Shown here in pieces: positions 1 through 64,000 of a stretch of 64,000 nucleotides of DNA. This DNA is from Fluviicoccus sp. (lineage in GTDB: Bacteria > Pseudomonadota > Gammaproteobacteria > Pseudomonadales > Moraxellaceae). Below the pieces are notes generated by a model. It did no database searches and was not told the origin of the DNA. It worked only from the letters and a program-made list of their open reading frames with translations. Within the stretch, counting starts at the first letter, position 1. Each line of letters opens with the position of its first letter. The position numbers and the translations under genes are program-made. Where the stretch lies: assembly GCF_030646115.1 (NCBI RefSeq), contig NZ_JAUSMX010000023.1, positions 1 through 64,000 on the forward strand. The letters run 5' to 3'.

Positions 1-75
1 GGCCAACAGACGGTCGGCAAATTGGAGGAGTTCAGGATCGGGCTTGGCCCGTTTGGTACTTTTTGCAGCGGTCAT
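1..75 (-). CDS. 5' end of an unidentified gene (partial)
   Basis: The first 25 codons of a minus-strand gene leave the window at base 1. The frame opens with ATG at 75 and has a GGAG-type ribosome binding site about 5 bases upstream. The peptide starts MTAAKSTKRAKP and is basic and hydrophilic, with no signal peptide. That is too little to assign a family. The roughly 240 bases between this start and the end of mobA are AT-rich and hold no gene that I can see. Confidence 0.5.
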   Translation of the reverse strand, partial: MTAAKSTKRAKPDPELLQFADRLLA

Positions 76-316
76 AATGACTCCAGGGGAGCGGCAGTGT
101 GATGCCAAATGACCGTTTACACAAAGCTAATTACACCCTCCAAAGCTACCTGAGATTATTCAAAATCTGAAAAATGATTTTGAAATAAAGAAATACAAAG
201 GAAAAGGCACGGTGAATATCGTTGCTTATAAGCCAACAAATGCCTAACATAAAATCAGGGACGGCGCGTAATTAATTAGGCAAAGTCGGCTTGATACTAA
301 TAATGTGACAATCCGA

Positions 317-868
317 CTACTCCAACTCCCCCAACCGATTAACATTAATAAACCCCCCCTCATCCTCAAAATAAACCACCGAATGCGAATGCCCGTTAAT
401 CCACCGCTGCACCGAATAAACCCCCTCCCGCAACGCCCCCTCCAACGAATCCCCCAAATCCCGATGCATCAACAACGCCAACGGCTGCAAATGCTCCCCA
501 TCGTGAGCCACCGCCAACCGATTATCCCCCAACCCCGCCATCAACCGCTCCGCCAGCGACACCGGCAAACAAGGCATATCGCAAGCCACCACCAACACCC
601 ACTCATGACCGCACAAAGGCAGGCAAGCCGCCATCCCCGCCAACGGCCCCGCAAACCCCTCAACCACATCCGGCAGACAGCGCCCATAACGCGAATACAA
701 CTCCGCATTTCGGTTGCAACTGATCACCACATCATCAACCTGCGGCAGCACCCTCGCCAGCACATGCTCAATCAACGGCTTGCCGCGCCACACCACCAAG
801 CCCTTGTCGCGGCCCTGCATACGCGTCGCCTGGCCACCGGCCAGAATCAGCGCAGAAATCGGAATCAT
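317..868 (-). CDS. mobA: molybdenum cofactor guanylyltransferase MobA
   Basis: This 183-residue cytoplasmic enzyme transfers GMP from GTP to molybdopterin-Mo to form the guanine dinucleotide cofactor. The nucleotide-binding signature LAGGxxxRMxGxDKG lies at residues 9-23, and a CDMP segment near residue 96 supplies the metal-binding aspartate. Length fits the family (about 190 residues). The gene is divergent from tsaB with about 90 bases between the starts. No molybdopterin biosynthesis genes lie nearby, so it is a stand-alone mobA. The start at 868 gives the usual short N-terminus before the LAGG loop; its ribosome binding site is weak. Confidence 0.93.
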   Translation of the reverse strand: MIPISALILAGGQATRMQGRDKGLVVWRGKPLIEHVLARVLPQVDDVVISCNRNAELYSRYGRCLPDVVEGFAGPLAGMAACLPLCGHEWVLVVACDMPCLPVSLAERLMAGLGDNRLAVAHDGEHLQPLALLMHRDLGDSLEGALREGVYSVQRWINGHSHSVVYFEDEGGFINVNRLGELE

Positions 869-958
869 GATCAGGAATTTCCCGTAACAGCGTCAGCCTT
901 GAATGATACCCGCAAGGCGCGTATAAAGCGCGAGCCAACCGCTTTTAACCAGCCAGCC

Positions 959-1636
959 ATGCCCATTCTTGCCCTGGAAACCGCCACCGAAGCGTGTTCC
1001 GCCGCGTTATACCTCGCCGACGGCCGCATCATCAGCCGTTTTGAACACGCACCCCGGCTGCAAACCCAACTGCTGCTGCCCATGGTGGACGACCTGCTCC
1101 GTGAAGCCGGAATCACCCTGCAAAACCTGGATGCCGTGGCCTACAGCCGCGGGCCGGGCGCGTTCACCGGCGTGCGCATTGCCGCCGCCGCCGCCCAGGG
1201 CTTTGCCTTCGGCCTCAACCTGCCGGTGCTGGCCCTGTCCAGCCTGCAAGTACTGGCGCAGCATGTACACCGCCTCACCGGGCAAGACCGCGTGCTGGCC
1301 CTGTTCGACGCCCGCATGAACGAGGTCTACGCCGGAGCCTACGAACTGCACGACGGCCTGATGCAGCCGGTGCTGCCCGATGGCCTGTACGCCCCGCAAA
1401 ACCTGCCGCTGTTGCCCGGCGGGGCATGGTATCTGGCCGGAAACGGTTGTAACCTCCGGGATGGCTTTCCCGCACATTTGCAGGTGAAAGGGGAGATGGC
1501 CGACGTGCATCCCCACGCCTGGGACCTGGCGGTGCTGGCGAATGCCGCCTTCCAGCGCGGTGAAGCGCAAGACGCCGAACACGCCTTGCCGGTGTACCTG
1601 CGCGATCAAGTCTGGCAAAAGCTGCCGGGCCGTTGA
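959..1636 (+). CDS. tsaB: tRNA threonylcarbamoyladenosine biosynthesis protein TsaB
   Basis: This 225-residue ASKHA-fold protein works with TsaC, TsaD and TsaE to make the t6A37 modification of ANN-decoding tRNAs. It starts MPILALETATEACSAALY, and the family motif SRGPGAFTGVRIA follows at about residues 62-74. I placed the start at ATG 959 because this frame is open much further upstream but that extension runs antisense to mobA and has no TsaB similarity. No clear ribosome binding site precedes the ATG. It is followed 23 bases later by uppP. Confidence 0.93.
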   Translation: MPILALETATEACSAALYLADGRIISRFEHAPRLQTQLLLPMVDDLLREAGITLQNLDAVAYSRGPGAFTGVRIAAAAAQGFAFGLNLPVLALSSLQVLAQHVHRLTGQDRVLALFDARMNEVYAGAYELHDGLMQPVLPDGLYAPQNLPLLPGGAWYLAGNGCNLRDGFPAHLQVKGEMADVHPHAWDLAVLANAAFQRGEAQDAEHALPVYLRDQVWQKLPGR

Positions 1637-1659
1637 ATTAGACACAAGAGAGTTTCAAC

Positions 1660-2487
1660 ATGGATATGCTGTTGTTGCTGCAAGCACTGGTGATGGGCAT
1701 TGTGGAGGGCATTACCGAATTCCTGCCCATTTCCAGCACCGGCCACCTGATCCTCACCGCCGAACTGCTGAACTTCTGGACCAAGGAAAAACGCGACGTT
1801 TTTGAAGTCGCCATTCAGTTGGGGGCCATTCTCTCGGTCTGTTACGAATACAGGGTGCGCCTGATCAATGTCATGCAGGGCATGCTGAAGAAGAACGACA
1901 AGTCATGGCTGTTCGCCATCAATGTGCTGGTGGCTTTCCTGCCCGCCGCCATACTCGGTTTTTTCACCATCCACTATTTGAAGGAACACCTGTTCAACGG
2001 CGTCACCGTCGCCTGCGCCTTGATTGTCGGCGGCTTCGTCATTCTGTGGGCGGAGAAACGCCGGCACACCATCACGGTCCAGGAAGTGGAAGACATGCGC
2101 ATCCGTGATGCGCTGAAGGTGGGTCTGGCGCAGTGCGTGGCGCTGATTCCGGGCACCTCGCGTTCCGGCGCCACCATCATTGGCGGCTTGCTGTTTGGCT
2201 TGTCGCGCAAGGCGGCGGCAGAGTTCTCCTTCTTCCTCGCCATTCCCACCATGTTCGCCGCAACATTCTACGATGTGCTGAAGAACCGCGACGCCTTTGT
2301 GGCGGCCGACATGCCGGTGTTTGCGGTCGGTTTTGTGGTGTCGTTCATTTCCGCCTTGCTGGTGATCCGCGCGCTGATGCGTTTCATCACCAACCATGAT
2401 TTCACCGTGTTTGCCTGGTACCGCATCGTCTTCGGTTCCTTCATTCTCGTGACCTGGTATTTCGGCCTCATTCCCTGGTCCGCCTGA
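1660..2487 (+). CDS. uppP: undecaprenyl-diphosphatase UppP (BacA)
   Basis: This 275-residue polytopic inner-membrane enzyme dephosphorylates undecaprenyl pyrophosphate to recycle the lipid carrier of peptidoglycan and O-antigen synthesis. Both catalytic signatures are present: EGxTEFLPISSTGH at residues 16-29 and the PGTSRSG loop near residue 164. Length is normal for the BacA family. A ribosome binding site (AGAG) lies upstream of ATG 1660. The gene runs with tsaB and rsmJ, with short gaps that suggest cotranscription. Together with uppS at 12.3 kb it covers synthesis and recycling of the same carrier. Confidence 0.96.
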   Translation: MDMLLLLQALVMGIVEGITEFLPISSTGHLILTAELLNFWTKEKRDVFEVAIQLGAILSVCYEYRVRLINVMQGMLKKNDKSWLFAINVLVAFLPAAILGFFTIHYLKEHLFNGVTVACALIVGGFVILWAEKRRHTITVQEVEDMRIRDALKVGLAQCVALIPGTSRSGATIIGGLLFGLSRKAAAEFSFFLAIPTMFAATFYDVLKNRDAFVAADMPVFAVGFVVSFISALLVIRALMRFITNHDFTVFAWYRIVFGSFILVTWYFGLIPWSA

Positions 2488-2496
2488 TACCTGCCG

Positions 2497-3285
2497 ATGT
2501 CACCCTTGCAGGTCCTCTGCCTTCCTGACACCCAGCTGCATGCCGCCGATCTGGCGCTGCGGCTGGGCGCACCCTTGCAAACCCTTCCCGATTTTGAACG
2601 CAAGACGCTGAAGCGATTGGCGTCGTCGGTGTCGCTCGCCTTGATGGTGGGTGAAGATGTCAGTCTGCAAACCTTCCAGCTGCCTTTGCCCGGCCCGGTG
2701 CGTGTGGACTGGACGGACGGGCAGACCTTGTGGCGCTTGCAGCATGGCGGCGGGCGCGGTGAAATGCTGGCCAAGGCCTGCGGCATCAAAGGTGATTATT
2801 TGCCATGGGTGGTGGATGCCACGGCCGGTTTTGGCCGTGACAGCCTGCTGCTGGCATGGCTGGGTTGCCGGGTGACTTTGCTGGAGCGCTCGCCGGTGGT
2901 GCAGGCCTTGCTGCAGGATGGCTGGAAGCGTGCGCAGGCAGAGCCGTTGCTGGCGGCGGCGTTGCAGCGGATGGAACTCGTGTTTGCGGACTCGGCGGCG
3001 TGGCTGGGCAGCCTGGCCGGGGACCATCGCCCGGAAGTGGTGTATCTGGACCCGATGTTTCCAACGCGGGAAAAATCCGCGAAGGTGAAGGTGAACATGC
3101 AGGTCTTTCATCAGGCTGTGGGCGCAGACCCCGATGCCGCCGGCTTGCTGGAACCGGCGCTGCGAGCGGCGAAGAAGCGGGTGGTGGTGAAGCGGCCCAG
3201 ATTGGCGGAGCCGTTGGCGGGCCGGGAACCGTCGGTGGTGTTTGAAGGGGAGAGCAGCCGGTTTGATGTTTATTTGGCGGGGTGA
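2497..3285 (+). CDS. rsmJ: 16S rRNA (guanine1516-N2)-methyltransferase RsmJ
   Basis: This 262-residue SAM-dependent enzyme methylates G1516 of 16S rRNA. The SAM-binding core reads DATAGFGRDSLLLAWLGC (about residues 108-125), followed by LLERSPVVQALLQDG. The catalytic-type loop YLDPMFPTREKSA near residue 184 is typical of RsmJ (formerly YhiQ). Length matches the family (about 250). It begins 9 bases after uppP and converges with the DUF3565/plsB pair. No strong terminator was seen in the 68-base gap. Confidence 0.93.
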   Translation: MSPLQVLCLPDTQLHAADLALRLGAPLQTLPDFERKTLKRLASSVSLALMVGEDVSLQTFQLPLPGPVRVDWTDGQTLWRLQHGGGRGEMLAKACGIKGDYLPWVVDATAGFGRDSLLLAWLGCRVTLLERSPVVQALLQDGWKRAQAEPLLAAALQRMELVFADSAAWLGSLAGDHRPEVVYLDPMFPTREKSAKVKVNMQVFHQAVGADPDAAGLLEPALRAAKKRVVVKRPRLAEPLAGREPSVVFEGESSRFDVYLAG

Positions 3286-3353
3286 GGCTGAATATTCATG
3301 AAATCAAATGGATAGGCGTTCTATTTAACGTCAGCGAGAAAAAAGATCAGGAT

Positions 3354-3545
3354 TCATGTACGGCTTTTGCAAAGCAGGCAAGTCAGCGTGACCCCCAACA
3401 TCCTGTCCCGTCCCTCGGCTGTCACCACCCACGGCCTCGACTGCCAGGGTGGATCATGCCGCACATGCTGGGTATGGCCGCACGCGAGTACGGCCACCCA
3501 GTGACCGGCTTCATCCTGAAAGAAACCGGTCATTGGCTGTTTCAT
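3354..3545 (-). CDS. DUF3565 domain protein
   Basis: This small protein of 63 residues has the pattern of the DUF3565 family: a GFxQDExGHWVAxLxCGHxQHVRHxPPW core, a PWVxTxEGR segment, and a C-terminal CxxC that may bind metal together with the central Cys and His residues. The function is unknown. Its ATG shares one base with the stop codon of plsB (TGATG on the minus strand), so translation is probably coupled to plsB. It has no signal peptide and is predicted to be cytoplasmic. Confidence 0.85.
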   Translation of the reverse strand: MKQPMTGFFQDEAGHWVAVLACGHTQHVRHDPPWQSRPWVVTAEGRDRMLGVTLTCLLCKSRT

Positions 3546-6064
3546 CAGCCTTTCCGCTTACCCTTCGCTTCCAACTGCGCCATCGCCGAGGCAATTTCCT
3601 CATCGCTGACACTGGTGATATGCAGAATGGTGTTCAACGCCTCCGGACGCAGCACCAGATTCGCCTGAGTCGCCATCTCGTTCAGACGATCATCGAAATG
3701 CAGCATTTCCTCCTCGTCCAGGCGCAGGAAACCCACCTTCTTCAAGGTCTCAATGAAGTTGCGGAAAATGGCCTTGTCAAAAAACTCGGGCGAGTTGAAC
3801 TCGTACAGCACCGACACCCGCTGCGCCAGCAGGGAACACAGGTCTTCCAGTTGCTTCTGCTTCACTTTGCCGCTGCCGCGACGGGTCAGCAGCGAGATGG
3901 TCATGTAATACCGTTCCATCGTTTCCTTGACGGCTTCACCCAACACCACCAGTTGCGCAAAGGCTTCAGTATTGGGTTGCGGGCTGTTGACCATGCCGTC
4001 AACGGTGCTCATCAAACCGAAATCGCTCAGGGCATCCACATGGCTGTTCACCAGCGCTTCAATTTCCGATGCGTCAAAACCCAGGAACAGTTCGGATTGC
4101 AGGTAGGGATACAGCGAGGCAATCACCTGCACCAGCTGTTCGCGCTGAATCTGGCCGTTTTGCTGCACCAGACACGCCACCAGTGACGGAATGATGTACA
4201 GGTGTAGGATGTTGTTGCGGAAGTAGGTCAGGAACACCGCCTGGTTTTCCGCCACGCACACCAGGTCGCCCAGCGGATGCTTTACGCGCTGGATGGCCTT
4301 CAACTGCACGCCATAGGACACAATGTTGACCGGCGCCATGTGCGTGACTTCAATCTTTCGGCTGTAGGGCAGTCGCAGGGCCAGTTGTTGGTATAGATCC
4401 AGTTGCCGCACCAGCACATCTTCATCAATGGCATGGTTGGGCGTGGACAACAGCACCAGGCTCAGCAACGTAATGGGGTTGATCACCGCCGTGCTGTTGA
4501 TGTGGGTGTTGATCTGGTTCGCCAGTTTGCTGACGCTGCGGTTCACCCAGGGCAGCTTGGCATCCACATCCCATTGCTCGTTCTTCCAGCCGGGATTTTC
4601 CTGTTCCAGCACATCGTTCAGCAAGATCGGTTCGCCAAAGCTGAGGTGCACTTTGCCGAAAATCTTCTCAATCTTGCGCGCCGCCATCACCACCGAGGCT
4701 AGAGATTCCTTCTGCTTGGTCTTGCCGCGCAGTTCGCCAATATAGGTGCTGCCTTCCATCAGCCGCTCATAACCAATGTAGGTCGGGATGAAAGCGATGG
4801 GGCGGGTGTTGTCGCGCATGAAGCTCTTCACCGTCATTGCCAGCATGCCGCCCTTGGGGGGCAACAGACGGCCGGTGCGGGAACGTCCGCCCTCGATGAA
4901 GTACTCGATGGGGAAGCCCTTGGTGGTGATCAGGTGCAGGTATTCGGTGAAAACAGAGGCATACAGGTTGTTGCCCTTGAACGAACGGCGCAGGAAGAAC
5001 GCACCGCCGCGTCGCAAGATGGGACCGACCACCGGCAGGTTGAGGTTGGCGCCGGCGGCAATGTGCGGCGGCATCAGACCCCGGTCATGAATGATGTAGG
5101 ACAGCAACAGGTAGTCAATGTGGCTGCGATGGCAGGGCACATAAATGATTTCGTAGTCGGAAGCCATTTTCGTGACTTCTTCGAAGTGATGAACTTCAAC
5201 GCCATCATACAGGCGTGTCCACAGCCAGTTCAGCAGCAGCGATAGCGAACGGATGACCGGATAGGCGTAGTCAGCGGCGATTTCGTTGACGTACTCGCGG
5301 GCCTTGTCTTCAATGGCTTCCGGCGGCAGTTGCTTTTCAACCGATTCTTCATGAATGGCGGCGCGCACGGCCGTGGATTGCAATATGGAATGCATCAGCG
5401 TGCGGCGGTGCGACAGGTCGGGGCCAATCGCCATTTCGCGCTGGCGGCGGAAGTGCACGCGCAACACGCGGGCAATCTTGCGCAGGGCCAGCGAATCGCT
5501 CATGTCGTCGGTCATCAGGCTGCGCACCAGCAACGGGCTGCCGAACTTGACCATGGTGGACTTGCCGTTCAGCACCACGGTGGCCAGCTGCTTGATGGCG
5601 CCGGGTGTGGACCAGGAATCGGAGAACAGGATCTTGAACAGCGACTCTTCCTTGTCCGGCGAGCGGCCCCAGAGAATGGTCACCGGCACCAGCTGGATAT
5701 CCAGTTCCGGATTCTGGCGCACGGCTTCCACTAGCCGCACAAAACGATCGGAATACTCGAAGCGGTTCTTGGCGGCCGACTGGCTGGAGGCTTCCTGGGT
5801 CAGATAGAAGAAGGACTGGTCTTCCCGGAAAAGGTGCGTGTCCATGGGCTTGAGCGCGCGCGGCAGGCCCAGCTGCTGGGTTTCGCGGTCCACCACCAGG
5901 GCATTCGACAGCGACGGCGATTGCAGCACATAACACACCGGCTTGTTGGGATCGATTTTCAGATCGGCCAGGTTTTCGGTGTGTACATCGGGGCTTACCC
6001 AAGTGTCGAGCGCCTTGCGGGAGGCGGCGACGAAGAGACGGTCAAGACCAAACCAGTTTGCCAT
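3545..6064 (-). CDS. plsB: glycerol-3-phosphate 1-O-acyltransferase PlsB
   Basis: This 839-residue membrane-associated enzyme acylates sn-glycerol-3-phosphate at position 1, the first committed step of phospholipid synthesis. The catalytic HxxxxD box is HRSHID at residues 312-317. The substrate-binding motif FIEGGRSRTG follows near residue 390, and an IPTYIGYERL block comes after it. Length agrees with E. coli PlsB (about 807). It starts at ATG 6064 (MANWFGLDRL). The small DUF3565 gene is coupled to its end. It is divergent from the CorA-type gene with about 150 bases between them. Confidence 0.96.
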   Translation of the reverse strand: MANWFGLDRLFVAASRKALDTWVSPDVHTENLADLKIDPNKPVCYVLQSPSLSNALVVDRETQQLGLPRALKPMDTHLFREDQSFFYLTQEASSQSAAKNRFEYSDRFVRLVEAVRQNPELDIQLVPVTILWGRSPDKEESLFKILFSDSWSTPGAIKQLATVVLNGKSTMVKFGSPLLVRSLMTDDMSDSLALRKIARVLRVHFRRQREMAIGPDLSHRRTLMHSILQSTAVRAAIHEESVEKQLPPEAIEDKAREYVNEIAADYAYPVIRSLSLLLNWLWTRLYDGVEVHHFEEVTKMASDYEIIYVPCHRSHIDYLLLSYIIHDRGLMPPHIAAGANLNLPVVGPILRRGGAFFLRRSFKGNNLYASVFTEYLHLITTKGFPIEYFIEGGRSRTGRLLPPKGGMLAMTVKSFMRDNTRPIAFIPTYIGYERLMEGSTYIGELRGKTKQKESLASVVMAARKIEKIFGKVHLSFGEPILLNDVLEQENPGWKNEQWDVDAKLPWVNRSVSKLANQINTHINSTAVINPITLLSLVLLSTPNHAIDEDVLVRQLDLYQQLALRLPYSRKIEVTHMAPVNIVSYGVQLKAIQRVKHPLGDLVCVAENQAVFLTYFRNNILHLYIIPSLVACLVQQNGQIQREQLVQVIASLYPYLQSELFLGFDASEIEALVNSHVDALSDFGLMSTVDGMVNSPQPNTEAFAQLVVLGEAVKETMERYYMTISLLTRRGSGKVKQKQLEDLCSLLAQRVSVLYEFNSPEFFDKAIFRNFIETLKKVGFLRLDEEEMLHFDDRLNEMATQANLVLRPEALNTILHITSVSDEEIASAMAQLEAKGKRKG

Positions 6065-6213
6065 AATCAGTCATGGAGTCACGGTACGCAGGATTGCTGG
6101 GCCGAAACGCTAACAGCTTTTTCACTCGTTTGACATGAATTCATGGGCGATGCTGTTAAAGTTGGTTTCTGAATGTGCCAAAAACAGGCAGTTATCAAGG
6201 CAGGATGGAATAG

Positions 6214-7194
6214 ATGAGTGTAGTGAATTGCGCCGCCTATAGCCGCAAGACCGGCAAGCGTGTGGCGGAAATGCCGATCGACCAGGTCAGTGAAACACTG
6301 GCGGCGGACAGTGACAATTTTGTGTGGGTGGGCCTGCATGAGCCTGGCACTGAGCTGATGAAGCTGGTGCAGGAAGAGTTCGGCCTGCATGATCTGGCGG
6401 TGGAGGATGCGTCACGCGCCTATCAGCGGCCCAAGCTGGAAGCGTATGGCGACTCCCTGTTCGTGGTGGTGCGCACCGCACGGCTGGAACAGGATGACAT
6501 CAGCTTCGGCATCACCTATATCTTTCTCGGTCCGCGCTACATCCTGACCATCCGGCAGGGCGCTTCGCTCAGTTACGCCACGGTCCGCAACCAGTGCGAA
6601 CATAACCAGAAGCTGATGCGCCACGGACCGGGCTATGTGCTGCATGCCTTGCTCGACTTCGTGGTGGACAATTATTTCCCGGTCGCGGATGACATGGGCG
6701 CGCACCTGCACGCCATTGAAAATGAGATTTTTTCCGACAGCTTCAAGAAACCCACCGTCCGCCACCTGTATGACCTGAAGGCGGACATGGTAAAGCTGCG
6801 GCTGGCGGTGACGCCGTTGCAGGATATCAGCAGCTATCTACTCAACCATCCCGACGAAAAGCTGATTCCCCGCGCCATATTGCCGTATTACCGTGACATC
6901 CACGACCATGTGTTGCGCATCCTGGATGCCATTGACGCCCAGAGCGAAATGCTGAAAGTGGCCATGGACGTCAACATGGCGCTGGTGACGGTGGGGCAGA
7001 ACGAGATTGTGAAGCGGCTGGCGTCCTGGGCGGCCATCCTCGCCATTCCCACCATGATTGCCAGTTTCTACGGCATGAATTTCGACCATATGCCGGAGTT
7101 GCACTGGCACTTCGGCTATCCTGCAACCATGACGGTCATGCTTTTGGGTTGCCTGTGGCTGTTCCGTCGGTTAAAACGGGCGAGATGGTTATAG
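6214..7194 (+). CDS. corA: CorA-family magnesium/divalent metal transporter
   Basis: This 326-residue inner-membrane channel of the CorA/MIT family has a large cytoplasmic domain and two C-terminal transmembrane segments. The pore signature YGMN occurs at about residue 289, at the end of TM1 (AAILAIPTMIASFYGMNF), with the periplasmic loop HMPELHWH after it and TM2 before a basic tail. Expected substrates are Mg2+, possibly Co2+ or Ni2+; subfamily substrate preference cannot be read from the sequence. tesB follows closely downstream. Confidence 0.92.
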   Translation: MSVVNCAAYSRKTGKRVAEMPIDQVSETLAADSDNFVWVGLHEPGTELMKLVQEEFGLHDLAVEDASRAYQRPKLEAYGDSLFVVVRTARLEQDDISFGITYIFLGPRYILTIRQGASLSYATVRNQCEHNQKLMRHGPGYVLHALLDFVVDNYFPVADDMGAHLHAIENEIFSDSFKKPTVRHLYDLKADMVKLRLAVTPLQDISSYLLNHPDEKLIPRAILPYYRDIHDHVLRILDAIDAQSEMLKVAMDVNMALVTVGQNEIVKRLASWAAILAIPTMIASFYGMNFDHMPELHWHFGYPATMTVMLLGCLWLFRRLKRARWL

Positions 7195-7222
7195 AGTCTG
7201 AATGATGAAGAAGAGAGCAAAC

Positions 7223-8095
7223 ATGAATCCTGTGATCGCCGAGCTGCTGGAACTGTTGCAACTGGAAACCCTGGAAGCCAACCTTTTTCGGGGCAAGAGC
7301 CTCAATATTGTCGGCAAGAACGTCTTTGGCGGTCAGGTGCTGGGCCAGGCGCTGATGGCGGCGGGCCGCACGGTGGAGGGGCGCCTCGCGCATTCCCTGC
7401 ACGGCTATTTCCTGCGCGCCGGCGACACCACGGTGCCGATCATTTATGAAGTGGACCGCGTGCGCGATGGCAAGAGCTTCGTCAACCGCCAGGTCACCGC
7501 CATCCAGCACGGCGAGCCGATCTTCATGTGTTCCGCCTCGTTTGCCGACCATGAGGAAGGCTTGGACCACCAGTCCGCCATGCCGGATGTGGAAGGCCCG
7601 GACGGATTGCTGAGCGAGCATGAGTTGCGGCAGAAGATCTGCGGCCTGCTGCCGGAAAAGATCCGCAACAGTTTCTCCCGCGAACGCCCGATCGAGATTC
7701 GCCCCATCAACCCGCAGAACCCTTTTGCCCCGACCCCGCAGGAAGCACTGCGCCATCACTGGATGCGCGCCCAGGAGAAGCTGCCGGACGATCCGCTGCT
7801 GCATCAATGCGCCTTGGCCTTCGCCTCCGATTTCGCCCTGATGGGGACGGCGATGTTGCCGCACGCCGTCACCTTCATGCAGTCCAACCTGCAGGCGGCC
7901 AGCCTGGACCATGCCATCTGGTTCCACCGGCCGTTCCGCATGGATGAGTGGCTGTTGTACGAAATGACCGGTCCCAACGCCAATGACGGGCGCGGCATGA
8001 ACTTCGGTCGTATTTACAGCCGTGACGGAGTGCTGGTGGCGAGTACGGCGCAGGAAGGGCTGATGCGGTTGCGGGAGGTTCCGGAGAAGTATTAA
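7223..8095 (+). CDS. tesB: acyl-CoA thioesterase II TesB
   Basis: This 290-residue cytoplasmic double-hotdog thioesterase hydrolyses medium- and long-chain acyl-CoA. It contains the family N-terminus (LFRGxS...VFGGQVLGQAL), the LHGYFLRAGD segment near residue 55, and the C-terminal DHAIWFHRPFR...GRIYSRDG...EGLMR blocks. The ATG at 7202 would add seven residues. I prefer ATG 7223 because it aligns with the E. coli TesB N-terminus and has an AGAGAG ribosome binding site five bases upstream. The stop codon is immediately followed by the first of four palindromic repeat units. Confidence 0.94.
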   Translation: MNPVIAELLELLQLETLEANLFRGKSLNIVGKNVFGGQVLGQALMAAGRTVEGRLAHSLHGYFLRAGDTTVPIIYEVDRVRDGKSFVNRQVTAIQHGEPIFMCSASFADHEEGLDHQSAMPDVEGPDGLLSEHELRQKICGLLPEKIRNSFSRERPIEIRPINPQNPFAPTPQEALRHHWMRAQEKLPDDPLLHQCALAFASDFALMGTAMLPHAVTFMQSNLQAASLDHAIWFHRPFRMDEWLLYEMTGPNANDGRGMNFGRIYSRDGVLVASTAQEGLMRLREVPEKY

Positions 8096-8136
8096 AACCC
8101 CCCGCCGCTGCGCGTCGGCCCCCTTTCCAAGGGGGC
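8094..8136 (+). repeat. palindromic repeat unit 1 (forward)
   Basis: The unit starts with AAAACCCC, continues with a short variable GC-rich stretch, and ends with the near-perfect palindrome GCCCCCTTTCCAAGGGGGC (8118-8136). It overlaps the tesB stop codon. It pairs in inverted orientation with unit 2, so the RNA could form one long cruciform that may also serve as a terminator for tesB. Confidence 0.9.
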
Positions 8137-8168
8137 GATATTTGGCAGGTTTTTCTCTGTGACCTGAA

Positions 8169-8208
8169 GCCCCCTTGGAAAGGGGGCGGCGCAAAGCGCC
8201 GGGGTTTT
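8169..8208 (-). repeat. palindromic repeat unit 2 (inverted)
   Basis: This is the reverse orientation of unit 1. The palindrome GCCCCCTTGGAAAGGGGGC occupies 8169-8187, followed by a variable hairpin GGCGCAAAGCGCC and a GGGGTTTT end. Units 1 and 2 together form a head-to-head pair spanning 8094-8208, with 32 bases between them. Confidence 0.9.
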
Positions 8209-8253
8209 CCAACAGCGAAATTGGCGCATACCTTCGCGGCCAACCAAGGGTCT

Positions 8254-8298
8254 AAAACCCCCCGCCGGCTTTGCCGCCGGCCCCCTTTCCAAGGGGGC
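8254..8298 (+). repeat. palindromic repeat unit 3 (forward)
   Basis: This unit has the same architecture as unit 1: AAAACCCC, a variable hairpin (GCCGGCTTTGCCGCCGGC), then the conserved palindrome at 8280-8298. The variable stem differs from unit 1 while keeping its complementarity, which is the pattern expected of a REP-like extragenic element. Confidence 0.9.
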
Positions 8299-8342
8299 GA
8301 GTCAATCGACCGCTTGAAATCGGGCCGCAGATGCCTAGAATA

Positions 8343-8382
8343 GCCCCCTTGGAAAGGGGGCGGCACGGAGTGCCGGGGTTTT
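8343..8382 (-). repeat. palindromic repeat unit 4 (inverted)
   Basis: This inverted unit pairs with unit 3. The palindrome lies at 8343-8361, the variable hairpin reads GGCACGGAGTGCC, and the unit ends in GGGGTTTT at 8382. The DUF559-RecQ frame opens 12 bases further on, so the repeat pairs fill nearly all of the 299 bases between tesB and that gene. Confidence 0.9.
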
Positions 8383-8394
8383 GTATCAAGGAAG

Positions 8395-10956
8395 ATGGAA
8401 TTTACAATGGATCCTTACCTGACGGTTCTAAAACCGTTGGCGCGTTCGTTGCGCCGTCATGCGACCGAAGCAGAACAGTGCTTGTGGGCGAGTCTCCGGC
8501 GTCGCCAGCAGGGCGTCAGATTTGCCCGCCAGAAACCGCTGTTGGGCTACATTGCCGATTTCTATAGCTATCAAGCGCGTCTGGTGATTGAGCTGGACGG
8601 AAACCAGCATCTTCGGCCCCACGATCAGGCCTATGACCGGCAGCGCGATGCCTGCTTTGCCAGCCTTGGACTCCGGGTCATCCGTTTCAGCAACCTGCAA
8701 GTCCTTCATGAGCGCCAACGTGTGCTCGGTGTCATTCAACAAGCCATTTACGAATCCCAATATAGTGCCCCCGATATGCCCAATCTCCCGTCCCGCGCCC
8801 TCGAAATCCTCTCCCGCATCTTCGGCTACGACCACTTTCGCGGCAACCAGCAAGAAGTCGTCCTCACCCTGACGGAAGGCCGCAACGCCCTGGTGCTGAT
8901 GCCCACCGGCGGCGGCAAGAGTCTCTGTTACCAGATTCCGGCGCTGCTTCGCGACGGCACGGGCATCATCGTCTCGCCGTTGATTGCCTTGATGAAGGAT
9001 CAGGTGGATACCTTGCGGGAACTGGGGGTGAAGGCGGCTTTCCTCAACAGCTCGCTGCCCATCACCGAACAACGTCAGGTGGAGCAGGCGCTGCTGGCCG
9101 GGCAACTGGACATGCTTTATGTCGCTCCCGAACGCTTGCTGACCGAGGGTTTCCTCAGTTTGCTGGGGCGCGTCAATCCGGCCTTGTTCGCGATTGATGA
9201 AGCGCATTGCGTCAGCCAATGGGGGCACGATTTCCGCCCCGAATACCAGCAACTGGGTATCCTGGCCGAACGTTTCCCGCAGATACCGCGCATCGCCCTG
9301 ACCGCAACCGCCGACGAGCGCACCCGCCGCGACATGATCGCGGTGCTGAAGCTGGAAGACGCCCCCGTTTTCCTGTCCAGCTTTGACCGGCCCAATATCC
9401 GCTACACCATTGTCGAGAAGGACAATGGCCGCAAGCAGTTGTTCGACTTCATCCGCCAGCAGCCGGAAGGGTCGGCGGGTATTGTCTATTGCCTGTCGCG
9501 CAAACGGGTGGAGGAAACGGCGGAATTCCTGCGAGGCAAGGGTCTTCCGGCGCTGGCCTACCATGCAGGCCTGCCGGCGGCGGAGCGGGTGCGGGTGCAG
9601 GACGAGTTCCTGTTGCAGGAGGGCCGCATCGTCTGCGCCACGGTTGCCTTCGGCATGGGTATCGACAAGCCGAACGTGCGTTTCGTGGCGCATCTGGATT
9701 TGCCGAAGTCGCTGGAAGGCTACTATCAGGAAACCGGTCGCGCCGGTCGTGACGGCCTGCCGTCGCAAGCGTGGATGAGCTACGGTTTGCAGGACATTGT
9801 GCAGGTGCGGCGCATGTTGTCGCAGTCGGAAGCCCCGGCGGAAGTGAAGCGCATCGAGGCGCGCAAGCTGGATGCGCTGCTGGCCTATTGCGAAACGGCC
9901 ACCTGCCGCCGTCAGGTACTACTGGCTTATTTCGGGGAGAACCTGGCGCAGCCCTGCGGCAACTGTGATATCTGCAGCGATCCGCCCAGCACCTGGAACG
10001 CTACCGTGGCCGCCCAGAAATTGCTGTCAGCGGCCATTCGCACCGGCAACCGGTTCGGCGCGGCGCACCTGATTGATGTCGTGACCGGAGAAGCGACGGA
10101 AAAAGTGCTGCAATTCGGCCATGACAAACTGCCCACCTTCGGTATTGGCAAGGAATTGTCGGAACCGGCGTGGCGCAATGTGGTGCGGCAACTGGTGGCG
10201 CTGGGCTATTTGCTGCCAGACGACGAAGGTTTTGGCGGCTTGATGGCCGGTGAGCAGGCGAGGGCGTTACTGAAAGGGGAAGTGACCCTGAATCTGCGGG
10301 AACAGGCTGCGCCACGTCCCAAATCCACCCGCAAGGATCGTAGCCTGGCGGTCGCCAGCGACTTGCCGCCTGAAGCCCAGCGCCGTTTTGATGCGCTGCG
10401 GGTACTGCGCTTGTCGTTGGCTCAGGTGCAGAAGGTTCCGCCCTATGTGATCTTCAACGATGCCACGCTGCGGGAAATGGCGGTCTGTGACCCGACCTCG
10501 ATGATGGAGTTGCTGGAAATCAGCGGAGTCGGTGAACAAAAGCTGGCGCGGTACGGACAGCAGTTCCTGGACCGTTTGTCGGAGGTGCGGGGGTTGCCGC
10601 CGGGGGAAAGCCACGGCTTTGCAGAACCGGCGGCGAAGGAGAAAGTGGATACCGTGGCGGCGACACTGGAACTGGTGGAGCAAGGCCTGGACCGGGCGGA
10701 GATTGCGCAGCGGCGCGGCTTGTCCGAGGATACGGTGGCGGGGCATTTGCTGAAATTGTATCAGGCAGGAAAAATCGGGCGGCGTGCAGTGCTGTATTTG
10801 TCGGAAGGCGAAGTGGCCGAAATTGTCCGGGCGGCGGCGGAGATGGGGCATCCGGCAGGTAAACCGGCGGGCAAGGAATTGAAGGAGGAGCTGGGCAACC
10901 GGTTTTCCTATGGGGATTTGAGCGTGGCCTTGTGGCTGGGGCAGTCAAGCGGGTGA
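8395..10956 (+). CDS. recQ: DUF559 endonuclease domain fused to ATP-dependent DNA helicase RecQ
   Basis: One uninterrupted frame of 853 residues carries two modules. Residues 1-121 are a DUF559 (Vsr/PD-(D/E)XK-type) domain with likely active-site residues D55 and the ELDG at 66-69, followed by QH. From Met128 (base 8776) a full RecQ begins: Walker A PTGGGKS near 168, DEAH helicase box with [13 protein letters not shown], zinc-binding cysteines around C502-C527, a winged-helix region, HRDC and a C-terminal helix-turn-helix that resembles HTH_40. RecQ unwinds DNA 3'-5' in recombination and fork repair. No ribosome binding site precedes Met128, so RecQ is probably made as the fusion. The upstream AAGGA lies at 8388-8392, so the start could be 8395 or 8407. 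A sequencing error hiding a stop between modules is the alternative. Confidence 0.88.
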
Positions 10957-11035
10957 ACGAACCCGTTTCGGCCATGGCCTGCTTTCTGCTAACATACGGC
11001 CCCCAAGACCCACCCGTCACCCACAGGAGTTCTCC

Positions 11036-11767
11036 ATGACCGAGCGCAGACCCGCCTACCAACGTATCCTGCTCAAACTCTCGGGAGAAGCCCTGTCCGG
11101 CGATGCTGAAATGGGCATTGATCCGCGCGTGCTGAACCGCATGGCGCTGGAAATCGGCCAATTGGTCGGGATCGGTGTGCAAGTCGGCCTGGTGCTGGGC
11201 GGCGGCAACATCTTTCGCGGCGCCGAGTTGCAGGCCAACGGCCTGGACCGGGTCGCAGGTGACCACATGGGCATGCTGGCCACCGTCATGAACGGCCTGG
11301 CCCTGCGTGACGCCCTCGAACGAGCGAACATCCGCACCCGTATCCTGTCGGCCATTCCCATGAGCGGCATTGTCGACCACTATGACCGCCGCGCTGCCAT
11401 CCGCGCCCTGCAAAGCGGCGATGTCTGCATTTTTGTCGGCGGCACCGGCAACCCCTTCTTCACTACGGACACCGCCGCCACTCTGCGCGGTATCGAGATC
11501 CAGGCGGATGTCGTGCTCAAGGCCACCAAGGTCGACGGCGTTTATGACTCCGACCCGGTCAAGAACCCGGATGCCGTCAAATACGACTATCTGACTTTCG
11601 ACGAGGCGCTGTCGAAAAAACTCGGCGTGATGGACCTGACGGCCATCTGCCTGTGCCGCGACCAGAAAATGCCGCTGCGCGTCTTCAATATGAACAAGCC
11701 GGGCGCTTTGATCAACCTGCTGATGGGCGAGGCCGAAGGCACGCTGCTCGGCAACAAGCCCCGCTAA
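11036..11767 (+). CDS. pyrH: uridylate kinase PyrH
   Basis: This 243-residue cytoplasmic UMP kinase, usually hexameric, makes UDP for pyrimidine nucleotide synthesis. Family features are KLSGEAL near residue 14, the GGGN(I/F)RG loop, RxxGDxMGMLAT near residue 80 and [14 protein letters not shown] near residue 136. A CAGGAG ribosome binding site precedes ATG 11036. It heads the conserved block pyrH-frr-uppS-cdsA-dxr-rseP-bamA. The usual upstream rpsB-tsf genes are absent here and recQ takes their place. Confidence 0.97.
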
Positions 11768-11784
11768 GGAATCCGGAGAAAATC

Positions 11785-12339
11785 ATGCTCAACGATCTGA
11801 AGAAAGACTGCGAAACCCGCATGCGCAAGACCCTCGAATCCCTGGACCAGGCATTCGGCAAGGTGCGCACCGGCCGCGCCCACCCTTCCATCCTCAAGGA
11901 TGTCATGGTGCCTTATTACGGTTCCGATGTGCCCTTGCTGCAAGTGGCCAACGTTTCGGTGGATGATTCCCGCACGCTGCTGATCCAGCCCTACGAACGC
12001 ACCATGACCGGCGCCATCGACAAGGCCATCCGCAACAGCGACCTCGGTCTCAACCCCATTTCCGCCGATGTGATCCGTGTCCCGCTGCCGGCGCTGACTG
12101 AGGAAACCCGCCGCAACATGCAGAAAGTGGCGCGCGGTGAGGCGGAAAACGCCAAGGTGGCCTTGCGCAACATTCGCCGTGATGTGCTGGCGGACGTCAA
12201 GGAGCTGCTCAAGGAGAAGGAAATTTCCGAGGATGACGATCGCAAGGCGTCGGAAGATGTGCAGAAGATTACCGACAAATTCGTGCAGGAAGTCGACAAG
12301 CACCTGGCGGCCAAGGAAGCCGAGCTGATTCAGGTCTGA
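11785..12339 (+). CDS. frr: ribosome recycling factor Frr
   Basis: This 184-residue factor splits post-termination ribosomes together with EF-G. It shows the family N-terminus with [11 protein letters not shown] near residue 27, the PLLQVANV segment, and the C-terminal helical part [21 protein letters not shown] chose ATG 11785 ([10 protein letters not shown]), which has a CCGGAG ribosome binding site 7 bases upstream; the longer frame overlaps pyrH. The length of 184 is standard. Confidence 0.97.
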
Positions 12340-12343
12340 TTCC

Positions 12344-13105
12344 GTGAGTTCAGCGCCAGACCTCGACAGCACCGGCGGTTCAGCTCTGCCGCGCCATGTC
12401 GCCATCATCATGGATGGCAACAACCGCTGGGCGAAGAAACGCCTGCTGCCCGGCGGCGCCGGCCACAAGGCCGGTGAGTCGGCCTTGCACAAGATTGTCG
12501 AGCATGCGGCCCGTCAGGGCGTCGAGGTGTTGACCGTTTTTGCCTTTTCCAGCGAAAACTGGCGTCGTCCTGAAAACGAAGTCACGCTGCTGATGAAGTT
12601 GTTCCTGCATGCGCTGGAGAAGCAGGTTGAAGATCTGCACCGGCACAATATCCGGGTGCGCTTTATTGGCGACCGCGCCATGTTCGCCCGGATTCTGCAG
12701 GACGGCATGGCGGCGGGTGAGGCCAAGACCGCCGCCAATACCGGCATGACGCTGGTGATTGCCGCCAGTTACGGCGGGCAGTGGGATGTTGCCAATGCCG
12801 CCCAGGAACTGGCCCGGCAGGTTCAGGCCGGAACCTTGCGTCCGGAGGACATTGATACCGCTCATCTCCAGCAGCAGGTGCAGATGTCCGACCTGCCGCC
12901 GGTGGACCTGCTCATCCGCACCGGCGGCGAGTTGCGCATCAGCAATTTCGTGCTGTGGCAGGCGGCCTACGCCGAATTCTATTTTTCCGAAAAACTCTGG
13001 CCGGACTTCGATCCCGCGTCGCTGGACGAGGCCTTGGCCGATTACGCCCGCCGACAACGCCGATTCGGCCGCACCAGCGCACAGGTAGAAAACCGACATG
13101 CTTAA
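12344..13105 (+). CDS. uppS: isoprenyl transferase, undecaprenyl diphosphate synthase UppS
   Basis: This 253-residue cytoplasmic cis-prenyltransferase condenses isopentenyl diphosphate with farnesyl diphosphate to make the C55 carrier. The signature IIMDGNNRWAKKR at about residues 21-33 contains the catalytic aspartate. The second signature, DLLIRTGGELRISNFVLWQ, lies near residue 189 and ends in the typical AYAEFYF segment. It opens with GTG at 12344, four bases after frr, and overlaps cdsA by 8 bases. It belongs to the same operon. Confidence 0.96.
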   Translation: MSSAPDLDSTGGSALPRHVAIIMDGNNRWAKKRLLPGGAGHKAGESALHKIVEHAARQGVEVLTVFAFSSENWRRPENEVTLLMKLFLHALEKQVEDLHRHNIRVRFIGDRAMFARILQDGMAAGEAKTAANTGMTLVIAASYGGQWDVANAAQELARQVQAGTLRPEDIDTAHLQQQVQMSDLPPVDLLIRTGGELRISNFVLWQAAYAEFYFSEKLWPDFDPASLDEALADYARRQRRFGRTSAQVENRHA

Positions 13106-13910
13106 GGAACGCATCATTACGGCGTTGATCCTGCTCCCCATCGTGCTGTGGTGCGTGTTCGGAGCCCAGGGGTCGGCCGCTTTCATGGCCTTGGCCGGAA
13201 CACTGGTCATGGTTGGCGCCTGGGAATGGACGGCGCTGATGAAAGTGGCGAGCCCGCTGGGGCGGGGTGCGTTTACCGCGCTGGTTGTCGCCGGTGTCAT
13301 CGCCATGAGCTTTCCCGCGCTGGCCGGACTGCGTACACCGTTGTTCGCGGCGGCATCCGTATTCTGGCTGATCGCAGTGCGCATGGTGATCTGGTATCCG
13401 GAATCGGCGCGCTGGTGGGCTAAAGGTATTGTACTGCTGCCGATGGGGCTGATCCTGCTGGTGCCGGCGTGGTCAGGTCTGGTTTATCTGCATCAGGTAT
13501 CCCCCTGGTGGCTGATGTATCTCTTCCTGCTGGTCTGGGGCGCTGACACCGGTGCCTATTTTACCGGTCGCGCCATCGGCAAACGCAAGCTGGCGCCGGC
13601 TGTCAGCCCGGGCAAGACTATCGAGGGCATGCTGGGCGGGCTGGCGCTAACCATGGTGATCATGGCTGCCGTCGGCTTCTACCGTGAACTGCCGCTAATC
13701 CGGTTCATTGCGTTTGCCGGTTTATCCCTGATGACGGTTTTTGCCTCGGTGCTGGGTGATCTGGTCGAATCCATGGTCAAGCGCCATGCCGGAGTGAAGG
13801 ATTCGGGTAGTATCTTCCCGGGTCATGGCGGTGCTCTGGACCGTATTGACAGCCTCACGGCCGCCGCCCCGGTTTTCGCACTGGGCTGGTTGTTGTCCGG
13901 AGGCTTCTGA
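13098..13910 (+). CDS. cdsA: phosphatidate cytidylyltransferase CdsA
   Basis: This 270-residue inner-membrane enzyme, with about eight hydrophobic segments, makes CDP-diacylglycerol from phosphatidate and CTP, the branch point of phospholipid headgroup synthesis. The family signature [13 protein letters not shown]...[12 protein letters not shown] is complete near the C-terminus (about residues 219-250). Its ATG lies inside the end of uppS, so translation is likely coupled. dxr starts four bases after its stop. Confidence 0.96.
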
Positions 13911-13914
13911 ATTC

Positions 13915-15084
13915 ATGCAGCGTATTACCGTTCTTGGCGCCACCGGCTCCATCGGGCAAAGCACGCTGGATGTCATTGCCCGGCACCCGGACCGTTATCA
14001 GGTATTCGCCCTGACGGCGCACAGCCGGGTGGAAGAGTTGGCCGCCCTGTGCCAGCGGTTCACTCCGCGCTATGCCGTGGTCAGTAGGGCCGAGGACGGC
14101 GTCCGCTTGCAGGTCAGGCTGGCCAATGTACATACGGAAGTGCTGGTCGGGGATGCTGCACTGGCGGCTGTCGCCGCCCATCCGGATTGCGACACGGTCA
14201 TGGCGGCCATTGTCGGCGCTGCCGGACTGCTGCCCACGCTGGCGGCGGTGAGGGCCGGGAAGAAGGTGCTGCTGGCCAACAAGGAATCGCTGGTCATGGC
14301 CGGGGGCCTATTCATGGCAGCCGTGCGCGAACATGGAGCCAAGCTGCTGCCCATTGATTCCGAGCATAATGCCATCTTCCAGTGTTTGCCTGCCGGTCAG
14401 TCAGGACTGGCCCACGGCGGGGTGGAGAAAATTTTGCTCACCGCGTCCGGCGGGCCGTTCAGGCTGCTGGCGGAGGATCAGTTGCAGGATGTCACTCCCG
14501 AGCAGGCCTGCAAGCATCCGAACTGGAGCATGGGCCGGAAGATTTCTGTGGATTCCGCCACGCTGATGAACAAGGGGCTGGAGTTCATCGAAGCCTGCTG
14601 GTTGTTTGACGCCCGTCCCGACCAGATAGAGGTGCTGGTGCACCCGCAAAGCATTATTCATTCGCTGGTGCAGTATGTGGACGGCTCCACACTGGCGCAA
14701 CTGGGCAACCCTGACATGCGCACGCCCATCGCCCATGCCCTGGCTTGGCCGGAACGCATCCAAGCCGGTGTGGCGCGGCTGGACCTCACCCGCTATGTGC
14801 TGGACTTCCAGGCGCCGGATGAGGCCCGTTTTCCCTGCCTGCGGCTGGCTCGTGAAGCCATGGAGTCGGGCGGCACGGCCCCGGCCATCCTCAACGCGGC
14901 CAATGAGGTTGCGGTCGCCGCTTTCCTCGACCGGCAAATTTCCTTTCGCGCCATTCCCGGTGTCATCGAACGGGTGCTTACACAATTGCCAATGAGTCCC
15001 GCCGACAATCTGGACACAATCCTCGCCGCTGACCAGGCTGCCCGCAAGGCTGCCCTGGCCTGCCTCCCCTTGTGTCGAGCGTGA
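13915..15084 (+). CDS. dxr: 1-deoxy-D-xylulose 5-phosphate reductoisomerase Dxr (IspC)
   Basis: This 389-residue enzyme makes MEP from DXP with NADPH, the committed step of the non-mevalonate isoprenoid route that supplies uppS. The NADPH loop LGATGSIG is at residues 6-13. The metal and substrate sites are seen in [13 protein letters not shown] and [19 protein letters not shown]. Start ATG 13915 (MQRITVLG) is the family's usual N-terminus; the frame upstream of it overlaps cdsA. It is cotranscribed with cdsA and rseP. Confidence 0.97.
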
Positions 15085-15092
15085 CGGTTTTT

Positions 15093-16457
15093 ATGGACAT
15101 TCTGCAAATCCTGCTGGCCGCAATCATCGTTCTTGGACCGCTCATCGCCATCCATGAGTTCGGTCATTTCTGGGTCGCCCGGCGTCTGGGCGTCAAAGTC
15201 CTGACCTTTTCCATCGGGTTTGGTCCGGCGCTCTGGTCGCGCACCGCCAAAGACGGCACTGAGTACCGTATTGCCGCCATTCCCCTGGGCGGATACGTGA
15301 AGATGGCGGATGAGCGGGAGGGTGAGGTTCCTGAAGCGGATATTCCGCGCGCCTTCAACCGCCAGTCCGTCCCGGCGCGCATGGCCATTGTTGCGGCCGG
15401 CCCGCTGATCAACCTGGCGTTTGCCGTATTCCTGTTCTGGATTCTGTTCATGCAGGGCATGGAAACCCTGCGCACCGTGGTCGGTTCGGTGCGTGAGCAG
15501 TCGCCGGCGGCGGTGGCGGGACTCAAGACGGGTGATGAAATCCTGAAAGTGGACGGCCGGGACACCCGGGACTGGGAAAAGGTGACCTATGCCCTGGTGG
15601 ACCGCATGGGTGAAAGCGGCCGCATCACCCTGACGGTGATGCCCAAAGGCGGCTCCCGCCCGGTGGAACTGCCGCTGCAAGTCAGTCATTATTTGAAGAC
15701 AGCCGGCGATGATCCGCTGCGCGCCTTGGGCTTTACTCCCTACCAGCCGCCGCTGGACCCGGTCATTGGCGATGTCAAGAGCGGGGGGCCGGCCGATACA
15801 CAGGGCATGAAATCCGGTGATCGCGTGCTGGCGATCAATGGGCAGTCGATTCGAACCTGGCAGGATTTTGTTGAGGTGGTGCGGGCGCATCCTGAAAAAT
15901 CCTTTACGGCAGACATTCAGCGGGCCGGAACAAAGCTGACCCTGACCTTGACCCCCCGCGCCCAAAAAGATGAGTTGGGCTCCAGAGAGGGCAAGCTGGA
16001 TATCGGCATCAGCGCCCAGAATCTCGAAATTCCCCCCGCATATCTCCAGAAACAGGATTATGATCCCGCCTCGGCGCTGGTCGAGGCATTCCGAAAGACC
16101 GGCAACCTGATAGACATGACCCTGGTTTCGCTGGGGAAAATGGTGGTGGGATTGATCGGACTCGACAATCTCAGCGGCCCCATCACCATTGCCAAGGTTG
16201 CCGGGCATACCGCCAGTATCGGCTGGGAACCCCTGATCGGGTTCATGGCGTTGTTGAGTGTCAGTCTGGGGGTGTTGAACCTGTTGCCGATTCCGGTGCT
16301 GGATGGCGGGCATCTGTTGTTTTACACCATAGAGGGTTTGCTGGGCAGGCCCTTGCCGGAAAGGATTCAGGAATGGGGCTTGAAGGCCGGTATCGCAATC
16401 ATGGGCAGCCTGATGCTGCTCGCCATATTCAATGATCTGGTGCGCCAGTTCAGTTAA
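15093..16457 (+). CDS. rseP: site-2 intramembrane zinc metalloprotease RseP
   Basis: This 454-residue inner-membrane protease cuts RseA-type anti-sigma factors in the envelope stress response and clears remnant signal peptides. Zinc ligands are HEFGH at residues 21-25 in TM1 and the aspartate of NLLPIPVLDGGH in the third membrane segment. Two PDZ domains lie between them. Start choice: GTG codons at 15072 and 15081 are in frame inside dxr, but ATG 15093 (MDILQILLAA) gives the normal N-terminus. bamA is 66 bases downstream. Confidence 0.95.
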   Translation: MDILQILLAAIIVLGPLIAIHEFGHFWVARRLGVKVLTFSIGFGPALWSRTAKDGTEYRIAAIPLGGYVKMADEREGEVPEADIPRAFNRQSVPARMAIVAAGPLINLAFAVFLFWILFMQGMETLRTVVGSVREQSPAAVAGLKTGDEILKVDGRDTRDWEKVTYALVDRMGESGRITLTVMPKGGSRPVELPLQVSHYLKTAGDDPLRALGFTPYQPPLDPVIGDVKSGGPADTQGMKSGDRVLAINGQSIRTWQDFVEVVRAHPEKSFTADIQRAGTKLTLTLTPRAQKDELGSREGKLDIGISAQNLEIPPAYLQKQDYDPASALVEAFRKTGNLIDMTLVSLGKMVVGLIGLDNLSGPITIAKVAGHTASIGWEPLIGFMALLSVSLGVLNLLPIPVLDGGHLLFYTIEGLLGRPLPERIQEWGLKAGIAIMGSLMLLAIFNDLVRQFS

Positions 16458-16523
16458 GCGGTTTGACTAGAAGGTGCGGACGGCGCTTGGCGCCCAAGTG
16501 TCTGCACGGGGATTGAACTTTTT

Positions 16524-18818
16524 ATGCGCAAGCGGTTGTCTAAACTGGCGTTGGGTTTGCTGATCGGCGCGACGGGCTGGGCGGCGAACGCCGACAGCTT
16601 CACTGTCCGGGATATCCGTCTTGAAGGCCTGATGCGGGTTTCTCCTGCTAGTGTCTATGCCCTGCTGCCGTTGGCCGGTGGTGATCTGGCGACCGATGAG
16701 CGGGTGGCGGAAGCGATCCGCAGCCTGTTCAAATCCGGAAATTTCGAGGATATCTCCGCCGAACGCGAGGGAGATGTGCTGGTCTTCCGGTTGACCGAAC
16801 GTCCCTCCATTACCGAAGTCAAGCTGGAAGGCAACAAGGCGATTGACACCGACACCCTGATGGAGGCGCTCAAGAAAGCCGACCTGACCGAGGGTGAAGT
16901 CTATCGCCGTTCCACGCTGGATCACATCAAGGGCGAGCTTGAGCGGCAGTACATGGGGCAGGGGCGTTATGACGCAGTCATTAGCGTGGTTTCCACACCC
17001 AAGCCCCGCAACCGGGTGGCGCTCAATATCAAGATCGAGGAAGGCACCCCGGCGCGCATCAAGGCCATCAACTTTGTCGGCAATAGCGCCTTCAGTGATG
17101 AGGAGCTGACCGAGGTCTTCCAGCTCAAGCCGTCACACTTCACTTCGTTCTACAAAAGTGACGACAAGTATTCCCGCGAGCGGTTGAATGGCGATCTGGA
17201 AGCCATACGTTCCTGGTATCTGGATCGTGGTTATATCAACTTCACCATCACCTCCACGCAGGTCACGCTGAGTCCTGACAAGCGCAAGGTGTTTGTCGAT
17301 GTGAACATGGTCGAAGGGGAGAAATATACCTTCGGCGAGGCCCGGCTGATGGGCGAGTTGCCGGTTGAAGAACAAGAGCTGAAGAAGCTGCTGCTGATTG
17401 TGCCGGGAACCACCTTCTCCCAGCAGTTGGTATCCGCCAGTGAAAAATTGCTGCGGGCGCGCCTCGGTAACGACGGCTTCCTCTTTGCTGAAGTCAATCC
17501 TGCGCCGGATATTGATGAGGCCGCCCGCAAGGTCAACCTCAATTTCTACGTCAATCCCGGCAAGCCGACTTATGTGCGCCGCATCAGTTTCCAGGGTAAC
17601 CTGAAAACTGATGAAACTGTGTTACGCCGTGAAATGCGCCAGTTTGAAGGTTCTCTGGCGGCATCCGACAAGCTGGATTTGTCCAAGTTGCGCCTGCAAC
17701 GGCTGGGCTTCTTTAAAGATGTGACGGTGGAAACGCCGCGAGTCCCGAACAGCAATGATCAAGTCGATGTCAATGTCCGGGTGGAAGAGCAACCCTCCGG
17801 TACCTTGTCGGCCAGTCTGGGCTACTCGCAGGGCGCCGGTATCATCTTCACCTTCAGCGTCAGCCAGAACAACTTCCTGGGCACCGGCAACAAGGTTGGC
17901 GTCAACTTGAATCGCTCCGACACCAGTGACTCCTACAACCTGTCCTTTGTGGATCCGTATTTCACTCTGGACGGCATCAGTCGCGGCTATAACCTTTACT
18001 ACCGCAAGACCAAGCTGGACAACCTGAACGTCAGCACCTATGTCACGGACTCCAAAGGCGGCAACATCAGTTTCAGTTATCCGATTGATGAAACCAAGAG
18101 CATCAGCCTGGCCTTGGGCGGCGATCTGACCGATATTACGACCGGCGGGCTGGCGGCGCAGTTGGTCAACGATTTCGTGGCGGAATACGGCAAGAGCATT
18201 TCCACATACACCGCCACGGTTGCCTGGAACCAGAACACGCTGAACCGGGGCGTTTTCGCCACCAAGGGTGTTTCGCAACGGGTCGGCTTCGATCTGGCGT
18301 TGCCCGGCAGCGATGTGGACTATTTCAAGCTCAGCTACAGCGGTCAGGTTTATTTTCCGCTCAATGATGATTTCAGCGTCCGCCTCAGAACGGAGCTCGG
18401 CTACGGGTACAAGTTGCCGTTCTACAAGAACTTTTTTGCCGGGGGCTATGGCTCGGTCCGGGGTTGGCGTGACAACCGCCTGGGGCCGCGCAGCGGTACC
18501 AGCGCCACAGATCCCGATCCCGAGTATGTAGGCGGCAATATTCTTGTCGAAAACGGTGTCGAGCTGATCGTGCCTACACCGTTTGCCCGAGACAACCGTC
18601 AGTTGCGGACGGTGCTGTTTGTGGATTCGGGCATGGCGTATCACACGGAGTTGCCCGGTTACAATCTGGATCTGGGTGAAATACGTTATTCGGCCGGCGT
18701 GTCGCTGGCCTGGTTGACCGCGATCGGTCCGTTGACATTCAGTTTGTCCCGTCCCCTGAACAAGCAGCCGGGTGATGAAACACAAGCGTTCCAATTTACT
18801 ATTGGCCAGTCTCTATAA
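16524..18818 (+). CDS. bamA: outer-membrane protein assembly factor BamA
   Basis: This 764-residue core of the BAM complex folds beta-barrel proteins into the outer membrane. A signal peptide (cleavage after WAANA, about residue 22) precedes five POTRA domains, the first opening with DSFTVRDIRLEGLMRVS. The C-terminal 16-strand barrel contains the VRGW motif of loop 6 (GSVRGWRDNRLGPR, about residue 642). The C-terminus FQFTIGQSL lacks the usual terminal aromatic, which is seen in some BamA proteins. It lies between rseP and ompH as in pseudomonads. Confidence 0.96.
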   Translation: MRKRLSKLALGLLIGATGWAANADSFTVRDIRLEGLMRVSPASVYALLPLAGGDLATDERVAEAIRSLFKSGNFEDISAEREGDVLVFRLTERPSITEVKLEGNKAIDTDTLMEALKKADLTEGEVYRRSTLDHIKGELERQYMGQGRYDAVISVVSTPKPRNRVALNIKIEEGTPARIKAINFVGNSAFSDEELTEVFQLKPSHFTSFYKSDDKYSRERLNGDLEAIRSWYLDRGYINFTITSTQVTLSPDKRKVFVDVNMVEGEKYTFGEARLMGELPVEEQELKKLLLIVPGTTFSQQLVSASEKLLRARLGNDGFLFAEVNPAPDIDEAARKVNLNFYVNPGKPTYVRRISFQGNLKTDETVLRREMRQFEGSLAASDKLDLSKLRLQRLGFFKDVTVETPRVPNSNDQVDVNVRVEEQPSGTLSASLGYSQGAGIIFTFSVSQNNFLGTGNKVGVNLNRSDTSDSYNLSFVDPYFTLDGISRGYNLYYRKTKLDNLNVSTYVTDSKGGNISFSYPIDETKSISLALGGDLTDITTGGLAAQLVNDFVAEYGKSISTYTATVAWNQNTLNRGVFATKGVSQRVGFDLALPGSDVDYFKLSYSGQVYFPLNDDFSVRLRTELGYGYKLPFYKNFFAGGYGSVRGWRDNRLGPRSGTSATDPDPEYVGGNILVENGVELIVPTPFARDNRQLRTVLFVDSGMAYHTELPGYNLDLGEIRYSAGVSLAWLTAIGPLTFSLSRPLNKQPGDETQAFQFTIGQSL

Positions 18819-18846
18819 GGCAGGCGTTTCCGCAGGAGTGAGGGTT

Positions 18847-19368
18847 ATGCGTTCAACGATGAAAATAATGGCGCTGGTGTTGGGTGTGGCTTCCGCAGCA
18901 GTTGCTCATGCCACCAATGTCGTGGTGGCTGACAGCACCTCCGCCGTCATGTCTACTGACTACGCCAAGAATACGTTCGTGAAACTGAACGCCGACATGA
19001 AGCCGCAACGTGAGCGGCTGGAGTTGTTGCGCAAGGAATTGTCGGGCATCGAGGAAAAGTTCCAGAAGAACTCGTCTATCATGAGCGACAAGGAAAAGGG
19101 CGAGTTGCAAACCCAAGCGCGTCAGAAGCTGGAGGAGTTCAATAACCTGGCGCAGGCCGTGCAGAAGCGCGCTCAGGATGTGCAGCAGGAAATGATCCAG
19201 AAGATGTATCCCAAGCTGGAAGCGGCCGTGGATGAAATCCGCAAGACCAAAAAAATCGATATGATAGTCGAACGCAAGAACGTGATCTGGTCCGATGCGG
19301 CCAACGACATCACCAAGGAAATCACCACCAAGCTGAATGCGGCCATGAACGCTCCGGCCGCCAAATAA
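18847..19368 (+). CDS. skp: OmpH/Skp family periplasmic chaperone
   Basis: This 173-residue chaperone holds unfolded outer-membrane proteins for delivery to BamA. A signal peptide (IMALVLGVASAAVAHA) is followed by an N-terminal strand, then a long charged coiled-coil segment (roughly residues 45-135). A frame-extended start at 18772 lies inside bamA. I prefer ATG 18847, which has the ribosome binding site AGGAG about 8 bases upstream. The length matches Skp (about 160). lpxD follows 14 bases later. Confidence 0.93.
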   Translation: MRSTMKIMALVLGVASAAVAHATNVVVADSTSAVMSTDYAKNTFVKLNADMKPQRERLELLRKELSGIEEKFQKNSSIMSDKEKGELQTQARQKLEEFNNLAQAVQKRAQDVQQEMIQKMYPKLEAAVDEIRKTKKIDMIVERKNVIWSDAANDITKEITTKLNAAMNAPAAK

Positions 19369-19382
19369 GCGGGAAGATCAGA

Positions 19383-20420
19383 ATGAAAAGCTGGACGCTG
19401 TCCGAACTGGCCGACCGTACCGGCGCACAGTTGCGCGGTGACGGAGCCTGCCGTATTGATGGTTTGGGAACCCTGAAAAGCGCCGGGCCGCACCAGCTTT
19501 CGTTTCTGGCCAATCCGCTTTACCGTTCGGCGCTGGCCGCGACCGGTGCAGGCGCGGTATTGCTGAATGCGGAAGATGCCGAGGGATTTGACGGCAATGC
19601 CCTGATTGTCGCCAACCCTTACGCCATCTATGCCGGATTGACCCATCTTTTCGACCGGACTCCGCGCCCGGAGGCCGTTATCCATCCTCAGTCGGTGGTG
19701 CACCCGGAGGCCGTCCTGGCGCCCGGTGTGTCAGTGGCAGCTTGTGCGGTGATCGAGGCGGGAGCCACCATTGGCGCGGGTTCGGTCATTGAGGCGGGGG
19801 TGTTTGTCGGAGCCCGGGTCCGTATTGGCGCAGGATGCAGGCTCAGGGCCAATTCCACCATACACCATGATTGTGTGCTGGGTGACCGCGTGCTTATCCA
19901 TTCCGGGGTGGTCATTGGCGATGATGGTTTCGGATTTGTGCCCGCCGGCGGCCGCTGGAACAAGATTGCCCAGATCGGCCGGGTGGTGATTCATGATGAT
20001 GTGGACATCGGTTCGGGCACCTGCATTGATCGCGGCGCGCTGGACGATACCGTGATTCATCAGGGTGTGATCATTGATAACCTGGTGCATATCGCCCACA
20101 ATGTCGAAATCGGTCCGCATACCGCAATTGCCGGTTGTTGTGGCATATCCGGAAGTACTAAAATCGGTGCCTGGTGTGTCTTTGCCGGCGGTGTCGGCTT
20201 GGCGGGCCACATTGAAATTTGTGACAAGGTCCGCCTCACCGGCATGACCATGGTGACCAAGTCCATAACCAAACCCGGCAGTTATTCGTCGGGTACGGCT
20301 TTCGACAGTACCGAGAACTGGAGAAAATCCGCGGTACGCCTGAAAAAACTGGACGATATGGCCAGACGATTGCGCGAGTTGGAGGGGCTTGTGCAGCAGT
20401 TAACCTCGAAAACTGATTGA
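19383..20420 (+). CDS. lpxD: UDP-3-O-acylglucosamine N-acyltransferase LpxD
   Basis: This 345-residue cytoplasmic trimeric acyltransferase adds the second 3-hydroxyacyl chain to UDP-3-O-acyl-glucosamine in lipid A synthesis. It has the N-terminal uridine-binding domain ([12 protein letters not shown]), then hexapeptide repeats of the left-handed beta helix from about residue 105. The catalytic histidine lies in the [11 protein letters not shown] segment, and a C-terminal helix carries the ELEGLVQQL tail. The length is standard. Confidence 0.96.
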
Positions 20421-20428
20421 GAGCCCAG

Positions 20429-20887
20429 ATGACGGACAATGTGAAACTCCCGCTGTATGTGCAAACGATTCGTGAATATCTTCCACATCGTTATCCTTTT
20501 TTGCTGGTTGACCGGGTTACCGACATCGAGCTGGGGAAGAGCATTACCGGCTACAAGAACCTGACCATCAACGAAGAATTTTTCAGCGGACACTTTCCGA
20601 ACAAGCCGATCATGCCCGGAGTTCTGATTGTTGAAGCCATGGCCCAGATAGCGGGTATCCTCGGCTTTGTCACCACAGGCAGAAGACCTGCCGATGGTTA
20701 CATCTATCTGTTTGTGGGTGCTGACAATACGCGCTTCAAGCGGCAGGTGATTCCCGGTGATACACTGACATTGCACGCTGAGCTGGTCACCAGCAAACGC
20801 CATATCTATAAATTTACCTGCCGCGCCATGGTGGGTGACGAACTGGCCGCCACCTCTGACATTCTGGTAGCCGAGCAGGTAATGTAA
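20429..20887 (+). CDS. fabZ: 3-hydroxyacyl-ACP dehydratase FabZ
   Basis: This 152-residue hotdog-fold enzyme dehydrates 3-hydroxyacyl-ACP in fatty acid elongation. The catalytic histidine and glutamate lie in [20 protein letters not shown], near residues 52-71. The [15 protein letters not shown]-terminus is typical. The start is ATG 20429 (MTDNVKLP), eight bases after lpxD. The stop overlaps the start of lpxA by one base (TAATG), so FabZ and LpxA, which compete for the same acyl-ACP, are translationally coupled. Confidence 0.96.
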
Positions 20888-21663
20888 TGCAGATTCATCC
20901 AACCGCCATTGTGGACAGTCGGGCCAGGATCGCCGAAGGGGTCATCATTCATCCCTATACCATCATCGGCCCTGATGTCGAGATTGGCGAAGGGTGCGAG
21001 ATCGGGCCGCATGTGGTGATCAAGGGGCATACCCGGATCGGCCGCAACAATCGGATTTTCCAGTTTTCCTCCGTGGGCGAAGATTGCCAGGACAAGAAGT
21101 ACAAGGGTGAGCCGACCTATCTGGAAATCGGGGATGACAATGTCATCCGCGAGGCCTGCACCATCCATCGCGGCACCGTGCAGGATCATGCCCTGACCAA
21201 GATTGGCAGCCGTAACCTGTTCATGGTCAATTCCCATGTGGCGCATGATTGTGTGGTGGGAGATGACTGCATTTTCGCCAACAATGTCGGCATCGCCGGT
21301 CATGTTAAGGTGGGCAACAGCGTCATCGTCGGGGGCAATTCCGGCATTCACCAGTTCTGTGTGCTGTCGTCCTACAGCATGGTGGGCGGCGGCAGCCTGA
21401 TCCTGAAGGATGTGCCGGCCTTTGTCATGGTGTCCGGTAACCCAGCCCAGGCTGCCGGCATGAATTTCGAAGGCATGCGCCGTCGCGGCTGGACCAGCGA
21501 AACCATCAATAACCTGAAACGCGCTTACCGGATAGTTTATCGCCAGAGCCTGACCATGGAGGAGGCGATTCGGCAACTGGAGCAGGATTTGCTGCCGGTT
21601 TGCCCGGAAGTCGGCCTGTTGATCGACTCCCTGAAATCTTCCAGTCGCGGAATCACGCGCTAA
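20887..21663 (+). CDS. lpxA: UDP-N-acetylglucosamine acyltransferase LpxA
   Basis: This 258-residue cytoplasmic trimer catalyses the first step of lipid A synthesis, transfer of 3-hydroxyacyl from ACP to UDP-GlcNAc. Hexapeptide repeats start at the N-terminus (IHPTAIVDSRARIAEG). The catalytic histidine lies in NSHVAHDCVVG near residue 121, and a C-terminal helical region follows the FEGMRRRGW segment. Its stop is followed by a likely terminator hairpin rather than directly by lpxB. Confidence 0.96.
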   Translation: MQIHPTAIVDSRARIAEGVIIHPYTIIGPDVEIGEGCEIGPHVVIKGHTRIGRNNRIFQFSSVGEDCQDKKYKGEPTYLEIGDDNVIREACTIHRGTVQDHALTKIGSRNLFMVNSHVAHDCVVGDDCIFANNVGIAGHVKVGNSVIVGGNSGIHQFCVLSSYSMVGGGSLILKDVPAFVMVSGNPAQAAGMNFEGMRRRGWTSETINNLKRAYRIVYRQSLTMEEAIRQLEQDLLPVCPEVGLLIDSLKSSSRGITR

Positions 21664-21684
21664 CCGTTATAGTCGGTTTCCACT

Positions 21685-21714
21685 GCCTGCCGGTTTTACC
21701 GAGCAGGCTGTTTT
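21685..21714 (+). terminator. probable terminator after lpxA
   Basis: The hairpin GCCTGC-CGGT-TTT-ACCG-A-GCAGGC occupies 21685-21708 and is followed by TGTTTTG. It lies between the lpxA stop and the methyltransferase start, so it may separate the lpx operon from the downstream genes. Confidence 0.6.
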
Positions 21715-21720
21715 GCGTTC

Positions 21721-23022
21721 ATGCTGTCTCCGGACAGTTCGATCAGCCAGGCCAAGCCCATGTTTCAGTACCAGAAAGAAAATCATGCCGCCGCCTGGAC
21801 GCAGGATTACGTTTTCCAGCAGCTCATTCCCTATATCGGCAACAAGCGCAAGTTGCTCGGTCTGTTGCAGCAGTCCATCGAGTTTACGGAAGTGGATCCG
21901 GCGAAGGCGACTTTTCTGGATCTGTTTGCCGGATCCGGGGTGGTGGCGCGGATGGCCAAGCGCCTGGGTTTCCGGGTCATTGCCAACGATTGGGAACCGT
22001 ACTCCTACGATATCAACGCCTGCCATGTCGGCTGTAACCAGCCGCCGCTGTTTGCAGAACTGGGCGGCTATGAGCGCGCCCTGGCACTGCTGAACAGTCT
22101 GGACCCCCGTGAAGACTGGGTGACCCGCCATTTGTGCCCGGACGACGATATCCATTTTGATGTCGAGCGCGACCGGATGTTCTATACCCGCGCCAATGGC
22201 ATGCGGCTGGACGCCATGCGGGACCGCATTGAACTCTGGGATCATCAAGGGGTGCTGAGTACAGCGGAGAAATCCTGCCTGTTGGCGCCATTGCTCTATC
22301 AGGCGAGTTACACCAGCAATACCAGCGGTTTGTTCAAGGCGTTCCATCGCGGCTGGGGAGGGCAGACCGGAACGGCGTTGTATCGCATTCTGTCGGAAGT
22401 GGATCTGAAGCCGGCACTGTTTTGCGACAACGGCCGGGATAACGAGGTTTACCAATTCGATTGCCATCAGTTGGTGCAGTATCTGGCGTCGGAAAAAATA
22501 CCGGTCGATGTAGCCTATCTGGATCCGCCTTACAATCAGCATCCGTATGGCAGCAATTATCATGTGCTGAACAGCCTGTCCTTGTGGGACAAGCCGTCCG
22601 TGACACCCAAGATCGAGGGTCGCAACAAATCGGCTATCCGGGAAGACTGGAAAACCGAACGCCGCAGCGCCTATAACTATCGCAGTGAAGCTTGGACGGC
22701 TTATGCGGCGATGATGGAAAATCTGGATGCGCACTATATTCTCACCAGTTACAGCACCGATGGCATGATTCCGCTGGAAGGCATGGTTTCGACCTGCATC
22801 AGCAAGGGCCATACCGAAGTTTTCTGTCGCCCCTACAAGCGTTACCGTGTCAGTTCGCAGCGATTTTCATCAAAGCCGGTGAATGTCGAATTTGTGCTGT
22901 TGGTGGATAGCCGCCGCCGTCATCGCGGTGGCAGCGTCGAGGCCTTGTGCGAGAAGATCCGCCATGCCGAGGCGACGGCGCTGATGATTCACCCCGAGAA
23001 CTCGTTCGAGCTGGTGGGATGA
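21721..23022 (+). CDS. D12-class N6-adenine DNA methyltransferase
   Basis: This 433-residue SAM-dependent enzyme methylates adenine N6 in DNA. Motifs are in the alpha (Dam-like) order: YIGNKRKLL near residue 38, the SAM loop DLFAGSGVVARMA near 67, and the catalytic DPPYNQHPYGSNYH near 263. The recognition site cannot be read from the sequence. There is no restriction endonuclease or specificity gene beside it, so it is a solitary methyltransferase. It sits between lpxA and lpxB, which are normally adjacent. The start is uncertain: ATG 21721 and ATG 21760 are both possible and neither has a good ribosome binding site. lpxB begins 31 bases after its stop. Confidence 0.88.
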   Translation: MLSPDSSISQAKPMFQYQKENHAAAWTQDYVFQQLIPYIGNKRKLLGLLQQSIEFTEVDPAKATFLDLFAGSGVVARMAKRLGFRVIANDWEPYSYDINACHVGCNQPPLFAELGGYERALALLNSLDPREDWVTRHLCPDDDIHFDVERDRMFYTRANGMRLDAMRDRIELWDHQGVLSTAEKSCLLAPLLYQASYTSNTSGLFKAFHRGWGGQTGTALYRILSEVDLKPALFCDNGRDNEVYQFDCHQLVQYLASEKIPVDVAYLDPPYNQHPYGSNYHVLNSLSLWDKPSVTPKIEGRNKSAIREDWKTERRSAYNYRSEAWTAYAAMMENLDAHYILTSYSTDGMIPLEGMVSTCISKGHTEVFCRPYKRYRVSSQRFSSKPVNVEFVLLVDSRRRHRGGSVEALCEKIRHAEATALMIHPENSFELVG

Positions 23023-23053
23023 TGCCTTTCCATAGAACGACGGCAGAGTGCTT

Positions 23054-24220
23054 ATGAACCCGATCCGCCCCAAACCCGTCTTCGGCATTGTTGCCGGTGA
23101 AGTTTCCGGCGATACGCTGGGAGCGGGACTGATCCGCGCCCTGAAGAAACGCTATCCGGACGCCCGTTTTGTGGGTATTTGCGGGCCGCAAATGCAGGAA
23201 GCGGGCGGTGAAAGCTGGTTTCCGATGGAGCGGTTGTCTGTGATGGGCTTGGTTGAAGTACTTGGCCGAATCCGTGAGCTGTTTTCCATCCGTGATGAGT
23301 TACAACGTCGTTTCATTGAGGAAAAGATTGATTGTTTCATCGGGATTGATGCTCCCGACTTCAACCTGCGTGTGGCGCCGTCGCTGAAATTGGCGGGTAT
23401 TCCGACCGTGCATTACGTCAGCCCCACAGTCTGGGCATGGCGGCAGGGCCGCATTCACAAGATCAAGGCCGCCATTGACCTGATGTTGTGCCTGTTGCCT
23501 TTTGAAAAGGCGTTCTACGACCGGCATGAACTCAAGGCCGTATTTGTCGGCCATCCGCTGGCCGACAGCATCCCACTGGAACATGACGTTCGTCATGCCC
23601 GGCAGCAACTGGGTATTGCCCCGGACGCCAAAGTGATTGCCTTGCTGCCGGGCAGCCGGGGGGGAGAGGTCAGTCGTTTGGCTCCGGTGTTGTTCGAGGC
23701 GGGGAAGAAACTGGCCCAAAAGTACCCGGATGCCGAGTTTGTCATTCCGGCCATCAACAGTTTCCGGCGCGAGCAGATTACAGCCTTGCTGGCCGAATCC
23801 GGCCTGAATGCACGGATTGCCGATGAGCGTTACGGGGCTGGTGTCGGCCGCTTGGTGATGGGGGCGGCGGATCTGGTGATCATGGCCTCCGGAACCGCTA
23901 CGCTCGAAGCCATGTTGCTGAAGCGGCCGATGGTGGTGCTCTACAAGATGCACTGGCTGACTTACCTGTTGGTGCGCTACATGGTCACTTCCCGCTTTTT
24001 CAGTCTGCCCAACCTGCTGGCGGATGACACGCTGGTTCCCGAGTTGTTGCAGGGAGCCGCTACTCCGCAAGCCGTCACGGACGCAGCCAGCCAGTGGCTG
24101 GATGATGCCGACTATCGTGACAGCCGTATCAGCCGCTTTGCTGCCATTCACCGCAGCATGCAGGTGAATGGCAGTGAAACCGGCGCCGAAGCCATACAAC
24201 AATTACTTGAGGCCCGATAA
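23054..24220 (+). CDS. lpxB: lipid A disaccharide synthase LpxB
   Basis: This 388-residue GT19-family glycosyltransferase joins lipid X and UDP-2,3-diacylglucosamine at the inner-membrane surface. It shows [13 protein letters not shown] near residue 15, the [13 protein letters not shown] motif near 122, [10 protein letters not shown] near 199, and the [11 protein letters not shown] donor-site block near 280. GTG 23048 would add two residues, but ATG 23054 is preferred. rnhB follows at once. Confidence 0.95.
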
Positions 24221-24221
24221 C

Positions 24222-24830
24222 GTGGAACTGGAACAGATTTTTGCGCAGTACACCCGCATTGCCGGAGTGGATGAAGTCGGTCGCGGCCCCTTGGTGGGAG
24301 CGGTGGTGACAGCAGCGGTGATCCTGGACCCGTCGCGCCCCATCAGCGGGCTGAAAGACTCCAAGAAGCTGTCCGAGAAGCGCCGGGAAGAGCTGGCGGT
24401 GGAGATTCGCGAGAAGGCCCTGGCATGGAGTCTGGGCCGCGCCGAGCGCATTGAAATTGATGAAATCAATATCCTGAAGGCTACCATGCTGGCCATGCAG
24501 CGGGCGGTCAACGGCCTGAAGGAACACCCTGATTTTGTGTTGGTGGATGGAAATCGCTGCCCCATGCTGACCTATCCCTGTCAGGCCGTGGTCAAAGGTG
24601 ACGCGCTGGTGCCGGCCATCAGCGCCGCCAGCATACTGGCCAAGGTGGCGCGGGATGCGGAAATGCTACGGTTGCATGAGCGTTATCCGCAGTACGGCTT
24701 TGCGGAGCATAAGGGATATCCCACCGCAAAACACTTGGCAGCCTTGAAGGAATTCGGGCCGATCCTGGAGCACCGCCGTTCATTCGGGCCGGTGCGCGAG
24801 GCCTTGAGCCACCATCTGAACAACCTTTAA
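24222..24830 (+). CDS. rnhB: ribonuclease HII RnhB
   Basis: This 202-residue enzyme cuts the RNA strand of RNA-DNA hybrids and removes misincorporated ribonucleotides. The metal-binding DE of [15 protein letters not shown] is at residues 17-18, with further acidic residues in LVDGNRCP and [13 protein letters not shown] start at 24222 is preferred: it lies one base after the lpxB stop, has a TTGAGG ribosome binding site about 8 bases upstream, and gives the normal length. The ATG at 24168 would overlap lpxB by 53 bases. Confidence 0.94.
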
Positions 24831-24865
24831 AGGCGTCAATCTTAACTTGCCGGCCGTTTGGTCAT

Positions 24866-25237
24866 TCAAGCTCCCGAAAGCTCCTGATACAAGGCCAGAT
24901 CCGGCATTTCACGAATGATAGGGGCGTCGTCGTTAGGCCAGCGAACGACGGATAAATGGATGCCGTTATGCAGTTCGTCCACATGCAGGGTGCTCAGTTC
25001 GTGAATGCCCATGCAGCGGTACTCGGTATCGTCGCTGCCGGTTGATTCGCGGTGCGCATGCCGCAACTTTTCCCCAAGCGCCAGCTCCAGGTTTTTGGCA
25101 TTGATATAAGCATTTTCCGGACTATGCGCCCAAATCAAATAAGCATGGATGGAGAAGTGCGGCGTACTGTTTGCAAGAGTCTCGGTCACCACAAATTCGG
25201 CAACATACCAAGGCCAGTGAACGGGAGAGGTTGTCAT
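24866..25237 (-). CDS. conserved hypothetical protein, DUF4288-like
   Basis: This 123-residue cytoplasmic protein opposes its neighbours and sits between rnhB and dnaE. The pattern WYVAEFVVTET...HAYLIWAHSPENAYINAKNLE resembles the DUF4288 family (WY... at the N-terminus, then an A-x-S-x-E-x-A-Y-x-K/N-A helix). That assignment rests on recall of the pattern and is moderate at best. No signal peptide or catalytic motif is seen. It is transcribed divergently from dnaE across about 200 bases. Confidence 0.65.
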   Translation of the reverse strand: MTTSPVHWPWYVAEFVVTETLANSTPHFSIHAYLIWAHSPENAYINAKNLELALGEKLRHAHRESTGSDDTEYRCMGIHELSTLHVDELHNGIHLSVVRWPNDDAPIIREMPDLALYQELSGA

Positions 25238-25440
25238 GAGAATCTTCCGAGGTCAGTCATGTAAAATATTGGCGGCCAGAAGCGGCCGACCGAAGTCCGA
25301 GAGTCAGCTAATCACACACGATCGACAGGGTCAAGCCGTACTGAAAGACGTTGGCTGTTGAGAGAGGGGGCACCCCGATATCGATGACCGATGATATGAT
25401 TGCCAACCGGAAACTTTCCCAAACGATCGAGAGCCTGCCT

Positions 25441-28400
25441 ATGTCCTTCGTCCACCTGCGTGTCCACACCGAGTTCTCCCTGCAGGACTCGCTGGTGCGC
25501 ATTGACGATCTGGTCAAGGCCTGCAAGGGCGCCAATATTCCCGCTGTGGCGATAACTGATCTCGGCAATCTCTACGGTCTGGTCAAATTCTACAAGGCGG
25601 CGCAAGGCAAGGGCGTCAAACCTGTCTTTGGCGCTGATCTCTACATCCAGGATGGCGACCAGACGTTCACGGTTACTGCGCTCGCCATGAATGATCATGG
25701 ATATCAAAGCCTTATCAAGGTTATTTCGCGTAGTTTCGTGGAAGGTCAGCGTGACGGAAAGGCTATCGTCCAGCGCCCCTGGCTGGAGGAGTTGAATACC
25801 GGCCTTATCCTGCTGCTTGGCAAGCGCAGCAATATCGGTCAGACGCTGCTGGGTGCGGATGCCACCCTGTCCGTTCCCACCCTGCAAGCCTGGATGGAGG
25901 TTTTCCCCGACCGTACCTATCTGGAGTTGCAGCGCACCAGTCGCGCCGGTGACGAAGCTTTTGTCCATGCGGCGGTTGATCTGGCAACCCAATGCGACTG
26001 CCCTGTGGTGGCGACCAACGATGTCCGTTTCATTGAGCCGGAGGATTTTGAAGCCCACGAAGTGCGCGTCTGCATCGCCCAATCCTACGTGCTGGCCGAC
26101 CCTAAACGCCCGAGGGAATATAGTCCCGAACAATATCTGAAGACCCCGGAACAGATGCGGGAGTTGTTTAAGGATATTCCGGAAGCTATTGAAAATACGC
26201 TTGAAATTGCGCGGCGTTGTTCGGTGGGAATTCGTCTCGGCAAGAGTTTCCTGCCCGATTTTCCGGTGCCGGAAGGCATGACCGTCAATGACTTCTTCAT
26301 CGACATTTCCCGTAAAGGCCTGGAAGAACGGCTGGACAAGCTGTATGACCGCAACGCGCCGGATTTTGCCGCCACCTCGAAGATCTACCACGATCGCCTC
26401 GATTTCGAGTTGCAGATCATCAACCAGATGGGGTTTCCCGGTTACTTCCTGATCGTCATGGATTTCATCGGCTGGGCCAAGAACAACGGTGTGCCGGTAG
26501 GCCCCGGCCGGGGTTCAGGCGCAGGGTCACTGGTGGCGTATTCGCTGAAAATCACCGATCTGGACCCGCTTAAGTACGATTTGCTGTTTGAACGGTTCCT
26601 CAATCCCGAACGGGTCTCCATGCCCGACTTCGATATCGACTTTTGCATGGACGGCCGTGACCGCGTCATTGAGTACGTCGCCAACTGTTATGGCCGGGAA
26701 GCGGTTTCGCAGATCATCACCTTCGGCACCATGGCGGCCAAGGCGGTGGTGCGTGACGTAGCACGGGTGCAAAGCAAGTCCTATGGTCTGGCCGACCGGA
26801 TTTCCAAGCTGATCCCGAAAACCCCCGGCATTTCGCTGGAAGAGGCCCGGGCGCAGGAGCCGCAACTCAACGACATGCTCAGCAATCCCGAAGAGCGGGA
26901 TTTCGAGGACGCCAACGAAATCTGGGACATGGCGCTGAAGCTGGAAGGCCTGACCCGGGGTGTTGGCAAGCATGCCGGCGGCGTATTGATTGCGCCGGGT
27001 CGCCTCACAGACTTCACCCCCGTTTATTGTGACGAAGAAGGGAAATGGGTCAGCCAGTTCGACAAGGATGATGTGGAGGCTGTCGGTCTGGTCAAGTTCG
27101 ACTTTCTGGGCCTGCGAACGCTGACCATCATTGACTGGGCGCTGGCCGACATCAACCGCAAGCGGGCCGTGAAAGGCCAGGGGCCGCTGGACCTGACGAC
27201 CATCCCGCTGGACGACCCCGCCAGCTACAAGCTGCTGCAGGAGGGGCGCACCACTGCCGTGTTCCAGTTGGAATCGCGCGGCATGAAGGAGTTGCTGAAG
27301 AAGCTCAAGCCCTCCAATTTTGAAGACTTGATCGCCTTGGTGGCGCTCTATCGTCCCGGTCCGCTGGAATCGGGCATGGTGGATGACTTCTGCAACCGTA
27401 AGCACGGTCGGGCGCAGGTTGCTTACCCGGATGCCAAGTACCAGCACGCATGTCTGGAACCGATCCTGAAACCGACTTACGGCGTCATCGTTTATCAGGA
27501 ACAGGTGATGCAGATCGGTCAGGCGATGGCCGGTTACTCCCTGGGCGGCGCGGACATGCTGCGTCGCGCCATGGGCAAGAAGAAGCCCGAGGAGATGGCC
27601 AAGGAGCGCGTCAAGTTCATGGCGGGCGCCAAAGAACAGGAAATTGACGCGGATCTTGCCGGTCACATCTTCGACTTGATGGAAAAGTTTGCCGGTTACG
27701 GCTTCAACAAGTCGCACTCGGCGGCCTATGCGCTGGTCTCGTATCAGACGGCCTGGCTGAAGCATCATTACCCGGCGGAGTTCATGGCGGCGGTGCTGTC
27801 TGCGGAAATGCACAACACCGACAACGTGGTGCTGTTCATTGAGGAATGCCGCACCATGGGTATCCCGATTGTGCCTCCGGACGTCAACCATTCACGTTTC
27901 AAGTTCGTGCCGCTCAATGAAACCATTGTCTATGGGCTCGGAGCGATCAAGGGGGTGGGCGAGGGGCCGATCGAGTCCATCGTCGAAGGTCGTCAGTCCG
28001 GTCCCTATCAGGACATCTTCGACTTCTGCCGCCGTATCGACCTGAAAAAAGCCAATAAGCGGACGCTGGAAGCGCTGATCAAGGCCGGCGCCATGGACAA
28101 GCTGGGGCCGCACCGCGCCTGCCTGATGGCGACCCTGCCGGAGGCGGTCAAGGCTGCCGAACAACAGGCGCGCAACGCCAGCGCGGGCATGATGGACCTG
28201 TTCGGCGAAATCGTTGAAGCCACCCCCGACAATGCCTATCCCACGGTCCTGCACTGGACTGACGATGAGCGGCTGACCGGTGAAAAGGAAACGCTGGGCT
28301 TGTTCCTGACCGGCCATCCGATTGATCAATACCTGGATGAAATCAAGCGCTATATCGGTTGCCGTCTCAGTGACGTGCAGCCCACCCGGCGCGGCCAGAC

Positions 28401-28914
28401 CGTGCTGATTGCCGGTCTGGTAATGGATGTGCGTATCTTCGCCAAGCCCGGCAAGGCGCCTCGCGCCATCGTGCTGCTGGATGACCGCAGCGGCCGGGTG
28501 GAGGCCAGTTTCTTCGGGGAAGTGCTGGAGAACAACAAGAACCTGCTGCAGGTAGATCAAGTGGTGATGGTCGAAGCGGAAATCAGTCCGGACGAGTACT
28601 CCGGAGGTTTCCGGGTGACCGCCCGCAAGGTCTATTCGGTGGCTGAAGCCCGCATCAATGCCGCCCGCACCCTGGAGCTGACATTGGATATGCAGAATCT
28701 GCGATTGCCCGGAATCCGGGAATTGCAGGCTCTTTTGCAGCAGAATTTACCGACAAGTGATCAAAAAAGCGTCGTTATGCAGATTCGCTGCCAGCAAACC
28801 CGTGCAACAGCCGTGCTACAGTGTGGCGATAACTGGCGCGTGTACCCCGGTGACAGCCTTATCAAGCGGCTGCGCCAACTTTATGGTCCCGGCGCGTTGC
28901 GTATTGTGTATTAA
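25441..28914 (+). CDS. dnaE: DNA polymerase III subunit alpha DnaE
   Basis: This 1157-residue replicative polymerase subunit has the expected order: PHP domain (FVHLRVHTEFSLQDSL at the N-terminus), palm with GPGRGSGAGSLVAY and the catalytic aspartates in PDFDIDF (about residues 398-404), fingers, the tandem helix-hairpin-helix region, and an OB fold (TVLIAGLVMDVRIF) near the C-terminus. The length is close to E. coli DnaE (1160). The frame is open upstream, but ATG 25441 (MSFVHLRVH) matches the family N-terminus. It is followed by accA, as in pseudomonads. Confidence 0.97.
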   Translation: MSFVHLRVHTEFSLQDSLVRIDDLVKACKGANIPAVAITDLGNLYGLVKFYKAAQGKGVKPVFGADLYIQDGDQTFTVTALAMNDHGYQSLIKVISRSFVEGQRDGKAIVQRPWLEELNTGLILLLGKRSNIGQTLLGADATLSVPTLQAWMEVFPDRTYLELQRTSRAGDEAFVHAAVDLATQCDCPVVATNDVRFIEPEDFEAHEVRVCIAQSYVLADPKRPREYSPEQYLKTPEQMRELFKDIPEAIENTLEIARRCSVGIRLGKSFLPDFPVPEGMTVNDFFIDISRKGLEERLDKLYDRNAPDFAATSKIYHDRLDFELQIINQMGFPGYFLIVMDFIGWAKNNGVPVGPGRGSGAGSLVAYSLKITDLDPLKYDLLFERFLNPERVSMPDFDIDFCMDGRDRVIEYVANCYGREAVSQIITFGTMAAKAVVRDVARVQSKSYGLADRISKLIPKTPGISLEEARAQEPQLNDMLSNPEERDFEDANEIWDMALKLEGLTRGVGKHAGGVLIAPGRLTDFTPVYCDEEGKWVSQFDKDDVEAVGLVKFDFLGLRTLTIIDWALADINRKRAVKGQGPLDLTTIPLDDPASYKLLQEGRTTAVFQLESRGMKELLKKLKPSNFEDLIALVALYRPGPLESGMVDDFCNRKHGRAQVAYPDAKYQHACLEPILKPTYGVIVYQEQVMQIGQAMAGYSLGGADMLRRAMGKKKPEEMAKERVKFMAGAKEQEIDADLAGHIFDLMEKFAGYGFNKSHSAAYALVSYQTAWLKHHYPAEFMAAVLSAEMHNTDNVVLFIEECRTMGIPIVPPDVNHSRFKFVPLNETIVYGLGAIKGVGEGPIESIVEGRQSGPYQDIFDFCRRIDLKKANKRTLEALIKAGAMDKLGPHRACLMATLPEAVKAAEQQARNASAGMMDLFGEIVEATPDNAYPTVLHWTDDERLTGEKETLGLFLTGHPIDQYLDEIKRYIGCRLSDVQPTRRGQTVLIAGLVMDVRIFAKPGKAPRAIVLLDDRSGRVEASFFGEVLENNKNLLQVDQVVMVEAEISPDEYSGGFRVTARKVYSVAEARINAARTLELTLDMQNLRLPGIRELQALLQQNLPTSDQKSVVMQIRCQQTRATAVLQCGDNWRVYPGDSLIKRLRQLYGPGALRIVY

Positions 28915-28929
28915 ACGGAATCCGAACCC

Positions 28930-29880
28930 ATGAATCCGAATTTTCTGGATTTTGAGCAGCCTATTGCAGAGCTGGAAGCCAAGATTGAAGGCCTGAAGGC
29001 GCTGGGGGGCAGCAGCAGCCTCAATTTGACCGAGGAGGTGCGGCGACTGGAGCAGAAAAGCCTGGCCCTGACCGAGGAGCTGTTCTCCCGGCTGACACCC
29101 TGGCAAGTGGCGCAAATGGCCCGTCACCCGCAGCGGCCCTATACACTGGATTACATCAATCATATCTTTACCGACTTCGACGAACTGCATGGCGACCGGG
29201 TGTTTGCCGATGACGACGCCATTGTCGGCGGCCCGGCGCGCTTGCAGGGTGAGCCGGTCATGGTCATCGGTCACCAGAAGGGCCGCGACATCAAGGAAAA
29301 AGTGCGGCGCAATTTCGGCATGCCCAATCCCGAAGGCTATCGCAAGGCATTGCGGCTCATGGAAATGGCGGAGCGCTTCAAACTGCCGATTTTTACCTTT
29401 ATTGATACGCCCGGCGCTTATCCCGGGATCGAGGCCGAAGAGCGCGGCCAGAGCGAGGCCATTGCCCGCAATCTGGCGGTGATGTCGCGGCTGAATACCC
29501 CGATTGTCGCAACGGTGATTGGGGAGGGCGGCTCCGGCGGTGCGCTGGCCATCGGGGTCGGCGACAGCCTGCTGATGCTGCAATACAGCACCTATTCGGT
29601 GATTTCCCCGGAAGGCTGCGCGTCCATTCTCTGGAAGACCTCCGATCGGGCGGCGGATGCCGCTGAGGCCATGGGCCTCACCGCACAGCGCTTGCATGAG
29701 TTGGGTTTTGTGGATGATATTATCCTGGAGCCGTTGGGCGGAGCGCATCGCGATGTCAGCCTGATGGCCGATAACCTGCGCAAGGGACTGATCAAGCAAT
29801 TGAAGAAGCTGCGCTCACTGGACAATGCCACGCTGCGGACCCGCCGCTTCGAGCGGCTGATGAGCTACGGCAGTCGCTGA
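28930..29880 (+). CDS. accA: acetyl-CoA carboxylase carboxyltransferase subunit alpha AccA
   Basis: This 316-residue cytoplasmic subunit transfers carboxyl from carboxybiotin to acetyl-CoA together with AccD. It carries the coiled N-terminal helices ([15 protein letters not shown]), the crotonase-fold core with [25 protein letters not shown], and [15 protein letters not shown] near residue 200. The length is typical (about 317). It starts 15 bases after dnaE and is followed 4 bases later by tilS. Confidence 0.97.
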
Positions 29881-29884
29881 GTTC

Positions 29885-31204
29885 ATGCCGGAACAGGCGG
29901 TATCACAGTTTCTGGATGCGCATCTGCATCCGGGCGTAAGGCGTTTGGTTGTCGCCTGCAGCGGCGGACTGGATTCCATGGCCCTGCTGGATGTCGTGGC
30001 CGCCAAGGCGCACCTTAACCGCTACTCGCTGCATGTTGTGCATGTCCACCACGGTCTCAGCCGGTTTGCCGATGATTGGGCGGAACTGGTACAGCTGGCG
30101 TCGGCCAGGCATCAGGCTTCCTTCTGCAAGCTTTCAGTCCGGGTTGGCGACGCAGGCAGTCTGGAAGAGGCGGCCCGCGAGGCCCGATACCGCGCCATTG
30201 CCGGTGAGTTAAAGGAGGGCGATGTCCTGCTGACCGCCCACCACCGCAACGACCAGGCGGAAACGGTGCTGTTGCGCTTGTTGCGGGGCAGCGGCGTCAG
30301 GGGCTTGTCCGGCATGCATCCTGTCAGTGATCTGCCATTTTCAGAAGGCCGATTCCCGCTTTGGCGGCCCTTGCTGACGGTTGGCCGGTCGCAACTGGAA
30401 CTTTACGCCCGCAGCCGGGGACTGGTCTGGGTGGATGATGCCTCGAATCAGGATATCCGTCATGACCGTAATGCCCTGAGGCATGGCATCATCCCTGAAC
30501 TGGAGACGCGCTGGCCGCAGGCGGTGCCGGTGCTGGCCCTGACAGCGCAACGCATGCAGGAAGCAGACAGCCTCTTGAATGATCTGGCGATACTGGACCT
30601 GCAACCTTTGCTGCGGGAGAATTTCACCCTTTGCATATCCGGCCTGCAAACCCTGAGCCGGACGCGCCAGATCAATCTGCTGCGTTTCTGGTTGCTTAGC
30701 CAGGGCTTGACTGCGCCGGACAGGCCGGGCTTGCACCGGATCATGGATGAAGTCTGCGCGGCCAGGTGTGACGGAACCCCGGAATTCAACTGGCGGCTTG
30801 CGGAAGTGCGGCGCTATCGGGATCAGTTATATGCCATGAAACCCTTGCCGGAAGCGGACAATAGCTTTCGGGTGGTCTGGCAGGACCGGGAGTCCCCCCT
30901 GGTACTTCCATCCGGAAGGACGCTGAGTCCCGTTTGCGGGGGCGGGACGGGAATCCGCTTGTCTTTGTGGCGACAGGCTGGCGTAGTGGAGGTTCGTTTC
31001 CGGCAGGGAGGAGAGCGCTTGCGGATTGACGGATCAGGCCATCACAAGGCGCTGAAAAACCTTTTCCAGGAAGCTGGAACACCCTCGTGGCAACGGCCGT
31101 TATGGCCTTTGATCTATGTTGACGGGGTTTTGGCCATGGTTCCCGGCATTGGCTTCAACGCTGACTTTGCGGCGAACGGCGAACCGGCCCTGCTGATTAC
31201 ATAA
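29885..31204 (+). CDS. tilS: tRNA(Ile)-lysidine synthetase TilS
   Basis: This 439-residue ATP-dependent ligase adds lysine to C34 of the AUA-reading tRNA-Ile. The PP-loop SGGLDS is at residues 26-31 and the HHRNDQAET motif lies near residue 119. The central domain contains WRPLL...RNALRHGIIPEL. The C-terminal domain includes the RxGGERLRIDGSGHHKALKNLFQEAGTP-type block that binds the acceptor end. It ends the conserved pyrH-to-tilS block. Confidence 0.95.
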   Translation: MPEQAVSQFLDAHLHPGVRRLVVACSGGLDSMALLDVVAAKAHLNRYSLHVVHVHHGLSRFADDWAELVQLASARHQASFCKLSVRVGDAGSLEEAAREARYRAIAGELKEGDVLLTAHHRNDQAETVLLRLLRGSGVRGLSGMHPVSDLPFSEGRFPLWRPLLTVGRSQLELYARSRGLVWVDDASNQDIRHDRNALRHGIIPELETRWPQAVPVLALTAQRMQEADSLLNDLAILDLQPLLRENFTLCISGLQTLSRTRQINLLRFWLLSQGLTAPDRPGLHRIMDEVCAARCDGTPEFNWRLAEVRRYRDQLYAMKPLPEADNSFRVVWQDRESPLVLPSGRTLSPVCGGGTGIRLSLWRQAGVVEVRFRQGGERLRIDGSGHHKALKNLFQEAGTPSWQRPLWPLIYVDGVLAMVPGIGFNADFAANGEPALLIT

Positions 31205-31316
31205 ACGCCGCATTCTCCGGGCGTGAGCCGTTGCAAAATACCCCGACATATCATGATGGTCCGTACGGCGAATCGACAAGAATGCCGGGTAAGGACAGAC
31301 TGGAGACCTTTGAATA

Positions 31317-31859
31317 ATGAATACCTTTCCAATACGGCCTGGATTCCGCATCAGCCTGTTGATGGCAACGGCTGCGGTACTTGCGGCCTGCGCCGGATCA
31401 CCAATTGCGCCTGTCACCCACGGTGCCGCTGGAGCACCTGTTGGCACAGCAGTTGATCAGAAGGCGGAGCCGGCGGTCCTGGAGCCGGTTAAGGCGGCCC
31501 GCCAGCCGGGAGTCATTGAAGGCCGTTCCTGGCTCTTGATCAATCTGCCCATCGCCCTGTCCGCCGGCGGTCCGCACAGTCGCGAAGGGTATATCCGCTT
31601 TAATCATATTTTGGAAAAGCTGGAAGGGCACACGGGTTGCAATCCGCTGAAGGCTGATTATGTACTGGAAGGGCAAAAAGTCCGAATCAGTAATTTGAAG
31701 GCGGGCAAGATGCCCTGTACGGATGCGGTGACTTTTGAGGCTTTGCTGATCCAGTCACTGAGTGATGCCGTGACATGGGAGCAACTGGATGATGGTAGAC
31801 TTGTGCTGAAAAACGACGAGGGCTTACCCCTGGCCGTGTTCAGGCCAGGAGATCGCTGA
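31317..31859 (+). CDS. META/HslJ-like domain lipoprotein
   Basis: This 180-residue predicted lipoprotein has a signal peptide ending in the lipobox LAAC (Cys25). A spacer runs to about residue 65, followed by a META-type domain: RSWLLIN at the start, YIRFNHILEKLEGHTGCNPLKADY in the middle with the family's GCN, and a later C-x-D-A-V-T-F-E-x-L-L segment. META/HslJ proteins are envelope or stress proteins of poorly defined function. It converges with fabB, five bases from its stop. Confidence 0.75.
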   Translation: MNTFPIRPGFRISLLMATAAVLAACAGSPIAPVTHGAAGAPVGTAVDQKAEPAVLEPVKAARQPGVIEGRSWLLINLPIALSAGGPHSREGYIRFNHILEKLEGHTGCNPLKADYVLEGQKVRISNLKAGKMPCTDAVTFEALLIQSLSDAVTWEQLDDGRLVLKNDEGLPLAVFRPGDR

Positions 31860-31863
31860 GCGG

Positions 31864-33078
31864 TCAGGCGGGTTTGCGGAACACCAGCGAGGCGTTGGTG
31901 CCGCCGAAGCCAAAGCTGTTGGACATGGCGGTATCAAATGCGCCCTCACGGCTTTCCCGCAGTATAGGGTAACCTTCCGCTTCCTGATCCAGTACGTCGA
32001 TATTGGCCGAGCCCGCCATGAAGCTGTCCTGCATCATCAACAGGCAGTAAATCGCTTCCTGAACGCCAGCAGCGCCCAGTGAGTGCCCGGACAGCGCCTT
32101 GGTGGAGCTGATGAAGGGCAGTTTGTCACCGAAGGCGGTGCGTAAAGCCTTCAGCTCCATGGTGTCGCCAGTGGGTGTGGCGGTGCCGTGGGCATTGACA
32201 TAGTCAACGGAGCCACCGGCCATGGCGTGCGCCAGTTGCATGCAGCGGGCCGCGCCTTCGCCACTGGGGGCCACCATGTCATAGCCGTCCGATGTCGCCG
32301 CGTAACCCACCAGTTCGGCATAAATTCTCGCACCGCGCTTGACAGCGTGCTCGTATTCTTCCAGCACCAGCATGCCGCCGCCGCCCGCAATCACGAATCC
32401 GTCACGGCTGGCCGCAAAGGGCCGGGAAGCATTTTGCGGCGTATCGTTGTACTTGCTGGACATCGCGCCCATGGCGTCGAACAGGCAGGACAAGCTCCAG
32501 TGTTCTTCCTCGCCGCCACCGGCAAACACCATGTCCTGCTTGTTGAGCTGGATCTGTTCCATGGCGTTGCCGATGCAGTGTGCGGAGGTGGCGCAGGCCG
32601 AGGAAATGGAATAGTTGACGCCATGGATGCGGAAGGCGGTCGCCAGCGAAGCCACCACGGTGCTGGTCATGGTGCGTGGAACCATGTAAGGCCCAATGCG
32701 CTTGATGCCTTTCTCACGCGCGGTGTCAGCCGCAATAACCACATTGGCGGTAGACGCGCCGCCGGAACCGGCGATGACGCCGATACGGGGCTTGCCGGCC
32801 ACGTCCTCAGGTGTCAGTCCGGCATCCAGAATGGCCTGCTGCATGGACAAGTACGCATAAGCAGCAGCATCGCCCATGAAGCGTTTCAGCTTGCGGTCAA
32901 TGGAAGCTTCCAGATCGACATCCGGGCGGCCGCTGACCTGGCTGCGAAACCCCATGGCCTGATATTCCGCATTGGAACGAAGGCCTGAAATTCCGTTTTT
33001 CAGACTGTGGCTGACAGTCCGGGCATCATTGCCCAGACAGGAAACGATTCCCAGACCGGTGACGACGACACGCCGCAT
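31864..33078 (-). CDS. fabB: beta-ketoacyl-ACP synthase I FabB
   Basis: This 404-residue condensing enzyme is required for unsaturated fatty acid elongation. The catalytic triad is Cys162 ([10 protein letters not shown]) and the two histidines of [11 protein letters not shown] and GHSLGAAG. I chose ATG 33078 ([10 protein letters not shown]), which has a GGAG ribosome binding site 8-9 bases upstream, rather than the longer frame at 33111. It lies 54 bases behind fabA in the classic fabA-fabB operon order. Confidence 0.96.
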
Positions 33079-33132
33079 TTTATTTCTCCGCCAGAAAAAG
33101 GAAGCCCCCAAATTCAGAGGGGGCGATGTAAC

Positions 33133-33696
33133 TTAAAAGTTATCCGTGGAAGTAAATAGACCGCACCGTAAGTCATGGGCGGTGTAAATCTCCCGGCCGT
33201 CCACCAGCAGCCTGGCGTCGGCGATACCCATCACCAGCTTGCGCTCAATGACCCGCTTCATCTGCAGTTCATAGGTGATTTTCCGGTGGGTGGGAAGAAT
33301 CTGGCCGAAAAATTTAACTTCGCCGACACCCAAGGCGCGACCGCGTCCGGGGTTGCCGCGCCAGCCTAGCCAGAAGCCCAGCAGCTGCCACATGGCATCC
33401 AGACCCAGGCATCCCGGCATAACCGGGTCGGTTTCAAAGTGGCAGCCGAAAAACCAGAGGTCGGGGTTGATGTCGAACTCGGCAATAATTTCGCCCTTGC
33501 CGAAAGAGCCGTCACCGTCGGAAATTTTCAGGATGCGGTCAAACATCAGCATGGGGGGGAGGGGGAGTCGGGCATTGCCCGGACCAAAAAGTTCACCACG
33601 CCCGCAGGCAAGCAACTGTTCACGGTCAAACTGGTCTACACGCATCGGAACGTCCGGGTTTTCAATCGGGGGGATTCTAGCAAGTGAATCTGTCAT
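33133..33696 (-). CDS. fabA: 3-hydroxydecanoyl-ACP dehydratase/isomerase FabA
   Basis: This 187-residue hotdog enzyme introduces the cis double bond in anaerobic unsaturated fatty acid synthesis. The signature [24 protein letters not shown] contains the active-site histidine and aspartate. ACGRGELFG near the N-terminus is also characteristic. The start is uncertain: TTG 33717, ATG 33696 and ATG 33645 are in frame. I prefer 33696, which has a TAGG-like ribosome binding site. The operon is probably regulated from the 300-base gap shared with etfB. Confidence 0.95.
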
Positions 33697-33805
33697 AAAA
33701 CCTACATCAAACGGCAAGTAATGTTTCTAATTGTGTGTGCATGGGCGTTACAGCGGCATGACAGCCCGCGCAAGAGTAACCTTACAAGCGGCCATGCGGC
33801 AATTA

Positions 33806-33821
33806 ATATACAATTGTATAT
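33806..33821. promoter_or_regulatory. 16-bp perfect palindrome, candidate operator
   Basis: ATATACAATTGTATAT is a perfect dyad in the AT-rich gap between fabA (minus strand, start about 110 bases away) and etfB (plus strand, start 182 bases away). Its position suits a TetR-like regulator of fatty acid genes, but the sequence is not one that I recognise as a known operator. Confidence 0.4.
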
Positions 33822-34002
33822 ATTAAACAATGACGGATATCAAATGGACTGTCAATGACTATAAATACGGGGATATCCGTCAGTGCAGACTTGACCTTCG
33901 CGGCCGGATTGCGGAAGATATCGCACCCTTGGCGGGCCTTGCTTTGGCAGGGTTGCGCCAACTTCCGTTCTTCCTGATAAATCGTCACCATCCGAGGATT
34001 CC

Positions 34003-34752
34003 ATGAAGGCTCTTGTTGCTGTCAAGCGCGTTGTAGACTACAACGTGAAAGTTCGCGTCAAGGCGGACAAGACCGGTGTTGAGCTCGCCAACGTCAAAAT
34101 GGCCATCAACCCGTTCTGCGAAATTGCCGTTGAAGAAGCCGTACGCCTGAAAGAGAAGGGCATCGTCACCGAAATCGTAGTGGTTTCCGTGGGCCCGAAA
34201 GAAGCCCAGGAACAGATACGCACCGCCATGGCGCTGGGCGCGGATCGCGGCATCCTGGTGGAAACCGCTGAAGAAGCCCAGCCCCTGGCCATCGCCAAGC
34301 TGCTGAAGCAGATCTGCGACGCCGAACAACCCCAGCTGGTGATCCTTGGCAAGCAAGCCATTGATGGTGACAACAACCAGACCGGCCAAATGCTCGCTGC
34401 GCTGACCGGCTACGCACAAGGCACCTTCGCCGCTGTGCTGAAGGTTGAAGGCGGAAAGGCTATCGTTACCCGTGAAATTGACGGCGGCGCCCAAACCGTT
34501 GAGCTTAACCTTCCGGCCGTGGTCACAACCGACCTGCGCCTGAACGAGCCGCGCTACGCTGCCCTGCCCAATATCATGAAGGCCAAGAAGAAGCCTCTGG
34601 ATATCAAGACCCCGGCAGACTACGGTGTGGACATGACGCCCCGTATCAAGACCCTCAAGGTTGAGCCGCCCGCCGAACGTCAGGCCGGCATCAAGGTCAA
34701 GACTGTTGAGGAACTCGTTGCCAAGCTGAAAAACGAAGCGAAGGTGATCTAA
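34003..34752 (+). CDS. etfB: electron transfer flavoprotein subunit beta EtfB
   Basis: This 249-residue subunit binds AMP and forms a heterodimer with EtfA. The dimer accepts electrons from acyl-CoA dehydrogenases and passes them to ETF-ubiquinone oxidoreductase. It starts [19 protein letters not shown] and carries the family signature [22 protein letters not shown] near residue 65, as well as [19 protein letters not shown] near 115. etfA begins two bases after its stop. Confidence 0.96.
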
Positions 34753-34754
34753 TC

Positions 34755-35684
34755 ATGGCCGTACTGGTTTACGCTGAACACGATAACGCCTCCCTGAAAG
34801 GCGCCACCCTTAACACCGTCGCGGCTGCCAAGGCCATTGGCGGTGACGTGCATGTGCTGGTTGCCGGCAGTAACTGCCAGGCCGCCGCCCAGGCCGCCGC
34901 GCAAATTGCCGGTGTGAGCAAGGTGCTGGTTGCCGACAACGCCGCCTATGCCAACCAACTGGCTGAAAACGTCAGCCTGCTGGTTGCCGAACTCGGCAAG
35001 GGCTATACCCACATCCTGGCTTCCGCCACCACCACGGGCAAGAACTTCGCCCCGCGTGCCGCTGCGCTGCTGGATGTTGGCCAGATTTCCGAAATCACCA
35101 AGGTGATCAGCGCCGATACCTTCGAGCGCCCCATCTACGCCGGAAACGCCATCGCCACTGTGCAATCCTCCGACAGCATCAAGGTCATCACCGTTCGCGC
35201 CACCGGCTTTGACGCCGTTGCCGCCACCGGTGGTTCCGCCGCTATCGAAGCCGTGGCTTCCGCGACCGACGCCGGTTCCTCGAAGTTTGTCAGCGAAGAG
35301 CTGGCCAAGTCTGACCGTCCCGAACTGACGGCTGCCAAGATCGTTGTTTCCGGCGGCCGTGGCATGGGCAATGGCGATAACTTCAAGATCCTCTACAGCC
35401 TGGCTGACAAGCTGGGAGCTGCCGTCGGTGCTTCCCGCGCCGCCGTTGACGCCGGTTTCGTGCCCAACGACATGCAGGTCGGTCAGACCGGCAAGATCGT
35501 GGCACCGCAACTGTATGTCGCTGTCGGTATTTCCGGCGCCATCCAGCACTTGGCCGGTATGAAGGACTCCAAGGTCATTGTCGCCATCAACAAGGATGAA
35601 GAAGCTCCGATCTTCTCTGTGGCGGATTATGGTCTGGTGGGCGATCTGTTCGACATCGTGCCGCAATTGGAAAAACTGGTGTAA
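34755..35684 (+). CDS. etfA: electron transfer flavoprotein subunit alpha EtfA
   Basis: This 309-residue FAD-binding subunit pairs with EtfB. The FAD-binding C-terminal domain is clear: [38 protein letters not shown] from about residue 195, and [47 protein letters not shown] strong terminator directly follows. Codon use is biased toward abundant codons, which suggests good expression. Confidence 0.96.
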
Positions 35685-35699
35685 TTCACCGGCTTTGCC

Positions 35700-35736
35700 A
35701 ACAAGAACGCCCCGTCCCCGACGGGGCGTTCTTGTT
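35700..35736 (+). terminator. terminator of etfBA
   Basis: A 17-base-pair perfect stem (left arm 35700-35716, right arm 35720-35736, containing CGCCCCGTC and its complement) has a CCC loop. It starts 16 bases after the etfA stop codon. The T run is short. Confidence 0.85.
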
Positions 35737-35788
35737 TCGGGGCCCCGAAAACTACGAGTTTCCCCTGGAAGTCTCTCAGGAAGCCATC

Positions 35789-36601
35789 ATGGATTGTTTT
35801 GTTTCCGCACTGGCGATTTATCCCTTGAAGTCAGCCGCAGGAATTCCGGTGCCAAGCGCCAGGATAACTCCGCGCGGGCTGGAGTGGGACCGCCACTGGA
35901 TGTTGGTGGATGCGGATGGCAACTTTGTGACGCAGCGCGTCCAGCCGCGCATGGCATTGATCCGGGCCTCGGTGGAAGACGGAATGCTGGCGCTGGAGGC
36001 GCCGGGCATGCCTGACTTGCTTGCCAGACCTTACACACCCGTCACGCTTCATGTTAAGGTCTGGAATGATCAGGTTCCGGCTGAAACCGTGAGCGCCGAG
36101 GCGGATGCCTGGTTGTGCGCATTTTTGAGCGCCAAGGTACGTTTGGTGCACTTCCCGGAGGCTGTACAACGGGAGGTAGATCCATTCTGGGCCGGAAATG
36201 GACACTTTACGTCATTTTCTGACGGTTTCCCGTTTCTGGTCACCACGCAGTCGGGCTTTGACCGGCTGTCGATGCAATGGGAAAGACCGGTTCATTGGCT
36301 GCGTTTTCGGCCCAATATTGTGATCGGGGGCACAGCGCTGCCGTTTGCTGAAGACAAATGGTCGGAATTGCAGATAAGTGGAACGAAGTTTGCCATGGTG
36401 AAACCATGTTCGCGCTGTGTCATCCCGTCTATTGACCCGGTGACGGCGCTCAAGGACAGTGGTTTTCAGCAGATGCTGGCCCATGAGCGGCGTCAGGCCG
36501 ACGGGAAAATTTATCTGGGCCAGAATGCCGTGGTCATCACGCTGGGTGGGGAAGGCCGGATAAGTACGGGTGACAGGGTGCAGTGGATTACTGCAGTTTG
36601 A
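35789..36601 (+). CDS. MOSC domain protein (YcbX-like)
   Basis: This 270-residue protein has an N-terminal MOSC beta-barrel domain (ALAIYPLKSAAGIPVPSARITPRGLEWDRHWMLVD) and a C-terminal MOSC domain. The conserved molybdenum-site cysteine is in MVKPCSRCVIPSID near residue 211. Related proteins reduce N-hydroxylated bases; the exact substrate is not visible. It could use the cofactor finished by MobA, although bacterial YcbX binds the MPT form. The start at 35789 has CAGGAAG upstream; the longer frame runs into the etfA terminator. Confidence 0.85.
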   Translation: MDCFVSALAIYPLKSAAGIPVPSARITPRGLEWDRHWMLVDADGNFVTQRVQPRMALIRASVEDGMLALEAPGMPDLLARPYTPVTLHVKVWNDQVPAETVSAEADAWLCAFLSAKVRLVHFPEAVQREVDPFWAGNGHFTSFSDGFPFLVTTQSGFDRLSMQWERPVHWLRFRPNIVIGGTALPFAEDKWSELQISGTKFAMVKPCSRCVIPSIDPVTALKDSGFQQMLAHERRQADGKIYLGQNAVVITLGGEGRISTGDRVQWITAV

Positions 36602-36661
36602 ATCGTGGCCGGATGGCGAGTTTTCGCCATCGGCTGACAGGCAATAATAAGGAATAAAGTC

Positions 36662-37336
36662 ATGATCATTAGCTATCATTTTTCGTTTGATGATGGACGG
36701 GAGATGTCCTTCAACGTCGATCTGGACCGTCACTATGATGCCGCCAAGGCGAAGAAGGCTGCATCGTGGACGGCCTTGGACAATAATAAATGCCAGAATT
36801 GCCCGCTTTCTTCATCCAGTCATCAGCATTGCCCGGCCGCGGTGGATCTGGATGATGTCATCCGTGGCTTCCACGGCACACTGGCTTCGACAAAGATCAA
36901 TGTCAGGGTGGTGACGCAGGAGCGTGAGTATGTGAAGCGGGTGACGCTGGAAGAGGGGGCCCGCGCCCTGATGGGGCTGGTCATGGCCACCAGCGCCTGC
37001 CCGGTATTCGGCACCCTGAAGCCCAACGCCCGTCACCACCTGCCATTTGCCCGTCAGGAAGAATATGTGCTGCGGTCTGTGTCCCTCTACCTGATGAAGC
37101 AGTATCTGGTCTGGCGTGAAGGAGGCGCTCCGGACTGGGAATTGAAAGGCTTGGTCAAGAACAGCGAACAGTTGCAGATGGTCAATCACGCTTTCTGGCA
37201 ACGCATCATGACCGAGTTCCAGAGTGACGCCAACTCCAAGGCGCTGCTGAGCTTCTTCACGATGTCTTCCAGTATGTCATCGTCGTTGCAAAGCCAGATT
37301 ACCCGCATGAAAAATGTATTTTTCACGACAGAATGA
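36662..37336 (+). CDS. conserved cysteine-motif protein, copy 1 of a tandem pair
   Basis: This 224-residue cytoplasmic protein starts MIISYHFSFDDGREMSFNVDL. It contains a compact cysteine cluster CxxCPL...HCPAA at about residues 43-59, then TSACPVF near 118, HLPFA, and LYLMKQYLVW. The cluster looks capable of binding metal. The family resembles an uncharacterised DUF of pseudomonads (I believe DUF6901, but I cannot confirm this). It is clearly homologous over its full length to the next gene. An AAGGAATAAAGTC sequence upstream of ATG 36662 provides the ribosome binding site. Confidence 0.8.
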   Translation: MIISYHFSFDDGREMSFNVDLDRHYDAAKAKKAASWTALDNNKCQNCPLSSSSHQHCPAAVDLDDVIRGFHGTLASTKINVRVVTQEREYVKRVTLEEGARALMGLVMATSACPVFGTLKPNARHHLPFARQEEYVLRSVSLYLMKQYLVWREGGAPDWELKGLVKNSEQLQMVNHAFWQRIMTEFQSDANSKALLSFFTMSSSMSSSLQSQITRMKNVFFTTE

Positions 37337-37422
37337 GGGTAGCGCGCTGTCCGGATGAGTCACCAGGAGGGTTTCATTTCCGCTACTGTCCATTCGCCGG
37401 AGCCTGAGGAGATACCAGCATC

Positions 37423-38106
37423 ATGCAGATTGATTACCGCTTTTCGTTCGATGACGGCCGTGATCTGAGTTTCGTTGTTGATCTGGACCGGCATTTTGAC
37501 ACCCGGCAGAACCGTGACTCCGCACCGGCCTGGACGCATCTGGGCAATTGCCGATGCCCCAATTGTCCGTTGGACGCCTCGGTGTACTCCCATTGTCCGG
37601 CAGCCCTGGATCTGGACAAGGTGGTCAGCAGCTTCCAACGCATACCGGCCAGCCTGAAAGTGAATGTTCAGGTGATGGCGCCGGATCGCGAGTATGCCAA
37701 GCGCGCGCCGGTGGAAGAGGGCGTGCGTTCGCTGATCGGGCTGATCATGTCCACCAGCGCCTGCCCAGTGTTCCAGGAGTTGAAGCCCAATGCCCGCACG
37801 CATTTGCCATTCGCCAGCCGGGAAGAAATGGTGCTGCGTCTGGCCTCGCTGTATCTGATGAAGCAATATCTGGTCTGGCGTGACGGCAAGGAGCCTGATT
37901 GGGATCTGCGAGGCGTCGTTAACGAGCATCAGGAGTTGCAAAAGGTCAACCAGGCGTTCTGGCAGCGCTTGATGACGGCCTATGAGAGTGATGCCAACTC
38001 CAAGGCCTTGCTGAGCTTCTTCACCATTTCCGCCGATGTCGCCAAATCGCTGGACTCCCAGTTGGCCCGCATGAAAAATGTTTTTTACAGCAGCCATGAA
38101 CTATGA
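37423..38106 (+). CDS. conserved cysteine-motif protein, copy 2 of a tandem pair
   Basis: This 227-residue paralogue of the preceding gene starts MQIDYRFSFDDGRDLSFVVDL. The same CxxCPL...HCPAA cluster is at about residues 44-60, followed by STSACPVF and ASLYLMKQYLVW. The tail LLSFFTISADVAKSLDSQLARMKNVFY matches copy 1 almost word for word. Function is unknown. Its stop overlaps the start of the following membrane-anchored gene (ATGA), so the two are likely coupled. Confidence 0.8.
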   Translation: MQIDYRFSFDDGRDLSFVVDLDRHFDTRQNRDSAPAWTHLGNCRCPNCPLDASVYSHCPAALDLDKVVSSFQRIPASLKVNVQVMAPDREYAKRAPVEEGVRSLIGLIMSTSACPVFQELKPNARTHLPFASREEMVLRLASLYLMKQYLVWRDGKEPDWDLRGVVNEHQELQKVNQAFWQRLMTAYESDANSKALLSFFTISADVAKSLDSQLARMKNVFYSSHEL

Positions 38107-38543
38107 CGGCATTTATCTGGATCATGCTGGCGGTGGTGATTTTTGTGGGCGGTCAGATTCTGGCGATGCGTCCCAATGCCCGTGATCAAGCCTTGCTGAC
38201 ACTGCGGGAGACCGCCCGGAAAACGGGGCTGCAACCGCGATTGCTGGCAGCCCCGGAGTGGCTGAAGCAGGATTCGCGGCAAATGGTGGCGTGTTACACC
38301 CTGATCGTTCCCGAGGCCGTCATGCCTTATTGGCGGGTGCAACGCATTGATGATCAATGGAAAACTGTTTCGGGACAGGATCGTTTGCCGGGCATTGTCA
38401 TGCCGGCGGCTGCCGATCAATTGCTGGCCATGGAAGGACAGGCGAATGCCGTCTGCTTCTACTGGCGTGAAACGGCCGGAACCGAGGTGCTGGAGGAGTT
38501 GAAAAGCCTGCTTCAATTACTGGCTAAGGCGAACTTACAATAA
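38103..38543 (+). CDS. small membrane-anchored protein of unknown function
   Basis: This 146-residue protein has a single N-terminal transmembrane segment (FIWIMLAVVIFVGGQILA) and a cytoplasmic tail that begins MRPNARDQALLTLRETARKTGL. I do not recognise a catalytic motif. It overlaps copy 2 of the cysteine-motif pair by four bases, which places the three genes in one operon. A 207-base non-coding gap separates it from topA. Confidence 0.7.
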   Translation: MTAFIWIMLAVVIFVGGQILAMRPNARDQALLTLRETARKTGLQPRLLAAPEWLKQDSRQMVACYTLIVPEAVMPYWRVQRIDDQWKTVSGQDRLPGIVMPAAADQLLAMEGQANAVCFYWRETAGTEVLEELKSLLQLLAKANLQ

Positions 38544-38750
38544 GAGTCCTCAGCTTATTGGTCTTTAACACAGGTCAAAACTCGTTCGGTTGCTGCTTAA
38601 TGACGCAAAATCAGGGGTCTGAAAGCGGGTTCCGGCGATTTTGTCTGCCATCTTCTTGTATGCTTGCTTGACCCCGGCGTTTCTTCCTTTTATATATGGC
38701 CGACTTTGCGCCTTCCCGCGCCTGACTTTTAATTACAAATCCGGAACCTT

Positions 38751-41363
38751 ATGGCTAAAGCACTGGTAATCGTTGAATCGCCCGCCAAAGCAAAAACGAT
38801 CAACAAATATCTCGGGAAGGATTTCATCGTCAAATCCAGTATCGGCCATGTGCGTGATCTGCCGGTCAGCGGAGGCGCCAAAGACGAGAAGGAGCCTGCT
38901 GTCCGCACCAAGGCCAAGAGTCCTGCCGACAAGGCCGAAAGGACCCGCAGCGCCCTGATTTCACGGATGGGGGTGGATCCCGATCACGATTGGGAAGCCC
39001 ATTACCAGATTTTGCCCGGCAAGGAAAAAGTCATTGCCGAATTGAAGATGTTGGCGGCCGGTGTCGAAACCATCTACCTCGCAACCGACTTGGATCGCGA
39101 AGGAGAAGCGATTGCCTGGCATCTGCGAGAAGTGATCGGCGGCAACTCGGACCGTTACCAGCGGGTGGTTTTCAACGAAATCACCAAGACCGCCATCACG
39201 GCCGCCTTCCAGAAACCCAGCCAGCTGAACATGGATCGCGTCAACGCCCAGCAGGCGCGTCGCTTTCTGGATCGTATTGTCGGGTACATGGTGTCGCCGC
39301 TGCTATGGGAGAAAATTGCACGCGGCTTGTCCGCCGGCCGGGTGCAATCCGTGGCTGTGCGCCTGGTTGTGGAAAAGGAACGGGATATCCGCGCCTTTGT
39401 ACCGGAAGAGTACTGGGAAATTCACGCTGACACCCTGACTCCGCAGGCCGTGAAATTGCGCTTGCAAGTTGCACGCTACCAGGATCAGGCCTTCCGCCCG
39501 CATAACGAAAAAGACGCCATGAAGGCCAAAGCCGAGCTGCAAGCCGCGCCGATGTCGGTGGGCAAGCGCGAGGACAAGCCAACCCGCACCCGCCCGCCAG
39601 CACCTTTCATCACGTCCACGCTGCAACAGGCGGCCAGCACCCGTCTGGGCTTCACGGTCAAGAAGACCATGACTCTGGCGCAGCGGCTGTACGAGGCGGG
39701 CTACATTACCTACATGCGTACCGACTCGACCAACCTCAGTCAGGACGCCCTGCAAACCGTGCGCGGCTTTATTGACCAGACCTTCGGCAATAAATACCTG
39801 CCGGAAAAACCCAATTTTTACGCCAGCAAGTCCGGCGCCCAGGAAGCGCACGAAGCCATTCGTCCTTCAGATGTGCATACCCGGCCCGGCAGCATCGCCG
39901 GCATGGAGCGTGACTCGGAACGGCTGTATGACCTGATTTGGCGTCAGTTTGTAGCCTGCCAGATGCCCGATGCCGAATACCTCAGCACCACCATTACCGT
40001 AACCGCCGGCGCTTATGAATTGCGCACCAAGGGCCGTATCCTGACGTTCGACGGTTTTACCCGCGTCTTGTCGCCGGTGCAAAAGGACAATGAAGATATC
40101 GTCCTGCCCGATATCAAGGTGGGTGAGGCATTGACGCTGGTGGAGCTGATACCCACCCAGCATTTCACCAAGGCGCCGCCACGCTTCACTGAAGCGACAT
40201 TGGTGCGGGAGCTGGAAAAACGGGGCATCGGCCGTCCGTCGACCTATGCCTCCATCATTTCCACCATTCAGGATCGCGGTTACGTCAAGCTGGAAAACAA
40301 GCGCTTCTACGCCGAGAAAATGGGCGACATTGTCACGGACCGCTTGCTGGAAAGCTTCCATGACCTGATGGACTACGACTTTACCGCGCATCTGGAAGAG
40401 AATCTCGACAAGGTGGCGGAGGGCGACAGCAATTGGAAACAAGTGCTGGATCAATTCTATCAGGGCTTCAGCCAGCGCTTGCAGCAGGCGGCCGGGGATA
40501 ACGGCATGCGCCGCAACCAGCCGGTCACCATTGACCTGCCGTGCGTACAGTGCGGACGGGAAATGCAGATCCGTACCGCCAGCACCGGGGTGTTTCTGGG
40601 TTGCTCAGGGTATGCGTTGCCCCCGAAGGAACGCTGCAAGGGTACGGTCAATCTGGTGCCGGTCGAACATGTGGCCTTGGCCGATAATGATGAAGAAGGT
40701 GAAACCAACGAATTGCGCGCCCGTCGGCGTTGTCCCAAGTGCGGCACCGCCATGGACAGCTATCTGGTGGATGCCGGGCGCAAGCTGCATGTTTGCGGCA
40801 ATAATCCGGATTGTGACGGTTTCCAGTTGGAAGAAGGGGAATACCGGCTCAAGGGTTATGAAGGCCCCACCATTGAGTGTGACAAGTGCAACGGCCGCAT
40901 GGAGTTGAAGAGTGGCCGCTTTGGCCAGTATTTCGCCTGCACCAGCTGCGCCAATACCCGCAAGGTCCTGAAGAACGGGGAGGCTGCTCCGCCCAAGGCT
41001 GACCCGATTCCCATGCCGGAGCTGCGCTGCGTCAAGACGGATGACTTCTTTATTCTGCGGGATGGCGCCGCCGGACTGTTCCTGGCTGCCAGCCAGTTCC
41101 CCAAACATCGGGAAACCCGGGCGCCAACCATTGCCGAACTGCGCAGCGTCGCCGACCGCTTGGACCCCAAGCATCATTACCTGTTGCAGGCCCCGGACAT
41201 GGATGATTGCGGTAACCCCGCGCAACTGCGGTTCAGCCGCAAAAGCAAGGAGCAATATGTCACTACCGAAGACGGCGAAGGCAAGCCTTCGGGCTGGCAG
41301 GCCTTTTTCCGCGACGGCCACTGGCAAGTGGTGAAGGGGAAAATGCCCAAGGGTGAAAAATAA
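38751..41363 (+). CDS. topA: DNA topoisomerase I TopA
   Basis: This 870-residue type IA enzyme relaxes negative supercoils. The TOPRIM residues are E9 and the DLDRE at 113-117. The active-site tyrosine is Tyr321 in [12 protein letters not shown]. Three C-terminal four-cysteine zinc modules start near residues 600, 660 and 707, followed by a lysine-rich tail. The length matches E. coli TopA (865). The AT-rich gap upstream holds its promoter; I could not single out a convincing -35/-10 pair. Confidence 0.97.
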
Positions 41364-41429
41364 GCGGCTTCTGGCCGTTGGCGCTGAGCTGACGGCCGGT
41401 GAAGCCAGTGATCGTCAGGAACGGGTGGA

Positions 41430-41750
41430 ATGATAGAACAGAAAGAATCCGGCCCCGAGTTGCTGGAAGTGGTTGAAGTCAGGGATGGCGAAGTCGTATT
41501 GCGTCGCGCTGACAGCAGCCAAGGTTCCGGGGAGCCGCTGGTCTCAATCCGCTTTTCGGAGGAAGCGCGGGAGATTCTGGGCGGTCAGGCCGGTAATCTG
41601 GGCAAGTCCATGATTGCCGCCGGATTGCAGATGGTCGGGTTAATGTTCCGGCAGCAGGCGGAAGCGGCCGGGCATGAGGCCAGTGCCGACGAAGATGAAA
41701 ATGCGGCAGACACCCCGGCAGAGAGTGTTGACCGCCACCGTCTGCATTGA
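41430..41750 (+). CDS. small conserved hypothetical protein downstream of topA
   Basis: This 106-residue acidic, cytoplasmic protein starts MIEQKESGPELLEVVEVRDGE. A predicted helix, AGNLGKSMIAAGLQMVGLMFRQQ, is the most conserved-looking part. The C-terminus is very acidic and disordered. No known domain was recognised. It is 66 bases downstream of topA on the same strand and may be cotranscribed. It converges with the cysH cluster. Confidence 0.65.
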   Translation: MIEQKESGPELLEVVEVRDGEVVLRRADSSQGSGEPLVSIRFSEEAREILGGQAGNLGKSMIAAGLQMVGLMFRQQAEAAGHEASADEDENAADTPAESVDRHRLH

Positions 41751-41790
41751 TGAAATTCGGGGTTGCAGGTTTATCCTGAACCCTAACCCG

Positions 41791-42123
41791 TTACAGAAAG
41801 TCCAGATTTTCGTTGTTCATGATTTCCCGCAACTCATCCTTTTCGGATACGGCAGTTGCCAGAACTTCCTTCACAAACTTCAAATAAACCGTATGCACGG
41901 TTTGTGTGCCGTCATTGGCGGTAACCACAAAAAACGGCGCCCGGTCCACGCTCAGTCGGGCCGCCAGTTGCATGCCGGCGGATTCCGGGTCGCGCTCATC
42001 AGCCACCAGCAGTTCATCCACAAAGCGCATCTGGTTCTCGGCTTCCATGCGTTCCAGCACTTCACCGCACTTTTTGCAGGGAGAGCCATCCATCAGGATC
42101 TTTTTCACCATGGTAATGTGCAT
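41791..42123 (-). CDS. small thioredoxin/glutaredoxin-like protein with CxxC site
   Basis: This 110-residue protein has the probable redox site SPCKKC (Cys16 and Cys19) near the N-terminus. The later segment RAPFFVVTANDG resembles the cis-proline region of the thioredoxin fold. I chose ATG 42123 because the strong ribosome binding site GGAGGT lies 7 bases upstream; the frame extends to 42153. It is directly downstream of cysH on the same strand, which suggests that it reduces the APS reductase or a partner. That role is inference. Confidence 0.75.
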   Translation of the reverse strand: MHITMVKKILMDGSPCKKCGEVLERMEAENQMRFVDELLVADERDPESAGMQLAARLSVDRAPFFVVTANDGTQTVHTVYLKFVKEVLATAVSEKDELREIMNNENLDFL

Positions 42124-42194
42124 GGTTGTTACCTCCATCAATACTGCTTGCATCCGGGCGGGTATGCAAAAACGTTAAAACCGGGGCCGTTGGC

Positions 42195-42923
42195 TTACTT
42201 CAGGTTAACGACGTGCAGGCCGCATTCCTTCTTGGTGGCTTCTTCCCACCACCAGCGTCCTTCACGTTCGTGCTGGTTCGGCAACACCGGACGGGTGCAG
42301 GGCTCGCAGCCAATGCTGGTGAAACCTTTCTCATGCAGCTCATTGTAGGGAACTTCATAAGCGCGGATGTAATCCCACACCTGTTCCGAAGTCCAGTTGG
42401 CCAGCGGGTTGAACTTCACCAGGCTCTTGCCCGGTCCGGAAAAAGCGGCATCAGGTTGCACCACGGGCACGCTGACGCGGGTGCCGGGGCTTTGGTCCTT
42501 GCGCTGGCCGGTAATCCAGGCATCCAGCGTGGCCAGTTTCTTGCGTAAGGGAGCCACCTTGCGCACACCGCAACATTCCTTGTGATCCTCGGTATAAAAG
42601 CTGAACATGCCTTTCTTGTTCACCATCTCTTCCACCAGCGTGGCATCGGGGAAGCAGATTTCTATGCTGACCTTGTATTTATCACGCACCTTGTCCAGCA
42701 GGCGGTAGGTTTCACCGTGCAGGCGGCCGGTATCCAGCGAAAAAACCCGGAACGGCTTGCCCAGACGGGCCGCCATGTCCACCAGCACCACATCATCCGC
42801 GCCACTGAAAGAGATGGCTGCATTTTCGCCAAAGTTGTCCAGTGCCAGCGCCAGGATTTCCTGGGGTGTTTTGGCGTCGAAATCAGCCGCCCATTGCTGG
42901 ACAGTCTCTTTGGTGATGGTCAT
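42195..42923 (-). CDS. cysH: adenylyl-sulfate (APS) reductase CysH, iron-sulfur type
   Basis: This 242-residue cytoplasmic enzyme reduces activated sulfate to sulfite with thioredoxin or a related donor. The catalytic cysteine is in the ECGLH motif (Cys234). Four further cysteines, the pair Cys117-Cys118 and the CxxC at 206/209, are the [4Fe-4S] ligands that mark the APS-using type rather than the E. coli PAPS-using enzyme. The PP-loop-like SFSGADD is near residue 38. The sulfite reductase that takes its product is at 58-60 kb. Confidence 0.95.
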
Positions 42924-43070
42924 GACGGATCCTCGTGAGGGGAATGGGTATCAGTAAGATGGGGACGAAGGGGCATAATTCTACCAGCAAAAAAGTCGGA
43001 GATTGCACCGGCGGGATGAAATCGGTAGAGTTCGCGCCAGGTTTTAAACACAATATTTGACGGGGTGGCT

Positions 43071-43685
43071 ATGGAAATCGTATGTCTGGATCTGGAAGGC
43101 GTGCTGGTGCCGGAAATCTGGATCAATTTTGCGAAGAAGACGGGCATCAAGGCGCTTGAAGCCACCACTCGCGACATTCCCGACTACGATGTGCTGATGA
43201 AGCAGCGCCTGGAAATCCTGCGCGAGCACAAGCTGGGCTTGCCCGACATTCAGGCCGTCATCGCCGACATGGGGCCGCTTCCCGGCGCCGCTGAATTTGT
43301 CGCCTGGGTGCGCGAGCATTTCCAGTTGATCATCCTCTCCGACACCTTCTATGAGTTTGCCGATCCGCTGATGAAGCAACTGGGCCGCCCCACCATTTTC
43401 TGCCACAAGCTGGAAACCGACAGCAACGGCATGATCACCAATTATGTGCTGCGCCAGCCGGACCAGAAGCGTGAGGCTGTCAAAGCCCTGCATGGCCTGA
43501 AGTATCGCGTTATTGCCGCCGGTGATTCCTATAACGACACCGCCATGCTGGGCGAAGCGGAAAAGGGCATTCTTTTTGATGCCCCGGACAACGTCATTCG
43601 CGAATTTCCGCAGTTCCCGGTGACCAAGACCTATGAAGAACTGAAGGCCCAGATTCGCAGCGGCTCGTTGCGCAATATTCCCTGA
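43071..43685 (+). CDS. thrH: phosphoserine phosphatase / homoserine phosphotransferase ThrH
   Basis: This 204-residue HAD-superfamily enzyme dephosphorylates phosphoserine and can pass the phosphate to homoserine, as known for Pseudomonas ThrH. The nucleophile loop reads DLEGVLVPEIW, with DxE in place of the usual DxD, which is characteristic of ThrH. GDSYNDTAML near residue 151 completes the HAD motifs. ATG 43071 is preferred over GTG 43065. It is divergent from cysH, as in pseudomonads. Confidence 0.93.
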   Translation: MEIVCLDLEGVLVPEIWINFAKKTGIKALEATTRDIPDYDVLMKQRLEILREHKLGLPDIQAVIADMGPLPGAAEFVAWVREHFQLIILSDTFYEFADPLMKQLGRPTIFCHKLETDSNGMITNYVLRQPDQKREAVKALHGLKYRVIAAGDSYNDTAMLGEAEKGILFDAPDNVIREFPQFPVTKTYEELKAQIRSGSLRNIP

Positions 43686-43753
43686 TTAAAGTTACGCATT
43701 CACATGTGTCCGCCATCTGAACCACTAAAGTTCATGATGGTGGAAACATGTTT

Positions 43754-45259
43754 TCAACCCGGTTTCAAAAACCGCCGCTCCAATTCCTTCAGCAACGGTC
43801 CAATCTTGTTGAAGCATTCCTGATACTCCGCCTCGCATTCCGAATCCGCTACAATGCCGCCGCCCGCCCAGGCGTAAATTTCGTTCTTCACCCGCAGCAA
43901 GGTGCGGATGGCGATGTTCCATTCCCCCTGCCCGTCCGCCGACAGCCAGCCCATGGTTCCGCAATAAATGGAGCGTTCGCAGTTTTCCAGCTCGTCGATG
44001 ATTTCCATGGCCCTCTTTTTGGGGGCGCCGGTAATGGAGCCGCCGGGAAAGGCATCAAACAGCAAATCCAGCGGGTGGGAGTCCGGATGAAGCTGACAGC
44101 TGATTTCGCTGATCATGTGGTGAACATGGGCGAAGGACTCAATGCGGAACAGCTCGTCGGCGCGCACCGAGCCGGTAACGGCATGCTGGCTGAGGTCATT
44201 GCGCAACAGGTCGACAATCATCAGGTTTTCAGCGCGGTCCTTGGGGTGCAGGGACAATTCTTGCAGCAGGGCGGCGTCTTCCGCAGGGTCGGAGCTGCGG
44301 GGGCGGGTGCCTTTGATGGGGCGGGTGACTACGCGGTTGCCGTCGAAACGCAGGAAAAGCTCCGGTGACAGGCAAAGGATATCGCCAAAAGGGGTGGCGG
44401 CATAGGCAGCGTGGGGAGGGCGGCTGATGCTATCAAGAGCCAGGAAGGCGTTCAGGCTGTTGCCCCGGCAAGGGGCCTTGAAGGCCTGCGCCAGATTGAC
44501 CTGATAGCAGTCACCGGCATGGAGGTAGTGCTGAATGCGCTGGAAGTTATGTGCGTAGTCTGCGGCCGGGGTAAGTGCGTTGAAGGCGGCGTTCAGCTGG
44601 AACGGTTGAGCAAGTCCGGTTTTACTGGTGGTGACGGCTGCATGCAGGGTGGACAGCAGTTCACTGGTGGCGGCCGTGATGACGGCTTCGCCGGTGGCTT
44701 GCAGGGAAATGAACGCATCATAAAACCCGAAGCACGCCAGGGGAAAATCTGGCGCATGTTGCTTGGGGTGAGTCCGATTTTGGGTTGCATTGTAAGCCAG
44801 CCAGCCGATCATGCCGCCACTGAAGTCCGGGCTGTGGGGAAGCAGGGAGGGAAAGTGATTCAAGGTGGCTTTCAGCAGCGGCAGCAGTGGGCTGTCAATG
44901 CGTTCATGACGGTAGTTGTAATCATCCTGGCGCGTGTAGAGATGGATGCCGTCATTACCGGTCTGCACAATGACCTGCCGGGGTAGTGTGGCAAGGGTGG
45001 TCGCAGTTCCGGATCGCAGCCAAACGCTCCAGTCACCCGGTTTGTCTGACAGTGTTTCCGGGGGGATGTCTGAAGGTAATTGCTGGCTGAATGGGTGGTG
45101 GGGCATGCGCGCAGAGGGGCCGTGGTTGAAGCTGAAGTTGATCTTCCCTGAACGCGTTGTCAATGACAAGCTGTTTTGCGCCGTAAGGGTTTTCAGGCCG
45201 ACTCCCGTAGCATTTTCCAGCAAAACGCCTGCCGTCAATGTTCTGGTTGAATCTTGCAC
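43754..45259 (-). CDS. pabB: aminodeoxychorismate synthase component I PabB
   Basis: This 501-residue enzyme converts chorismate and ammonia to aminodeoxychorismate for folate synthesis. The PIKGTRPR motif carries the lysine that distinguishes PabB from anthranilate synthase (PIAGT). LHPKDRAENLMIVDLLRNDL, GSITGAPKKRAMEII and GGGIVADSECEAEYQE complete the chorismate-binding domain. The start is uncertain: GTG 45259 gives 501 residues, longer than E. coli PabB (453). No pabA or pabC is nearby. Its 5' end overlaps the promoter of the divergent first filA-like gene. Confidence 0.93.
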   Translation of the reverse strand: MQDSTRTLTAGVLLENATGVGLKTLTAQNSLSLTTRSGKINFSFNHGPSARMPHHPFSQQLPSDIPPETLSDKPGDWSVWLRSGTATTLATLPRQVIVQTGNDGIHLYTRQDDYNYRHERIDSPLLPLLKATLNHFPSLLPHSPDFSGGMIGWLAYNATQNRTHPKQHAPDFPLACFGFYDAFISLQATGEAVITAATSELLSTLHAAVTTSKTGLAQPFQLNAAFNALTPAADYAHNFQRIQHYLHAGDCYQVNLAQAFKAPCRGNSLNAFLALDSISRPPHAAYAATPFGDILCLSPELFLRFDGNRVVTRPIKGTRPRSSDPAEDAALLQELSLHPKDRAENLMIVDLLRNDLSQHAVTGSVRADELFRIESFAHVHHMISEISCQLHPDSHPLDLLFDAFPGGSITGAPKKRAMEIIDELENCERSIYCGTMGWLSADGQGEWNIAIRTLLRVKNEIYAWAGGGIVADSECEAEYQECFNKIGPLLKELERRFLKPG

Positions 45260-45282
45260 ACCCGTGCTAACTATGAAAGAAT
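45254..45282 (+). promoter_or_regulatory. promoter of filA-like gene 1
   Basis: A -35 like element TTGCAC (45254-45259) is separated by exactly 17 bases from the -10 like element AAGAAT (45277-45282). The same arrangement is kept upstream of the duplicate gene although the spacer sequences differ, which supports its function. Confidence 0.5.
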
Positions 45283-45342
45283 GTGAACGGGTGTACTAAA
45301 ATCACGCAAAAATTCCAATACTTCCACCCCATGGAGAGAATA

Positions 45343-46224
45343 ATGTCTTATTTCAACCGCCTTATGCTTGCTTCCATTGTTGCCGCATCTTCATCCGCCT
45401 TTGCTCTGGAGTCGCTGGAAGATGAGGCACTGTCCCAGACCACTGGTCAGGACGGCGTAACCATCAGCATTACCCCGCCTGTCGCCGGCATCGTGTTTTC
45501 TACGGTGATCCATGATTCTGATCCTGTTGTTGATGGCGCCATCATCATTGGTAACCCACTGTCGGCAGCCGGTCATACCGCTACCAGTATCACTACCCCG
45601 GTCGGTCAGTCGATCAATCTGGTGGTCGATGCCACGGGTGATGTAGACGCTGGCACCGCTGGTAACCAGGCCTCCTTGCTGGTTAACGTGGTTATTCCGA
45701 CAGGCACTATTATTCATACCGGCTCCATCTCGGCAGCCCAAAGTAACTTGGCCGGCGTAGCTGTCACCAACCAAACTGCGGCTATTGTTGATGACATCAC
45801 TGTGACCTTGGGTGCAACCACTCTGGCCATGACACTGGGTAATGAAGTGGCCACTACCGGCCAAATGATGCGCTTTACCTCCCTCATGACCGGTGGTTTG
45901 ACGCTGGCCAACTTCGCCCTGCGCGACGCCAACGGCGGTAACGGCAGTGCGGCCAGCGGCGGTTCTGCCATTCGCGCCACCAGCATTGTCATGAATGATC
46001 TCGGCGCCAGCACCAATCTTAATATTGATGCCCGTATTGATGTAGTGCCTACCGGCCTGCAAGTCAATCTGGTGCAGTTCGGTACGTTGGCTGGTGGTGC
46101 GGATGTGCAGATGACGGGCTTGCGCTTCGGTAGTACTTCCGCAGTGGACAACGTGGCTATCGGCAACGTGGATATCGTCGGTCTGAACCTGGCAGGTACG
46201 CTGATCAAGATCGCCGGTCACTAA
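45343..46224 (+). CDS. FilA-like exported putative pilus subunit, copy 1
   Basis: This 293-residue exported protein belongs to the family annotated in Acinetobacter as 'putative pilus system protein FilA'. A signal peptide (MSYFNRLMLASIVAASSSAFA) is followed by 13 residues and the motif GQDGVTI. The body is rich in small and beta-prone residues and holds the family blocks VVDATGD, MTLGNEV and QFGTLAGGADVQ. It ends GNVDIVGLNLAGTLIKIAGH. ATG 45343 follows GGAGAG. It has its own promoter and terminator. Fibre-subunit function is inference from the cluster. Confidence 0.78.
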   Translation: MSYFNRLMLASIVAASSSAFALESLEDEALSQTTGQDGVTISITPPVAGIVFSTVIHDSDPVVDGAIIIGNPLSAAGHTATSITTPVGQSINLVVDATGDVDAGTAGNQASLLVNVVIPTGTIIHTGSISAAQSNLAGVAVTNQTAAIVDDITVTLGATTLAMTLGNEVATTGQMMRFTSLMTGGLTLANFALRDANGGNGSAASGGSAIRATSIVMNDLGASTNLNIDARIDVVPTGLQVNLVQFGTLAGGADVQMTGLRFGSTSAVDNVAIGNVDIVGLNLAGTLIKIAGH

Positions 46225-46247
46225 TCCGGTTGTTATTTTAGGTGTAC

Positions 46248-46278
46248 AGAATGCCCCGTATTCGGGGCATTCTTTTTC
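46248..46278 (+). terminator. terminator of filA-like gene 1
   Basis: The stem AGAATGCCCCG / CGGGGCATTCT (46248-46258 and 46263-46273) has the loop TATT and is followed by TTTTT. It begins 23 bases after the stop codon. Confidence 0.9.
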
Positions 46279-46447
46279 GTAAGTTGACATGGGAATGAAT
46301 GGATATTCAGGCCAATTATCGGAATATTCGTTAGGCCGCAAGGCTAAGTTACCGGGTGGTCGCAATCCACAAAGCTGCAGGCAGAGTCTTGCACGGGAGT
46401 GGCTGGAAATTGTTCATCCGTCTCATTGGCAAATGGCGCATCAAGTA

Positions 46448-46476
46448 TTGTTTTGGGGGGAGGTGTGTGAAAGAAT
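46448..46476 (+). promoter_or_regulatory. promoter of filA-like gene 2
   Basis: TTGTTT (46448-46453), 17 bases, then AAGAAT (46471-46476). The -10 element and the downstream GGGTGTACTAAAA stretch match the promoter of copy 1, while the spacer is different. Confidence 0.5.
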
Positions 46477-46537
46477 AAGGACGGGTGTACTAAAAACCAC
46501 GCGAATAAGCCAATATTGCCACCCCTTGGAGAGAACA

Positions 46538-47419
46538 ATGACTCATTTCAATCGCCTTCTGCTTGCTTCCCTGATTGCCACATCCTCTTCCGCCTTCGCT
46601 CTGGAGTCGCTGGAAGATGAGGCCCTGTCCCAGACCTCCGGTCAGGACGGCGTCACCATCAGCATTACCCCGCCTGTCGCCGGTATCGTGTTTTCTACGG
46701 TGATCCATGATTCTGATCCCGCTGTTGATGGCGCCATCATCATTGGTAACCCACTGTCGGCAGCCGGTCATACCGCTACCAGTATCACTACCCCGGTTGG
46801 TCAGTCGATCAATCTGGTGGTCGATGCCACGGGTGATGTAGATGCTGGCACCGCTGGTAACCAGGCCTCCTTGCTGGTTAACGTGGTTATTCCGACAGGC
46901 ACCATCATTCATACCGGCTCCATCTCGGCAGCCCAAAGTAACTTGGCCGGCGTGGCTGTCACCAACCAAACTGCGGCTATTGTTGATGACATCACTGTGA
47001 CCTTGGGTGCAACCACTCTGGCCATGACACTGGGTAATGAAGTAGCCACTACCGGCCAAATGATGCGCTTTACCTCCCTCATGACCGGTGGTTTGACGCT
47101 GGCCAACTTTGCCCTTCGTGATGCCAACGGCGGCAACGGTAGTGCGGCCAGTGGTGGCTCCGCCATTCGCGCCACCAGCATTGTCATGAATGATCTGGGT
47201 GCCAGCACCGACCTTAACATTGATGCCCGTATTGATGTAGTGCCTACCGGCCTGCAAGTCAATCTGGTTCAGTTCGGTACGTTGGCTGGCGGTGCTGATG
47301 TACAGTTGACAGGTTTGCGCTTCGGTAGCACTTCCGCAGTGGATAACGTGGCCATTGGCAACGTGGATATCGTCGGTCTGAACCTGGCAGGTACGCTGAT
47401 CAAGATCGCCGGTCACTAA
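46538..47419 (+). CDS. FilA-like exported putative pilus subunit, copy 2
   Basis: This 293-residue near-twin of copy 1 differs at 3 residues after the GQDG motif (V to A, N to D, M to L) but at 7 of the first 38 residues, in the signal peptide and propeptide. The signal peptide MTHFNRLLLASLIATSSSAFA is followed by the same 13-residue spacing to GQDG. ATG 46538 follows GGAGAG. The long frame starting at 46289 is an artefact of the open upstream region. It has its own promoter and terminator. Confidence 0.78.
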   Translation: MTHFNRLLLASLIATSSSAFALESLEDEALSQTSGQDGVTISITPPVAGIVFSTVIHDSDPAVDGAIIIGNPLSAAGHTATSITTPVGQSINLVVDATGDVDAGTAGNQASLLVNVVIPTGTIIHTGSISAAQSNLAGVAVTNQTAAIVDDITVTLGATTLAMTLGNEVATTGQMMRFTSLMTGGLTLANFALRDANGGNGSAASGGSAIRATSIVMNDLGASTDLNIDARIDVVPTGLQVNLVQFGTLAGGADVQLTGLRFGSTSAVDNVAIGNVDIVGLNLAGTLIKIAGH

Positions 47420-47440
47420 TCCGGTTGTTGCTTTAAGTGT

Positions 47441-47473
47441 GCAGAATGCCCCGTTATCGGGGCATTCTGCTTT
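47441..47473 (+). terminator. terminator of filA-like gene 2
   Basis: The stem GCAGAATGCCCCG / CGGGGCATTCTGC (47441-47453 and 47458-47470) has loop TTAT and a weak TTT tail. It is the duplicate of the copy 1 terminator with a two-base-pair longer stem. Confidence 0.8.
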
Positions 47474-47617
47474 GTGGGGCATCAAAAGTGAAAATTGGGA
47501 GGGAATCCAGGCCTTCTGTCTGCTGGATGATCAGTGCTGTGGCCAAAGCAAAAAGCTTGCTGTAAGATGTGCAAACTAATAACACTATAAAAATCACAAT
47601 GCCATGGAGATCTGCCC

Positions 47618-48487
47618 ATGAAAGGCCCCACTCCTTTTGCCAAAGCAACCGCCCTCATGGCTTGTGTACTCACGGCTTCCCCGGCTTTTGCCCTTGAAAA
47701 TCTCTCCGATACCGATCTGTCCGGTGAAGTCGCGCGTGACGGTGTCACCTTTAAACTGATTCTGGCGGATTTTGACGGCGCAGGGGCGGGCACCGATCTC
47801 GGTTTGAGTGTTGGCCAAACGTTGCTGCATGACGGTGATGGCACGCCGGGCGCAATAGTTCATGGTACGAGTATTGTGGGGGATCGACTGGAGTTGACCA
47901 TGGCGGCGGGTAGCGTCATCACGACAATGGTTGATGCTGTGGGTGATGCCAGTGCATTGCCGGGCAACCAGGCCATGTTGAACATAAATATTGATGTGCC
48001 GGCTTTTACCCTCAAGACAGGTAAATTGTATGCAGCGCGCAGTAACGGTACAGGTGCAGTTGTTTCTGACTTGTCCGGGGCCATTACCGAGGGTATGACC
48101 CTAAATGTGGGGGCTTTAACTGTGAATGCCCAGCTTGGCACAGAAAACCAAGGGTACATGTTGCTGGTCAATGGGAATATGGCGGGTGGAATTACGGGTT
48201 CCAACTTTGTCCTGAATGATGTCAATTCGGGGGGGGGTATTCGTATAAATACCATTGCGATTGAGAATAACGGAGCCAGTACTGCGCTGGATGTTTCCGT
48301 GGGCGTAGACATCGGGCCGGCGGGTCTAGTAGCCGAGGTCATTCAATTGGGTACCCTGGCAGGTGGCATGGACTTGCAGTTGGGTGGCGTGAAGCTTGGC
48401 AATGCTGGCGCCACATCCATTGGCAATGTGGATATTGTCGGCTTGAACCTGGCGTCTACGCTGATCCAGATATCCGGTCATCTTTGA
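47618..48487 (+). CDS. FilA-like exported protein, divergent copy 3
   Basis: This 289-residue paralogue has the signal peptide KATALMACVLTASPAFA, then 13 residues and ARDGVTF in place of GQDGVTI. It shares the blocks MVDAVGD, QLGTENQ, IQLGTLAGGMDLQLGGVKLG and the ending IVGLNLASTLIQISGHL. Loss of the Gln-Gly part of the motif is notable because the spacing is kept. A GGAG ribosome binding site precedes ATG 47618. It is followed by a very long perfect hairpin. A role as a minor or tip subunit is possible. Confidence 0.72.
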   Translation: MKGPTPFAKATALMACVLTASPAFALENLSDTDLSGEVARDGVTFKLILADFDGAGAGTDLGLSVGQTLLHDGDGTPGAIVHGTSIVGDRLELTMAAGSVITTMVDAVGDASALPGNQAMLNINIDVPAFTLKTGKLYAARSNGTGAVVSDLSGAITEGMTLNVGALTVNAQLGTENQGYMLLVNGNMAGGITGSNFVLNDVNSGGGIRINTIAIENNGASTALDVSVGVDIGPAGLVAEVIQLGTLAGGMDLQLGGVKLGNAGATSIGNVDIVGLNLASTLIQISGHL

Positions 48488-48496
48488 TGCGGAGTG

Positions 48497-48555
48497 GGTG
48501 ACATAGTCATAAAAAAGGCCACTTTATACGTGGCCTTTTTTATGACTATGTCACC
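48497..48555. terminator. 26-bp perfect-stem bidirectional terminator
   Basis: The left arm 48497-48522 and right arm 48530-48555 are perfectly complementary over 26 bases around a 7-base loop (TTTATAC). The inner part AAAAAAGGCCAC / GTGGCCTTTTTT forms a classical terminator in both directions, and an outer stem GGTGACATAGTCAT extends it. Confidence 0.9.
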
Positions 48556-48913
48556 GCAGGCCGTTAAAACGCCTTTATCAATGCCTGAAGGAGGGTGGCG
48601 CGCAGCGCCGGGATAGGGCTCGCTAACGGTCGCTTGATGGTTGCTCTTGGATGCTACTCAGCTTCCAAACCCGAGTCATATGCTGACGGAAAGGGCAAGC
48701 CTTGGCTTCAACAGCTTCGCCAGCCAACAAGTTTTGTGATGCAGTCCTCATTCGTAACGAAAATTCTACCTTTTGTCGGACTCGGGGCAAAAAGATGCAT
48801 TCCGGGGCTTGTCCGATGGTAGGAGTAGTGTTACTTTTCGTTTGCCTAATAGCACGTTACCGATTCCACGGTGACAAAAAATTAGAATTAAACCCCCTCG
48901 AGGAGAACTCCAA
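48556..48913. other. 358-base non-coding gap upstream of filA-like gene 4
   Basis: No convincing gene is present. Near 48596-48612 the sequence GTGGCGCGCAGCGCCGGG resembles the variable hairpin and end of the palindromic units at 8.1-8.4 kb, but the GCCCCC core is missing, so it may be a decayed remnant. The last 80 bases are AT-richer and end with the strong ribosome binding site GAGGAG; they probably contain the promoter of the next gene. Confidence 0.5.
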
Positions 48914-50017
48914 ATGAAAGCTTTTCAAAAGCTCGCTCTTGTTTCCGCTATTGCTCTGACCTCCACCGCTTTCGCCATGGAAGTTGCTGATGACGAAACC
49001 CTGGCTGCTGCAACTGGCCAAGACGGTATCACCATCGCCATCGCTCCTGGTACCCGCACCGGTGCCCAGTTGACTGGTCTTGGTGTCAATCTGCTGGATG
49101 CCGGCGTGGATCTGGACTTGGCAATCAACGGCGGTAACGCTGACGGCGTGTACAAGGGCCTCAGCATCACCCAAACCGTTATCCATGATGACGACGGCTT
49201 GAACACTCTTGGTCTGTCCCGCGCTGGTGCCATCGTCATGGGTGACGGCACTGCTGCTGACGCCACTGTGATTTTTGCTGACAACCAAACCCCGATCATT
49301 GTCAAGATCGATGCTATTGGTGATAACTCAGCTGCTGCCGGTAACACCGCCATGCTGCAAGTTGGTATCGAAACCCCGACGCTGGTCATCAAGACCTCTG
49401 ACATTTACGTTGCTGCTTCCAACGCCAACGCTGACGAAACTGTTTCCGGTTTGGATCACAATGGCGACGGCGACATTCTGGACGTCGAAACCAACGGTTC
49501 CAGCAACTCTGACTCCATTCGCATCATGAATGGCTTGACCCTGAAGGTTGGTGCCAGCGGTGCCGGTAACAACCTGATGACCATCCAACTGGGTAACGAA
49601 GCTCAGACCCTGTTCGGTGGCGCTGCTTCTGCTGTGAACCCGGAAGTGATGATCAAGCTGACTGCTACTCTGACTGGCGGTCTGGTGATTTCCAATCTGG
49701 AACTGCTTGACCAAGACGCAGTTGCCGGTCCTGGCTTGGGTGGCATCCGCGCCGCTTCCATGGCTATCAACAACGCTGGTTCCGGTGTTGGTGGTAATCT
49801 GGATGTCGTTGCTGGTGTGAACGTGGGTGACGGTTCTGCCGCTACCAACCCGAATGGTCTGGTGATCACACTGGGTCAATTGGGTACGGCTCTTGGCGGT
49901 GCAGACATCACTTTGAACAATGTTCAATTGGGTAGCGCTGCTGCTCCCGATCTGGGCGACGTGCAAATGCTGGGTCTGAACCTGGCCGGTGCCAGCCTGA
50001 TCATCAGCGGTCACTAA
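48914..50017 (+). CDS. FilA-like exported protein 4, probable major subunit with EF-hand loop
   Basis: This 367-residue paralogue, the longest of the five, starts with signal peptide MKAFQKLALVSAIALTSTAFA, then 13 residues and GQDGITI. It carries a 12-residue canonical EF-hand calcium loop, DHNGDGDILDVE, near residue 178, plus the family blocks KIDAIGD, IQLGNEA and LGGADITLNNVQLG. It ends MLGLNLAGASLIISGH. Codons are strongly biased (GCT, GGT, CTG, AAC), and the ribosome binding site GAGGAG is strong, which suggests that this is the most highly expressed member. It has its own terminator. Confidence 0.76.
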   Translation: MKAFQKLALVSAIALTSTAFAMEVADDETLAAATGQDGITIAIAPGTRTGAQLTGLGVNLLDAGVDLDLAINGGNADGVYKGLSITQTVIHDDDGLNTLGLSRAGAIVMGDGTAADATVIFADNQTPIIVKIDAIGDNSAAAGNTAMLQVGIETPTLVIKTSDIYVAASNANADETVSGLDHNGDGDILDVETNGSSNSDSIRIMNGLTLKVGASGAGNNLMTIQLGNEAQTLFGGAASAVNPEVMIKLTATLTGGLVISNLELLDQDAVAGPGLGGIRAASMAINNAGSGVGGNLDVVAGVNVGDGSAATNPNGLVITLGQLGTALGGADITLNNVQLGSAAAPDLGDVQMLGLNLAGASLIISGH

Positions 50018-50043
50018 TCAATAGAGGTTTGCCTCTGTTGGTC

Positions 50044-50069
50044 AAAACGGCAGCCTCGGCTGCCGTTTT
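50044..50069. terminator. terminator of filA-like gene 4
   Basis: AAAACGGCAGC / GCTGCCGTTTT (50044-50054 and 50059-50069) with loop CTCG forms an 11-bp perfect stem with A and T flanks, so it could act in both directions. It begins 26 bases after the stop. Confidence 0.9.
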
Positions 50070-50174
50070 GTATTGTTGGGTACAAAAAACGCCACTAAAA
50101 ACGATGAAATAAATCCACCTATCGTTTATCATCCAAAGGTCAATAAAAATAACAGCCACCCAGCGGATCAGTGT

Positions 50175-51014
50175 ATGGCCAACTTCATAATTCCCGGAAT
50201 CCTTATTGTCGGCGTGCTTTCCCTTCAGGCCCATGCGCTGGAATCCATTGCTGATGAGGCCCTGTCCGAGTCCGTAGGCCAGGATGGCATCACCATCAGC
50301 ACCTCCGTAAACTGGTTGTCGCAGTCAGTCAAAGTTCATGATCTTAACGGGGTGCCAGCCACCTTGGTGGCAGGCAATGCCAATGCTGGCACCGTGGCAT
50401 TCAATGGCTGGGGCATGCAGGGTTGTACCAATGGCGCGGGTGCAGCCTGCACCACCACCACCAATCCGACGTTCAATATCCTGATTGATGCCACTGGCGG
50501 TGCTGCACCTTTTATACAAATGGCAGTTAACTGGGATGCTGGCATTGGTAAAATTCGTTTCCTGCTGGATAACATCAGTTTGCAAAACGGGTTAGGCGGC
50601 AACAATGTTGAAATAATTGATCTGGCGCAGGGCTATGTTGATGTGATTCGCCCCGCAGGGGCACCGGCCTTGAATATTCAGCTGGGTAACGAACCCGGTG
50701 GCAACATGATAACGCTGGCATCATTTAATGTCGGTACACTGGATTTTGGTCAGGTGCTGCTGCGCGACAAGAGTGATACGCTTGTTAATAACCGGAACAT
50801 CCGGTTCAGCTTCGCCCTGACCGGTCTGGATTTAACCAACACCACTGTGAATGTAATTCCCACCGGACTGGTGATCGGCAATCCCAGCATGACTGGCCTT
50901 GGCTTCACCATGACCGATATCATTGCCGGGAATACCACCACTACCATGGGCTCGGTGGGCGTAACGAATATCACGCTGACCAACCTGTCTGTCCGTATTT
51001 CCGGGAAAAGCTGA
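50175..51014 (+). CDS. filA: FilA homologue directly upstream of filB
   Basis: This 279-residue exported protein holds the position of filA in Acinetobacter clusters. Signal peptide MANFIIPGILIVGVLSLQAHA is followed by 13 residues and GQDGITI. The middle contains two cysteines (GCTNGAGAACTTTT) not present in the other copies. Shared blocks are LIDATGG and IQLGNEP; the end is LTNLSVRISGKS, a variant of ISGH. ATG 50175 lacks a good ribosome binding site; the open frame from 50073 has no signal peptide. About 184 non-coding bases separate it from filB. Confidence 0.75.
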   Translation: MANFIIPGILIVGVLSLQAHALESIADEALSESVGQDGITISTSVNWLSQSVKVHDLNGVPATLVAGNANAGTVAFNGWGMQGCTNGAGAACTTTTNPTFNILIDATGGAAPFIQMAVNWDAGIGKIRFLLDNISLQNGLGGNNVEIIDLAQGYVDVIRPAGAPALNIQLGNEPGGNMITLASFNVGTLDFGQVLLRDKSDTLVNNRNIRFSFALTGLDLTNTTVNVIPTGLVIGNPSMTGLGFTMTDIIAGNTTTTMGSVGVTNITLTNLSVRISGKS

Positions 51015-51198
51015 AAGAACGAACAGTTGTTGGGGTTGCATGCGTATTTGCGTAGGGTTTACGTAAATTGCGCGTGAAAACTCTTTTAAAAGAAGGTATT
51101 TTTCACCAGTTGATTGCTTGTAAGCCATCAGGCAGTCTATAGGCTGCGGTCATAATCATCATGGCTCCTCCGGGTGCCTAAAACTAGAAAAACAGTTT
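51015..51198 (+). promoter_or_regulatory. AT-rich leader upstream of filB
   Basis: This 184-base gap probably holds the promoter of filBCDEF. It contains a 12-base perfect dyad TCTTTTAAAAGA (51082-51093). There is no terminator-like hairpin, so read-through from filA is also possible. Confidence 0.35.
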
Positions 51199-52032
51199 AT
51201 GTTCACACTGACACTTGGCTCCGCCCTGATCTACATGTTCGCCAACGAGGCTTTTGAAGTGGCGGATGTGCCTGCGTCCACAATTTACTACACGCATACG
51301 GTGGATGGCCGGGTGGATAGCCCAAAAAACATGCGTGAATCTCCAGTGACCGTGGAGACATTGCAAGAGCAGCGCTACAGAAATATTGTTCATCAAGCAT
51401 ATGACTATAGCTGCGGCTCGGCGGCACTGACTACATTATTGAATGGCTATTTGGGCCGCAAGTTCACTGAAAAGCAGGTAATGGATGGACTGCTGAAATT
51501 TGGTGAATATGACAAGATTGTTCAGCGGCGTGGATTTTCGCTGCTGGACATGAAGCGTTTGGTAACGGCGCTCGGACACCCCAGTGGTGGCTACAAGGGG
51601 ACCATGGATGACTTGAAAAAGCTTGACCATCCGGCCATTGTTCCCATTCATTATGCCAATTTCAAGCATTTCGTGGTTATCCGTAAATATCAGGACGGAC
51701 GCTTCTTTGTGGCTGATCCGGCACTGGGTAATATCAGTTTTCCGGAGTACCGTTTTGCTGAAATCTGGGAAAACAATGTCATGTTCATTGTCTTCCCCAA
51801 CGGTTTCAAACCCCGCTCTACACTTGAGTTAACGGAAGCCGATCTGCGTTATGTGGATGACCAGACCATCAACCAGTTGACGTTTGCATCTCTGTACACG
51901 TTTGACAAGCAGATGACTGAGAATGCAGACAGAGCGGGCACCATGCAGCGTGTATTGAATATGGACACCGAAAGTCCGGATTTCAACAAGCCGGTTAATG
52001 TCCCGTTGCGAACCTACTTCCGTCGCAAATAA
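51199..52032 (+). CDS. filB: FilB, C39-like cysteine peptidase of the Fil system
   Basis: This 277-residue protein has a short N-terminal hydrophobic segment (about residues 2-16) and a C39-type papain-fold domain. The predicted catalytic residues are Cys72 in HQAYDYSCGSAAL (with Gln66 for the oxyanion hole), His157 in NFKHFVV and Asp173 in VADPALGN. Unlike bacteriocin exporters it has no ABC-transporter domains. C39 enzymes cut after glycine-ending leader motifs, so the GQDG motif of FilA-like proteins is a plausible substrate. The N-terminus is short for a signal peptide, so it may be an inner-membrane anchor. It heads the filBCDEF run. Confidence 0.82.
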   Translation: MFTLTLGSALIYMFANEAFEVADVPASTIYYTHTVDGRVDSPKNMRESPVTVETLQEQRYRNIVHQAYDYSCGSAALTTLLNGYLGRKFTEKQVMDGLLKFGEYDKIVQRRGFSLLDMKRLVTALGHPSGGYKGTMDDLKKLDHPAIVPIHYANFKHFVVIRKYQDGRFFVADPALGNISFPEYRFAEIWENNVMFIVFPNGFKPRSTLELTEADLRYVDDQTINQLTFASLYTFDKQMTENADRAGTMQRVLNMDTESPDFNKPVNVPLRTYFRRK

Positions 52033-52076
52033 GTTGGCTGAGCTGAATTAGACTCTTACAAGACCAAGGAATTACA

Positions 52077-53186
52077 ATGATGAGAAATTGGGGTAAGGCG
52101 CCGCATCTCGTGATGATGCTGAATGGCTTGTGTTTCTCGGCGGCCTATGCGGAAGATCAGCCCGCAGCTGATGCTTCAGCCCCGGCTGCGACGCCTGCGG
52201 CAGCTGTACCAGCAGCCGTGACTCCCGCTGCCGCACCAGCTTCTGGCGCGGATGCGGCCCGTGACGCCTTGACGCAGAAAAGTGAAGACGCCAGTTCAAC
52301 CAAGAATCTTGAGCAGGTATTCAAGGCTACTGAAAAAACTTATTCCCTGCTCAAGCAAGGCAAGTTCGGCGCTAACTATAGCGGCGACTATAGTTATTAC
52401 CGCGACAGTCGTATTGATATTGCCCTGGATGGCAATGGTTCCGGATTGACCCGTTTCCGTATTGAGGAAGATGCTCAGCATACTTTTTCCAACTCGCTCG
52501 AAGTCACCTATGGCTTTCGGGATAACCTGACTTTTTCCGCCAGTTTGCCCTTGGTTTACAAGATTGATTCCCAGGCGGACAAGCAAGTCGTTGGACTGGG
52601 AGACCTTTCCCTCGGGGTCAGGTGGCAACCGGTGCCTCTGAAAAACGGGCTGCCTACCACTACATTGTTTGGTTCAATTTCCACGGCCACCGGCGATAGT
52701 CCATTTGAAATCAACGCCGGGCAGGATCTATCCACTGGCAAGGGCTATTACAGCTTCTCCGGCGGCGTCAGTATGAACAAGGTGACAGACCCCATTGTGC
52801 TATTTGGTTCTGCAAGCGCCACTATCAGTAATAATATTGGCAGCTTGAATCAGCAGCGCGGTTCGCGAGCTTTGGTCGGGGTTAGCCCAGGTGATACCTT
52901 GGGTGTATCCATGGGTTTTGCGTATTCGCTGAATTATGATGTGAGCATGAGTGCCTCTTTCCAGCAAAGCGTTACCTCTGGTTCCCGGTTCAAGTTTAAT
53001 GATGGCAAGTATGTTGAGTCTGCAACCCAAGTATCGGCATTGGTCAACTTTTCGCTTTCCCTCCGTACGTCGCCTAAACGCATTGTCAACCTGAATCTGG
53101 GCTATGGTCTTACCGAAGACACCCCTGACGTGACATTGGGCTTCTCGATGCCGATAGAGTTCCTTGGATTGGCTTCGGCTAACTGA
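52077..53186 (+). CDS. filC: FilC, predicted outer-membrane beta-barrel protein
   Basis: This 369-residue exported protein has a signal peptide ending AAYAE near residue 25, an Ala/Pro-rich linker to about residue 63, a short helical segment (LEQVFKATEKTYSLLKQG), and then a region of alternating beta strands from about residue 95 to the end. Barrel-like strands include FSNSLEVTYGFRDNLTFSASLPLVY and VSMGFAYSLNYDVSMSASFQQ. It resembles the transporter-type barrels annotated as FilC in Acinetobacter. A role as surface exit or anchor for FilA polymers is inference. It lies 44 bases after filB. Confidence 0.7.
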   Translation: MMRNWGKAPHLVMMLNGLCFSAAYAEDQPAADASAPAATPAAAVPAAVTPAAAPASGADAARDALTQKSEDASSTKNLEQVFKATEKTYSLLKQGKFGANYSGDYSYYRDSRIDIALDGNGSGLTRFRIEEDAQHTFSNSLEVTYGFRDNLTFSASLPLVYKIDSQADKQVVGLGDLSLGVRWQPVPLKNGLPTTTLFGSISTATGDSPFEINAGQDLSTGKGYYSFSGGVSMNKVTDPIVLFGSASATISNNIGSLNQQRGSRALVGVSPGDTLGVSMGFAYSLNYDVSMSASFQQSVTSGSRFKFNDGKYVESATQVSALVNFSLSLRTSPKRIVNLNLGYGLTEDTPDVTLGFSMPIEFLGLASAN

Positions 53187-53211
53187 CCGCGTTTGATGGC
53201 CGGGTGAAAGA

Positions 53212-54879
53212 ATGAAAATGTCATATTTAAAGGGAAAGAGATGTGCGCTGGCAGCGGCGGTTTGTCTCTCCGGCAGTGCGGCTCAGGCGCAGCTGGCTCA
53301 GAATCTTTCCGTTGATCTCCGGTCATTGTCACTGGGTAATGCGGTTACGGCCGATCCTCCGGGTGTGAATGCCATTCACTTCAACCCGGCTGGACTTACC
53401 AAAATCAATGGTTTGCAGCTCGATGTCCAGTTACTGATGGCAGACTTCTCTATTGAGAGTGAGTTCTCTGCTCCCAAAGGTTTTAATGTCTTTGGTTATT
53501 CTGATGACCCTGTAGTTTGTGATGACGCTGAAAATGATGGCGAACGACTCTGCTCCAACTTTAGGATTGGCAGAAGTTCCGTGAAGGGGGTGGGTCTTTA
53601 TCTACCCATTCTGGACAAGTTCGTGAAGTTGCCGCCTGGTCCGATTGCCGCTCCTACTGCTGGCATTGCATACAAGCCTCCTGGCTCGCGTTTCACTTTC
53701 GCCACGGCTGCCTATGCACCCATGATTGCCGGTCTATATCGTAGTCCTGATGATCCTGGAACCTTCATGGGCAAGGAGGTTGCGCTGGAACGGATTACCT
53801 ATCTCTCGCCTTCTGTGGCCTACAAGCTGACGGATGATCTTTCTGTAGGGCTTTCAGTCGGGATGTCCTATCAGGCTATTACCCTGAATACGGATTTTAG
53901 AGGACCCAACGAACTGATTGGTGTTTTCCGGTTGCTAGACGAAGATGTCTGCGCTCCGTTCAAGGGGAACGCCAATATTGTCACTGATTTGCTGCTGTTC
54001 GGTATCTGTAATGCCGAGGAAAGCCTGGGCCCGTTCAAAAAGCTGGCGGCGCTGGATGTAAGCATGCAGCAAACATTGTCCCCTACTTATAACTTGGGTG
54101 TGCTCTGGGAGCCGAATGACAGTTTCGCTTGGGGAGCGGTCTATCAGAGCGGCAGTAATATGCGACTGAAGGGCAAATATAAAATCACCTACGAAAAGGG
54201 TGCCCGTGAACTGATCAATAACGGCTTGCAAAGCTCCATTACCGGCCAGATTCTTGGTGCAATTCTTGGTTTGCCCACTTATATGCCGGCCAAGGAAGAA
54301 GGGTTGATGTCCATGAACCTGACTTATCCGGCCCACTTTCAGACCGGCATTAAGTATAAGGTCATTCCTCCCCTGCAAATTAATTTCGATATTGGCTGGA
54401 CCGACTATGGTGCATGGGATGCCTTCAAATTCGAGTTTGACCGGCAATTGGCCGTGCTGCAGATTGCCCGTCTGCTGGTGCCCGGCACCACACCCACAAC
54501 CTTGAATTTCCCATTGGGTTTCTCCAGCCCTTGGAGTTGGGGTGTCGGTATTGAATATTCGCATACCAACCGCCTGAAATTCCGTTTGGGTTATGAACCC
54601 CGCAAGAGCGCTATTCCGTTGAACAAGCGTAATGCGCTGGCACCTATCAATGATGCCCAAATGTTCGGCACCGGTATCGGTTATAAATTTGATCGTGATA
54701 CCGATCTGGATCTGACACTGATGCATCTTCGCAGTCGTGACGATATTCCGGCCAACTCCAGTAGCTTGCTTAACAATACAGGTGTCAATAACTTGGTTTA
54801 CAACCCCTTTGCCGGCCTCGATGTCAAAACCAGGGCAGTGGTCAATATCATGGGTCTTGTTTACCGTACTCGCTGGTGA
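53212..54879 (+). CDS. filD: FilD, OmpP1/FadL-family outer-membrane protein
   Basis: This 555-residue outer-membrane protein has a signal peptide ending AAQAQ near residue 23. The mature N-terminus, LRSLSLGNAVTADPPGVNAIHFNPAGLTKING, shows the FadL/OmpP1 hallmark (A...N..A...NPAGL). Long-chain lipid transport is the usual role of the family; in the fil cluster it is a conserved component of unknown task. Two cysteine pairs lie in extracellular-loop-like regions (VVCDDAENDGERLCSN, and DEDVCAP with FGICNAEE). It lies 25 bases after filC and 3 before filE. Confidence 0.8.
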   Translation: MKMSYLKGKRCALAAAVCLSGSAAQAQLAQNLSVDLRSLSLGNAVTADPPGVNAIHFNPAGLTKINGLQLDVQLLMADFSIESEFSAPKGFNVFGYSDDPVVCDDAENDGERLCSNFRIGRSSVKGVGLYLPILDKFVKLPPGPIAAPTAGIAYKPPGSRFTFATAAYAPMIAGLYRSPDDPGTFMGKEVALERITYLSPSVAYKLTDDLSVGLSVGMSYQAITLNTDFRGPNELIGVFRLLDEDVCAPFKGNANIVTDLLLFGICNAEESLGPFKKLAALDVSMQQTLSPTYNLGVLWEPNDSFAWGAVYQSGSNMRLKGKYKITYEKGARELINNGLQSSITGQILGAILGLPTYMPAKEEGLMSMNLTYPAHFQTGIKYKVIPPLQINFDIGWTDYGAWDAFKFEFDRQLAVLQIARLLVPGTTPTTLNFPLGFSSPWSWGVGIEYSHTNRLKFRLGYEPRKSAIPLNKRNALAPINDAQMFGTGIGYKFDRDTDLDLTLMHLRSRDDIPANSSSLLNNTGVNNLVYNPFAGLDVKTRAVVNIMGLVYRTRW

Positions 54880-54882
54880 TTC

Positions 54883-55800
54883 ATGCGTGGAATGTGTGTT
54901 TTGATGGCGGCGGTTTGCTCATTTGCGACGGCTGGGGAAAAGTTTTTTCCAACCGTGGATGCTAATGGGCGGATGATAGTGATCAAGTCGTCCGCTGCGC
55001 AGGATGGCAAACCGGAAGCCAAAGCTTCGGATGTAAGTCCGCCGGCAGTGGATGCGTCGAAGCCTGAGCCGAAGGCAGTGGAAAAGCAAAGTGGGGGGGA
55101 GTCGCAAGCCGGAGCCATCGACAAGTTGTCTGAAACCCAGCCATATACCTTTAGTGAGGAGTTGGAGCAAAAAGGGTACAAGCCAGAAGGGAAAAACCGG
55201 TTTTATTATCTGCCGGATGGCAGCATGGGCAAGACTCCGCTAGAGTCAGAGGACGGTGTGCCGGTCTGGACCCAGCCATCTGCCGGAGAGGAAGACTCGG
55301 CTCCCACCGTCAGGCCATCACCGAACTATCAGGTGTTGTTGCCGGATGAGTTGACGTCTTATGGTGTCCCGTCAGAACAGTGTCTTTCTGCTCGCGCCTT
55401 GAAGAAGGCTCGAACTATTTTGCATCGTAGTGTGTTTCGTGTTTATCGCCCACTGGATGAGGATCCTCGCCAACCGGACATGGTATTGAGCCTGAAAAAC
55501 ATCAAGCCTGATTCCGCCTTGTTCATGTTGACGCATTCCGATTCTATTGCGATTCCGGGCTTTTATACACCCGTTGTGGTTTTTCGCGATGCCAAAGGGT
55601 GTGTGATATCGGGCGCTTGGAATTATTGGTCACACCAGAATCCCTCGACAGATTTGCGTTTTGAATCCCTTGAAGGAACCTTGCTGGTTGGTGACGGTGT
55701 TGCCTATGTCACTTTGCACAACCCTTCAGACTCCATCAAGAGCAGGCTTCCTTTCAGCTACCAGCGGGAAGGTTCGTTTTCGGTTGAAATATATGAATAA
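54883..55800 (+). CDS. filE: FilE, exported putative pilus assembly protein
   Basis: This 305-residue exported protein has a short signal peptide (MRGMCVLMAAVCSFATA), an FFPTVDANGRMIVIKSS segment, a disordered linker to about residue 80, and a globular domain from about 120 that contains PDELTSYGVPSEQC, VFRVYRPLDEDPRQPDM and VVVFRDAKGCVISGAWNY. The two later cysteines may form a disulfide. No enzymatic motif was found. The name follows position and resemblance to Acinetobacter FilE. It begins 3 bases after filD. Confidence 0.7.
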   Translation: MRGMCVLMAAVCSFATAGEKFFPTVDANGRMIVIKSSAAQDGKPEAKASDVSPPAVDASKPEPKAVEKQSGGESQAGAIDKLSETQPYTFSEELEQKGYKPEGKNRFYYLPDGSMGKTPLESEDGVPVWTQPSAGEEDSAPTVRPSPNYQVLLPDELTSYGVPSEQCLSARALKKARTILHRSVFRVYRPLDEDPRQPDMVLSLKNIKPDSALFMLTHSDSIAIPGFYTPVVVFRDAKGCVISGAWNYWSHQNPSTDLRFESLEGTLLVGDGVAYVTLHNPSDSIKSRLPFSYQREGSFSVEIYE

Positions 55801-55813
55801 TGAGGCTGGAATC

Positions 55814-57781
55814 ATGGCTGATCTTTTCCGCAGGCTTTATCTGTCGACCGCATTGGCTGCGGTGGCTGCGGCTTTAACCGCTTGCGGCGGCAGCAACAAT
55901 CTTGACGATCCTGTCACCGAAATCAAGTCGTCCTGCGTTGGCGCTACCTGCGTTTCCGGGCAGTTTGTTGACGAACCGGTGGCTGGCCTGAATTATCGTT
56001 GTGAAAATGTGGTGGGTGAAACATCCGCGACAGGAATGTTCAGTTGCCCCAATAATTCAGTGGTAACTTTTTATCTGAAAGCCAAAAACGGCACTCGTGA
56101 AATTGTGCTAGGCTCGGTCAAGATTGCCAAGGTTGTCAGTGTAAACAATTACCAGACCGTCAAATTCCTGCAGATTACCCCCCGTAATCTGGTTGATAAT
56201 GGTTACGCCATTGATGACCTGAATGCTCAGGAAAACAAGGTAATTCAGGTTCTGAACATCATCCGTTTCCTACAGGCGATGGGTGATCCCGCTGATGCTT
56301 ATCCGGGCGCAAGCGGCCGCATTACGCTGACGGATGAACGGAAAAAAGCAATTGAAGCCTTGGAGACGGATTTTGCAGCCGTGCTGTTTTCAACATCTAA
56401 TTTTGACAGCCTGATACAGCCGGTTTTGGCCAAGGTCGGGCCAGCCGGTGTCACATTACCTTCCGCAACGGCTGCAATTGACCGCTACATGACCGGATTT
56501 CGGGCGTTGCAGGCCGGTGTTTATGAGGCCAATCCGCAGGTGTTTTCCGGATTTGTTGATCTGGAAAAGCAGAACCTTCGGGATGTCGGCGTCGTTGGGC
56601 AAAGTGGTTCAACCGTGGTGGCGGGCTCTAACAGGATTTCCCAAAAGGCACTGGAAGGTTTCCTGTTAATGCTGGATCGGGACGGCAAATCCTTGGGCTT
56701 TGGTCTGGAATGGCTGGATGAAGTGCAGACTTCCCCAACTGATGCGTCTGATCTGTCGATTCCGCGCTCCGTCAGTGATATGCGATTAAAATCCGCCCCG
56801 GTAGATTTGACGCCGGTCAGCAATAATATCGGCTTCAATATGTCCGGTTTGATCAAGCCTGATTTTTCATTCCGTGTGGGCACAGCGGGAACCGGGGAGA
56901 ATCTGGGCACTGTGCAGATTACAGCCGGAACCATGGAGCATGGTTTTATTTTGGGACATGCGGTGTTTTACCGGAACCTGTTCGGCCTGTCTGATTCCGA
57001 GCCGGTCGACCCCAAGAAAATCGGGTCATGGAAACGGTTGGGACCCACCGGTTTGACACAGTATGAAGGCAACGCGACGATTCAGAGGTTCCGCACCCTT
57101 GACCCGTTCCTCGATCCGGTGGTCTGGAAAACCATGAGTACCTTGCCTTCCGGGCAGAACGCCAAGCCGGTTTTCCCGCTGCATTTGAAGATGACCTTGC
57201 GTAACAATGACACGCGCCCGCTGAGCGGTTGCGGAGCCAACGGATGTGTGGTCGGGAAAATTGATTTCACGGTGCTTGAGAACGGTAATATCGTCTCTGA
57301 TGTGGATCAGGACTGCAGTGCGTTGAAGACCGATGGCAGTGACCAGGATGCCGAAGGCCAGCAGGAGTATCGCTTGGGTTCTGTGGCAGCGTTGATTCAA
57401 GAGCTTTCGTCCAACTATTTCAGCCCGGTGATGCTGATCCCCCGCATTCCTGGTTTGGAGGCACTGTATGGTACGCAAATCGGCATGACGACCAGCGCCG
57501 GTGGCGGCAAGGTCAAGATCGGTTTTTCAGCAGTTCATGCAGGTAGTGTTTCCATACTGGATAATGAGGCGGAAAACTCAGTAGCTTCTGCAACATGGGT
57601 TAATTACCTGAAATTTCACCGGCTTTCACAAACGCATTCGGGTGACCCTTCAAAAGAAAAAGTCCAAGTGAATGAGAAACGTGAGATTACGCCCAAATTC
57701 ACAGATGAAATTCCAACGGTGCAAGGTGTAATTTCTGACATCCAGTTGCAGGCTTGCTATAACCCGTTGCCCAAACCCTGA
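55814..57781 (+). CDS. filF: FilF, putative pilus system lipoprotein
   Basis: This 655-residue lipoprotein has a signal peptide with lipobox LTAC (Cys24). The N-terminal module, CVSGQFVDEPVAGLNYRCENVVG...TGMFSC, is a carboxypeptidase-regulatory-like fold common in surface lipoproteins. The rest is large and mostly beta, with further cysteines in LSGCGANGCVVG and DQDCSAL. A surface or tip-adhesin role is possible but not shown. ATG 55814 was chosen for the signal peptide; the open frame from 55661 overlaps filE. It is the last gene of the cluster and is followed by a terminator. Confidence 0.75.
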   Translation: MADLFRRLYLSTALAAVAAALTACGGSNNLDDPVTEIKSSCVGATCVSGQFVDEPVAGLNYRCENVVGETSATGMFSCPNNSVVTFYLKAKNGTREIVLGSVKIAKVVSVNNYQTVKFLQITPRNLVDNGYAIDDLNAQENKVIQVLNIIRFLQAMGDPADAYPGASGRITLTDERKKAIEALETDFAAVLFSTSNFDSLIQPVLAKVGPAGVTLPSATAAIDRYMTGFRALQAGVYEANPQVFSGFVDLEKQNLRDVGVVGQSGSTVVAGSNRISQKALEGFLLMLDRDGKSLGFGLEWLDEVQTSPTDASDLSIPRSVSDMRLKSAPVDLTPVSNNIGFNMSGLIKPDFSFRVGTAGTGENLGTVQITAGTMEHGFILGHAVFYRNLFGLSDSEPVDPKKIGSWKRLGPTGLTQYEGNATIQRFRTLDPFLDPVVWKTMSTLPSGQNAKPVFPLHLKMTLRNNDTRPLSGCGANGCVVGKIDFTVLENGNIVSDVDQDCSALKTDGSDQDAEGQQEYRLGSVAALIQELSSNYFSPVMLIPRIPGLEALYGTQIGMTTSAGGGKVKIGFSAVHAGSVSILDNEAENSVASATWVNYLKFHRLSQTHSGDPSKEKVQVNEKREITPKFTDEIPTVQGVISDIQLQACYNPLPKP

Positions 57782-57800
57782 GTTTCCAAAGGCCCAGATA

Positions 57801-57831
57801 AAAAAAACCGGCATTCACTGCCGGTTTTTTT
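57801..57831. terminator. bidirectional terminator between filF and the DUF934 gene
   Basis: AAAAAAACCGGCA / TGCCGGTTTTTTT (57801-57813 and 57819-57831) around the loop TTCAC ends filF on the plus strand and the sulfite reductase operon on the minus strand. Confidence 0.92.
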
Positions 57832-57841
57832 ATATCGCCGT

Positions 57842-58330
57842 TCAGATGGACTGCCGACGCCGGAATAATGGCAAAGGCTGGTCGATGCCGGCTTGGTAGC
57901 TTTCCGTAAAGTCGGAGAGCCCCTGTAGCGCCTCTTCCATGTCTTTGTCCGCGCGCACTGCATAACTGTCAAAGCCGCAACGGCTGAGATAAAACAGGGT
58001 GTCCTTGAAGACATCGCCGGTCGCGCGGAGTTCCCCTTTGAAGCTTAGTCTGTTTCGTAAAAGCCAGGCATGTGAATAACCCCGGCCGTCCGCAAAAGCC
58101 GGGAAGTCAAGAGCGATCAGGTCCAGCCGTTGAATGGTATCGCCCAGCAACTCCGGTGATTGGTCGGGCTTGAGGACCACGCCTTTGGGGAAGGCGTGGC
58201 TAAGCACGGTTTCCTGATTTTGCAGGTAATAATCCAGACTCACATACACCGGGGCGGCAGGTAAGACACCTTCGGTAATGAGCTGAAAGTGGTCTTCAAC
58301 AATCTGCCTGTCTTTGATGATTTTAGGCAT
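57842..58330 (-). CDS. DUF934 protein, sulfite reductase partner
   Basis: This 162-residue cytoplasmic protein starts MPKIIKDRQIVEDHF. It has the DUF934 pattern: an ALDFPAFADGRGYSHAWLLRNRL segment near residue 79, then GELRATGDVFKDTLFYLSRCGFDSYAV. These proteins are usually encoded behind a ferredoxin- or NADPH-dependent sulfite reductase and are thought to help it, but their activity is not established. The start at 58330 overlaps the end of the sulfite reductase gene by 8 bases, so the two are coupled. Confidence 0.9.
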   Translation of the reverse strand: MPKIIKDRQIVEDHFQLITEGVLPAAPVYVSLDYYLQNQETVLSHAFPKGVVLKPDQSPELLGDTIQRLDLIALDFPAFADGRGYSHAWLLRNRLSFKGELRATGDVFKDTLFYLSRCGFDSYAVRADKDMEEALQGLSDFTESYQAGIDQPLPLFRRRQSI

Positions 58331-59975
58331 AGACCCGCTCCTTGAACTTGGCGATGCCGATACGGCGGTAAGTGTCCAGGAAACGTTCGTTGTCCAGACG
58401 GTTATCGAGATAGGTGTTGAGAATTTCCTCAATCACGTCGCCCATGTCTTCGGCAAAAAACGAAGGCCCCAGAATGTCGCCGATCGCGGCATCATGCCCG
58501 GCGCTACCGCCCAGGGACACCTGATAATATTCAGCCCCTTTCTTGTCTACCCCGAGAATACCGATGTGGCCGACATGGTGGTGACCGCAGGCATTCATGC
58601 AGCCGGAAATGTTGATATCCAGCAGGCCGATGTTGTAGACAGTATCGAGGTCTTCAAAGCGGCGCTGGATCTGTTCGGCAATGGGAATGGATTTGGCATT
58701 GGCCAGCGAACAGAAGTCCCCGCCAGGGCAGCAGATGATATTGGTCAGGAAACCGATGTTGGCGGTGGCCAGACCCAATTCACGCAGTTGCTCCCAGAGA
58801 GCCGGCAATTGATCCTGACGGACATCCGCCAGCACTATATTCTGCTCATGGGTGGTGCGGACTTCACCGAAACTGAACCGGTCGGCAAGGTCGGCAATGG
58901 TGTCAAGTTGGGCATCAGTCACATCGCCGGGAGCGACACCGGTACGCTTCAGTGACAGGGTGACGATGCGATAGCCGGCTTTTTTGTGGGCACAGGTATT
59001 GTGCTGGAACCAGAGGGCAAAAGCCTTGTTACTGTCCAGTCCGGCTTGCAGCGGGGCAGGAAAATCAGGCAGGTTTTCATAAGCGGGTTCCGTGAAGAAA
59101 CCTGCCAGGCGCTGGAATTCCTCATCCGGGACAATCAGCGGGCTGTTTTGCAGATGCGCAAATTCGGCTTCCACTTTTTCGGCAAACACGGCAGGCGTCA
59201 ATGCCTTGACCAGGATCTTGATCCGGGCCTTGTATTTGTTGTCGCGACGGCCATGCAGGTTGTAGACGCGCAGCACGGCTTCCAGATAGGCAATCAGTTC
59301 CCGCTGGGGCAGAAAGTCGCGAATGACGGCGCCGACCATGGGGGTGCGCCCCAGTCCGCCGCCAACCAGAATCCGATAACCCGGCTCGCCGGCGGCATTG
59401 CGCACCAGATAGACGCCGATGTCATGCACGGCGGTTGCCGCACGGTCGATGTCCGGTTGGGCATTCACGGCAATCTTGAACTTCCGGGGCAGAAAGGCAA
59501 ACTCGGGGTGGAACGTCGACCATTGCCGGATCAATTCGCAAGTGGGGCGGGGGTCGGCAATTTCACCGGCCACGACACCGGCAAATTGATCGGTGGTGGT
59601 GTTGCGGATACAGTTGCCGCTGGTCTGGATGGCATGCATCTGCACCCCGGCCAGTTCGGCCAGGATGTCAGGAACTTCTTCCAGCAGCGGCCAGTTGAAC
59701 TGGAAGTTCTGACGGGTGCTGACATGGGCATAGCCGCGGTCATAACGACGGGCAATATGCGCCAACAACCGCAACTGGCGGCTGGAGAGCATGCCGTATG
59801 GCACGGCAATGCGCAGCATCGGCGCAAAGCGCTGAATATACAGCCCGTTTTGCAGGCGGAATGGACGGAACTCGTCGTCAGTAAGCTGGCCCGCCAGGTA
59901 GCGGCGGGTCTGGTCGCGATACTGGGCTACGCGTTCGTCAACGATTTTCTGGTCGTAGGCGTCGTATTGATACAT
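58323..59975 (-). CDS. cysI: sulfite reductase hemoprotein CysI (nitrite/sulfite reductase family)
   Basis: This 550-residue siroheme enzyme reduces sulfite to sulfide by six electrons. The siroheme and [4Fe-4S] ligands are Cys416-x5-Cys422 (CCPGGDFCSLAN) and Cys459-x3-Cys463 (NISGCMNACGHHHVGHIG). The N-terminal half carries YAHVSTRQNFQFNWP and the HAIQTSGNCIRN substrate-side segment. No flavoprotein CysJ is encoded beside it. With the APS-type CysH at 42 kb and the DUF934 partner, this completes a sulfate assimilation set. About 300 AT-rich bases separate it from the next gene. Confidence 0.93.
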   Translation of the reverse strand: MYQYDAYDQKIVDERVAQYRDQTRRYLAGQLTDDEFRPFRLQNGLYIQRFAPMLRIAVPYGMLSSRQLRLLAHIARRYDRGYAHVSTRQNFQFNWPLLEEVPDILAELAGVQMHAIQTSGNCIRNTTTDQFAGVVAGEIADPRPTCELIRQWSTFHPEFAFLPRKFKIAVNAQPDIDRAATAVHDIGVYLVRNAAGEPGYRILVGGGLGRTPMVGAVIRDFLPQRELIAYLEAVLRVYNLHGRRDNKYKARIKILVKALTPAVFAEKVEAEFAHLQNSPLIVPDEEFQRLAGFFTEPAYENLPDFPAPLQAGLDSNKAFALWFQHNTCAHKKAGYRIVTLSLKRTGVAPGDVTDAQLDTIADLADRFSFGEVRTTHEQNIVLADVRQDQLPALWEQLRELGLATANIGFLTNIICCPGGDFCSLANAKSIPIAEQIQRRFEDLDTVYNIGLLDINISGCMNACGHHHVGHIGILGVDKKGAEYYQVSLGGSAGHDAAIGDILGPSFFAEDMGDVIEEILNTYLDNRLDNERFLDTYRRIGIAKFKERVYA

Positions 59976-60271
59976 GGATTGAGCCTGGCAAGTCTGGCTG
60001 GATGTCGGAGGATGCGCAGCATATCAAGCCAACCTTCATAAGAAAAATGCTTTTTTTATATATGAATCGACAGAAAAGCTTATAAAAGAACGGGTGGAGA
60101 AGGCGACGGATTTCCGGAGCGCTGTTATCCGGAAGATACTGGATAATCAGGAATCCACGGGTAAGCCAGCCAAAAAACATGCCGTAAAATATTGTTAAAC
60201 TTATGGTTTCTCGTTTTGCACCAAAGTGGCCGGTGTTAATATCACTTCATGAATTGTCTGGCGAATCCATC

Positions 60272-63200
60272 ATGTTGAAGCCCTTGAAAGCCTTGTCCCC
60301 GCGTCGCAAAAAACAGGGGTCAGGAGTCCTGGCTGTCTTTACTCTGTACACAGTGCTGGGTTTTCTGGCTGCTCCGCATCTGGTGCAGAAGCTGGCCCGG
60401 GATTATGTGCATGACACCCTGAATCTGGACCTGAAGCTGGGTGAGGTGCAGTTCAACCCCTGGCAGCTGGCGGTGCGGCTGGATGACGTGTCGGTTCGGG
60501 AACCTCAGGGCCAAGTGCTGGTGTCCGTCCGCAGTCTCTATCTCAATCTGGATGCGGTGGCCTCGTTGTGGCAGCGGCGTATTGAAGTGGATGACTTCGA
60601 TATCCTGCAACCCCGGCTGCATGCCCGGATTGATGCGGCGGGCAAGCTCAACTTGATGCAACTGGTTCCACCGGATGACCCGGCCGATAAGTCTGAGACC
60701 CCCTGGCAGTTGGGGGTGCTGGACATCCGCCAAGGCCGGGTTGATTTTCAGGATGACAGCCGGCCGGTTCCCTTCGCCACCACCCTGGAGCCGCTGACCT
60801 TGCGGCTGGTCAACCTGAGTTCGCATCGGGATGGTCAGGGAAAGTATGTGTTTGCGGCTGAAACCGGGAAGGGTGAGCTTTTGGCGTGGGAAGGTGCGGT
60901 AAATCTCAATCCGCTTCGCTCCACCGGCAAGCTCTCGCTGAGCCACTGGCAGGCAGCAACACTGGCAGAGTACGCACAGGATTTATTGCCGGTGGCGGTC
61001 AACGGCGGGGTCCTCGATTTTTCCGGGCATTATACCTTGTCCCTGGAGACGGAAACACCGCGTGTTGTGGTGGATCAAGGCATGCTGGCCGTCAGCGGCC
61101 TCAAGGCAACGACCCGCACCGCCAACCCCCTGCAACTGGCGGTGGGGCGTATCGAACTTCAGGGAGCCGGCTTGCAATGGCCTGAGCAAAGCGCAACATT
61201 GCCGGTTTTCAAGCTGGAAAACCTGGAGTTGGGAGACGGGGCGGGGCCTGTAGCGGCATTCCGTTCATTGCGGCTGGAGGACATGGTCTGGAGCCCTGCT
61301 GCGGATAAGGCCGGTTTGGGGAAGGCGGAGCTGACGGCCATGCAGTGGCATGACGGCGCCGATGTCATTCTCGATTTGCCGGAAATGGCGGTGCAGGGCT
61401 TGACGCTTTATCCGGAACAACAACGCCTTGAAACCGGTCGGCTGAGTTTTGGCCGGGGGAAAACGCGCCTGATCCGTCTTTCGGCTATGGACTCCAACTG
61501 GCAACAGTATCTGGAGCGTTTGAACCGCCGCTTGTTGCCGGCCGCCGCCGCCGATCCCCTGCCGTCCAAGCCGTGGCAGCTGACTCTGGGCGAGCTGGGT
61601 CTGAATGATTTTACGGTAGCCATTGAAGACCGGTTACCGAAAAAAAAGGTGGAGCTTCCTTTATATATACGCCGGCTTGTCATCCATCCGGAACTGGATC
61701 TGAAGAAACCCCACCGGTTTGAAGGGGAGGTTGAGATCGGCAAGGCGTCCCGGCTGGCGATGTCCGGCAGCCTGGATGAACAACCGTTCCGTCTGGACAG
61801 CCGGGTGCAGCTGACCGGGTTTGAGTTGCCACCCATGGCTCCGTATCTGGCTGACCTTGCCCGTTTTCAACTGGTGAGCGGGCGGGTGGAAATGGATGGA
61901 CGGTTGCGGCTCCGTCAGGAAAAAGAGCTGTCGGCTGATTACCAGGGGCAGGTTGGCGTTGTTGATTTTGCGGCCAACGACTTGTTCCTGCAGGAACGTT
62001 TTCTGGCCTGGAAGCGACTGCAGCTCAAGGGGATGGATGTCAGCCTGACACCCATGAAATTCAAGGTGCGGGAAGTTGTGGCGGATTCGCCGTTTACCCG
62101 GCTGGTGATCCTGCCCGATAAGACCATCAACTTCAGCCAGATTCTCCGCAGCGACAGTTCGACGGCTTCCGTGAAAGCTGCGCCGTCAAAAACGAAGCCG
62201 GGCTCCGGAACAGTGGATATACCGGTTGAAGTGCAGCGCGTGGCAGTCAGTAACGGCTCCATGCTCTTTGCTGACTTCAGTCTGAAGCCGCAGTTCGCTA
62301 CGGGTATTGAATCGCTTAATGGCGATATTCGGCATATCAGTACGCGTCCTGGCTCTGTCGCCGATATCGCCTTGAAGGGGCGCGTCGACCAGTACGGCAA
62401 GGCCGACATCCGTGGCCAGATCAATCCCTTGGCCCCTGATGCCAATACGGACATGAAACTCCGCTTTGATAATCTGGAGCTGACCACGCTCACCCCCTAT
62501 TCAGCCAAGTTTGCCGGATATCGCATTGATAAAGGCAAATTGTCGCTGGATCTGGGATACCGGATCGAAGACCGCCGTTTGCAGGCCGCCAACAAGGTGG
62601 TTCTGCACCAGTTGACGCTGGGGGAGAAAGTGGAAAGTCCGGACGCGGTGAATTTGCCGCTGCGGCTGGCGCTGGCCTTGCTCAAGGACAGCAACGGCGT
62701 CATTGATCTTGACCTGCCCATCAGCGGCAGTCTGGATGACCCGCAATTCAAGGTCGGGCCGATAGTCTGGCAAGCGTTTGTCAATGTCGTCACCAAGGTG
62801 GCGACCGCCCCGTTCCGGTTCATTGCCGGGCTGGTTGGTGGCGGTGATGACATGGACAGCCTGGCGTTTGCCCCCGGTTCTGCGGAAGTTTCCAAGCCAA
62901 CCCGCGACAAGCTGTTGAAGCTGGCCGAGGCGTTGCAGAAACGACCCGAACTCAAAAGTGAGTTGCGCGGCACCTTTGACCCGGCGCTGGACAGGTCGGT
63001 ATTGCAGGTCCGTCGTCTGGATGAGGCGGTTCAGGCGCGCAAGGCGGCGGTGGGGACGGAAATCAAGGCGCTGGAAAGCCTGTATCTGGAGAAGTTCAGC
63101 TCTGAAGCCTTGAAGCAACTCAAGGCGCTGGCGATGCGTCCGGCGGGCGCGGTAGAGCAGCCGCAAGCCGAGTCCGCCTGGCGGACCTCCCTCAGGACCG

Positions 63201-63391
63201 CCTTGCTGGAGAAAGAGGAGGTTGCCGACGGTGATTTGCGGGAATTGGCCCTGGACCGCAGCCGTGCGCTGCGGCAGATACTGATTGAACAAGGGCAGGT
63301 GACGGACAGCCGGGTTTTTGTGCTGGAGCCGGAGGCTGTGACCGGAGAAGTGGAGGCGGTTGCCAGCCGTGTGGTGCTGAACGTGATTTAA
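60272..63391 (+). CDS. DUF748/AsmA-like envelope protein
   Basis: This large protein of about 1039 residues has an N-terminal membrane anchor (GVLAVFTLYTVLGFLAAPHLV) and a long periplasmic part made of repeating beta-rich segments such as LNLDLKLGEVQFNPWQLAVRLDDVSVRE, typical of DUF748 and the wider AsmA/TamB-like bridge proteins. The C-terminal 180 residues resemble an OmpA-like fold (LAFAPGSAEVSKPTRDKLLKLAEAL). Related proteins are linked to lipid transport or outer-membrane homeostasis; the precise role is unknown. The start is uncertain (60203 or 60272); 60272 places the anchor directly after a basic N-terminus. Confidence 0.85.
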   Translation: MLKPLKALSPRRKKQGSGVLAVFTLYTVLGFLAAPHLVQKLARDYVHDTLNLDLKLGEVQFNPWQLAVRLDDVSVREPQGQVLVSVRSLYLNLDAVASLWQRRIEVDDFDILQPRLHARIDAAGKLNLMQLVPPDDPADKSETPWQLGVLDIRQGRVDFQDDSRPVPFATTLEPLTLRLVNLSSHRDGQGKYVFAAETGKGELLAWEGAVNLNPLRSTGKLSLSHWQAATLAEYAQDLLPVAVNGGVLDFSGHYTLSLETETPRVVVDQGMLAVSGLKATTRTANPLQLAVGRIELQGAGLQWPEQSATLPVFKLENLELGDGAGPVAAFRSLRLEDMVWSPAADKAGLGKAELTAMQWHDGADVILDLPEMAVQGLTLYPEQQRLETGRLSFGRGKTRLIRLSAMDSNWQQYLERLNRRLLPAAAADPLPSKPWQLTLGELGLNDFTVAIEDRLPKKKVELPLYIRRLVIHPELDLKKPHRFEGEVEIGKASRLAMSGSLDEQPFRLDSRVQLTGFELPPMAPYLADLARFQLVSGRVEMDGRLRLRQEKELSADYQGQVGVVDFAANDLFLQERFLAWKRLQLKGMDVSLTPMKFKVREVVADSPFTRLVILPDKTINFSQILRSDSSTASVKAAPSKTKPGSGTVDIPVEVQRVAVSNGSMLFADFSLKPQFATGIESLNGDIRHISTRPGSVADIALKGRVDQYGKADIRGQINPLAPDANTDMKLRFDNLELTTLTPYSAKFAGYRIDKGKLSLDLGYRIEDRRLQAANKVVLHQLTLGEKVESPDAVNLPLRLALALLKDSNGVIDLDLPISGSLDDPQFKVGPIVWQAFVNVVTKVATAPFRFIAGLVGGGDDMDSLAFAPGSAEVSKPTRDKLLKLAEALQKRPELKSELRGTFDPALDRSVLQVRRLDEAVQARKAAVGTEIKALESLYLEKFSSEALKQLKALAMRPAGAVEQPQAESAWRTSLRTALLEKEEVADGDLRELALDRSRALRQILIEQGQVTDSRVFVLEPEAVTGEVEAVASRVVLNVI

Positions 63392-63489
63392 CCCGTGTCG
63401 GAACCGTTAAAAGCTCAAAGTCCGATTGTACGACAATGAGTCAAAAGGGTAGAATTGCCAACGTACTGGATTTACAGGTTGAGGCGACC

Positions 63490-64000
63490 ATGCTGGAACA
63501 AGGGAACGACGCGACATTCAAGGCTGCTGAGAGTCTGGCCGAGCAAATCGCCCGTCATGTGGGGCGGCAGATCATTACCGGTGATCTGGTGGAGGGAGAG
63601 CGCATCCAGGAGTTGCGGATTGCCAGCGAGCTGAATGTGAGCCGGGGTTCGGTGCGCGAAGCGTTGCTGATCCTGGAACGCCGGCACCTGATTGAAATCT
63701 ATCCCCGACGCGGCGCGGTGGTGGCGGAAATGTCCGCCCAGCAAATCAAAAGCCTGTTTGAAATCGTAACCTTGCTGTTATCCGTCATGGTGCGGCGCGC
63801 CGCTGACAACTGGCGTCAGTCGGATGCCGAGAGCTTCACGGCTTTGCTGGAGAAAATGCAGCAGCTGGTGCGTGACGGTGACATTGAAGGGTTTTATGAA
63901 AGCTCATTTGCCTTTTTCCGCATGAGCTACCGTTTCAGCATGAATCCTTATATAGAAGAGATACTGGAAGATTTACAACCGGCGTTGCAGCGTGGATATT
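63490..64000 (+). CDS. GntR-family (FCD-type) transcriptional regulator, partial
   Basis: The first 170 residues of a regulator run off the end of the window. The N-terminal winged helix is clear: GRQIITGDLVEGERIQELRIASELNVSRGSVREALLILERRHLIEIYPRRGAVV. The following helical region (IKSLFEIVTLLLSVMVRRAA...) fits the FCD effector domain, which binds metals or carboxylic acids. ATG 63490 follows a GAGG sequence. The target and the effector cannot be told from this part. Confidence 0.88.
   Translation, partial: MLEQGNDATFKAAESLAEQIARHVGRQIITGDLVEGERIQELRIASELNVSRGSVREALLILERRHLIEIYPRRGAVVAEMSAQQIKSLFEIVTLLLSVMVRRAADNWRQSDAESFTALLEKMQQLVRDGDIEGFYESSFAFFRMSYRFSMNPYIEEILEDLQPALQRGY

Follow-up and report, generated by a model that had tools for sequence, protein, structure and literature searches.

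The five FilA proteins encoded in a complete fil operon of Fluviicoccus sp. carry, behind an ordinary Sec signal peptide, a second N-terminal element that is in register with the double-glycine leaders of C39 peptidase substrates. Judging from sequence and predicted structure, the stand-alone C39 peptidase FilB of the same operon probably removes this leader in the periplasm after Sec export, at GQ↓DG (the arrow marks a predicted cut), and the freed subunits would then leave through the FapF-like pore FilC.

The operon lies on the plus strand of the window (the whole stretch of 64,000 nucleotides that was analyzed) and comprises five filA genes, filA1 (45343 to 46224), filA2 (46538 to 47419), filA3 (47618 to 48487), filA4 (48914 to 50017), and filA5 (50175 to 51014), followed by filB (51199 to 52032), filC (52077 to 53186), filD (53212 to 54879), filE (54883 to 55800), and filF (55814 to 57781). 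In profile searches, all five FilA proteins match the FilA model, and FilB matches both the C39 and the FilB models. FilC is a relative of the outer-membrane pore FapF (NF050079, 1.2e-116; NF058560 FapF, 3.8e-21) and a candidate exit channel. By model matches, filD encodes an OmpP1/FadL family barrel, filE its namesake, and filF a lipoprotein, whose Acinetobacter homologue is released by the type II secretion system (PMC12802150). The filA1 and filA2 genes are tandem near-duplicates with 94% DNA identity, and their likeness extends ∼40 bases upstream and ∼60 bases downstream of the genes.

In all five FilA proteins, exactly 13 residues lie between the end of the signal peptide (assigned by eye as AxA behind the hydrophobic core) and a GQDG or ARDG motif, as described in an earlier note on this DNA: AFA-LESLEDEALSQTT-GQDG in FilA1, AFA-LESLEDEALSQTS-GQDG in FilA2, AFA-LENLSDTDLSGEV-ARDG in FilA3, AFA-MEVADDETLAAAT-GQDG in FilA4, and AHA-LESIADEALSESV-GQDG in FilA5. 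The 13-mer is acidic in each protein and (V/I)T(I/F) comes after the motif, also in agreement with that description, while the proposed LExxxDxxL(S/A) pattern holds in four proteins and fails in FilA4, which starts with M, not L. The 13-residue spacing is typical of FilA-type proteins, but it is not the conserved unit: FapE-type proteins differ in how far the leader lies from the signal peptide, and what stays constant is the register from position -12 to position -1. This 12-residue leader is LEDEALSQTTGQ in FilA1 (45415 to 45450, behind a signal peptide encoded at 45343 to 45405 and with the predicted cut between 45450 and 45451), LEDEALSQTSGQ in FilA2 (46610 to 46645), LSDTDLSGEVAR in FilA3 (47702 to 47737), ADDETLAAATGQ in FilA4 (48986 to 49021), and IADEALSESVGQ in FilA5 (50247 to 50282). 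Position -2 is occupied by G in four leaders and A in FilA3, and position -1 by Q in four and R in FilA3, outside the G/A/S range of double-glycine leaders. Position -4 is T in FilA1 and FilA2 and E, A, and S in FilA3, FilA4, and FilA5, respectively; FilA4 has A at -12, and individual FilA leaders are weaker than the leader set as a whole (see below).

The AF2 model of FilA1, built like that of FilB on a shallow alignment, has pLDDT values below 50 through Q36, a low-confidence helix at residues 27 to 34, and beta structure from residue 39, so that the ordered, all-beta domain starts where the cut is predicted. Profile searches with the FilA proteins returned matches to FilA and DUF6160 only, and no FapB/FapC amyloid repeats were encountered in the operon. 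Mature FilA had no significant fold match in a structure search of the PDB, and the fold therefore gives no functional inference.

FilB has the previously noted Cys72-His157-Asp173 set (codons at 51412 to 51414, 51667 to 51669, and 51715 to 51717), which is invariant in 17 FilB relatives, and indeed has no transporter part: its 277 residues include an N-terminal hydrophobic segment and, by profile search, no ABC membrane or ATPase domains. It belongs to the C39 fold by its match to PF03412 (3.7e-18) and resembles FapD (NF058616, 4.3e-33). The core of its model has a pLDDT of ∼80, the top fold matches are the C39 domains of PCAT1, ComA, and LahT150, and the TM score against the LahT150-leader complex (6mpz) is 0.76. 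The hydrophobic segment, together with the periplasmic action shown for FapD (PMC5557850), suggests that FilB is periplasmic.

FilB relatives were taken from 39 genome loci of Moraxellaceae, Marinobacter, and Burkholderiales, and in 31 of the 33 filB loci that had sufficient upstream sequence and were scored, the 12-residue element recurs in Sec-exported proteins encoded by one to five genes upstream of filB. Across 101 distinct leaders, this element reads [LIM] at -12, D at -10, L at -7, V at -4, G at -2, and Q/R/A/G/K at -1. The hydrophobic residues of double-glycine leaders are found throughout the set (L/I/M at -12, L/M at -7, and V/T at -4), and the same three positions occupy the groove of C39 in the LahT150-leader structure, whose report quotes a C39 recognition motif of Leu-12 with Glu-8 and Leu-7 (PMC6363468). 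The likeness to double-glycine leaders, regarded as loose in the earlier note, is thus one of register, with a small residue at -2. That residue is G in 88 leaders and A in 13, under a search pattern that admitted G and A only; information values are inflated at the positions fixed by this pattern, but the pattern alone does not account for the constant spacing or for the residues seen where it sets no constraint.

A plain search for GGNCARGAYGGNGTNAC found only two FilA proteins and missed the majority of leaders, and profiles took its place; likewise, a simple regular expression had 8 matches in 250 kb of control DNA, and a scoring matrix was therefore chosen for the test. With a matrix derived solely from the leaders of the window genome, scores of at least 8 were obtained for 98 of the 131 Sec-signal open reading frames upstream of filB in the 33 loci and for 23 of 268 such frames elsewhere in those loci. 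This control, along with the one for FapD-like loci described below, rules out chance similarity of the leaders.

The mature parts of the leader-bearing proteins belong to different families (DGVSIAADLHIN..., GLFTVSNSSYNGFDF..., DGMSFNLSNFAM..., DGISFAVDLNLN...), and unrelated members have in common just the signal peptide and the leader. Several of them match the Pfam family DUF6160 (PF19657) over these two elements only, with the match ending around position 46; the first ∼46 positions of DUF6160 correspond to a signal peptide plus this leader, whereas the family definition covers more sequence than that, and many leader proteins match its N-terminal part only or fall below the cut-off. Four further Sec-exported leader proteins are encoded in tandem on contig C4 of the window genome (G000; positions 8054 to 13468 of locus L013), forming a second cluster with the cut motifs VTGE↓GIAIL, VVAQ↓QGVAV, VVGQ↓SLFTS, and VSGQ↓EGIQV. 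No peptidase is encoded alongside this cluster, and the genome has one C39 peptidase in all. In fil loci of Massilia (L027 at 14207, L044 at 14171, L046 at 9715, and others), the element LSDEELGEVTAQ↓GRNDDALRD is found in a gene ∼4 kb downstream of filB. In two Marinobacter loci with filB, filC, and filD relatives (L020 and L021), no leader gene lies within 10 kb, and the substrates of their FilB proteins are presumably encoded elsewhere.

The distribution of the leader follows that of FilB. A FilB profile and a profile of the signal peptide plus leader were run on the same genomes, with the FilB clade delimited at ≥250 bits in the class set and ≥190 bits in the order set. Leader proteins were found in 6/6 FilB-positive genomes and 4/268 others (one match each) among the 274 genomes of the class, and in 17/18 and 2/128, respectively, among the 146 genomes of the order. 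In the union of the two sets, they occur in 21 of the 22 FilB-positive genomes and 6 of the 394 negative ones, with a Fisher p value of 5e-29 that overstates the association because related genomes are not independent; counted by family, leader proteins are present in 11/11 FilB-positive families. The frequent occurrence of GQDG proteins in genomes devoid of a FilB-like peptidase, which would have spoken against the earlier proposal, was not observed. The exceptions in the order set are two incomplete genomes (G329, 89% complete, and G275, 75% complete) and one with a single weak match (G311); the FilB locus of G329 (L135) contains one leader-like gene that the profile missed. Five genomes from the same families that lack a FilB-clade peptidase (G343, G372, G400, G162, and G292) had no leader match in the profile search. 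Mere operon linkage was rejected as the cause of the co-occurrence, as each of the 21 positive genomes contains leader genes that are not linked to filB, and in 11 of them the matches tallied include none close to filB. With substrates encoded at such distances, FilB would act in trans.

Leaders of the same type are found next to the FapD-like peptidases, which make up sister clades of FilB. A matrix trained on leaders from FilB loci only gave a score of at least 8 in 11 of 20 fresh FapD-like loci and in 0 of 20 control stretches (p=7e-5), with the qualification that some high-scoring words are not true leaders (in L091, the best match is on the opposite strand and the evident leader scores 6.5). 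Usually, the product of the gene that follows fapD has the motif LxDxEL..(L/M)RG(G/R/K)↓(F/Y). In a Pseudomonas-type fap operon (L125) whose FapD and FapE equivalogs score above the cut-off, FapE (near 5853, minus strand) has the leader LKDQELAQLRGK↓YVMPG, or, in a longer form, FRPIELKDQELAQLRGK↓YVMPG (core, ELKDQELAQLRGK↓YV). RGK↓Y is thus a candidate FapD cut site with lysine at P1, which a search for GG would miss. FapE is the sole Fap protein whose N terminus is missing in mass spectrometry, the missing part being approximately the first 70 residues, i.e., more than the leader alone; the same study found the FapD cysteine to be needed for secretion and remarked that canonical C39 sequences are missing from the Fap proteins (PMC5557850). 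A 2025 review goes no further than naming FapE and FapF as proteins that FapD is "thought to" process (PMC12822426). No FapD cleavage site was found in a search of the open-access literature.

The residues at P2-P1 differ between the peptidase clades: GQ, GR, or GA in FilB; GR or GK followed by Y or F in FapD; GG↓F in a third, sister clade; and AG in a fourth. On the peptidase tree, this character requires 11 parsimony changes, compared with a minimum of 24 in 2,000 label shuffles; the labels were set by hand from the scans, with one main label per locus, and operons are inherited as blocks, so that the pattern is support and not proof, and part of it is shared descent of whole operons. In the AG clade (L059, near 5808 and 6762; L069, near 5288, 5845, 6134, and 6695; L092; L098; and L132), stand-alone C39 peptidases adjoin small exported proteins with the leader LTEAQMDQVSAG↓ and a FapF-like pore. 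Seven stand-alone C39 matches were found in one genome (G046); two share a locus (L070), and each of the two has a pore relative there.

In the proposed pathway, FilA would be exported by Sec and its ordinary signal peptide removed by signal peptidase, leaving a 15-residue N-terminal extension, the last 12 residues of which would serve as the double-glycine-type leader. The membrane-anchored, periplasmic FilB would read this leader as a helix, with positions -12, -7, and -4 in its groove and Gly/Ala at -2 in the S2 pocket, and cut after -1, which is Q in four FilA proteins and R in FilA3. The freed beta-rich subunit would be passed on to FilC, and FilB may act in trans on other exported leader proteins, such as those of the contig C4 cluster.

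That FilB processes FilA, with possible control of polymerization, had been proposed in the earlier note, and the processing itself is backed by the register of the leader, by its co-occurrence and co-absence with FilB, and by P2-P1 residues specific to each clade; the site now predicted is two residues earlier than the one given there, behind the last glycine of GQDG. A cut at that glycine would suit the usual preference of C39 peptidases, and the DG is present in all five FilA proteins and many other leader proteins (D at +1 in 55/101). However, it is missing from many leader proteins, some of them encoded at the same loci and in the same genome: the residues after -1 vary among DG, GG, GL, AM, AL, SL, GV, and GI, as in GQ↓GLFTV, GQ↓ALFTL, GQ↓AMVAI, and the SLFTS and GIAIL proteins of contig C4, and some relatives have A or G at -1 (RGA↓GLG in Ideonella and TGG↓DGI in Rugamonas). 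Conservation across unrelated substrates ends at GQ, a cut after -1 would fit all leaders where one after GQDG would fit only part of them, and the latter would shift the hydrophobic register by two residues, all of which makes the earlier site improbable. To our knowledge, the P1 residue of known C39 peptidases is G, A, or S, and Q or R is not used.

A different account, in which the leader is a sorting signal for the pore (FilC/FapF) or a chaperone, with FilB acting on another target or only later, we regard as rather unlikely. FilC/FapF-like pores are found at nearly every C39 locus examined, and FapF is itself among the proteins that the review names for FapD (PMC12822426). Moreover, filB, filC, and filD share an operon, so co-occurrence cannot separate FilB from FilC or FilD as the reader of the leader. 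What favors the peptidase over the pore is that the motif is in the register bound by C39 groove residues and that P2-P1 tracks the peptidase clade. It is also conceivable, albeit highly improbable, that no second cleavage takes place and the acidic extension is kept on the mature subunit for assembly, e.g., as a donor strand. The fil families bear pilus-like names, and other fibers employ N-terminal extensions; yet the spacing of the hydrophobic residues is helical, not alternating, the segment is modeled as a low-confidence helix, and the same leader is carried by small unrelated exported proteins and by FapE, with its missing N terminus (PMC5557850). Removal of the leader by FilB is the reading adopted in what follows.

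More broadly, and with somewhat less assurance, stand-alone periplasmic C39 peptidases (FilB, FapD, the GG and AG clades, and others) may well share a general logic of outer-membrane secretion, whereby Sec exports the protein, the C39 peptidase removes a second, double-glycine-type leader according to the P2-P1 code of its clade, and a FapF/FilC-family pore lets the product out, with FapE as the substrate of FapD. If so, the division of labor of the peptidase-containing ABC transporters (PCATs) has been rebuilt at the outer membrane for many unrelated surface and matrix proteins. The proteolytic activity of FapD is required for secretion of the Pseudomonas biofilm amyloid, and the leader code offers exact predicted sites (RGK↓Y in FapE and GQ↓D in FilA), allows further candidate substrates to be listed in any genome, and makes sense of DUF6160 and of the fil operon, which includes the gene for FilF, a surface antigen in Acinetobacter.

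In gene content and order, filA to filF, the operon agrees with the Acinetobacter fil operon (NCBIfam pilus_FilA to FilF), with all six families matched, although only FilE scores above the curated NCBIfam cut-offs; NCBIfam names no substrate for FilB. The Pseudomonas Fap system has a homologous C39 peptidase and pore (the FapD and FapF matches given above are below the equivalog cut-offs) and a FapE leader of the same type as that of FilA. It differs in that the FilA subunits are unlike the FapB/FapC repeats, in that several main subunits bear the leader in fil whereas it was seen on FapE only in this fap operon, and in the P1 residue, K or R in Fap versus Q in fil. The PCAT/AMS transporters (LahT, ComA, and PCAT1) share with FilB the C39 fold and catalytic set, with the fil leader the hydrophobic residues at -12, -7, and -4 and the small residue at -2, and probably also the removal of the leader en route through a channel. 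In these transporters, however, the C39 domain is fused to ABC parts, whereas FilB is a stand-alone and apparently periplasmic protein, its substrates arrive by Sec with their own signal peptides, the channel would be a FapF-like pore in the outer membrane, and P1 is mostly Q or R instead of G, A, or S.
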